The notes below the pieces were generated by a model that was not told the origin of the DNA, ran no database searches, and saw nothing but the letters and a program-made list of their open reading frames with translations. From Verrucomicrobiia bacterium (GTDB lineage Bacteria > Verrucomicrobiota > Verrucomicrobiia > Limisphaerales > UBA11358): a stretch of 35,070 nt of DNA. Location of the stretch: NCBI GenBank assembly GCA_025451535.1, contig JANWKE010000100.1, positions 1 to 35,070 on the forward strand, given 5' to 3'. A program made the position numbers and the translations under genes. Positions 1-35,070 of this stretch are shown here, piece by piece; the stretch's first letter is position 1, and each line of letters opens with the position of its first letter.

Positions 1-416
1 AGGGAGCGTGCCCAGGTTGACCGAAAAGTGCTCGAACCCGCCTCCGACAGTGATTTGACTGATGGGCACAGCGTAACTCGAACCGTCGGCAGCGCCCGTC
101 CCAAAGATATTTAGCGTTACTCCGACTCCGGTGTTGGCTCCCTGGGTTATGGCCATATCAAAGGACAAGGTGTAGTCGGAGAGACCAGGGTCTGTGTTGC
201 CGGTTGGCGTGTAGACGGGAGAGTTGACGCCAGCATTTTCGGAGATGCCGTTGGTGACATTACCGCTCAACTGCAGCGCCCGGCCGGTGCCTCCGGCTCC
301 GGGGGCAACGATGGTTGACGTGACGTTGCCGCCAGACGCGTAATTATACGTGCTGCCAAACGCACCCGGAGAATGAGAATCGAAATTGTCTGATAAGACA
401 GTGGTCTGCGCTTGGG
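1..416. repeat. Direct repeat copy A (module duplication)
   Basis: Positions 1-416 align without gaps to 2197-2612 at a constant offset of 2196, with about 18 mismatches counted by eye (roughly 96% identity). The right boundary falls at the codons for the signal peptidase site of both encoded proteins. The left boundary is unknown because the window starts inside the repeat. Confidence 0.95.
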
Positions 417-477
417 CTGTGATGCCGAGACCGCTCAATGCGGCGGCCAGGATAATTGCTCCAAATGTTTTTTTCAT
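1..477 (-). CDS. Secreted protein with duplicated N-terminal beta-rich module (cut by window edge)
   Basis: The reading frame starts with ATG at 477 and is still open at position 1, so only the first 159 codons are seen. Residues 1-24 form a classical signal peptide (Lys-Lys after Met, hydrophobic core, AQAQ cleavage site). From the cleavage site on, the protein is almost identical to the N-terminal module of the GH30 enzyme encoded just upstream (499-2703), including FDSHSPGAFGS, DYTLSFDMAI and VPISQITVGGGFEHFSVNL. The signal peptides of the two proteins are unrelated in sequence. The gene lies 21 bp downstream of the GH30 stop on the same strand, so the two are probably co-transcribed. What follows the module lies outside the window; another secreted carbohydrate-active enzyme is a guess from context. 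No clear ribosome binding site is visible. Confidence 0.85.
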   Translation of the reverse strand, partial: MKKTFGAIILAAALSGLGITAQAQTTVLSDNFDSHSPGAFGSTYNYASGGNVTSTIVAPGAGGTGRALQLSGNVTNGISENAGVNSPVYTPTGNTDPGLSDYTLSFDMAITQGANTGVGVTLNIFGTGAADGSSYAVPISQITVGGGFEHFSVNLGTLP

Positions 478-498
478 ATCTTAAATCCGGTCTTCAGC

Positions 499-2703
499 CT
501 ACTTGGACAACCGGAAAAATTGCGTCGCGTTAGTCGCCGGCAGGGCGATCTGATAATTAGTGCCAGTGATTTGTGGCACAGGCGGAGAAACAGTCGCCCA
601 ATTCGCCGACACCAGATTCGTGCAGGACTGCAAGGTGAAGCCGGCGAACGCCACGGGCCACGACATGGTCAGGTTTGTTCCTGTCATGGCCATGACAATA
701 GTCGGACTGCCGGTGCTCAATACCTGGTCCAGCACAACGGTTGTCAGCGAGAGCGGCGGCAGGGTTTGTGGATTGGTCAGCGAGCCGAGCGATAAAAATG
801 TATTGGTGCCGGCGTAGGTATTCGTTCCCGCCGTCTGGTAAACACTGGATGTGCCGACGCTGAACGTGCCAAAACTGAAATTCATCTTGGACGACGCAGT
901 GGCATTTGTGTTGATCAAAACCACCACCAACCGCGAACCATCCGGCGAAAGGCAGGCCGACGACCGAACGTTGGGGTCGTTGTCGGACGCGCTCACACGC
1001 CGGTAGCCGGGCTGGATGAAATAGGAAAAATGTTTCATGGCCCAATAAGCCGGCGTCAGCCACCAGCCGTGCGAATCCGTCGTGACGCCGGGCGGGGCGT
1101 TGGTCCAGGTGGAGTGGGAGGCATACGGATTTTCAATCTGCACCAACGCGTCGCCGGGGAAAGGCCAGACCAAACTCCAGTAGTTAAAACCTGAATCTTG
1201 TCCGATAGTCAAACAGTCGTGAATCATGCAGGCGGTCTGGATCATATCGGGGTATCCAAATTCTGTCATGAAGCGCGGTTTGCCGGGGAAAATATTGGTC
1301 GAAGAAATTAAATCACTTGTATATCCGTCCGGCGTGGGATCGTTAATACTGTTGCCGTAAAGGTGATACGCCACGCCATAAAAGCTGTTCGAGTTCATAT
1401 ACGTCGAGTAGTTCTGCAAATCGTTGTAGGCAATATGGACGCATTCCGGCGCGAGCAGCTTCGGCGGGGAAGGCAGATTGGTCAGAAGCTGATAAGTGGC
1501 GTCGAGCGCCTTGGCGTAACTCGCATAGTTCGTTCCGTTCACCGTTTTTTCCGTGGGATCCAGAATGCACGAATCATAACCCGCCGCCCAGTCCGGCTCA
1601 TTCTGGATGCTGATCCAGGTGGGCGAAACGCCGTTGGACCGATACGCATTGATCGAATCATACCAATACTGCGCGAAACCGGTGTAATCGAACCCGCCAT
1701 TGGTGTAGATCAACGTGCCTCCGTTTCCAGTTTGTCCATTGCTCTTCAGGAATGCCGGCGGCGACCAGGAACTCATATAGACCTGAATCGGATGGCCCAG
1801 AGTCCGGTTCGCGTTTGAAACAATATCGCCGGCCGCCGCGCCGTCACCGCCCGCCGAATTAAAACCTGCGTTGTAGCGATACCAGTCTGCCAATCTCAAC
1901 ATTGAGAGATTCAGTCCGGCAAAAGCGTTCGTGTATATTTCCAGCTTGTAAGGATGGGCTGGAACCCAACCATCGTAGAACGTAATGGCCCCGCCGAGGC
2001 CTTCGATGGTTTGATAGGTGATTTGGGGGTTGATGCTGGCGTTATACGCATTGGTGTTCGGGGCCGCCGTTATCCGAAGATTGTCCAATTGAATCGTTTC
2101 GGGAGTGGCCGTCACGCCGGCATTAAAACCGAGAAACACAAGCTGGAACGAATACTGGCTGTCGGTTGGATTCAGCGCGGGAATCTGATACCCCGTAGGG
2201 AGCGTGCCCAGGTTGACCGAAAAGTGCTCGAACCCGCCCCCGACAGTGATTTGACTGATGGGCACAGCGTAACTCGAACCGTCGGCAGCGCCCGTCCCAA
2301 AGATATTTAGCGTCACTCCGACTCCTGTGTTGGCTCCTTGGGTTATGGCCATATCGAAGGACAGGGTGTAGTCGGAGAGATCAGGGTCTGTGTTGCCGGT
2401 TGGCGTGTAGACGGGAGAGTTGACGCCAGCGTTTTCGGAGACGCCGTTGGTGATATTGCCGCTCAACTGCAGCGCCCGGCCGGTGCCCCCTGCCCCGGGA
2501 GCTACGATGGTTGACGTGACGTTGCCGCCAGACGCGTAATTATAAGTGCTGCCGAACGCACCCGGAGAATGAGAATCGAAATTGTCTGATAAGACAGTGG
2601 TCTGCGCTTGGGTTGCGAGACTGAAGCCGCAAATGGCGACGAACAATAACTGACATGAAATGATGATGAACCGAACGATAGAGTTTAATGAATACGAATT
2701 CAT
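499..2703 (-). CDS. Secreted GH30-family glycoside hydrolase (xylanase-like) with N-terminal module
   Basis: Start ATG is placed at 2703, giving 734 residues, because this begins a good signal peptide ending in TQAQ at about residue 34; an in-frame ATG at 2742 would add 13 residues. Residues 35-215 are the beta-rich module shared with three other proteins here. Residues about 225-655 match GH30: IEGLGGAITF near the start, SIQNEPDW with the acid/base Glu369, and FMTEFGYPD with the nucleophile Glu481. The segment AYWAMKHFSYFIQPGYRRV resembles the beta-sandwich start in GH30 glucuronoxylanases, so xylan is the likeliest substrate, but other GH30 activities are not excluded. Residues about 665-734 are the short C-terminal domain with GFTLQS and terminal FFRLSK, shared with other enzymes of the window. 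It probably forms an operon with the gene at 1-477. Confidence 0.88.
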   Translation of the reverse strand: MNSYSLNSIVRFIIISCQLLFVAICGFSLATQAQTTVLSDNFDSHSPGAFGSTYNYASGGNVTSTIVAPGAGGTGRALQLSGNITNGVSENAGVNSPVYTPTGNTDPDLSDYTLSFDMAITQGANTGVGVTLNIFGTGAADGSSYAVPISQITVGGGFEHFSVNLGTLPTGYQIPALNPTDSQYSFQLVFLGFNAGVTATPETIQLDNLRITAAPNTNAYNASINPQITYQTIEGLGGAITFYDGWVPAHPYKLEIYTNAFAGLNLSMLRLADWYRYNAGFNSAGGDGAAAGDIVSNANRTLGHPIQVYMSSWSPPAFLKSNGQTGNGGTLIYTNGGFDYTGFAQYWYDSINAYRSNGVSPTWISIQNEPDWAAGYDSCILDPTEKTVNGTNYASYAKALDATYQLLTNLPSPPKLLAPECVHIAYNDLQNYSTYMNSNSFYGVAYHLYGNSINDPTPDGYTSDLISSTNIFPGKPRFMTEFGYPDMIQTACMIHDCLTIGQDSGFNYWSLVWPFPGDALVQIENPYASHSTWTNAPPGVTTDSHGWWLTPAYWAMKHFSYFIQPGYRRVSASDNDPNVRSSACLSPDGSRLVVVLINTNATASSKMNFSFGTFSVGTSSVYQTAGTNTYAGTNTFLSLGSLTNPQTLPPLSLTTVVLDQVLSTGSPTIVMAMTGTNLTMSWPVAFAGFTLQSCTNLVSANWATVSPPVPQITGTNYQIALPATNATQFFRLSK
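2197..2612. repeat. Direct repeat copy B (module duplication)
   Basis: This is the partner of 1-416 and encodes residues 31-168 of the GH30 enzyme. Most of the mismatches are in third codon positions; only about three amino acids differ (for example NITNGV against NVTNGI, and DPDLSD against DPGLSD). The identity stops abruptly at the signal-peptide codons. Confidence 0.95.
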
Positions 2704-2767
2704 GTGAAGAACAAAAACAGTGTAACGGCGAACTAATAACACTTTAAGTTTTTTCTACTGTTTTGGA

Positions 2768-2785
2768 ATGAGTAAGAATACTTAC
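2768..2785 (-). promoter_or_regulatory. 18-bp shared upstream motif, site 1 (GH30 gene)
   Basis: The plus strand reads ATGAGTAAGAATACTTAC. It contains the inverted repeat GTAAG-AATA-CTTAC. Closely related 18-mers occur at 3711-3728 and 6817-6834, each upstream of another minus-strand secreted-protein gene. Here it ends 65 nt upstream of the GH30 start. A TATTAG hexamer on the minus strand (2733-2738) lies 29 nt downstream and could be a -10 element; no good -35 is seen, which would suit an activated promoter. The role as a regulator site is inferred. Confidence 0.55.
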
Positions 2786-2854
2786 GAAGCGAATGCATCT
2801 CAAAATCGTGCGTCAAATCCGACATGGCCTGCCGGCGCTACATTTTTAGTTGGG

Positions 2855-2886
2855 AAAAAAAAGCGCGCGGCAATTGATTGCCGCGC
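2855..2886 (-). terminator. Intrinsic terminator of the PEP-CTERM gene
   Basis: On the minus strand a 9-bp perfect stem (GCGCGGCAA, loop TCAA, TTGCCGCGC; 2865-2886) is followed after two bases by eight T residues (plus-strand A run 2855-2862). It lies 41 nt beyond the stop of the gene at 2927-3628. It separates that gene from the GH30 promoter region. Confidence 0.92.
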
Positions 2887-2926
2887 AGAGCGTGAGCTTC
2901 GATTTTATGTAAACATCATTTCCGAA

Positions 2927-3628
2927 TTAAGACACTCGACAAAAACGACGCCATCCAGCCAGAAGGCCAAGGCCTCCGGTGATTATGGCGAATGTGCCCG
3001 GTTCCGGAACCATGGTAATCTGAATATTATCCACCAGCAGCGTTTCGGGGCTGGCAGTCATATTGTTTCCATAGGCAACCACGCCAATCCCAAAAGCAAG
3101 GTTGGCGGAGGTCGGATTAAGAGATCCAGTAAAAGTGCCCAGATTGAACGAATACAGTTGGTACCCCGACCCCGCCGTCCCTGCAGCAGGGGTTACAAAG
3201 GGGGATACTGCACTCGGGCCAAATATTCCACCCCCGTTCTGAACGCTTATCTGTAACCCTCCATAACCAGTTGATATATCAACGCCTTGGATTGCCATAT
3301 CGAATGACAGGGTGTAATCGGCGAGATTCGCGCTGGTGTTGCCGCTGGCCGCATATGTTGGAGTAGCCGCTTGAAGGTTAACGGTGGTGCCACCAAGCGC
3401 GTTGAACGTCAATGCCATTGCCTGACCGCCCCCGTTGCCAGGAGCGACGATGTTGTTGGCGGGGAGCGCAGGGGTGGTGGGATCATTCACAAAGTCCGTT
3501 GTGTTGCCATACGCACCCAAGGTCAAGGAATCGAAGTTCTGTGACCAGACAACCAATTGCGCCTGACTTGTAAGGGATAAACCGCTCAAGGCTGCAACCA
3601 AGGACATTGATTTGATTATTTGTTTCAT
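2927..3628 (-). CDS. PEP-CTERM protein with the shared N-terminal beta-rich module
   Basis: The protein has 233 residues: a signal peptide (1-24, ending in SQAQ), one copy of the shared module (about 25-206) and a PEP-CTERM tail (207-233) with VPEPGT, a short hydrophobic helix and a basic end (WRRFCR). PEP-CTERM tails direct exosortase-dependent cell-surface sorting, so the product should be an exported, surface-processed protein. The module keeps the landmarks seen in the GH30 enzyme: NFDSLTLGAYG, NNIVAPGNGG, GNTSANLADYTLSFDM, YQLYSFNLGTF and PETLLVDNIQITM. With no enzyme domain, it amounts to the bare module on a surface anchor, which suggests binding rather than catalysis. It has its own motif-bearing upstream region (3711-3728) and its own terminator (2855-2886). 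No exosortase gene is in the window. Confidence 0.92.
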   Translation of the reverse strand: MKQIIKSMSLVAALSGLSLTSQAQLVVWSQNFDSLTLGAYGNTTDFVNDPTTPALPANNIVAPGNGGGQAMALTFNALGGTTVNLQAATPTYAASGNTSANLADYTLSFDMAIQGVDISTGYGGLQISVQNGGGIFGPSAVSPFVTPAAGTAGSGYQLYSFNLGTFTGSLNPTSANLAFGIGVVAYGNNMTASPETLLVDNIQITMVPEPGTFAIITGGLGLLAGWRRFCRVS

Positions 3629-3979
3629 AACAGGATTTTTTAAGTGTGACTTTAATCTTTGCTTCAGATTACTGAACGGCTAATGAAATCATTTTTTTTC
3701 AACCCGGTCTATGAGTACGAATACCTACAGTTGTGGGAATAGGTCGAAAACATCCGTCAAGGTTCGGCGATACGACGCGAATAGTGTTTGCCACCGGCCA
3801 GCCGTAATAGCCAAAAAGAGCCCCAAGCGTAAAAGTATACATCAAGAAATTTTTATCGTCGGCTGCATTCGACGTGCGGGTTGGTGAGACCACTCAATTC
3901 AGCACTCATTACTTTCGATATCGTTGAAATTTCGCACCCATCGAAAGCATCAAACATCACATCAGCGGTTTAAAATTAT
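3629..3979. other. Intergenic region upstream of the PEP-CTERM gene
   Basis: This 351-bp stretch holds the shared 18-bp motif (3711-3728), a T-rich tract (3691-3699) and an 8-bp inverted repeat CTTTCGAT/ATCGAAAG (3912-3919 and 3940-3947) without a T tail. A 64-codon open frame on the minus strand has no recognisable domain, and I do not believe it is a gene. Confidence 0.6.
3711..3728 (-). promoter_or_regulatory. 18-bp shared upstream motif, site 2 (PEP-CTERM gene)
   Basis: The plus strand reads ATGAGTACGAATACCTAC, which differs from site 1 at only two of 18 positions. It ends 83 nt upstream of the start of the PEP-CTERM gene. A CATTAG hexamer on the minus strand (3680-3685) lies 25 nt downstream and is a possible -10. 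The regulatory role is inferred from recurrence and position. Confidence 0.6.
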
Positions 3980-4834
3980 TTACCACCAGAAATGAGGTGT
4001 GTTGCCACCCGTTCGCACCTGCGTTGGATTGCTTTTCACATTGGCACTTGAGGCATTGAATTTCTGCCATTGAACATGACCGTCCTTGTATGCGTAATTG
4101 CCGCCAGCGGGCATCCCATTCTCCAAATGAGCGCTCAAATGTGGGTATTGTCTGCCGCCTATGCTAAAGCCACCGCCCACACTGCTGAAGTTGTCTCCAG
4201 GAGTCGCTGGAAGGTTGGCGCCGACGCTGAGGATTACGTCCGCTATGAGCACACGAGTTGATACCGAATCCCGAAACGGTGTAAATGGCCAAAGCGCGTT
4301 TGGGTGGTTCTCTGCGCCAATAGTTGTGTTTTGATTCGTCAGGGACAGGAGCGACGAGTTGGGGGACTTATTGGGCGGATATCCGCTGAAGGCGAAGGAA
4401 TAGCCGACAATGTTAAATGCCTTGCCAATATTCGTGCCAAAGTTCCACAGGGAGTTTTGATTTTGAAAGTTCAGGTTGTCATTAAATCTCGGCGCGGTGC
4501 CGGGGCAATAAAACGTCTTTTTCTGGCAGCCACTCGCCAACATCGCCGTCGTTACGGGCCAGGGTATGTCCCAGGCCCACGAAGCCCCGGAGCCGGGTGT
4601 GAGAACGGGCAGGTTGCCGTTATTGTCAATGGAATACGCATCCACGGAGAGATAGAGCTGCCTTTCATTGTTCATGCAAGTGATGCGTATGGCCCTTTCT
4701 TTCGCCTTGGCCAGTGCCGGCAGCAGCATCGCCGCCAGAATGGCGATGATGGCGATAACGACAAGCAATTCGATCAGTGTAAAGGCAGAACCTCTTTTCA
4801 TGTCCGACGAATTCAAACTTACTTTATTCATCAT
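3980..4834 (-). CDS. Prepilin-like secreted protein (type II secretion/type IV pilin N-terminus)
   Basis: The chosen start at 4834 gives 284 residues; a second good start at 4801 would give the short leader MKRGSA directly before the cleavage site. A longer frame upstream would read through a strong hairpin and is unlikely. The N-terminus has the prepilin methylation motif [20 protein letters not shown], so a prepilin peptidase should cut before the Phe and methylate it. The -1 residue is Ala rather than the usual Gly. The body is of the verrucomicrobial type: a long helix ([19 protein letters not shown]), a Tyr/Trp-rich C-terminal domain, [11 protein letters not shown] and the terminal residues HFWW. 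It is a paralogue of the protein at 14780-15652. Its role in pseudopilus assembly or surface display is unknown. Confidence 0.88.
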
Positions 4835-4860
4835 TTTGATTTGTAAGGCAGTTCTATTTC

Positions 4861-4893
4861 GGCCGCCGCAGCCAAAATCCGGCTGCGGCGGCC
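4861..4893. other. Perfect 13-bp stem-loop between two minus-strand genes
   Basis: GGCCGCCGCAGCC (4861-4873) and GGCTGCGGCGGCC (4881-4893) are perfect complements around a 7-nt loop. No T tract follows on either strand, so it is not a standard terminator. It lies 86-118 nt past the stop of 4979-6664 and 27 nt upstream of the start of 3980-4834. It may act in mRNA processing, attenuation or stability. Confidence 0.85.
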
Positions 4894-4978
4894 CTGTTAC
4901 ATGGTTACGGTTCATCCGTATAGACCACTTTGGTAAACATATTAGTATGGTATATGCGGGATTGACCGTGATGCTTGA

Positions 4979-6664
4979 TCACTGGCTCGGCGGAGGGCTT
5001 GAGAGCCGGAAAAATGCGTTTGGCGAAGGCGGTCCGCCCACCGTCCCGTTAACCGTCGGCAGGCAGCCATTGGGAATCCAAGTCCATTTCAGCGCAGTTC
5101 CCATTAAGGTCGGAGTCGTGTTCGTGCTGCCCGTGCCACTGCCGTAGTAATTGGGTGAGAACCACACATTGGTGCCACCGTTCAGACCGGCTTTGGTTTC
5201 CAGTCCGAACCCATCGTCGGGAATAGTCCAGTTCGCCCAATAAGAAGGCTCGCTGGAGACCAGGATGACGCTGCCGGCGTCCCTGGAAAAGCTCGGATCC
5301 CAGACCGTTGGGTCCAAATTGGTTTCACTGGTGAAATCGTCGTTCTCGTTTAGTCCGCCAACATTCGTCACGGCAATTTTACTGATGTCGGTGAATTGAC
5401 CAAAACCGCCTGTGGCTCCGGCAGAGGTTCCAAAGAAAATAGTCAATGGATCCACGAATTGAGCGGTCATATTGGGGTCCAGCACGAAGGATGCACTGGT
5501 GCCATCCGGCGCGGTCACGGTGCCACTCGTGTCGGTGGTGAAGGTTAATGTCCAGGTGCCGCGCCCATTGGTGCTGGTGGTGAGCAGTGGCGCCACGACG
5601 ATATTCGTTTCAAAGCCGTTGACGTTAGCCGGCGAGTTGGTTTTGAAAGCCAGGGCTGTCGTAAACCCGCTCGTACCTCCGCCAGACCGGATTGTCCACA
5701 CAAGGTCATTGTTGGCGTTATAAACGGCATAGGGGCCGTATGGGGGGGTGCCGGCATTCGGAGTGAACTGAATGTTCATCGCATAATTGGCGACGGTGTC
5801 GAAGTCCTGAAACGTAATCGCATACTTGACCGGTGTGCTCGGGGTTGCCAGACCAACCCAGGACTGGTTGAAGTCCTCGGTTGCGATTCCTTCCTGGGTA
5901 TAGACTGCGTCTGATGCCTGTTGAAAAACTCTCAAACCCCGTTTGGCGGGCAACACGCCTATTGACGGTCGCGGGGGCGCGGGCGGGTTTGTAGTCATCG
6001 TTATTTGAAGATTGTCGATATCAATCGTTATGGGGACACCGCCAAGATTGGCCGGATAAGCGACATCGCCAAACCCAAAGGAAAAATTGGTGGTGGTCGT
6101 AATAGTAACGCCGCTGTTTTTGAAATTGCTGAGAGGAATCGAATAATGTTGGTATCCCGTCCCAGCAGTAAAAACATTAGTGTCGGTATTGGGCAGGAGC
6201 AGATTGGATCCAAATACGCCGTATCCATTGGCGCCAGTCTGATTCGGGAATAGGCTGATCTGTACTCCACCAGCAGGCGACAAATTAATGGCGCCACTGA
6301 CTTTCATATCGAATGAGAGGGTATAATTTGCCAAAAACGCGTTGGTGTTGCCGCTGCACGGATAGGGAACAGTAGTCGTCTGAAGGTTAATATTGGGTTG
6401 GTTAGGGTTGAATGTGATCTCCAGTGCCTGACTGACACCCCCACCTTCTCCAGGAGTGACAATGTTCACTGCCACGTTTTCACCACCTTGAAAGTCTACG
6501 AACGCGCCATACGGACCTATTGGGTCGTCAACGAAGTTCGTGGTTGACCAGACGACGAGTTGCGCATGGGTTACTGTTGGAGCCAATGTTATGGCTATGG
6601 CTGCGGCACCAATCGCCAGTGCGGTCATGCAGGTCCGCTGGAGGATTGTTGTTTTGGTTTTCAT
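4979..6664 (-). CDS. Large secreted protein with shared N-terminal module, function unknown
   Basis: Start ATG at 6664 is preferred over 6760 because it opens directly on a signal peptide (residues 1-35, ending THAQ); the protein then has 561 residues. Residues 36-225 are a diverged copy of the shared module, with NIVTPGEGGG, ANYTLSFDMKV, YQHYSIPLSNF and DIDNLQITM. A Pro-rich linker (around 226) leads to a second half of about 330 residues, rich in Thr, Asn, Gly and aromatic residues. That half looks like beta-sandwich folds (possibly concanavalin-like), but I see no catalytic motif. The end, NAFFRLSSPPPSQ, is a partial version of the FFRL tail seen in the glycoside hydrolases. The gene lies divergent from the sensor kinase at 7106 and has a copy of the 18-bp motif upstream. 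A substrate-binding role is plausible but unproven. Confidence 0.82.
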   Translation of the reverse strand: MKTKTTILQRTCMTALAIGAAAIAITLAPTVTHAQLVVWSTTNFVDDPIGPYGAFVDFQGGENVAVNIVTPGEGGGVSQALEITFNPNQPNINLQTTTVPYPCSGNTNAFLANYTLSFDMKVSGAINLSPAGGVQISLFPNQTGANGYGVFGSNLLLPNTDTNVFTAGTGYQHYSIPLSNFKNSGVTITTTTNFSFGFGDVAYPANLGGVPITIDIDNLQITMTTNPPAPPRPSIGVLPAKRGLRVFQQASDAVYTQEGIATEDFNQSWVGLATPSTPVKYAITFQDFDTVANYAMNIQFTPNAGTPPYGPYAVYNANNDLVWTIRSGGGTSGFTTALAFKTNSPANVNGFETNIVVAPLLTTSTNGRGTWTLTFTTDTSGTVTAPDGTSASFVLDPNMTAQFVDPLTIFFGTSAGATGGFGQFTDISKIAVTNVGGLNENDDFTSETNLDPTVWDPSFSRDAGSVILVSSEPSYWANWTIPDDGFGLETKAGLNGGTNVWFSPNYYGSGTGSTNTTPTLMGTALKWTWIPNGCLPTVNGTVGGPPSPNAFFRLSSPPPSQ

Positions 6665-6816
6665 ATTGGACTTTGCTTTTGATTTGACTTGTTTCTGTTT
6701 GTTTCTCCTCGAAAACTCTGATTTAGATGCTGATGACATCAACGCATACGGCCAACCCATGGCAGATCGAGGATAATCATAGATTAGATTCTATCACGCA
6801 TTCAAAAGGATTTGAA

Positions 6817-6834
6817 ATGAGTACCAATGCCTAT
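6817..6834 (-). promoter_or_regulatory. 18-bp shared upstream motif, site 3
   Basis: The plus strand reads ATGAGTACCAATGCCTAT. Together with sites 1 and 2 the consensus is ATGAGTAnSAATRCYTAY. It is 153 nt upstream of the start at 6664, with a TAGAAT hexamer 23 nt downstream on the minus strand. Confidence 0.5.
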
Positions 6835-6839
6835 AAGAC

Positions 6840-6853
6840 GAGTATGTATACTC
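6840..6853. promoter_or_regulatory. Palindrome beside motif site 3
   Basis: GAGTA-TGTA-TACTC is a perfect 5-bp inverted repeat with a 4-bp spacer. Read on the minus strand (from 6855) it begins ATGAGTA, like the 18-bp motif, so it may be a second, oppositely oriented site pointing at the sensor kinase gene. The match to the second half of the motif is weak. Confidence 0.4.
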
Positions 6854-7105
6854 ATTACAAATGGCGACCTCACCGCAAACTTTGCCCGGCCTCGGACTGA
6901 TGATTGCATCGGGGTCTTAAGACCGTGCATTTCTGCGGTATACGCCGTGACACCTACCGGCAAAGACCGCGCCTGAAATCCGATGGCCGGTCATGCATCA
7001 CAGCTCGGGACCCGCGAAAGTGCTTGCCGCAATCAGCCAAGGTGATAAGAAATGATGTACCATTTAACCGACTATCGGGCGGGCTGTCCGAAGTGAATTG
7101 AATCT

Positions 7106-10100
7106 ATGTTTCAATTGTCAAACCATCGCCGACAACTGCTCTTAAAATCAATGCCCCTGCTTTTGTCGGCGGCCAGCGTGTTGGTGTGCGGAGCCGAGGA
7201 CTTTTCGTCCCGCCCGAACGCAGCCAGCCTGGCGGTGAATTCTGGTCATTACGTGACGAACGTGGCGCAATTCAGAACCCTCTCCGACGCGGATTACCTG
7301 GCCGGGTGCGACTTCCGCCTGACCGGCGTTTTCACGCTGGTGGACACGAACCGCGATGTGGTGGTGTTGCAGGATGCAACCGGGGCGGCAGCCTTGAACT
7401 TTCACATTGGAAACCGGAACCTTCAGGTGGGGCAGTTTGTTGCGATTGATGGCACCAATTGCTGCCCCCTTTTTCGAAGCTTTCCAGATTATCCGTATTA
7501 CCCCTCGGGTCGGAATATTTGCAATTCATTCGAGGCTCCTCTGAACTGGGGCGAATACAACTTGACGCGGATGCGAGGCTATCTGCATCCCCAGGTCACG
7601 GGTGTTTACACCTTTTGGATAGCCAGCGATAACTCTTCAGAGTTGTGGTTGAGCCCGAACGCGGACCCATCCAAGGTCAGAAAAATCGCGTCCATCCCCC
7701 GTTTCGGCTGGGTGCTCGTACACGAATGGTCGCGATATCCATCCCAACGTTCAGAGCCGATACAACTGGAGGCTGGCAAGACTTATTACATTGAGGCGCT
7801 GCAGGAGCAAACCACCGTAGCCGAAAACCTCTCAGTCGCCTGGCAGGGACCCGGTCTGCCCAGATCGGTTATCAATGGCCCCTACCTCACTCCTTGGAAC
7901 ATAGACCGCCGCTCAACCGAAGCCGCAACCAACGGCATCCTGCGCGAATACTGGACCAATTACTGGGATGGTGATTTGAGCGGCATGGGCGGAGCGCACT
8001 CATTCGAATCGGCTTTGACCATCCAGGAAGTTGGGATTCGCCTTCATGGACCTGGAAAATTGCCAGAACCCGATCAAATTGCCGTGGCCCAGCCGTTGCC
8101 GGTTGAAAATAACTATCGCTGGGTGCAAGCGGAAGGAGTGGTGACCTTTAAGGCAGTAGCCGAAAATACCGCTACCCTGGAATTGTCTGACGGGCGGGCG
8201 CAGGTGCAAGTGCGCGTGAAGCACTGGAGCGACGAAATGTCGGGACAATTAGAACAGTCAAGCAACCTCGTCGTCCAGGTTGATGGAGTTTGTGAGGGAG
8301 TTTATGATCAAAATGGAACGCTGATGCCGGGGCTAATCTGGGCTTCGGCAGACAACAGCGTTTCCTTCCTCAAGACTGTCACGACAAATAAATTCACCCC
8401 GGCAAACCAACCTGCTCTGTCAACGGTTGCCTCCATTCCGGCCATGCAGGGCTTTTATGGAACCCGCGGCGTGACGACTTTTAACGATCGTGTCTTTGAC
8501 AAGCACTACATCTTTGTTCAAGAGGACAACACCGCCATGTTGGTTTCTCTCGATGACCTCGCTTTCAAAAACCAACTGGAAGTGGGGCAAGGTGTTGATC
8601 TTGGCGGCGCGCTGGAACCGGGCAAATACCTGCAGGTCATCACCCCGTTGGTCGTCACGGAACTCGGATGGTTTTCCATGCCCAAGCCCATTACCCATCC
8701 CCTGGGCGTCCCGAACCCGGCCAGCCTGGTGGGGAGATGGAGTGAACTTGAAGGCGTAATCCATTCGGTGAACACTAACGGAACCCTCACCATCGTGGGA
8801 AAAGACGGTCCCGCCTATCTCTGGCTGGGCAAGACAGCTGCCAATTACCTGGCCCGTTATGTGGATGCAGAAGTGTGCGCACGGGGCGTACTGATGCCAA
8901 ACATGCTGGAGGAACCGCTGTTGCTCATTCCGTCCCGCAATTTTCTCGATGTCAAAGAGGAAGCGCCAACAAATCCTTTCGACGTACCGAGGCATTCAAT
9001 CGCCTACCTCCTTTCCGAAGGAGTGGAATCTTCGTGGTCCCGTCGGGTGCGAGTGGTTGGTGAGGTCACCTATCAGGACGCCCGTTCATTTTTTATTCAG
9101 GACGCCTCGGGTGGAATTCGGGTGCGAACCACCGATGAACCGAAAGTGAAAACAGGGGAAACGGTTGAGGTGCTTGCATTCCCGGCGCTCAACGGTTTCA
9201 TCCATACCCTCACCGAACCGCTGATACGTCCATCCAGGTCAGTTGAGCATGTAAGTCCCAAGGATTTGGATTTGAACGAGGCGTTATCTTTAAAGCAGGG
9301 CGGCATTTTGCTTGGCGCCAGCGCTACGATGTTGGCTTGCACCACGAACGGGGAGAATCAAGTGCTGGAGCTTCAGGAACAACAGCACGTATTTGTGGCG
9401 ACCCTCGCAGCCAATCGACACAGATTGCCAGACATAGTTCCGGGCAGTCGCCTCCGGATCACCGGAGTTTGCGACGACGAACCAACTGCGTCCCTGTCGG
9501 CGGCGGCAAGGCCTGCGGGCGCACGACAAATCATGGCTTCGCTCAATATCCTGTTGCGCAGCCGGGAAGACGTGGCTGTGCTCAGCGGTCCTCCTTGGTG
9601 GACCTGGAAAAGAACCGCAACGCTGGTGGGGACACTGCTCACGATATTGGCGGTAACGTTGTTATGGATTCACCTGTTGCATCGCCGGTTGGAACGGCAG
9701 TACGCCTCCCAACTCGCATTCTCGCGGCAAGTTCTGGAAAGGCTGGAAGATGAGCGGCGGCGGATTGCCGTTAACTTGCACGACAGCCTGGGACAAACCT
9801 TGCTGGTAATCAAAAACCACGCCATGTTGGCGATGCAAGGCTCGCCGGAGGAAAACGGTCTGCGCCACCGTTTGGATGAGATTTCCGGCACCACGTCCCA
9901 AGCCATTGAGGAGGTGCGCCGGATTACTCATGGCTTGCGGCCTTACCAGTTGGATCGCTTAGGCCTGACCCAGGCGGTTCGCGCCTTGACCGACCGCGCC
10001 TCCAGGCACAATTCGATTTTATTCGCCAGCCGAATCGATGACATTGACGACCTGTTCGATAAAGATTCCGAAATCCACGTTTACCGAATCGTGCAAGAAG

Positions 10101-10369
10101 CCATCACCAACGTCGTCAAGCATTCTGCGGCCACGGAAGCGACGGTAGTCGTCAAGAAATGGGCAACGTTCGTTTCTCTTTCGATCCGGGACAACGGCCG
10201 AGGCTTTGATCCGGCGAGACAGTCTGCCCAACGGCACGACCTCGGGTATGGACTCAGCGGCATCGCTGAACGGGTGCGCATTCTTAAGGGGACCCTGGCG
10301 CTTGATTCCAAACCGGGTGAAGGCACCAGCTTGACCGTCGAAGTTCCATTCCCTAATCCACGACTATGA
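7106..10369 (+). CDS. Membrane sensor histidine kinase with extracytoplasmic PA14 domain
   Basis: The 1087-residue protein starts with a signal or anchor segment (about 1-29). A long exported region follows, with a PA14-like domain at about 140-250 (GVYTFWIASDNSSELWLS, IQLEAGKTYYIEALQ); PA14 domains often bind glycans. The stretch 270-830 holds several OB-fold-like beta units, of which TYQDARSFFIQDASGGIRV is the clearest. One transmembrane helix (836-858) joins it to the cytoplasmic kinase. The HisKA_3 dimerisation region has ERRRIAVNLHDSLGQ with phospho-acceptor His892. The ATPase domain has NVVKH (Asn1002), DNGRGFD (Asp1029) and GYGLSGIAERV. This is the NarL-partner type of kinase. It overlaps the response regulator gene by four bases (ATGA). 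From its neighbours it may sense polysaccharide fragments outside the inner membrane, but the ligand is unknown. Confidence 0.92.
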   Translation: MFQLSNHRRQLLLKSMPLLLSAASVLVCGAEDFSSRPNAASLAVNSGHYVTNVAQFRTLSDADYLAGCDFRLTGVFTLVDTNRDVVVLQDATGAAALNFHIGNRNLQVGQFVAIDGTNCCPLFRSFPDYPYYPSGRNICNSFEAPLNWGEYNLTRMRGYLHPQVTGVYTFWIASDNSSELWLSPNADPSKVRKIASIPRFGWVLVHEWSRYPSQRSEPIQLEAGKTYYIEALQEQTTVAENLSVAWQGPGLPRSVINGPYLTPWNIDRRSTEAATNGILREYWTNYWDGDLSGMGGAHSFESALTIQEVGIRLHGPGKLPEPDQIAVAQPLPVENNYRWVQAEGVVTFKAVAENTATLELSDGRAQVQVRVKHWSDEMSGQLEQSSNLVVQVDGVCEGVYDQNGTLMPGLIWASADNSVSFLKTVTTNKFTPANQPALSTVASIPAMQGFYGTRGVTTFNDRVFDKHYIFVQEDNTAMLVSLDDLAFKNQLEVGQGVDLGGALEPGKYLQVITPLVVTELGWFSMPKPITHPLGVPNPASLVGRWSELEGVIHSVNTNGTLTIVGKDGPAYLWLGKTAANYLARYVDAEVCARGVLMPNMLEEPLLLIPSRNFLDVKEEAPTNPFDVPRHSIAYLLSEGVESSWSRRVRVVGEVTYQDARSFFIQDASGGIRVRTTDEPKVKTGETVEVLAFPALNGFIHTLTEPLIRPSRSVEHVSPKDLDLNEALSLKQGGILLGASATMLACTTNGENQVLELQEQQHVFVATLAANRHRLPDIVPGSRLRITGVCDDEPTASLSAAARPAGARQIMASLNILLRSREDVAVLSGPPWWTWKRTATLVGTLLTILAVTLLWIHLLHRRLERQYASQLAFSRQVLERLEDERRRIAVNLHDSLGQTLLVIKNHAMLAMQGSPEENGLRHRLDEISGTTSQAIEEVRRITHGLRPYQLDRLGLTQAVRALTDRASRHNSILFASRIDDIDDLFDKDSEIHVYRIVQEAITNVVKHSAATEATVVVKKWATFVSLSIRDNGRGFDPARQSAQRHDLGYGLSGIAERVRILKGTLALDSKPGEGTSLTVEVPFPNPRL

Positions 10370-11019
10370 ATCAGGAAGTAACTGTGCTGATTGTGGATGA
10401 CCATCCCCTCCTCCGCCACGGGCTGCACGATGTCATCGCGCGCAATCCGCGCTTCAAGATCGTGGGCGAAGCGTCCGATGGGGAGGCGGCGCTGCAACAG
10501 ATGGCATGCCTGAAACCCCAAATCGCCATCCTTGACATTGATATGCCCCGGCTCAACGGGTTGGAAACGATTCGAGCGGTTCGGCAGCTGCCGTTTCCGG
10601 TTAAGGTGGTAATCCTGACGATGTATAATGAGGAAGACATGTTCAACGCCGCGATGGATTTGGGGGCGAAGGCCTACGTTTTGAAGGAGAACGCTGCAAA
10701 CGATATCCTGACGGCGCTGGAGAAGGTGGAGCGCGGCGAAAGTTTTATGAGTGCCTCGATGCTGGAGGCTGGAAAACGCCGGAGCGATCGGGTGCGGGAA
10801 TTGCTTTTGAGCAGACCGCAAATCGAGTCATTGACACCTGCAGAGCGACGCATTCTAAAGCTTGTGGGTGAAGATTACACCAGCAAAGAAATTGCCAACC
10901 GCCTCAACTTGAGCGTCAGAACCGTGGAAAACCATCGGCAGCACATCTGCGACAAATTAAAACTGCATGGAACCCACAGTTTGTTGAAATTCGCCTTTGA
11001 TAACAGCGCATACCTATAG
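10366..11019 (+). CDS. NarL/FixJ-family response regulator
   Basis: The protein has 217 residues. The receiver domain (about 5-125) has the acidic pair Asp11/Asp12, phospho-acceptor Asp57 (ILDIDMPRLNG), Thr85 and Lys107 (YVLKE). The LuxR-type helix-turn-helix (about 152-210) shows LTPAERRILKLV, TSKEIANRLNLSVRTVENH and the downstream recognition region. The start codon overlaps the stop of the kinase gene as ATGA, so the two are translationally coupled and should form a cognate pair. Response regulators of this class bind short inverted repeats as dimers. The 18-bp motif with a GTAAG/CTTAC arrangement found upstream of three nearby genes is a candidate target, but this link is inference. Confidence 0.95.
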   Translation: MNQEVTVLIVDDHPLLRHGLHDVIARNPRFKIVGEASDGEAALQQMACLKPQIAILDIDMPRLNGLETIRAVRQLPFPVKVVILTMYNEEDMFNAAMDLGAKAYVLKENAANDILTALEKVERGESFMSASMLEAGKRRSDRVRELLLSRPQIESLTPAERRILKLVGEDYTSKEIANRLNLSVRTVENHRQHICDKLKLHGTHSLLKFAFDNSAYL

Positions 11020-11609
11020 ACAACCATGCTGATGCAGGAGTCGGGAGTATAATCAGTGGACGAGTCTCGAATCAGCAGTTCGACATCAAGTCCCCTATGG
11101 ATGGAACCTGCGCCAGAGCCGGAAATGGCCTCCTGCCCGCCCGGGATTTCTGTGCTGCTGCCCTTGGTATTTGGAATAGCGGCGGACAGGTAAAGCAAGA
11201 ATGTTGCAAAAGCAACTTATCGGCCATGGTCAGGCAATCTCGCTCTCTACGCGTTGGATTATTTCAAGGTCGGCGAACCGAATGCGTCACAGCAAAACCA
11301 AGCGCCCAGACCTTGCGCCGATGAACCCGCGGGGCATTTCAGCTTCGCGCCGGTTCGATCCGCTGCCAAGAAAACTGGAACATGACGACACCGCTGGTAT
11401 CATTAAACCGTGTGCTGAACAACCGGCGTTGGCCCGATCCATCTTGGCAAGGACCCGGGTGTTGTTTGGTCTCCCATTCTGGTCCCACCGGTTGTCATTG
11501 GATACCCTCTTTTTTTACGCGCACACGAGCCAACCTCTAAACAATGGGAAATCAGTTTCAATCTGGTCAAAGCGCATGCCACCGTGTATAATTGATTTGT
11601 TCCATTAGC
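11020..11609. other. Gene-poor stretch between response regulator and sigma factor
   Basis: About 590 bp with no convincing gene. A GTG-started 45-codon frame (11056-11193) and a longer frame from 11201 lack recognisable features. No intrinsic terminator is evident after the response regulator. The last 50 bases contain a sigma-70-like promoter for the sigma factor gene. Confidence 0.6.
11564..11592 (+). promoter_or_regulatory. Sigma-70-type promoter upstream of the ECF sigma factor
   Basis: A perfect TATAAT lies at 11587-11592, with TGGTCA (four of six matches to the -35 consensus) at 11564-11569 and a 17-bp spacer. Transcription would start near 11600, leaving only about 10 nt before the ATG at 11610. 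Confidence 0.55.
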
Positions 11610-12167
11610 ATGAGCGCGATAACCCTGATGCTGCAGTCCGTCGGACGCGGTGAAAGTCGGGCGTCCGAGGAGCTGTTGCCGTTGGTGTATGATGAATTGC
11701 GTCATCTGGCGGAGGCACGCATGGCCCAGGAATCCGCCGGCCAGACCCTGCAGCCGACGGCGTTGGTGCACGAAGCCTGGCTCCGGCTGACGGCCGAGGG
11801 AGAACAGACCTGGCAAGACCGGGCGCATTTCTTCCGGGCCGCCGCCCTGGCCATGCGGCGCATTCTGGTGGACCGGGCCCGCCATAAGTCCAGCCTCAAG
11901 TGCGGCGGCAACCGGGAGCGGCTGGATATTGAGAACCTGGACCTCACCGCCGCGACCCCGGACGACAAAGTTCTACTGGTAGACGAGGCGCTCAGCCGGC
12001 TGGAAACCGAAGACCCGGAAAGCGCCAGGGTGGTCAGCCTCAAATTCTTTGGTGGACTGACCAACCTGGAAGTGGCCAAAACCCTGGACGTGACGGAACG
12101 TACTGTGGAACGCCAATGGGCATACGCCAAGGCGTGTCTTTATAAAATCATTCAGGAGGAAACTTGA
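11610..12167 (+). CDS. ECF-type RNA polymerase sigma factor paired with a Ser/Thr kinase
   Basis: The protein has 185 residues from the ATG at 11610; a TTG at 11592 in the same frame falls inside the promoter and was rejected. Region 2 is seen in LPLVYDELRHLAEARM, TLQPTALVHEAWLRL and HFFRAAALAMRRILVDRAR. Region 4 is seen in SLKFFGGLTNLEVAKTLDV followed by TERTVERQWAYAKACLY. This is the sigma subgroup common in Planctomycetes and Verrucomicrobia (TIGR02999-like), which has no classical anti-sigma factor and is often encoded next to a Ser/Thr kinase, as here (85 bp upstream of the kinase). The kinase may control it by phosphorylation, which is known for some such pairs and only inferred here. 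Target promoters are unknown. Confidence 0.93.
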   Translation: MSAITLMLQSVGRGESRASEELLPLVYDELRHLAEARMAQESAGQTLQPTALVHEAWLRLTAEGEQTWQDRAHFFRAAALAMRRILVDRARHKSSLKCGGNRERLDIENLDLTAATPDDKVLLVDEALSRLETEDPESARVVSLKFFGGLTNLEVAKTLDVTERTVERQWAYAKACLYKIIQEET

Positions 12168-12182
12168 AATCCAATTCTTTGA

Positions 12183-12219
12183 CGTATTCCCGAATGTCGG
12201 TTTTCGCGCCGGGAATACG
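12183..12219 (+). promoter_or_regulatory. Inverted repeat between sigma factor and kinase genes
   Basis: CGTATTCCCG (12183-12192) and CGGGAATACG (12210-12219) are perfect 10-bp complements around a 17-nt loop. It starts 16 nt after the sigma factor stop and ends 33 nt before the kinase start. There is no T run. It may be an operator or an attenuating hairpin that sets the sigma-to-kinase ratio. Confidence 0.55.
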
Positions 12220-12252
12220 CTTAATCTATTGTAGGACCGGGATCTGGGATTA

Positions 12253-14502
12253 ATGACACATTTGCGAGAAATCGAAAAGGCTTTGTTCGATGCGGCGCGG
12301 AACGTGAGCGACCCCGCCGTGCGCCAGGCGTTGCTGGATCAGACCTGCAACGGCAACCCGGCCTTGCGGACACGGATTGAAACCCTGCTGACGGTTCAAG
12401 AGCCGGCCGAAGAATTCTTTACGGTTCATGAACTGAAAGCTGAGGCGGCGGAAACTCCCAAGGCCGAAGCAAAGGCCCCGGATGACCTGACAGACGTTTC
12501 AGCAGTTGAACCGGCTGCGTCGGAAGGTCCCAACGCGCGTATCGGCCATTATCGGCTGTTGCAACGCATGGGCGAAGGCGGGTGCGGGGTGGTTTACCTG
12601 GCCGAACAGGAAGAGCCGCTCCGACGGCGGGTTGCGCTTAAAATCATCCGGCTGGGAATGGACACCGAGAACGTCATCGCCCGATTCGAGGCGGAACGGC
12701 AGGCGCTGGCGTTGATGGACCATCCGAATATTGCGCACGTGCTGGATGCCGGCGCAACCAACCTGGGCCGGCCCTATTTCGTGATGGAGCTGGTGCGCGG
12801 AGTCAAAATTACGGACTATTGCAATCAGCATCATCTGGACCTCCGCCAGCGCCTTGATTTATTCATTCAAGTTTGTCACGCCATCCAACATGCTCATCAA
12901 AAAGGGGTCATTCACCGCGACATCAAACCCTCGAACATTCTGGTTTCACTGCATGATGGCGTGGCGGTGCCGAAGGTGATTGATTTCGGCATTGCCAAAG
13001 CCACGGCGGGTCGGCTCGCCGACACTCCGGCGGTTACTGCCTACGGCCAGTTCATCGGCACTCCGGCCTATATGAGTCCCGAACAGGCCGAGCTGGGCGG
13101 GGTGGACGTTGATACACGCAGTGACATCTACAGCCTGGGAGCGCTGCTGTATGAACTGCTGACGGGCCGGACACCTTTTGATAACCGGCAACTGCTGGAT
13201 TCGGGCTGGGATGAAATGCGCCGAACCTTGCAGAAGAAGGAGCCGTTGCGGCCATCGAACCTGGTTGCCACCCTCCCGTCAGATGAGCTCCGGGCCATTG
13301 CCGGAAAGCGGGGCCTGGAACCGGCCCGGATGATCTGGCTCTTAAAGGGGGACCTGGACTGGATTGTCATGAAGGCGATGGAAAAGGACCGGTCACGACG
13401 GTATGAAACCGCCAACGGACTGGCAATGGACGTGACACGATATCTGAACAACGAGCCGGTCATGGCCCGTCCCCCCAGCCGAAGGTACCGGCTTCAAAAA
13501 TTGGTGCGCCGGAACCGCGCGGTCTTTGTTTCCATCGCGGCCATAGCCGCGACACTCGTCCTTGGCTTGGGCGCTTCAACCTGGCTTATGTTCCGGGAAC
13601 GGGAAGCCCGCCAGGAAGCCGAGCGGGGCCGTGCGAGCGAGGCCTTGTTGCGGCAGCAAGCCGAGGCACGAGCGGCCATTAGCCAGGCGGCGGCGTTGGT
13701 GGGCGAGAACCAGTTTGGCGCCGCGGACCAGTTGATGGCAAAAGTCACTTTTCCGGAAAACGGGCTGGGCGGCGAGGCGGTGTTCCGGCCCTTGGGCGAT
13801 TGGGCAGCGGTCCCGGGCCGCTGGCAACGTGCGGCCGAATATTTCAAATTGCTCGTGCGGGTGGACCAAATGGAAACGCCGGATGTCGCCACCCTGGACA
13901 GCACGCGCTGCGCCGTTGCCCTGATTGAAGCGGACGACACGCCGGGCTACGAGCGTTTCCGCCGCGAGATCATCGAGCGTTTTGCCAGCACCCGCTATCC
14001 AGTAGAGGCCGAACGGACGCTGAAAAACAGCCTGCTGTTGCCGGCGGACAGCACCATCATGGCGGCCCTGGCGCCCTTGGCCGACCTGGCCGCCAAGGCG
14101 GTGCCGACAGGCACTCCCACGCCGCTGGAGGAGCCGTGGCCGGGCGCCATCGCCTGGCGCTGTGATTCTCTGGCCCTGTGGAGTTATCGCCGGGCAGACT
14201 ACGCGGCAGCGGTCGGTTGGTGCCAGCGATGCCTGTCCTACGGAAACGACAATCCCGCCCGAGTCGCCACCGCCAATGCCATTCTGGCCATGTCCTATTC
14301 CCGGCTCGGCCAAGTCCAGAATGCGCGCAACGCCTTGGCCCTCAGTCGCAATCTTGTGGACAGCAACAGCGGGCAGGGAAATGGCGGGCAGGGATATTGG
14401 TTTGACTGGAGGCTCGACCAAATTCTCATGAACGAAGCCGTGACGCTGATCGAGCAGCCTCGTCCTGATCCAACAATGGAGGACATTCCCAGTCCAAAGT
14501 GA
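12253..14502 (+). CDS. Membrane Ser/Thr protein kinase (PknB-like) with C-terminal periplasmic domain
   Basis: The protein has 749 residues. After an acidic helical N-terminal extension (1-94) comes a full Hanks-type kinase domain (about 97-400): glycine loop MGEGGCGVVYLAE, Lys130 (VALKII), HRDIKPSN with catalytic Asp223, DFG at Asp244, GTPAYMSPEQ and DIYSLGALLYELLTG. A transmembrane helix lies at about 424-446, followed by a charged helical stretch (RQEAERGRASEALLRQQAEA) and a C-terminal region of about 270 residues that looks helical and TPR-like. All catalytic residues are present, so it should be active. It follows the ECF sigma factor gene and is its likely partner. The extracytoplasmic helical part may sense a signal or bind proteins; no ligand can be read from the sequence. 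Confidence 0.93.
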   Translation: MTHLREIEKALFDAARNVSDPAVRQALLDQTCNGNPALRTRIETLLTVQEPAEEFFTVHELKAEAAETPKAEAKAPDDLTDVSAVEPAASEGPNARIGHYRLLQRMGEGGCGVVYLAEQEEPLRRRVALKIIRLGMDTENVIARFEAERQALALMDHPNIAHVLDAGATNLGRPYFVMELVRGVKITDYCNQHHLDLRQRLDLFIQVCHAIQHAHQKGVIHRDIKPSNILVSLHDGVAVPKVIDFGIAKATAGRLADTPAVTAYGQFIGTPAYMSPEQAELGGVDVDTRSDIYSLGALLYELLTGRTPFDNRQLLDSGWDEMRRTLQKKEPLRPSNLVATLPSDELRAIAGKRGLEPARMIWLLKGDLDWIVMKAMEKDRSRRYETANGLAMDVTRYLNNEPVMARPPSRRYRLQKLVRRNRAVFVSIAAIAATLVLGLGASTWLMFREREARQEAERGRASEALLRQQAEARAAISQAAALVGENQFGAADQLMAKVTFPENGLGGEAVFRPLGDWAAVPGRWQRAAEYFKLLVRVDQMETPDVATLDSTRCAVALIEADDTPGYERFRREIIERFASTRYPVEAERTLKNSLLLPADSTIMAALAPLADLAAKAVPTGTPTPLEEPWPGAIAWRCDSLALWSYRRADYAAAVGWCQRCLSYGNDNPARVATANAILAMSYSRLGQVQNARNALALSRNLVDSNSGQGNGGQGYWFDWRLDQILMNEAVTLIEQPRPDPTMEDIPSPK

Positions 14503-14779
14503 CCTCTCCATTCCTCTACCACACCAGGCCTCTTTTGGGAGGCGAAGCACGTTTCCGGCACATTTTGCTCCCGGTTGGTGAGATCAGGCATTTGGCGCAC
14601 GATGGAGAAAAGTTCTGTCGCTATCAAGTTGTGTTACAGCCTTCTCCAGTCGCGCTGGACAGGCAAAACGGTCCAACGACGCACCGCGACACGCGTCGCC
14701 CCTGCCCATCGCCGTTTTTTATCCTCTAAAATTCCTGTCGGGTTCTGAATGCGAAATCCGCTTATCCAGATAGAATCCT

Positions 14780-15652
14780 ATGTTGTCGACCCTTGTTTTT
14801 GAACGGAATAAAGTTTCGGGAGGACGGAGTGCCTCTCAGAAAGACGGTGTGACGGTCGACTCCGGCGCTCCGAATCCACCAGGATTCACCCTGATCGAAT
14901 TGCTGGTCGTCATTGCCATTATTGCGATTTTGGCCGCGATTCTCCTCCCGGCGTTGGCTGCCGCCAAGGAGAAAGCCATTCGCACCCAATGCATGAACAA
15001 CCTGCATCAAATTGGCATCGCCCTGTTTGTGTATGCTGGCGACAACGCCACCAGTAACAAGTTGCCCGCGTATAACACTGCCACCGGCGCGAGTTGGGCT
15101 TGGGACATGCCTTGGGATGTCGGCAATCAAATGCTTCAGAGCGTGGGTGGAAACCCAAAAGCTTTTTACGATCCCGGAACCGCAATGCGGTTTACCGACG
15201 CAGACGACTTCGCCGGCTCCAACAGCCTTTGGAATTACAGCCCTGGCAACTTTCATGTCGCTGGTTATGTTTTCGCATTTTCGGGTCAGGCCTGTGACCT
15301 CAAACTGGCCGCTCAAAATACAACTTTACAGCCGGAATCCACCGCGAACCCGCAAAACAGCCTCTTGCCGCCAGTAAGGATTCCCGTTTCGGAGCGGGAA
15401 TTGTTCACGGATGCGACGATATCCACTCCGTCCTATGGCACCTACGCCAACCGCAACACTTACAACTACACGGAAATCGCCGGTGGTTTTTACAAACTTC
15501 ATACCAGTCCGCATCTGAACGGGCACTTTCCGTCCGGAGGCAATATTGGGTTCAAGGATGGGCATGTGTCATGGCGCAAATTTGACGATATGAATCAGTG
15601 GAGTTTTAAAGCCCCCCTCAGTCGTGGGGATCCTCCGAGTTTCTGGTGGTAA
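14780..15652 (+). CDS. Prepilin-like secreted protein, paralogue of 3980-4834
   Basis: The protein has 290 residues. The prepilin motif [20 protein letters not shown] begins at Gly35/Phe36, with the conserved Glu40 at position +5. The leader is rather long (35 residues), so a later start cannot be excluded, although no other ATG is available before the motif. The body has the same plan as its paralogue: [29 protein letters not shown], the C-terminal [11 protein letters not shown] and a final SFWW. Such proteins are abundant in Verrucomicrobia and Planctomycetes and are presumed to enter a type II secretion or pilus-like machine. No assembly genes are nearby. It sits 71 bp upstream of a PEP-CTERM gene, and the two could share a transcript. 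Confidence 0.9.
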
Positions 15653-15723
15653 CATTTAAAATTTAATTTGAACACCCTTAACCGAACGCAACTGAAAGCA
15701 ACCACGAACAACCACGTAGCACC

Positions 15724-16662
15724 ATGAAAACTCAAAACCCAACCATCCGGAGACAAACCAAGCTCATTCTGGCCATCAGTGCAACCCTCGCCGGCCTGAG
15801 CACTGCGGCCCAGGCACAGTCCCTGGGCATCTATTACAACTTGCAGACCTACGGAACCGTTGCCAACGGCAACTCGATCCTTGACGTACTGGGAAACACG
15901 ACGGCCACCCTGAATAACGACGCGAACACCTCCCTGACGAGCAGCGGCTTGACTATCGTCTCGGCCTCGGGAAATTCCGCAAGTACCGGCTTAACTCTGG
16001 CTTCCGGCTCTCTCAGTGGTTACACTGGAAGTTTCTCCGTTCAGGACTGGGTCACGATCGCGAGCCCTAACAACGGCGTAGCCTTGTGGGGGGCCAACAA
16101 CGGTCCGGCCAATACTTATATCGGCGATGGATATACCGGCGTCAGTACCTTGATCGGATTTACCTGGGGCAGTCTTGCGGGTGGCGGCGGAACCGGCAAC
16201 CCTTTGGGCCAACCCTACAACCGGTATGGAAACACTGTCGCAGGTTATTCGCTTGCTGCCAGTCAGTCTTACGATCTCTTGTTGACCTACAATGCCTCCA
16301 CCTACACCTTCAACCAGTATTTAAACGGTTCCTGGGTTGGTTCATTGCAGGAGGCGTTCAGCAGCACCAGTCTGGCCGGTACCCAGCTTCTGGCCATTGG
16401 CGGCTGCCCGAATGAACCCTGGTCTCCCTGGGGTGACGCCTCCGCTGACGCGACGACGACAGACTTCCTCCTTTACAACGGAGAGTTGACCGCTTCTCAA
16501 GCCTCTGCGTTAGACATCGCCGGCGCCGGTGCGTCGGTTTCCATGATTAACGCCGCCATGGTTCCCGAACCCGGCTCCCTGGCGCTGTGGGCGCTCGCCG
16601 GTGTAACCGGCCTGTTTCTCCGGCGGTCATTCCGCTCGTCCTTGACCACGACGAAACAATAA
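15724..16662 (+). CDS. PEP-CTERM protein with one LamG-like domain
   Basis: The protein has 312 residues: a signal peptide (about 1-32, ending AAQAQ), a single beta-sandwich of the LamG/concanavalin type (about 33-270) and a PEP-CTERM tail with VPEPGSLALWALAGVTGLFL followed by RRSFRSS. The LamG fold is suggested by FSVQDWVTIASPNNGVALW, LLLTYNASTYTFNQYLNGSW and DFLLYNGELTASQASAL, which parallel the LamG units of the next genes. No catalytic residues are seen. The product is probably an exported, exosortase-sorted surface protein that binds glycan. A strong hairpin with a T-rich tail follows the gene, so it is separated from the downstream three-LamG gene. Confidence 0.9.
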   Translation: MKTQNPTIRRQTKLILAISATLAGLSTAAQAQSLGIYYNLQTYGTVANGNSILDVLGNTTATLNNDANTSLTSSGLTIVSASGNSASTGLTLASGSLSGYTGSFSVQDWVTIASPNNGVALWGANNGPANTYIGDGYTGVSTLIGFTWGSLAGGGGTGNPLGQPYNRYGNTVAGYSLAASQSYDLLLTYNASTYTFNQYLNGSWVGSLQEAFSSTSLAGTQLLAIGGCPNEPWSPWGDASADATTTDFLLYNGELTASQASALDIAGAGASVSMINAAMVPEPGSLALWALAGVTGLFLRRSFRSSLTTTKQ

Positions 16663-16673
16663 CAACAAGCAAG

Positions 16674-16719
16674 CGCCGGCGGGCACAGGCAGGTCCGCCG
16701 GCGGTATCTCGTTTTCTTG
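16674..16719 (+). terminator. Probable intrinsic terminator after the LamG PEP-CTERM gene
   Basis: CGCCGGCGG (16674-16682) pairs with CCGCCGGCG (16695-16703) across a 12-nt loop. A T-rich but interrupted tail (GTATCTCGTTTTCTTG) follows. It starts 11 nt after the stop codon. Confidence 0.7.
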
Positions 16720-16790
16720 AACTTGATTTACCGATTGAACCCAGAGGCAGCAAATAAAAGGGCAAATCAAACCTCCAACCGCGAACTAAA

Positions 16791-19742
16791 ATGAAAACAA
16801 CAAATCAAATAGTGCGCCGTGCGCTCATCTGGAGTTGCATGGCCATCATCACCATGTTGATGCAATGGGTGGCTTCGGCCCAAACGCTGGTCCACGAATA
16901 CAGTTTCAGCGATCCTGGCCCCACCAACGCTGCCGACTCCATCGGTGGCCCGGCGTGGGACGGCATCGTCTTGACTGGTGGAACGAACGCCGCGCCTGGA
17001 CCGGGTGGCAGCGTCTTCGCCGGCAGTCAACTGCTGCTCAGCGCTTCCACTGAGGACTTTGTCCAACTGCCGCCGGGCATCCTCAGCAATTACACCGCGG
17101 TGACGATTGACACTTGGGTCACCTTGGGAGCGCTCCCCGCCAATTGTTTTCTCTGGGGTTTTGGCGACACCGACCCGAATGTGCTGAGCGGCGGCCTGCC
17201 GTCCGGCTTTAATTGCATTTTCTGCCAGCCGGAGGCCGGGGCTCTTACCATCAGCACCGCCGACCCGAGTTGGCAGGGCGGCCATACCACCCCCAACGCC
17301 GGCAGCCTTGCCTTCGCCACCCCCGCGGAAATTCACGTGACCGCTGTCATCAATCCGCCCACCGGTTACATCGAGCTTTACACCAACGGGATCCTGGCGG
17401 GGCGGAGCATCGCCGTTACGGAACAGATGAATCAGATCAGCAATGTTATCAATTACCTGGGCCGGTCGCTCTACTGGGCCGACGGCTTTTACGATTCCAG
17501 TTGGGACGAGTTCCGCATCTGGAACGGCGCGCTCAACCCGCTCCAGGTTGCGGGCTGTGATGTCAACGGCCCGAACAATCCCAGCACCAATTACGGCACC
17601 GTGACCGGCGTGCAATTGCAGCTCCCCTACTATCAATTGGTGCAAGGCACCCATGAGTCGGCCACCGTGATGGTTATGGCCTCTGGCGTGCCTAACCCGG
17701 TGGATATGTCCCTGTGGGCCAGCTATTCGTCGAGCAACACCAATATCCTCACGACAACCAATAACGCAATCTACGCCGTTGGCCAGGGCTCCGCCAGCAT
17801 CGTGGCCAGTTTTGGCGGCATTTCTTCAACCCAAATTGTCACCGTAGTCCAACCGGCCTCGGTGCTGACCCATCGCTACAGTTTCAGTGATGCCAACGGC
17901 AGCACGACGGCGGCCGACTCGGTGGGCGGTTCGGCCTGGAACGGCACGGTGATGACCAATGGCCCGACACCCGCTGCTTATCCGGGTGTTTTCAGCGGCA
18001 GCCAGTTGACCATTTCTTCGAACCTGTCCGAATACGTCCAACTGCCCTCTGGTATCATCAGCAATTATAACGCGGTGACGATTGAGGCGTGGGTCACCTT
18101 CCCGGATGCGCTGCCGGGCAACTGCTTCTTCTTCGGCTTCGGCAACACGGATGGCGGCGGCGCGGGCGAGGACTACATTTATCTCCAGCCCAGCGCCGGG
18201 CATATCGGCGTCACCGGCGCGGACCCCGGCTGGCAAGGGCCGGAAGATACCGCCGGCACCTATGGCAATCTCAGTTCACACAGCAATGTTCATATCGCGG
18301 CGATTTTCAATCCGCAGGCCAGCTGGATTGCGGTTTACACGAACGGCGTTCTGGCGGGCAAGAACATCGCCACAACCTGGCAGTTGAGCCAGGTGAGCAG
18401 TGTGCTCAACTACATCTGCCGGTCGCTGTACACGGGCGACCAATACATGGATGCCAGCCTGGATGAGTTCCGCATTTATAATGGCGCGCTGACTTCGCAG
18501 GGAATCGCCATTAGCGACGCTGCCGGCCCGAATTCCATTCCTGCGGGAGTCACCAATGGTCCGGGATCGTTGCTGTCGTTGACGCTGCAAGCGCCCGGCA
18601 CCCTGGAAACGCCGGCCACCGCCCAGCTGAAATTGCTGGCGAACTACACCAGCTTGAACAATTGGGACATCATCGGCAACAGCGTCTTCCCGCCTGCCGG
18701 GCTGACCATTGCCTCCAGCGACACCAATGTCGTATACCTCGACAGCAATGATGTGCTCCATTCCCAGTATCCTGGCCAGGCCACGATTACAGTGGTGTAC
18801 CAAGGGACAACCAACACCGCGACCATCACGGTCACGGAGTCGCCCGCCACTCCATCGCTGGTCCATCGTTACAGTTTCGGCGATGCCAATGGCAGCACCT
18901 CGGTCGCGGATTCCGTTGGCGGCCCGACCTGGAACGGCACGGTGATGTCGAATGGAACTAACGCGGTTCCCACCGGCGGGGCCTTGACCAATGGCGTGCT
19001 GTGGTTGTCCGCAGCGATCTCAAACTATGTGCAACTGCCGTCCGGCATCCTCAGCAACTACACGGCGCTGACCATCGAAGGATGGGTCACAGCCCAGACG
19101 CTACCGGCCAATTGCATGTACTACGCCTTTGGAAACACGGACACCAATGGATTCGGTGCGAATTACATCTTCGGCTCACTGGTGCGGGATTATACCGCCA
19201 TCACCGCCGTGGACCCCGGTTATTTGGGCGAACAAGGCACCGCTGGCGGAGGTTCATTGCCCCTGAACGCGCCGATTCACTTCGTAGCGGTTTACGATCC
19301 TCCGGCAGGATATATCGCCCTCTATACCAACGGCGTTTTGCAGTCCATCAACACCGCAATTACGGCTCCGTTAAGCGCGGTAAGTCCGGTTGAAGCCTTC
19401 ATCGGTCGCTCGCTTTACCTCGGCGATCCGTATGCCAGCATCGCCTTGGATGAATTCCGAATCTACAACGGTGTCATGTCACCGGCGGATCTGGCGGCCA
19501 GCCAGTTGCTCGGGCCGAATCAGGTTCTCACGACGAATGTCAGAATTACGGCGACACCGTCCGGGAACAATTTGGTTCTGACCTGGCCGGCGGCAGCCTC
19601 CGGCTTCACCCTCCAGTCCAGGACGAGCCTGACTTCCGGCAGTTGGACGACGGTGACCCCGGTAGCGGCGCTGGTCGGCAGCCAGTGGCGGGCCACCGTA
19701 CCCAAAACCGGCGGAACACTATTCTTCCGGCTGGTAAGGTAA
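16791..19742 (+). CDS. Secreted protein with three LamG-like domains, Ig-like linkers and FFRL C-terminus
   Basis: The 983-residue protein has a signal peptide (1-31, ending SAQ). LamG-like units start at about 33 (LVHEYSFSDPG), 358 (VLTHRYSFSDANGS) and 690 (LVHRYSFGDANGS), each ending in a DEFRIYNGAL-type strand. Between them lie Ig-like units of the BIG2 type (about 265-352 and 590-687; for example YAVGQGSASIVASFGGISS). Residues 916-983 are the C-terminal domain LTWPAAASGFTLQSRTSL...FFRLVR shared with the hydrolases. No catalytic domain is visible. LamG domains bind sugars or proteins, so this may be a multivalent binding or adhesion protein. It is monocistronic by appearance: terminators lie on both sides. 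Confidence 0.9.
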   Translation: MKTTNQIVRRALIWSCMAIITMLMQWVASAQTLVHEYSFSDPGPTNAADSIGGPAWDGIVLTGGTNAAPGPGGSVFAGSQLLLSASTEDFVQLPPGILSNYTAVTIDTWVTLGALPANCFLWGFGDTDPNVLSGGLPSGFNCIFCQPEAGALTISTADPSWQGGHTTPNAGSLAFATPAEIHVTAVINPPTGYIELYTNGILAGRSIAVTEQMNQISNVINYLGRSLYWADGFYDSSWDEFRIWNGALNPLQVAGCDVNGPNNPSTNYGTVTGVQLQLPYYQLVQGTHESATVMVMASGVPNPVDMSLWASYSSSNTNILTTTNNAIYAVGQGSASIVASFGGISSTQIVTVVQPASVLTHRYSFSDANGSTTAADSVGGSAWNGTVMTNGPTPAAYPGVFSGSQLTISSNLSEYVQLPSGIISNYNAVTIEAWVTFPDALPGNCFFFGFGNTDGGGAGEDYIYLQPSAGHIGVTGADPGWQGPEDTAGTYGNLSSHSNVHIAAIFNPQASWIAVYTNGVLAGKNIATTWQLSQVSSVLNYICRSLYTGDQYMDASLDEFRIYNGALTSQGIAISDAAGPNSIPAGVTNGPGSLLSLTLQAPGTLETPATAQLKLLANYTSLNNWDIIGNSVFPPAGLTIASSDTNVVYLDSNDVLHSQYPGQATITVVYQGTTNTATITVTESPATPSLVHRYSFGDANGSTSVADSVGGPTWNGTVMSNGTNAVPTGGALTNGVLWLSAAISNYVQLPSGILSNYTALTIEGWVTAQTLPANCMYYAFGNTDTNGFGANYIFGSLVRDYTAITAVDPGYLGEQGTAGGGSLPLNAPIHFVAVYDPPAGYIALYTNGVLQSINTAITAPLSAVSPVEAFIGRSLYLGDPYASIALDEFRIYNGVMSPADLAASQLLGPNQVLTTNVRITATPSGNNLVLTWPAAASGFTLQSRTSLTSGSWTTVTPVAALVGSQWRATVPKTGGTLFFRLVR
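17862..17960 (+). repeat. LamG-start DNA repeat, copy 1
   Basis: The segment encoding THRYSFSDANGSTTAADSVG and the following NGTVM is strongly similar in DNA to 18858-18956 and 23033-23131. Shared runs include CATCG(C/T)TACAGTTTC and TGGAACGGCACGGT. Confidence 0.75.
18858..18956 (+). repeat. LamG-start DNA repeat, copy 2
   Basis: This is the third LamG unit of the same gene and encodes VHRYSFGDANGSTSVADSVG. It is close to copies 1 and 3 in DNA as well as protein. Confidence 0.75.
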
Positions 19743-19774
19743 ACGGACCGGGGTATTGGAGCAGTGGGTCAAGA

Positions 19775-19818
19775 CCGCCGCGTGGTTTTGGAAGCGCTGA
19801 AACCCGCGGCGGTTTTTT
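19775..19818 (+). terminator. Intrinsic terminator after the three-LamG gene
   Basis: ACCGCCGCG (19775-19783) pairs with CGCGGCGGT (19805-19813), with two further G-C pairs after a bulged T, and is followed directly by a run of six T residues (19813-19818). It lies 33 nt beyond the stop codon, so the next gene needs its own promoter. Confidence 0.9.
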
Positions 19819-19870
19819 CAAGCCGCGGCCGGACGCGTTGGGACGAAATTTGAATTAACAGTTGGAGTTT

Positions 19871-22800
19871 ATGAAGTTTACGAAAAAAGTTCTTTGTTTC
19901 GCTTTAATGGCGATGTCGCTGATGGCGCTGTCGGCGGCTTTGGCCCAGACCGCCACCGTTGCCATCCAGGCCAACGAGCCGTCGGCCAACATCAGCTCCA
20001 ATCTCTTCGGCATTTTCTTCGAGGAAATCAACATGGCCGGCGACGGCGGCATTTACGCCGAACTGGTCCGCAACCGGATGTTTGCCGATTCCACGACCTC
20101 GATTCCTTTCTGGACTTTTCTCACCAGCGGCACGGCGGCGGGGCAAATGAGCCTGGACACTTCGCTGCCCCTGACCGCCACCAATCCGCAATGCCTGAAA
20201 CTCACCATGAGCAGCGGCACGGGCACCGTCGGCGCGGCCAACAACGGCTATTACGGCATCCCGCTCACCAAGAACAAAACTTATAACCTGAACTTTTATG
20301 CCCGCGCCGCAAGCGGTTTCAGCGGCAACATCACGGTGTCGTTGGAAAGCTCCAATGGCCTGGTGGTTTATGCGCAGAGCACCGTCAGCGGGCTGACCAC
20401 GAGTTGGCAGCCGTTCGCGGTGTCGCTGGTGCCGAACACCACCGACCCGTTCGCGCAGCTCGCGCTGCAAATTTCACAGGCCGGCTCGGTGTACCTGGAC
20501 GTGGTTTCGTTGTTTCCGGCGCAAACCTTCAACAACCGCACCAACGGCTTGCGCCCCGATCTGGCGAATATGCTGGTGAACCTGCAGCCTTCGTTCGTTC
20601 GCTTCCCCGGCGGCAGTTGGGTGGGTGGCAGCAGCCTGGCCGACGCCTACCATTGGGAGTTGACGGTTGGCCCGCTGCAAAACCGGACCGAGCGGGCGAA
20701 CATCTGGGGTTACGAGGTCAGCAACGGCCTGGGCTTCCATGAGTATTTGCAAATGTGCGAGGACCTCGGCGCGCTGCCGCTGCTGTGCATCAATTGCGGC
20801 ATGGACGACGGCGCGGGCCAGACCGTTCCGCCCAGCCAGCTCGGCCCGTGGGTGCAGGAAGCCCTCGACGCCATCCAGTACGCCAACGGCCCCACCAACA
20901 CCGATTGGGGCGCGCAGCGCGCGGCGAACGGCCATCCCGCGCCGTTCAATCTGCAATACATCGAAATCGGCAACGAAAACAGCGGCTCGGCTTACAACAC
21001 CAACTACGCGCTCTTTTACGACGCCATCAAATCGAATTACCCCGCCATCAATGTCATTGCCGACAACCAGGGCAGCATCCCCACCGACGCGCCGGTGGAC
21101 ATCATGGACGAGCATTTCTATAACAGCGCCTCGTGGTTCGCGCAGAATTCGACCATGTACGACGGCTACAGCCGGAGCGGGCCGAAGGTGTTTGTGGGCG
21201 AATACGCCGTGGCCTACGCCATTCCACCTAACACGTACCCGGCGACTTTGGGAAATGCGCTCGGCGAAGCCGCGTGGATGACCGGGTTGGAGCGCAATTC
21301 CGACCTCGTGCTGTTGGCGTCTTACGCGCCGCTGTTCTGCAATTTGAACAACCCGGACTGGTATCCGGACCTGATTTATTTCAACGGCACCAACGTCTTC
21401 GGCACGCCGTCGTATTACGTCCAACAAATGTTCAGCCGCAATCGCGGCAACTTCGTCCTGCCGACAAGCGTATCGGTGTCGGGCAACCCGCTCTACGTCT
21501 CGTCCAGCCTGATCCCATCCAGCAGCCAAATCATCGTCAAGGCCGTCAACGTCAACAACAGCACCATGACGACCACGTTCAACCTGAACGGTGTTGCTTC
21601 GATCGCGTCCGGCGCCACCGCCATCCAGCTTTCCGGCAATCCGAACGCGACCAACTCGTTCACCATGCCGACGGCGATTTTCCCGGTGACCAACACGATC
21701 AACAACGCCGGGACGAACTTCACCGTGACGCTGCCTGCGAATTCGCTGACGATTTTCCGATTGCAAGGCAGCGGCTTCCAGAGTATCAGCAATTTGCAGA
21801 TTCAGTTCAATTCGCCGCTCAAGGTCGGCCAGGAGGCGATGGCCGTGGCGTCCGGCCAGATTTCCGGCCAGCCAATTAATTTGGCGGGCAATTACGCGCT
21901 GACCTTTTCCTCGCTGAACACGAATATTGCGGTGGTCAATCCCAACGGCCTGGTGATCGGGGCCGGAGCGGGAACAACGGCCATCGTGGCCGCTTATGCC
22001 GGCATGACGGCTACGCAATCGGTGCAGGTCTTGGCCGCGCCGCCGATTCGGTTGATGCACCGGTACGGCTTCAATGACGGCACGGCCAACGATTCGGCCG
22101 GCACAGCCAACGGCACGTTCTACAACGCCAGCGGCCAGGCCTCGATTTCCGGCGGGCAGTTAAACCTGGTCGGGAACTCCGGCGATTACGTGGACTTCGG
22201 CCCGGGCATCATCTCGACCACTAACATCACCAGCGGCGCCGTGACGTTCGAGGCGTGGGCCAAATTCAATACGATCAACGGCGCCTGGGCGCGCTTGTTT
22301 GACTTCGGCAATATCTCCGGTTCCTCCGGCGGGAATTACATTTTCCTGGCAGCCAACAACGCCAATAACGGCGGCAACGCGCGGCTGGCGGTGAGTGACA
22401 CCATGCCCAACTCCGACGAAACCGGTTTCAACATCAACAACCTTCTGGGCCGGACCGGTATTCAGATCGTGGCCGTGTTCAACCCGTCGCCCGGCCGCCA
22501 ATTTCTGGGCCTTTACACCAACGGTGTCCTCGCCGCGTCGGTTTCCACCGGCGGCAAATACATCGCTTCAATCAACGACGTTTACAGTTTCCTGGGCCAT
22601 TCCCTCTGGTCGTCCGACGCCTGGCTGAATGGCTCGATTGACGAATTCCGCATCTACGACGGCGAAGTGAGCAAGTTCCAGATCGCCGCGGACTTCCAAG
22701 CCGGACCCAATCAGACCAACGACAGCGTGGGCGCCGTCACCGGCCTGGTGCTCCAGCCCGGGACCATGCCGTTGCCGCAGTACTCCACCAGCCAGCTTGC

Positions 22801-23926
22801 GGCGTCTTTGAACTTCACCTACGCCGGCAGTGTCAGCGTGCTTGGCGATCCCAATCTCACCCTGGCTTCCGACAACACCAACGTCTTCACGGTGAGCCCA
22901 TCAGGTCTGCTGACGGCCAACGCGCCTGGCTCGGCCAATTTGATCGGCGTCTATGATTACGTCAACGGCAACACCAGCACTTTCTACACAAATTCGGTGG
23001 CGATCACCGTCTCAACCGCGCCCGCCGCGACGCTGGTTCATCGCTACAGTTTCAGTGACGCCAACGGCAGCACGACGGTCGCCGATTCCATTGGCGGGCC
23101 GGCCTGGAACGGCACGGTCATGGCCGGCGGACTCAGTGGCACGCCCACTGGCGGCGCCTTTACCAATGGCCAACTGACCCTCTCCTCAAGCAGCCAGGAA
23201 TACGTTCAATTGCCGGCGAATATCCTCGGCAATTACACCGCCGTGACGATTGAGTCCTGGGTAACCTTTCCCGACCAATTGCCGGTGAATTGTTTCTTCT
23301 ACGGCTTCGGTAATACCGACGGCAGCGGTTACGGTGAAACTTACATCTTCTGCGCGCCGCAAGGCGGTCGCATCGCCATCACCGCCGCCGATCCGGGTTA
23401 CACTGGAGAACAAAACGCCGGACCCATTGGCGACCTGAGCCACAGCACCAACCTGCATATCGTGGCCATCTACGATCCCCCCGCCGGTTATCTGGCGCTT
23501 TACACCAACGGCGCACTGGCGGCGCTGAACACCTCCGTGACCGTGCCGATGAGTTCGGTCAACGACGCGCTCAGTTACATCGGGCGTTCGTTGTACAACG
23601 CCGATCCGTACCCTGACATGGTGCTCGATGAATTTCGCCTCTACAATGGCGCGTTGTCGACCAATGAAATCGCCGCCACGCAGTTTCTCGGTCCGAACCA
23701 ACCGTTGAGCGCGGCCAGCCCGACCGTGCATGTCTCCGCGACTGGTGCCAACGTCACGTTGTCCTGGCCGTTGAGCGCGGCCGGTTTCACCGTGATGTCC
23801 CGCTCCAATCTGGCCTCCGGCGTTTGGACGCCCTTCAGCGGCGCTCCGCAGCAAATCGTCGGCAACGTGTGGCAACTCACGGTGCCGGTCACCAGCGGCA
23901 CCGGGTTCTTCCGCCTGGAAGAATAG
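19871..23926 (+). CDS. Secreted GH51 alpha-L-arabinofuranosidase with LamG-like modules
   Basis: Start ATG at 19871 (GGAG three bases upstream) opens a signal peptide (1-26); the protein has 1351 residues. The GH51 part spans about 27-640: ANISSNLFGIFFEEINMAGD, GGIYAELVRNRMF, an inserted CBM-like jelly roll (about 75-215), FVRFPGGSW, YIEIGNENSG with acid/base Glu369 and KVFVGEYAV with nucleophile Glu444. Downstream are an Ig-like unit (about 640-720), a LamG-like unit from 727 (LMHRYGFNDGTANDSAG), a second Ig-like unit, a second LamG unit from 1055 (LVHRYSFSDANGSTTVADSI) and the FFRL C-terminal domain (1286-1351). GH51 enzymes release arabinofuranose from arabinoxylan or arabinan. Ordinary GH51 enzymes are near 500-650 residues, so about half of this protein is binding modules. 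The gene begins a run with GH128 and GH2 genes (gaps of 29 and 49 bp). Confidence 0.93.
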   Translation: MKFTKKVLCFALMAMSLMALSAALAQTATVAIQANEPSANISSNLFGIFFEEINMAGDGGIYAELVRNRMFADSTTSIPFWTFLTSGTAAGQMSLDTSLPLTATNPQCLKLTMSSGTGTVGAANNGYYGIPLTKNKTYNLNFYARAASGFSGNITVSLESSNGLVVYAQSTVSGLTTSWQPFAVSLVPNTTDPFAQLALQISQAGSVYLDVVSLFPAQTFNNRTNGLRPDLANMLVNLQPSFVRFPGGSWVGGSSLADAYHWELTVGPLQNRTERANIWGYEVSNGLGFHEYLQMCEDLGALPLLCINCGMDDGAGQTVPPSQLGPWVQEALDAIQYANGPTNTDWGAQRAANGHPAPFNLQYIEIGNENSGSAYNTNYALFYDAIKSNYPAINVIADNQGSIPTDAPVDIMDEHFYNSASWFAQNSTMYDGYSRSGPKVFVGEYAVAYAIPPNTYPATLGNALGEAAWMTGLERNSDLVLLASYAPLFCNLNNPDWYPDLIYFNGTNVFGTPSYYVQQMFSRNRGNFVLPTSVSVSGNPLYVSSSLIPSSSQIIVKAVNVNNSTMTTTFNLNGVASIASGATAIQLSGNPNATNSFTMPTAIFPVTNTINNAGTNFTVTLPANSLTIFRLQGSGFQSISNLQIQFNSPLKVGQEAMAVASGQISGQPINLAGNYALTFSSLNTNIAVVNPNGLVIGAGAGTTAIVAAYAGMTATQSVQVLAAPPIRLMHRYGFNDGTANDSAGTANGTFYNASGQASISGGQLNLVGNSGDYVDFGPGIISTTNITSGAVTFEAWAKFNTINGAWARLFDFGNISGSSGGNYIFLAANNANNGGNARLAVSDTMPNSDETGFNINNLLGRTGIQIVAVFNPSPGRQFLGLYTNGVLAASVSTGGKYIASINDVYSFLGHSLWSSDAWLNGSIDEFRIYDGEVSKFQIAADFQAGPNQTNDSVGAVTGLVLQPGTMPLPQYSTSQLAASLNFTYAGSVSVLGDPNLTLASDNTNVFTVSPSGLLTANAPGSANLIGVYDYVNGNTSTFYTNSVAITVSTAPAATLVHRYSFSDANGSTTVADSIGGPAWNGTVMAGGLSGTPTGGAFTNGQLTLSSSSQEYVQLPANILGNYTAVTIESWVTFPDQLPVNCFFYGFGNTDGSGYGETYIFCAPQGGRIAITAADPGYTGEQNAGPIGDLSHSTNLHIVAIYDPPAGYLALYTNGALAALNTSVTVPMSSVNDALSYIGRSLYNADPYPDMVLDEFRLYNGALSTNEIAATQFLGPNQPLSAASPTVHVSATGANVTLSWPLSAAGFTVMSRSNLASGVWTPFSGAPQQIVGNVWQLTVPVTSGTGFFRLEE
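23033..23131 (+). repeat. LamG-start DNA repeat, copy 3
   Basis: The second LamG unit of the GH51 protein begins with DNA closely similar to 17862-17960 in the neighbouring gene, including long identical runs in the HRYSFSDANGSTT and AWNGTVM codons. Confidence 0.75.
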
Positions 23927-23955
23927 CACAACCAGTCGTATCTTGATTTGCCGCT

Positions 23956-26900
23956 ATGAATTTTTGGCAACGTCTCACGGTCTGCGAAATCTTCCTGGTT
24001 TTGTTCGCCCTTCCGCACGCGGTTCCCGCGCAAACGCTGGCGCACCGTTACAGCCTGTTCAGCGAACCCAACGGCAGCACGATTGTTACCGATGTGGTCG
24101 CCTCCGCCAACGGCACACTCCAGGGCAGCGCGGCCATCACCGGCGGCCAACTGGTGTTGAATGGCGCGAGCGGCGCCTGTCTCAATCTGCCGTCGGGAAT
24201 CATCAACAGCAGCTACTCGGCGGTGACGATTGAAACGTGGGCCGGTTTCGGCGCGTTGCCGGTCAATTGTTTCTTTTGGGGCTTCGGCAACACCGATGGC
24301 AGCGGCGCCGGCGAGGATTACATTTTTTGCGCGCCCAAGGCAGGGCGCGTCGCCATCACCGGCTCAGATCCCGGCTACACCGGCGAACAAAATGCCAACA
24401 GCGGCGCGGACTGGAGTGGCTGGACCAACGTCCACATTGTGGCGATTTACAACCCGCCCGCCAATCAAGTCGTTCTTTACACCAACGGCTTTTTGGCGGC
24501 CGTCAACCGCAGTGCCACCACGCCGATTTCGGCGGTCAACGACGTGTACAGTTACCTCGGCCGGTCGCTTTACACGAGCGACCCGTACGCGCCGTTGAGC
24601 GTGAGTGAGTTTCGCATTTGGAATGGCGCCTTGAGCGCGCAACAGGTCGCGTTGGACGCCGCTTCCGGCCCGGCGCAAATCATCACCAATCCCGGCGCGC
24701 TGCTTTCGGTGGGGGTGACTGCCAACAGTCAGATGGCCGCCGGCGCTACCCAGCCAGCCGTGGTGACCGGCAATTTCGCAAACGTGACGAACGTGAATCT
24801 CATCACTTACGGGCAGGCGACACTGACATCGGACAACACCAACGTGTTCGCGGTTTCGTCTTCCGGCCTGGTAACCGCCTTTGCGCCGGGAACGGCAAAC
24901 CTCATCGGAACCTATGGCGGATTAACCGCCACGCAAAGCGTCACCGTTGCCGGTTTCGTGACAAATCAGTTTCAATTCGACTCCTTCGGTGACGGGTTTT
25001 GGGCTGTTATCAACCAGGGCAATAGCGAACCGCTCACCGCCAGTTTCAGCGGCGCCAGTCAGGAAATCTTCACCAACGGCGCAACCGACCAGCAGTTTGA
25101 AGTGCTTTACAATCTCCAGAACGGCACCTTCCGTCTGCGCCAGCATTCCAGTTGGTATTGCCTGGGGGCGTCGAACAACACGCCCGTGCCCGGTGGAGGG
25201 GCAACACTGACTTTCTTCTTCAGCAACAATCCCGCGCAACAATGGTATCTGGTGAGCGCCGGTGGTGGGTTTTACCGCATCTTCAACGCAGCCAGCAACC
25301 TTGTGTTGCAGACCGACAACGGAACCCCGGCCCATGTCTCATTGGTTCCGGCCTCGGGCAGTCCGTTTCAACTCTGGCAGTTCGTTTATCAAACGCATTT
25401 TCCAAAAAAAGGCAGCGCTGGTTACGAAGGTCAGCCCTACCAGGGCGAAATGCAGACTTATTGGGCGTATAACTATGACGACCATACCGCTGCGAGCGAA
25501 CCTTCTTATTTCGATTTTGTGCCAATGGTTTGGGGACCGTCTTGGGAGCCCGTGAGCGATTTGCAGGCGCGTGATCCCGGCTGGCTGACGCAATCACCGC
25601 CGGCGTATCTGCTGACGTTCAACGAGCCGGACAACAGCAGCCAGGCAAACATGAGCGTCAGCACTGCTATCAGCATGTGGCCGTCACTTCAAGCTTTGAA
25701 CGTGCCTTTGGTCGGTCCCGCAATGCAAAACACCGCGGACTCCTGGGAAAATAGTTTTTTTCAGGCCATCGCCACCAACGGCTACCGCGTGGACTATACC
25801 GCCGTGCATGAATATGTCCCGCCGAACGCCTCGTCGCTCATGAGCGTCCTGCAATCGGTCTATAACACCTATGGCCGCCCCGTCTGGCTGACGGAGTTTT
25901 CGCCGGTGGATTGGAGCGGCAACCAGGGGTGGACAGAAGACGACGACTACAATTTTCTGGCGGAATTTCTGTGGATGGCTGAAGGCCAGCAATGGTTCAA
26001 GCGTTATGCTATTTTTCCGTTCAGCGGTTCCAACCCAAACCCGCCTTACGTGAGCGTTACTGCCGGTTATCGCGGAAATTTCTTCCAATCCGATGGTGTT
26101 ACCCTCACGCCTTACGGCGAACTCTATGCGGCGTGGGGCGGCAACACCAATTTGCAGGCGCGCACAGCGTATTTCATCCACAACCTCGCCACGAGTTTCC
26201 GCTTAACCTCGACAAATTCTTCTTCCGCACCGGTGGCGCAGGACATTTATTGGCGCGACGCCTCGGCGCAATGGGCGTTGTTGCCGGCGCCGACGACCAA
26301 TCACTGGTACATCATTTCGCTCAACGACGGGCGGCGATTGAACGACTCGGTGGGCACGCTGGTGCTGTCGCCCGTGGGCACGACCGGGCGGGCGTTGGAA
26401 TGGATTTTCAATGGTCCGGACAGTTCGGGCTACTATTTCATTACCAATGCTGTTTGGGCGCATGCCATCAACGGTTCCGGCGCGCCGCCGGCCATCACGT
26501 TCGGCACGGTCAGTTCCACTACTCAAAACAACAACACTCGCTGGCGTCTGATCAAACCTTACCAGCCAGTGTCCATCGCGGCGCCCGTCGCGCCTGCCGC
26601 CTTGTCCGCCGCCGCCGGCAACCAGAGTGTCACGCTGAACTGGAGCGGCGGCGACCGCTTTTACAATGTCTATCGCGGCGCCGCTTCCGGCGGACCATAC
26701 ACGAAGCTCACCGCAAATGTCCTGACCAACACTACTGACATGGACATCGCGGTCACTAATGGCGTTCCTTATTTCTACGTTGTGACGGGGCTGAATATCC
26801 TGGGCGAGGAATCCGGCTACTCGCCGGAAGCCGCCGTGCGGCCGGTGTCCACCAACTCCGTCCCGCTTAACTTGAGTCTCAGCAGCAATACCCTCCAGTT

Positions 26901-27072
26901 CAACTGGCCCGCGGACCACACCGGCTGGGAATTGCAGATTCAGACAAACCCGCCTGAAGCCGGTTTGGGCACCAACTGGGTTTTGGTCCCTGATTCCACC
27001 GGCACAAATTGGATCGCCCTTCCAATTGATGGCAACAACGGCAGCGTTTTTTTTCGGTTGAGGTATCCGTGA
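23956..27072 (+). CDS. Secreted multi-module GH128-like glycoside hydrolase (putative beta-1,3-glucanase)
   Basis: The 1038-residue protein has a signal peptide (1-26), a LamG-like unit (27-245), an Ig-like unit (about 250-330), a ricin-like beta-trefoil (about 334-478, with QQWYLV and FQLWQF), a catalytic region (about 480-720), a second ricin-like region (about 735-870, with NTRWRLI), a fibronectin-III-like domain (about 873-965) and the FFRL C-terminal domain (968-1038). The catalytic core fits the GH128 family: YLLTFNEPDNSSQANMS with Glu557, DYTAVHEYVPP and PVWLTEFSPVDWSG with Glu647. GH128 members act on beta-1,3-glucans such as laminarin or curdlan; substrate is inferred from the family. 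It follows the GH51 gene by 29 bp and precedes the GH2 gene by 49 bp, so co-transcription is likely. Confidence 0.85.
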   Translation: MNFWQRLTVCEIFLVLFALPHAVPAQTLAHRYSLFSEPNGSTIVTDVVASANGTLQGSAAITGGQLVLNGASGACLNLPSGIINSSYSAVTIETWAGFGALPVNCFFWGFGNTDGSGAGEDYIFCAPKAGRVAITGSDPGYTGEQNANSGADWSGWTNVHIVAIYNPPANQVVLYTNGFLAAVNRSATTPISAVNDVYSYLGRSLYTSDPYAPLSVSEFRIWNGALSAQQVALDAASGPAQIITNPGALLSVGVTANSQMAAGATQPAVVTGNFANVTNVNLITYGQATLTSDNTNVFAVSSSGLVTAFAPGTANLIGTYGGLTATQSVTVAGFVTNQFQFDSFGDGFWAVINQGNSEPLTASFSGASQEIFTNGATDQQFEVLYNLQNGTFRLRQHSSWYCLGASNNTPVPGGGATLTFFFSNNPAQQWYLVSAGGGFYRIFNAASNLVLQTDNGTPAHVSLVPASGSPFQLWQFVYQTHFPKKGSAGYEGQPYQGEMQTYWAYNYDDHTAASEPSYFDFVPMVWGPSWEPVSDLQARDPGWLTQSPPAYLLTFNEPDNSSQANMSVSTAISMWPSLQALNVPLVGPAMQNTADSWENSFFQAIATNGYRVDYTAVHEYVPPNASSLMSVLQSVYNTYGRPVWLTEFSPVDWSGNQGWTEDDDYNFLAEFLWMAEGQQWFKRYAIFPFSGSNPNPPYVSVTAGYRGNFFQSDGVTLTPYGELYAAWGGNTNLQARTAYFIHNLATSFRLTSTNSSSAPVAQDIYWRDASAQWALLPAPTTNHWYIISLNDGRRLNDSVGTLVLSPVGTTGRALEWIFNGPDSSGYYFITNAVWAHAINGSGAPPAITFGTVSSTTQNNNTRWRLIKPYQPVSIAAPVAPAALSAAAGNQSVTLNWSGGDRFYNVYRGAASGGPYTKLTANVLTNTTDMDIAVTNGVPYFYVVTGLNILGEESGYSPEAAVRPVSTNSVPLNLSLSSNTLQFNWPADHTGWELQIQTNPPEAGLGTNWVLVPDSTGTNWIALPIDGNNGSVFFRLRYP

Positions 27073-27121
27073 ATTTATTTGAGGCTGATTGAACCGGCTT
27101 GAAACTCTTCCGTCCCGAACC

Positions 27122-29533
27122 ATGAACGTGCTTAAACTTATCTTTGCTTTGTTGTTGGTCGGCGGGACCGCTCCGGCCGCGAATTCACCCAGGCTGCGAC
27201 AGAATTTTGATTTTGACTGGCGTTTCCAGCTCGGGGATGCGACAGAAGCGTACGCGCAAAATGTTCCCGAGAAGGGCTGGCGCGTGGTGCAGGTGCCGCA
27301 TGACTACAGCCGCGAGGGCGACTTCTCTGAAACCAATGACAGTTGCACCGCGTTTTTGCCCGCCGGCATCGGCTGGTATCGCAAAACGTTTGTGGTTCCT
27401 TCTGACTGGAGCAACCGGCTCGTCAGCATTCAATTCGACGGCGTTTCGGAAACAAGCAAGGTCTGGGTCAATGGCCATTCCCTTGGCGAACGGCCTTATG
27501 CCTATTCGACCTTTGCTTACGATCTGACACCCTGGTTGCATTTCGGCGACACCAATGTCATTGCCGTCCGTTGCGACCGGGACCGCGACGACTCCCGCTG
27601 GTATCCCGGTTCGGGGATTGACCGGCACGTCTGGCTGATCATCACCGCCCAAACCCACGTCGCGCGCTACGGAATTTATATCACCACCCCCGAAGTCACG
27701 GCGCGGCAGGCACGGGTGAAAATAGAGACGCGGGTTCGCAACGAAAGCAATCAAGGATGCAACATCCATTTAATCACGGACATTTTCGACCCGAATGGCA
27801 AAAAGATTCTGACCCTGGACCACCCGGACGAGATTGACGCCAACGGAACGGGCAAATTTACGCAGGCCGCCGAAATCGCTTCACCGGAACTCTGGTCGCC
27901 CGATGCGCCTTCGCTATACACCGCCGTTACGGAAATTCGGGACGCCGATAAGGTCGTGGATCGGCTGGAAACAAAATTCGGCATCCGCTCTGTCCGCTTT
28001 GATGCCCAACGCGGTTTCCTCCTGAACGGCCAACCATTCAAAATCAAGGGCGTCTGCCTGCACGACGACGCCGGCGCACTGGGAACCGCCGTGCCGGACC
28101 AGGTCCTCGAACGCCGTCTGCGCTTGCTCAAGGGCATCGGCTGCATTGCCATTCGTTGCTCGCACAATCCGAAGGCGCCGGAATTTTACGACCTTTGTGA
28201 CCGGCTCGGCCTGCTGGTCATGGATGAAGCCTTCGATGAATGGACGGGTGAGAAAAGCAAGTGGATTCACGGCTGGAACGTTGGCGCGCCGTCGCATCAT
28301 CCGGGTTACCCAGCATTTTTCGAAGAATGGGCCGACCGCGACTTGCGCGACATGGTTCACCGCGATCGCAATCATCCCTCCGTCATCTTGTGGAGCATTG
28401 GCAACGAAATTGATTATCCGGGTGATCCCTTCAGCTATACGACGGACAAGAATTATGATCCCAACAAACCTTCCGCCACCACCCTCGTTCCCGTTGCCCG
28501 GCGCCTGATCGCCGACGTACGCGAATGCGACGACACGCGGCCCGTCACGTCCGCGCTGGCCAATCTGTCCGCCTCCGACGCCACCGGTTTGGCCGGACTG
28601 CTCGACGTTGTCGGTGTCAATTATCAGTTTGACCGGTTCCTCAACGAGCTGGCGAGTTATCCCGACCGCAAAGTTTTCTTCAGTGAAACCGGTTTCGGAG
28701 TGGATTACGCCGACCTGTGTGCGACGAACCCGCGCGTGGCCGGTCAATTTCTGTGGGTGGGATTTGATTATCTCGGCGAGGCGAAAAATTGGCCGGCACG
28801 CGGTTGGGACGACGGACTGTTCGACACCTGCGGATTTGAGAAACCGCGCGCGTACTTCCGCCAGTCGCTCTGGTCGGAAACGCCGATGGCTTACATCGGC
28901 GTCCGTTCGCGGGCGGCCGATCACGGCGCCAAAAGCTGGCAAGGCGATTTTGGCTGGCAACCGATGAGGAACGATTGGAATTGGGCGGATGACCCGCGCC
29001 CGGCACTTCCGGTGGAGGTGTACTCCAACTGCAAAACCGTCGAACTGTTTTTGAACGGCAAGTCACTGGGACAGAAAACACTGGCCGACGCGCCGGACCG
29101 CATCCGCCGCTGGCGGGTGCATTTCGAACCCGGCGAGTTGAAAGCCGTCGGCACCGGCTCGGGAAAAGAGGTTGTTTACCGGCTGGTCACGGCGGGCAAG
29201 CCGGCGCGACTGGATTTGATTCCTGATCACGTGCGGCTGGCGGCCGACGGCGAGCAGGTTGCCCGGATCGAAATCCGTCCGGTGGACGCGAAAGGCTTTC
29301 TCGTTCCCAACGAAGACGCGGTTTGTTCGGTCGAGGTGGTCGGCGCGGGACGACTGTTGGCCTTGGACAACGGGAACCAGGAGGACATGACGCCGTTGAC
29401 CGCACATCAGCGCAAGTTGCACAATGGCCGTGCGCTGGTCATCGTGCAAAGCGGGCGACGAAGCGGTCCCATTTTCGTGAAAGTCACCGCGTCCGGCCTG
29501 CCCGAAGCGGAATTAAAATTACAGGCGGATTGA
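27122..29533 (+). CDS. Secreted GH2 glycoside hydrolase (beta-galactosidase-like)
   Basis: The ATG at 27122 is chosen because it opens a signal peptide (about 1-21, MNVLKLIFALLLVGG); an ATG at 27089 would add 11 polar residues. The protein has 803 residues. The N-terminal sugar-binding domain shows VPHDYSREGDF, GIGWYRKTFVV and RWYPGSGIDRHVWL. An Ig-like domain follows, then the TIM barrel with KIKGVCLHDDAGALG, RCSHNPKAPEFYDLCDRLG, WSIGNEID with acid/base Glu429 and VFFSETGFG with nucleophile Glu522. The C-terminal part (about 620-803) resembles the extra beta-domains of Bacteroides-type GH2 enzymes (VEVYSNCKTVELFLNGKSLG). The activity may be beta-galactosidase, or another exo-activity of GH2, on side chains of the polymer cut by the GH51 and GH128 enzymes. 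Confidence 0.92.
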   Translation: MNVLKLIFALLLVGGTAPAANSPRLRQNFDFDWRFQLGDATEAYAQNVPEKGWRVVQVPHDYSREGDFSETNDSCTAFLPAGIGWYRKTFVVPSDWSNRLVSIQFDGVSETSKVWVNGHSLGERPYAYSTFAYDLTPWLHFGDTNVIAVRCDRDRDDSRWYPGSGIDRHVWLIITAQTHVARYGIYITTPEVTARQARVKIETRVRNESNQGCNIHLITDIFDPNGKKILTLDHPDEIDANGTGKFTQAAEIASPELWSPDAPSLYTAVTEIRDADKVVDRLETKFGIRSVRFDAQRGFLLNGQPFKIKGVCLHDDAGALGTAVPDQVLERRLRLLKGIGCIAIRCSHNPKAPEFYDLCDRLGLLVMDEAFDEWTGEKSKWIHGWNVGAPSHHPGYPAFFEEWADRDLRDMVHRDRNHPSVILWSIGNEIDYPGDPFSYTTDKNYDPNKPSATTLVPVARRLIADVRECDDTRPVTSALANLSASDATGLAGLLDVVGVNYQFDRFLNELASYPDRKVFFSETGFGVDYADLCATNPRVAGQFLWVGFDYLGEAKNWPARGWDDGLFDTCGFEKPRAYFRQSLWSETPMAYIGVRSRAADHGAKSWQGDFGWQPMRNDWNWADDPRPALPVEVYSNCKTVELFLNGKSLGQKTLADAPDRIRRWRVHFEPGELKAVGTGSGKEVVYRLVTAGKPARLDLIPDHVRLAADGEQVARIEIRPVDAKGFLVPNEDAVCSVEVVGAGRLLALDNGNQEDMTPLTAHQRKLHNGRALVIVQSGRRSGPIFVKVTASGLPEAELKLQAD

Positions 29534-29667
29534 TGGACGCTATGACCTGCAGAAAGATCCCGAAGAACTCAATTATCTTTATGGGAAACCTTGAAATACT
29601 TCGCCGCAACGAAATGTCCCGCTTCATGGAGTGCGGCCCGGAGCTTGGCTTGCGCTTGCTTATCTAA
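29532..29667 (+). pseudogene. Probable remnant of a sulfatase C-terminus
   Basis: Overlapping the GH2 stop, one frame reads IDGRYDLQKDPEELNYLYGK and then hits a stop at 29592. The pattern YDLxxDPxELxNL is the hallmark of the C-terminal end of formylglycine-type sulfatases. After a one-base shift the sequence continues as GNLEILRRNEMSRFM, which also fits a sulfatase tail. The catalytic part is absent. Fusion of the fragment directly to the end of the GH2 gene suggests a deletion that removed the rest. Chance similarity is possible because only about 30 residues remain. Confidence 0.5.
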
Positions 29668-29853
29668 TTTCACAGGTTCGGCTTTCGGTTTGCGGCTCAC
29701 AATAGACCTCTAAACCGGGCCGAAAAGAGCGTCAAAACATTTTGAACAATTGTGAATAGTTGTGGCAGGTTAGATACAGTCCACAGACATTTTTCCCGCG
29801 TTTTGCATGATTGAGGCGCGAAAACACGCGATTTCTCAAGCAAACCTTGGGAA
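29668..29853. other. Non-coding stretch before the tRNA
   Basis: This AT-richer spacer carries no gene or clear terminator. Together with the preceding remnant it forms about 320 bp between the GH2 gene and the tRNA. Confidence 0.5.
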
Positions 29854-29946
29854 TGGCGGAGAGAGGGGGATTCGAACCCCCGATACGGCTTTTGACCGTA
29901 TAACGGTTTAGCAAACCGCCGCCTTCAGCCACTCGGCCATCTCTCC
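29854..29946 (-). tRNA. tRNA-Ser (anticodon GCU)
   Basis: The minus strand folds as a serine tRNA of 93 nt including an encoded CCA. The acceptor stem is GGAGAGA with TCTCTCC, followed by discriminator G and CCA (29854-29856). The D arm holds GCCGAGTGGCTGAAGGC. The anticodon loop TTTGCTAAA gives GCU, which reads AGC and AGU codons. A long variable arm TACGG/CCGTA, typical of class II tRNAs, precedes the T arm GGGGGTTCGAATCCCCC. Confidence 0.97.
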
Positions 29947-30307
29947 CACCTTTGTTCGATTGCTGATTTTGTTCCGCTGGTTGGCGAAGTTCCGTGAGCT
30001 GACCTCAACGGAATCCAACAAAATCACTTTTCAAAGTCTGGCCGAAGGTCGGTTCTGGTGTCAAGAACGGACGCGTCCAGCCAACGTGGTGCGGTCCTTT
30101 CCTCATCAACCACTGGATCAATCCGGGACAGCGCTGCCTGCACCAGGTCCGCCTCCAATGCCAGGTCCTGTTCCCTGTGGCCCGCGTCGCAACGCTTCCC
30201 GCGGCAAAGTCAGGGTGCCCGGTTGCCAACATCCCCTGCTCAGACCACTTCTTGCGCGATTTCAAGCTTGCGTTTTCGAGGTTCACACGAAAGATTGCTG
30301 GTTCATT
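29947..30307. other. Gap between tRNA-Ser and the TPR gene
   Basis: About 360 bp are open in the frame of the downstream gene but lack any signal peptide or domain, so I treat them as non-coding. I see no RNA gene or terminator there. Confidence 0.5.
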
Positions 30308-31012
30308 ATGCAATCGCAAGACACCGCAACCCTTTATTTTTTCAAAGCCTGGTCGTGGGCTGAAAGCAACGCCAAACGCATTGCCGTCGGCGCCGCCATC
30401 GCCGCCATCGCCGCCGTTTTGATTTGCTACTATTTCTGGCAGCAGAATCAGACTGAAATCACCGCCGGCGAGTCGCTGACGCAGTTGGTCGTTTCCACTC
30501 CGCCCAATTCCGATCCCGGCCAGCTGGCCACCGGCTATTTAAAAATTGCCGCCGATTATCCCGGCAGCCAGGCCGGGGACCGGGCACTGATCCTGGGTGC
30601 GGCCACGCTGTTCACGAATGGCCAATACGCCCAGGCACAGGCACAGTTCCAGAAATATCTCGACACCCGGCCGGGCGGCGCTTTTTCCGCACAAGCCGCG
30701 CTCGGCGTGGCCACCAGTCTTGATGCTCAAGGTAAAACCGATCCGGCCGCCCAGGCTTATCAGCGGGTCATCAGCGCTTTTCCAGATGCCAATGTGGTGG
30801 ATGCCGCAAAATTTGGCCTGGCGAAAATAGATGAGCAGCGGGGCAAGGTAATGGACGCGGAAAAATTCTACCAGGACGTTGCCCGGGATAATCCCAATAA
30901 TCTCCTGGGTTCGGAAGCGGCGTTTCGGGCCATGCAGCTGAGGGCAAAATCGCCGACGACCGCGCCGCCGGGTACTTCGCCGACTTCCTTCAATCTGAGC
31001 ACCCAACCATGA
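30308..31012 (+). CDS. Membrane-anchored TPR protein (YfgM/BamD-like repeats)
   Basis: The ATG at 30308 is chosen because it opens a short cytoplasmic segment followed by one transmembrane helix (about 24-46, RIAVGAAIAAIAAVLICYYF); the protein then has 234 residues. The rest is helical with tetratricopeptide spacing: AGDRALILGAATLFTNGQYAQAQAQFQKYL, AALGVATSLDAQGKTDPAAQAYQRVI and AKFGLAKIDEQRGKVMDAEKFYQDV. The tail is Pro/Thr-rich. The plan matches the YfgM family of periplasmic chaperone-like anchors. Its stop overlaps the start of the UDP-glucose dehydrogenase gene (ATGA), so the two are translationally coupled; a functional link to envelope or exopolysaccharide synthesis is only inferred. 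Confidence 0.85.
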   Translation: MQSQDTATLYFFKAWSWAESNAKRIAVGAAIAAIAAVLICYYFWQQNQTEITAGESLTQLVVSTPPNSDPGQLATGYLKIAADYPGSQAGDRALILGAATLFTNGQYAQAQAQFQKYLDTRPGGAFSAQAALGVATSLDAQGKTDPAAQAYQRVISAFPDANVVDAAKFGLAKIDEQRGKVMDAEKFYQDVARDNPNNLLGSEAAFRAMQLRAKSPTTAPPGTSPTSFNLSTQP

Positions 31013-32298
31013 AATTATCGATTATTGGCACCGGCTACGTCGGGTTGGTGACCGGTGCCTGCCTGGCTGAAGTCGGCCATGAGGTCGTGTGCGTGGACAA
31101 CGACGCGGCCAAGATCAAACTTCTCACCTCAGGCGGCATCCCCATCTATGAGCCGGGTCTGGAGGAGCTCGTAAAAAAAAACGCGGCCGCCGGGCGACTC
31201 TCCTTCACCACCAGCACCGCCGAGGGTGTTCAAAAATCCGATGTCATATTTATCGCGGTACCGACGCCACCGCAGCCGGATGGTTCCGTGGATTCGAGCT
31301 TTATCGAAAAGGTGGCACGCGACATCGCCGCGGCCCTGACCGACTACAAAATCATTGTGGACAAAAGCACCGTCCCGGTCAAAACCGGCGAGAAGGTGGC
31401 CGAAACCATCAAACGGTATTGCCCGGCCACGGCGGACTTTGAGGTGGTAAGCAACCCGGAGTTCCGGCGGGAAGGTTTTGCCGTGGGCGATTTGCTGAAG
31501 CCCGACCGCATTGTCATCGGCACGCGCTCACCGCGGCCGATTGAGGCGATGAAGAAGGTTTACGCGCCCTTTCATGCGCCGATGGTCGTGACGGACATCA
31601 ATTCGGCCGAGCTCATCAAGCATGCCTCCAATTCATTTCTGGCGCTGAAAATTTCCTATATCAACGCCATCGCCACCATTTGCGAAATTACAGGCGCAAA
31701 TGTGCAGGAGGTTGCCGCGGGCATGGGCCTGGATGAACGGATCGGCCGGCGGTTTCTCAACGCGGGCATCGGCTTTGGCGGCAGCTGCTTTCCCAAAGAC
31801 TTGAGCGCGTTCATCAAAATCGCCGAGGAGATCGGGTACGACTTCCGTTTGCTCAAGGAAGTGCAGCACATTAATGCGGGACAGATGGACCGCTTTGTGA
31901 AGAAAATCACCGACACCCTTTGGGTGCTCAAAGACAAAAAAATCGGCGTGCTCGGGCTCGCCTTCAAACAAAACACCGATGACATACGCATGTCGCCGGC
32001 GATCGAGCTTTGCCAGCGCCTGCAAAAGGAAGGCGCCCTGTTACGGGTCCACGACCCCAAAGCCATGAACAAGGCCAGGGCGATTTTAAAAGATGTGACG
32101 TACGTGGAGGACATGAACACCGTGACCGAGGGTTGCGACGCGCTGGTCGTGGCCACCGAATGGGACGAGTTCAAGCAGCTTGACCTCGAGCGCGCGCGCA
32201 AATCGCTGTCACATCCCATCATGTTTGATGGCCGTAATCTCTTTGACCACGCCGAGATGGAACGCCTGGGGTGGGTTTATAAAAGTGTCGGACGCTAA
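31009..32298 (+). CDS. ugd: UDP-glucose 6-dehydrogenase
   Basis: The 429-residue protein oxidises UDP-glucose to UDP-glucuronate with two NAD+, feeding exopolysaccharide, pectin-like or LPS sugars. The N-terminal Rossmann motif is GTGYVGLVTGACLAEVGHEV. The central domain has NPEFRREGFAVGDLLKPDRI and GFGGSCFPKDLSAF with catalytic Cys260. The C-terminal domain has GVLGLAFKQNTDDIRMSP, VHDPKA and the final FDGRN. Length and residues are those of a standard, active family member. It overlaps the TPR gene by four bases and the Nudix gene by 14. Confidence 0.97.
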   Translation: MKLSIIGTGYVGLVTGACLAEVGHEVVCVDNDAAKIKLLTSGGIPIYEPGLEELVKKNAAAGRLSFTTSTAEGVQKSDVIFIAVPTPPQPDGSVDSSFIEKVARDIAAALTDYKIIVDKSTVPVKTGEKVAETIKRYCPATADFEVVSNPEFRREGFAVGDLLKPDRIVIGTRSPRPIEAMKKVYAPFHAPMVVTDINSAELIKHASNSFLALKISYINAIATICEITGANVQEVAAGMGLDERIGRRFLNAGIGFGGSCFPKDLSAFIKIAEEIGYDFRLLKEVQHINAGQMDRFVKKITDTLWVLKDKKIGVLGLAFKQNTDDIRMSPAIELCQRLQKEGALLRVHDPKAMNKARAILKDVTYVEDMNTVTEGCDALVVATEWDEFKQLDLERARKSLSHPIMFDGRNLFDHAEMERLGWVYKSVGR

Positions 32299-32692
32299 AA
32301 AACCTGTCGACGTGGCGGCCGCGCTGCTTTTTCGACGGGGCAAGCTTCTTATCGCCCGGCGCCCGGCAGACTCTCATTTAGGCGGCCTTTGGGAATTTCC
32401 CGGTGGCAAACGGGAACCGGACGAAACCTTCGAGCAATGCCTCGCCCGTGAAGTACGCGAAGAACTGGGTGTGAAGATCTCGGTTGGCGAACTGTTTGAA
32501 ACCGTCTCGCATCGTTACGTGGAAAAGAGTGTGCGGCTGAAATTCTTCGTCTGCCGCCTGCTTGACGGCGAGCCGCGGCCAGTGGCCTGTGCGGCCGTAC
32601 GCTGGATCGGCAAAACCGAACTGGAGGATTTCGAATTTCCCGCCGCCGACGCACGTTTGCTGAGGAAATTGCGCGCTTACAATTTTCCGTAG
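32285..32692 (+). CDS. Nudix hydrolase (MutT-like)
   Basis: The GTG at 32285 is preferred as start, giving 135 residues that begin just ahead of the first beta strand (VDVAAALLFRRGKLLIARR). Earlier in-frame starts lie deep inside the dehydrogenase gene. The Nudix box is perfect: G-x5-E-x7-REVREELGV in GGKREPDETFEQCLAREV followed by REELGV. The pattern LGGLWEFPGGKxEPxE is that of MutT-type 8-oxo-dGTP diphosphatases, so nucleotide-pool cleaning is likely. The 3' end overlaps the convergent NDK-like gene by 16 bp. Confidence 0.9.
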   Translation: MSDAKKPVDVAAALLFRRGKLLIARRPADSHLGGLWEFPGGKREPDETFEQCLAREVREELGVKISVGELFETVSHRYVEKSVRLKFFVCRLLDGEPRPVACAAVRWIGKTELEDFEFPAADARLLRKLRAYNFP

Positions 32693-33852
32693 CTTTCCTC
32701 GACTACCTGCCGGAAATTATTTTCGCCCGGATTGATGATCTTCATTTCCCGCTGGGCGTTTTCGACTGAATCGCTCGCGTGCGCCGCATTGATTGTAATA
32801 TTGGAACCGAACTCGCGGCGAATGGAGCCGGGCGGGGCCTTGGAGGGATCGGTGGGACCGAGCACATCGCGAATTTTTCTGACGGCATTCACACCCTCGT
32901 AAACCAGGGCGATGCATTTTTGCGAGCCCGGCAGCCGGCGTTCCGCTTCCGTCTTTTGTTCGGATGGCGTGAAGCCAGTCATGAACCGCATGATGTTTTC
33001 AAACTGGTTGTCGCCATGGAGCGGGCCGAGCACGTCGCCCAGCATTTGCTGCTGGACCGGCGGGATTTTGAAACCCAGTTCCTTTTCGAGAACATTCCGG
33101 GCACGTTCGGCAATGCCGTCCTTGAGCTTCGTGCGCAAGACTTCGTGGACCGGTCCGTAAAAATCCATCGCCTGCGCCAGACTCATGTGCAACACCTTGA
33201 CGCCGACGATATAAAGTCCGGTGCGCGAGAAGAAATCGATTACGTTCCCGGGCCGGCCGGTGGGAAATTTGAAATTGTCCGGCTTGATGAGCACCAGGGA
33301 ACGCTCACCCGCCTGTCCCGGAGGGTAGGCGATGACATTTTCCAGCACGCCGCCATCCGCGTCCGAATAGCGCGCCCACAATTTCAGCTTCGTTTCCGCT
33401 TCCTCCTCGTTCGGGGAGGCCAGCACGGCGGGCTCGAAATAACGAACTCCTCCGTCGTCGTCCATAATCAAATCGCTGTAGGTGTCCCGGATGGTTTCAC
33501 CGCCGCGCCGGTCGGGGCTTAAATTGCCGACTACGGAACGGACCTTGCGCACGGCTTCGTCGCCTTGAAAAAGCATCATTAACACCCGCCGCCGCCGGCC
33601 GGTTTTAGGGTCCGGCGAGAGGTTCTGGAGAACGTATTCCCGAAGCAGTTCCTGGATTTTCCGGTCCTGGGGGTCCTGGGCGGATACGATGGTTTCGGCG
33701 TATTCCTTCGCCAGTTCGGGACCGGGAGCAAACATCCGCATGGCGGCCAGGTCCAGGCCCGTGCGGGAAATCAGCCGGCTTAGAATTCCACCCGTGCGCG
33801 ATTTGTAGAGCGAATAGGGGGTGACGATGACATAGGCGAGCTGTTGCGGCAT
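32677..33852 (-). CDS. Two-domain nucleoside-diphosphate-kinase-like protein
   Basis: The protein has 391 residues, more than twice the usual length of NDP kinase (about 140-150). The C-terminal domain (about 190-385) has the NDK landmarks SLVLIKPDNFK, GLYIVGVKVLHMSLAQAMDFY, PPGSIRREFG and NAAHASDSVENA with the phospho-histidine His358, but it carries an insertion of about 50 residues. The N-terminal half (about 1-175) repeats the pattern (LAYVIVTPYSLYKSRTGGIL, GETIRDTYSDL, EPAVLASPNEEEAE), but the position of the active-site His is occupied by a non-polar residue. It should therefore be catalytically dead. The C-terminal domain may still phosphorylate NDPs. The gene follows the small zinc-ribbon gene with a 1-nt gap. 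Confidence 0.88.
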   Translation of the reverse strand: MPQQLAYVIVTPYSLYKSRTGGILSRLISRTGLDLAAMRMFAPGPELAKEYAETIVSAQDPQDRKIQELLREYVLQNLSPDPKTGRRRRVLMMLFQGDEAVRKVRSVVGNLSPDRRGGETIRDTYSDLIMDDDGGVRYFEPAVLASPNEEEAETKLKLWARYSDADGGVLENVIAYPPGQAGERSLVLIKPDNFKFPTGRPGNVIDFFSRTGLYIVGVKVLHMSLAQAMDFYGPVHEVLRTKLKDGIAERARNVLEKELGFKIPPVQQQMLGDVLGPLHGDNQFENIMRFMTGFTPSEQKTEAERRLPGSQKCIALVYEGVNAVRKIRDVLGPTDPSKAPPGSIRREFGSNITINAAHASDSVENAQREMKIINPGENNFRQVVEESYGKL

Positions 33853-33853
33853 A

Positions 33854-34045
33854 TCAGCTCGTAGCCGGGGGGGTGACGGTTGACGTACTGGCTGGAGCCG
33901 CTTTGCCCCCTAAAATCTTGAACATGACCGTACCGCAAGTCGGGCATTTGCCCTTGATCGCCTTGCGCCCGTTCTTCATGACTTCCTCAACGCCATTAGC
34001 GATTTCCTTCTTGGCCTTGCATTTAACGCAATATCCTTCAGCCAT
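33854..34045 (-). CDS. Small zinc-ribbon protein (DUF5679-like)
   Basis: The 63-residue protein has two CxxC pairs, YCVKCKAKKEI near the start and CPTCGTVMFKIL in the middle, which fit one zinc ribbon. The intervening MKNGRKAIKG is typical of DUF5679. The tail is Ala/Thr/Pro-rich. Function is unknown. It stands directly upstream of the NDK-like gene (1-nt gap), so both share a transcript. Confidence 0.9.
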   Translation of the reverse strand: MAEGYCVKCKAKKEIANGVEEVMKNGRKAIKGKCPTCGTVMFKILGGKAAPASTSTVTPPATS

Positions 34046-34136
34046 AAGATTATTTTTGCCCCGCGCATCATGCGCCGGACGGTCATAGAAGCTTACTGTC
34101 GATAATCCACCCGCGTCAACTCGGAAAAGGTTGAAA

Positions 34137-34150
34137 TGTAACTTGTTACA
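34137..34150. promoter_or_regulatory. Perfect 14-bp palindrome between the acyl-CoA synthetase and zinc-ribbon genes
   Basis: TGTAAC-TT-GTTACA lies 28 nt past the stop of the synthetase gene and about 90 nt upstream of the zinc-ribbon start. On the minus strand a TTGACG (-35-like) follows about 15-20 nt later. Size and position suit an operator, but no regulator can be named. Confidence 0.45.
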
Positions 34151-34177
34151 TACTAATTAGTTGTGACGGCGAACGCT

Positions 34178-35070
34178 TCAATTCAGCGGGTACTGGCGCA
34201 GGGCGGTTTTGAGGATTTTGCCTGTCGTATTCCGGGGCAAAACCGGCATGAAAACAACGCGTTTGGGCACTTTGTAGTCCGCCAGTTGGTCGCGAACGAA
34301 CTGCAATAATGCCCTTTCGTCCAGGGTCTGGCCTTCAACCGCCGACACAAATGCCACCGGCTGCTCACCTCTGCGCGAGTCCGGCATTCCGACCACCGCC
34401 GCTTCTTTCACGCCGGGAAACTGGTAGATGATTTCCTCAATTTCGCGCGGATAAACATTGATGCCATTGACCAGCAACATGTCCTTTTTACGGTCGGTAA
34501 TGAAATAGTAGCCGTCGGCGTCACAGCGGCCTACGTCACCAGTGTAAAGCCAGTCGCCGCGCAGAACCTTTGCCGTTTCTTCGGGCTGGTTCCAATAACC
34601 GCGCATCACGTTCCCGCCCCGGATGCAGATTTCGCCGGTATCACCGACCGCCAATTCATTACCGGCCTCGTCGCGGATGCTTAATTCCACGTTCGGAATC
34701 GGTTTGCCAATCGAGCCGGGCTTGTTGACACCATAAATTGGATTCACCGTGGCCACCGGGCTGCTTTCGGTCGGGCCGTAACCCTCGCGGAGCGGAAACG
34801 GAAACTGTCGCGTGAACGCGTTGAAAACCTCCACCGGCAACGGCGCGCCGCCGCTGATACACAGGCGCAACGGCAGCTTGCCGAACTCCGGCACCGCCAG
34901 GAGCGCCCGATAAAATGATGGCACCGCCGGCAGGATCGTGCCCCGATGCCGCGCAATGTCCTCCAACACCTGCTTGAACGGATGGAGGGTTTTCAGGAGT
35001 AAAATCCCGCCGCCGCACAGCATCGGCAACAACGTGCCGACCGTGAACATAAAGCTGTGAAATTGTGGTA
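34178..35070 (-). CDS. AMP-forming acyl-CoA synthetase (N-terminus beyond window)
   Basis: The frame runs from the right window edge to a TGA at 34178; residues PQFHSFMFTVGTLLPML just inside the edge match the middle of long-chain acyl-CoA synthetases, so about 297 residues of the C-terminal half are visible. Motifs include REGYGPTESSPVA, GDTGEICIRGGNVMRGYWNQ, WLYTGDVG, DRKKDMLLVNGINVYPREIEE and PRNTTGKILKTALR with the adenylation Lys. It activates a carboxylic acid, most likely a fatty acid, as an acyl-adenylate and then a CoA thioester. Exact substrate is unclear. Confidence 0.93.
   Translation of the reverse strand, partial: PQFHSFMFTVGTLLPMLCGGGILLLKTLHPFKQVLEDIARHRGTILPAVPSFYRALLAVPEFGKLPLRLCISGGAPLPVEVFNAFTRQFPFPLREGYGPTESSPVATVNPIYGVNKPGSIGKPIPNVELSIRDEAGNELAVGDTGEICIRGGNVMRGYWNQPEETAKVLRGDWLYTGDVGRCDADGYYFITDRKKDMLLVNGINVYPREIEEIIYQFPGVKEAAVVGMPDSRRGEQPVAFVSAVEGQTLDERALLQFVRDQLADYKVPKRVVFMPVLPRNTTGKILKTALRQYPLN

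Follow-up and report, generated by a model that had tools for sequence, protein, structure and literature searches.

A two-component pair with an exported OB-like/PA14 sensor and a candidate palindromic operator at a polysaccharide and pseudopilin locus of Verrucomicrobiota

The described systems closest to the kinase/regulator pair reported here are NarX/NarQ-NarL and UhpB-UhpA, the clostridial SigI/RsgI3 system and the hybrid two-component systems (HTCS) of Bacteroidetes. The sensors of NarX/NarQ-NarL and UhpB-UhpA are small helical or membrane proteins, and NarL operators are 7-2-7 inverted repeats (PMC7419079). In SigI/RsgI3, an extracellular PA14 is the polysaccharide-sensing element over CAZyme genes, and the PA14 dyad of RsgI3 (6qe7) binds pectin (PMC4711584). 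An HTCS is a single protein in which an exported sensor and a kinase are fused to a receiver and an AraC-type DNA-binding domain, and it controls an adjacent polysaccharide locus. Here we compare these systems with a locus in a 35,070-nucleotide stretch of DNA (the window) from a soil/peat bacterium of Verrucomicrobiota.

The kinase gene (7106-10369, + strand) encodes 1087 residues, characterized from the ORF list, Pfam, hydropathy and an AlphaFold2 model. The domain order is a signal peptide, an OB-like array with an inserted PA14, one transmembrane helix, HisKA_3 and HATPase_c; the Pfam matches over cut-off are PA14 (residues 155-250), HisKA_3 (883-948) and HATPase_c (989-1083). The hydropathy profile shows a single signal-like stretch at the N terminus and a single transmembrane segment near residues 839-858, and about 800 residues are therefore predicted to be exported. 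The earlier note had placed such an exported part ahead of the HisKA_3 core, and hydropathy and Pfam order agree on it. The regulator gene (10366-11019, + strand) encodes a NarL/FixJ-type response regulator of 217 aa with Response_reg and GerE domains by Pfam and the recognition helix RTVENHRQHICDK at residues 185-197. Both ORFs lie on the same strand and share the ATGA overlap described in that note, and the adjoining HisKA_3/HATPase_c and Response_reg/GerE proteins constitute a two-component pair. Both conserved core residues are present, the phospho-acceptor His892 within NLHDSLGQ of the kinase and Asp57 of the regulator. The likeness to NarX/NarQ-NarL and UhpB-UhpA lies in the kinase core, the H-DSLGQ box and the regulator domains, whereas the sensor here is a huge exported OB/PA14 structure; no equivalog cut-off was reached. 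The pair is conserved in nine other genomes with 39-92% identity and is therefore no chance ORF. The own genome holds many paralogous kinases (24 matches).

The exported part of the kinase was modeled with AlphaFold2 over 804 aa with moderate confidence (mean pLDDT 64). The model suggests some six OB-like units in tandem, built on b-b-b-(a)-b-b repeats, and its Foldseek and VIA lists are filled by OB folds, which bears out the OB-like beta units noted earlier from sequence. OB-fold chains match at least four of the modeled units with Z of 10-13 over 81-103 residues and rmsd of 1.8-2.9, consistent with repeated five-stranded OB units. The first predicted unit (about residues 70-316; 7313-8053, + strand) is split by the PA14 domain (7568-7855, + strand), which enters after strand 4 and before strand 5, as judged from model strands 41-90 and 276-288 (+28) and from a kinase profile with PA14 excised, which aligns with PA14-less paralogues without a large gap. 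The PA14 assignment scores 32.7 bits against the PF07691 gathering cut-off of 24, and PA14 is kept in all orthologues with readable sequence. Glycan sensing by the exported part is plausible by analogy, because the nearest solved PA14 domains, 6qdi and 6qe7/RsgI3, come from biomass sensors of clostridia. A canonical Asp-Asp is the mark of sugar-binding PA14/GLEYA lectins; the kinase PA14 reads Asp-Asn at this place, which counts against glycan sensing. It should be mentioned that PA14 domains are found in many unrelated proteins, and this also counts against it.

The analogy with SigI/RsgI3 concerns the extracellular PA14 as a possible sensing element. RsgI is an anti-sigma factor that acts via intramembrane proteolysis, whereas the protein here is a histidine kinase with a single PA14 within an OB unit; instead of an RsgI-type anti-sigma domain paired with SigI, a kinase with a NarL regulator was found. 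The likeness to HTCS is an exported sensor and kinase over an adjacent polysaccharide locus. However, the functions are divided between two proteins, with no Reg_prop/Y_Y_Y or AraC-type domain, so that the difference from the Bacteroidetes hybrids drawn in the earlier note stands; a one-protein sensor, kinase, receiver and AraC-type regulator is not present, and no SusC/SusD pair was found among the scanned proteins of the window. The further suggestion that the pair may be the verrucomicrobial alternative to hybrid systems did not survive: the pair is rare, occurring in only a handful of genomes within the order and class, and is therefore no general verrucomicrobial substitute. Paralogous OB-array kinases in the same order share the OB-like units and HisKA_3 core, and several of them also have a regulator and secreted proteins next to them, but most lack PA14, and no convincing shared palindromes were found at PA14-less or class-2 paralogue loci.

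By position, the kinase lies between two polysaccharide clusters, as previously described. Left of it, all on the - strand, are a GH30-like secreted enzyme (499-2742) with weak similarity to glucuronoarabinoxylanase XynC, a PEP-CTERM secreted protein (2927-3628), a pseudopilin with an N-terminal methylation motif (3980-4915) and a secreted 593-aa protein (4979-6760). The last two, separated by a 63-bp gap, are probably co-transcribed. No Pfam or NCBIfam family matched the 593-aa protein, to which the PEP-CTERM protein is related (about 43% in the G022 copies); a homologue adjoins the kinase in five genomes, G022, G233, G150 and G057 among them. A carbohydrate-binding-module reading of the 593-aa protein was dropped, the predicted structure having a pLDDT of 34. 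A homologue of the GH30-like enzyme (54%) is divergent from the kinase in G256. To the right are genes for LamG, GH51, GH5-like (Glyco_hydro_cc) and GH2 proteins, separated from the regulator by an ECF sigma factor (TIGR02999; 11592-12167, + strand) and an adjoining Ser/Thr protein kinase with a TPR-like C-terminus (12253-14502, + strand). Both lie outside the predicted regulon, and the ECF sigma factor is the probable regulator of the right cluster.

A candidate operator of the regulator, TGAGTA-N4-TACTCA, was first spotted by eye when the regions upstream of the kinase genes were aligned. It is a palindrome of NarL-like 7-2-7 geometry, although the half-site TGAGTA differs from that of NarL. 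A tandem pair 21 bp apart comprises TGAGTACCAATGCCTA (6818-6833) and CGAGTATGTATACTCA (6839-6854), the latter between the kinase and the divergent 593-aa gene; further candidates lie upstream of the PEP-CTERM gene (3712-3727; same position in a 92% relative, L050:17295) and of the GH30-like gene (2769-2784). No strand is assigned to these sites. The 6818 copy was found by a PWM trained on the G233 locus only, and the others by motif search as well as this PWM. The window has 3 matches at ≤3 mismatches versus 0.32 expected. The candidates precede only the left, divergent cluster and the kinase itself; none was found at the right GH51/GH5-like/GH2 cluster.

In the 70%-identical relative G233, all 5 of the genome-wide sites (≤1 mismatch) fall within the orthologous locus, where they precede the kinase/PEP-CTERM pair, the 593-aa homologue, a GH43 gene and a pseudopilin, and a blind search of this locus recovers the operator with 9 similar palindrome pairs versus 0.03 expected. 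In four genomes of the same genus that lack an orthologue of the pair, the site counts are 0, 1, 0 and 1. In G256, whose orthologue was found later, one prospective match occurs between the kinase and a GH30 gene and another at the start of a pseudopilin gene. On a GH31/GH3 contig of the own genome, a pseudopilin has a perfect site upstream. No TGAGTA operator at ≤3 mismatches was found in G045 and G057, and a second operator type was therefore sought. Among ten orthologues compared, six regulators with an RTV[ED]NHRQHIC helix go with TGAGTA sites and four with an [LH]NIC helix with TRGGTR-N4-YACCYA sites, the latter pattern having been fixed after its sites had been seen. Sequence comparison thus indicates that the candidate operator type changes together with the recognition helix. 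The sole TRGGTR-type site in the 5.9-Mb genome G381 precedes an operon running toward pilin-like genes. A third TAGGTA match in G057 (C19:41870) lies within a gene and was judged a chance match. Across several genomes, the candidates precede CAZymes (GH30, GH43), PEP-CTERM secreted proteins and pseudopilins (in G233, G083, G256, G057, G045 and on contig C99 of the own genome).

The most constant neighbor of the pair is a pseudopilin, ahead of any CAZyme. It is present at 8/10 orthologous loci versus 3/40 control regions (p ~1e-5), in genomes with about 60 pseudopilins each. The survey of CAZyme proximity had been set beforehand as the refuting test, and orthologues are not consistently away from CAZyme genes: CAZyme seeds occur at 6/10 loci versus 3/40 (p ~1e-3; p = 0.01 when the three closest relatives are treated as a single case), where the seeds were taken from the orthologue loci and applied to the controls, which favors enrichment. 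In G150, G057 and G381, no recognized CAZyme is nearby. The coupling to polysaccharide genes proposed in the earlier note is thus upheld in part. The local two-component system, operators and CAZyme enrichment speak for it; against it, only the left cluster has operators, the pseudopilin is the more constant neighbor, and three of the ten loci lack a CAZyme.

The same constancy of the pseudopilin, with operators upstream of it in several genomes, would also suit a sensor for the state of the cell surface and not for a nutrient. Such a sensor would respond to assembly or export of the pseudopilin, 593-aa and PEP-CTERM proteins, or to a peptide, cell-wall or nucleic-acid ligand via the OB array, and adjust their expression, with CAZymes secondary in the regulon. 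The recurrence of the 593-aa homologue beside the kinase, the loci without CAZymes, and an exported mass that is mostly OB-like, a fold often serving nucleic acids or peptides, point the same way. However, operators precede GH30 and GH43 genes too, and the PA14, kept in every orthologue with readable sequence, has polysaccharide sensors as its closest solved relatives; we regard surface monitoring as unlikely, while giving it real weight.

That the palindrome belongs to another regulator, such as a global NarL-family or LuxR-family protein, with the pair merely adjoining its targets, seems improbable. Binding by the pair's own regulator is a prediction, and sites exist away from the pair (G083:C62:7687 and G150:C111:1711), but sites are nearly absent from genomes without the pair (0, 1, 0 and 1; G241 has only a distant relative), and they co-vary with its recognition helix. 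The kinase could also be an ordinary, orphan-like HisKA_3 protein whose extracellular domains are decorative and which lies near CAZymes by chance in a CAZyme-rich genome. This reading could draw on the abundance of paralogous kinases and on the richness in glycoside hydrolases that Verrucomicrobia can have (PMC5615132); the enrichment over the 40 control regions and the operators already disfavor it, and we consider it very improbable.

We therefore lean toward a locus-specific two-component switch that joins the exported OB/PA14 sensor, the NarL-type regulator, the palindrome and local polysaccharide/surface genes, and we hold it to be rather probable as a whole. Control of a local polysaccharide/surface regulon by the pair is well supported by the sequence comparisons. 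In the proposed switch, the OB-like units would stand outside the cytoplasmic membrane with PA14 looped out of the first, and a ligand would bind there, for which an oligo- or polysaccharide of plant cell walls is the likeliest candidate. The one membrane-spanning helix would relay the signal inward, where the HisKA_3/HATPase core would phosphorylate Asp57 of the regulator. A regulator dimer may then bind the palindrome directly, in many cases at paired copies spaced by 21 bp (two helical turns), and would activate, rather than repress, the divergent GH30-like, PEP-CTERM, 593-aa and pseudopilin genes and probably also its own kinase/regulator operon.

In the open-access literature, we found no paper on Verrucomicrobiota PA14 histidine kinases or OB-array sensor kinases, which is weak evidence of absence, and none of the papers found describes how Verrucomicrobiota time polysaccharide enzyme production. 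Tentatively, but as a distinct possibility, the pair may represent a separate polysaccharide-sensing two-component class of Verrucomicrobiota, in which an OB array with a spliced PA14 directly drives a pseudopilin and secreted-enzyme regulon through paired operators that switch from TGAGTA to TRGGTR with the recognition helix. Verrucomicrobiota are important plant-polysaccharide degraders in soil and peat, and the hybrid systems known from Bacteroidetes are missing from this locus. A concrete sensor, regulator, candidate operator and target list make the question of enzyme timing testable, and the target list would tie the abundant, so far unexplained pseudopilins of these genomes to a polysaccharide regulon.

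The sensor kinase (7106-10369, + strand; 1087 aa) carries PA14 (residues 155-250), HisKA_3 (883-948) and HATPase_c (989-1083) domains, all above the Pfam cut-off. Its N-terminus is signal-like, and hydropathy indicates one membrane segment at residues ~839-858. The downstream gene (10366-11019, + strand), overlapping the kinase gene by ATGA, encodes a 217-aa regulator with Pfam Response_reg and GerE domains. His892 of the kinase and Asp57 of the regulator are both present. Domains, overlap, hydropathy and these two residues confirm the earlier note's description of the pair. The pair is a member of the HisKA_3/NarL class and should work in a manner like that of NarX-NarL; what we infer are the phosphotransfer, the ligand and whether the regulator activates or represses. 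It shares a local-regulon logic with the hybrid two-component systems of Bacteroidetes, but their defining architecture was looked for and is absent.

An AlphaFold2 model of kinase residues 29-832, built from six sequences with a mean pLDDT of 64, shows about six repeated β-β-β-(α)-β-β units. Foldseek matches the model to the tandem OB proteins HIN-200, Teb1 and S1, and at least four units match single OB folds by VIA-align (Z 10-13 over 81-103 residues), namely RPA and the anticodon-binding OB domains of AsnRS/AspRS. In unit 1, the PA14 domain is inserted between strands 4 and 5. This insertion is independently supported by a profile of units 1 and 2 lacking residues 123-297, which aligns straight over the junction to PA14-less paralogues, including those at loci L060:5415-7880 and L061:8665-12036. 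The closest solved structures to the PA14 domain are 6qdi (E 6e-10) and 6qe7, the latter being RsgI3 of Clostridium thermocellum. The PA14 pair of RsgI3 binds pectin, and its cognate sigma factor drives pectinase genes (PMC4711584). The kinase sensor has the extracellular idea in common with RsgI3; the defining RsgI architecture was sought in the pair and is lacking. The same PA14 type (38-50% identity) also recurs elsewhere in the order, where many genomes encode very large secreted proteins (2000-4300 aa) that contain it (L086-L099 and others).

Nine other genomes encode a full-length kinase orthologue with a NarL-type regulator next to it, seven within the order (G022, 92%; G233, 70%; G150, 68%; G083, 55%; G256, 52%, with its PA14 stretch reading as N; G045, 51%; G057, 48%) and two outside it (G381 and G548, both about 42%). 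Since the search covered 320 genomes of the order and a 384-genome sample of the class, the pair is rare. Bog and palsa soils are the source of the named GTDB relatives, which are Limisphaerales/Verrucomicrobiales assembled from metagenomes. The wider family of OB-array kinases is common, mostly without PA14, with 24 matches to the kinase in its own 4.40-Mb draft genome alone. There, on contig C168 (L060:5415-14021), two tandem OB-array kinase/regulator pairs lie beside a GH16-like protein and a large secreted protein. A related class with a PA14/OB start, here called class 2 (1335-1390 aa; L104, L105, L106, L107, L055), adjoins large secreted proteins, with a pseudopilin nearby in three of the five loci; any operators at these loci were not found.

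Alignment of the kinase upstream regions revealed a conserved palindrome, TGAGTA-N4-TACTCA, a candidate operator with a geometry like the 7-2-7 of NarL sites (PMC7419079). Three matches with up to three mismatches occur in the window, against 0.32 expected, at 2769, 3712 and 6839 (a single mismatch over the 12 fixed bases). When only the G233 locus was used to train a matrix, a further site emerged at 6818, exactly 21 bp from 6839, and this spacing of paired sites is also seen in G022, G233 and G083. The sites found in the window precede the GH30-like gene (499-2742, - strand), the PEP-CTERM gene (2927-3628, - strand), and the 593-aa secreted protein (4979-6760, - strand)/kinase pair. In G233, all five genome-wide sites (up to one mismatch) fall inside the kinase locus, two of them before the 593-aa homologue and one each before the kinase/PEP-CTERM pair, a GH43 gene and a pseudopilin; a blind search of this locus recovered the same palindrome family (nine similar pairs against 0.03 expected). 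In G256, which came to light once the motif had been settled, one site lies between the genes for the kinase and a GH30 protein, and a second where a pseudopilin gene begins. On a small contig of the window's own genome that carries malectin as well as GH31 and GH3 genes, a pseudopilin has a perfect site upstream. Of four same-genus genomes that lack the orthologous pair, two are free of sites and the other two each hold a single one with no relation to secreted genes; one of the four, G241, encodes a distant kinase of class 2. A near-perfect site before a PEP-CTERM gene in G083 (C62:7687; L139:7687), beside a different OB-array kinase/regulator pair, hints at cross-regulation between paralogous systems.

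No TGAGTA site is found at the kinase loci of G045, G057, G381 and G548, where TRGGTR-N4-YACCYA replaces it. The regulators of these four genomes have an altered recognition helix, in which LNIC or HNIC takes the place of QHIC alongside further changes. The second pattern lies upstream of the pseudopilin-kinase operon and again just after the regulator in G057, upstream of the pseudopilin in G045, upstream of the kinase in G548, and in G381 upstream of an operon running toward pilin-like genes, as the sole such site in 5.9 Mb. This pattern was fixed only after its sites had been seen, and its weight therefore rests on genome-wide rarity. The joint change of helix and DNA pattern is the best sequence evidence that the regulator itself would bind the candidate sites.

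Pfam scans detect CAZymes near the pair in the window's genome (GH30-like), G022 (GH43), G233 (GH43, GH51), G083 (GH95), G256 (GH30-like and GH29, plus a GH2 homologue by BLAST), G045 (SASA esterase with GH2_N) and G548 (GH43 with GH5-like and CBM6). For comparison, the same detection seeds, own-lineage seeds excluded, were run on 40 control regions (20 kb each) taken from six of the genomes with the pair. The CAZyme neighbourhood suggested by the earlier note holds in part: seeds detect CAZymes at 6/10 orthologue loci against 3/40 controls (p = 0.01 when the three nearest relatives count as one), a somewhat flattering figure because the seeds derive from orthologue loci, and Pfam scans find none near the pair in G150, G057 and G381. 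The pseudopilin motif is present at 8/10 loci against 3/40 controls (p = 0.0002, counted likewise). Prepilin N-terminal methylation motifs occur in ~62 genes of the 4.4-Mb genome (30-87 in relatives), far above the need of one pilus or type II secretion system.

The right-hand cluster (11592-29533) has no strong TGAGTA site in the window search. At 11592-14502, an ECF sigma factor (TIGR02999) and a Ser/Thr protein kinase directly precede its pseudopilin, LamG, GH51, GH5-like and GH2 genes, suggesting a second, separate regulatory system. Further along, 32677-33852 encodes an unusually long nucleoside diphosphate kinase match (391 aa, three matched stretches).

From the PA14 relatives and the targets, we reasonably infer glycan sensing by the exported part. 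The pseudopilin, as the constant neighbour of the pair, leaves room for a sensor of surface state instead. Most likely, the local genes for secreted polysaccharide enzymes, PEP-CTERM proteins and pseudopilins form a regulon under the control of the pair.
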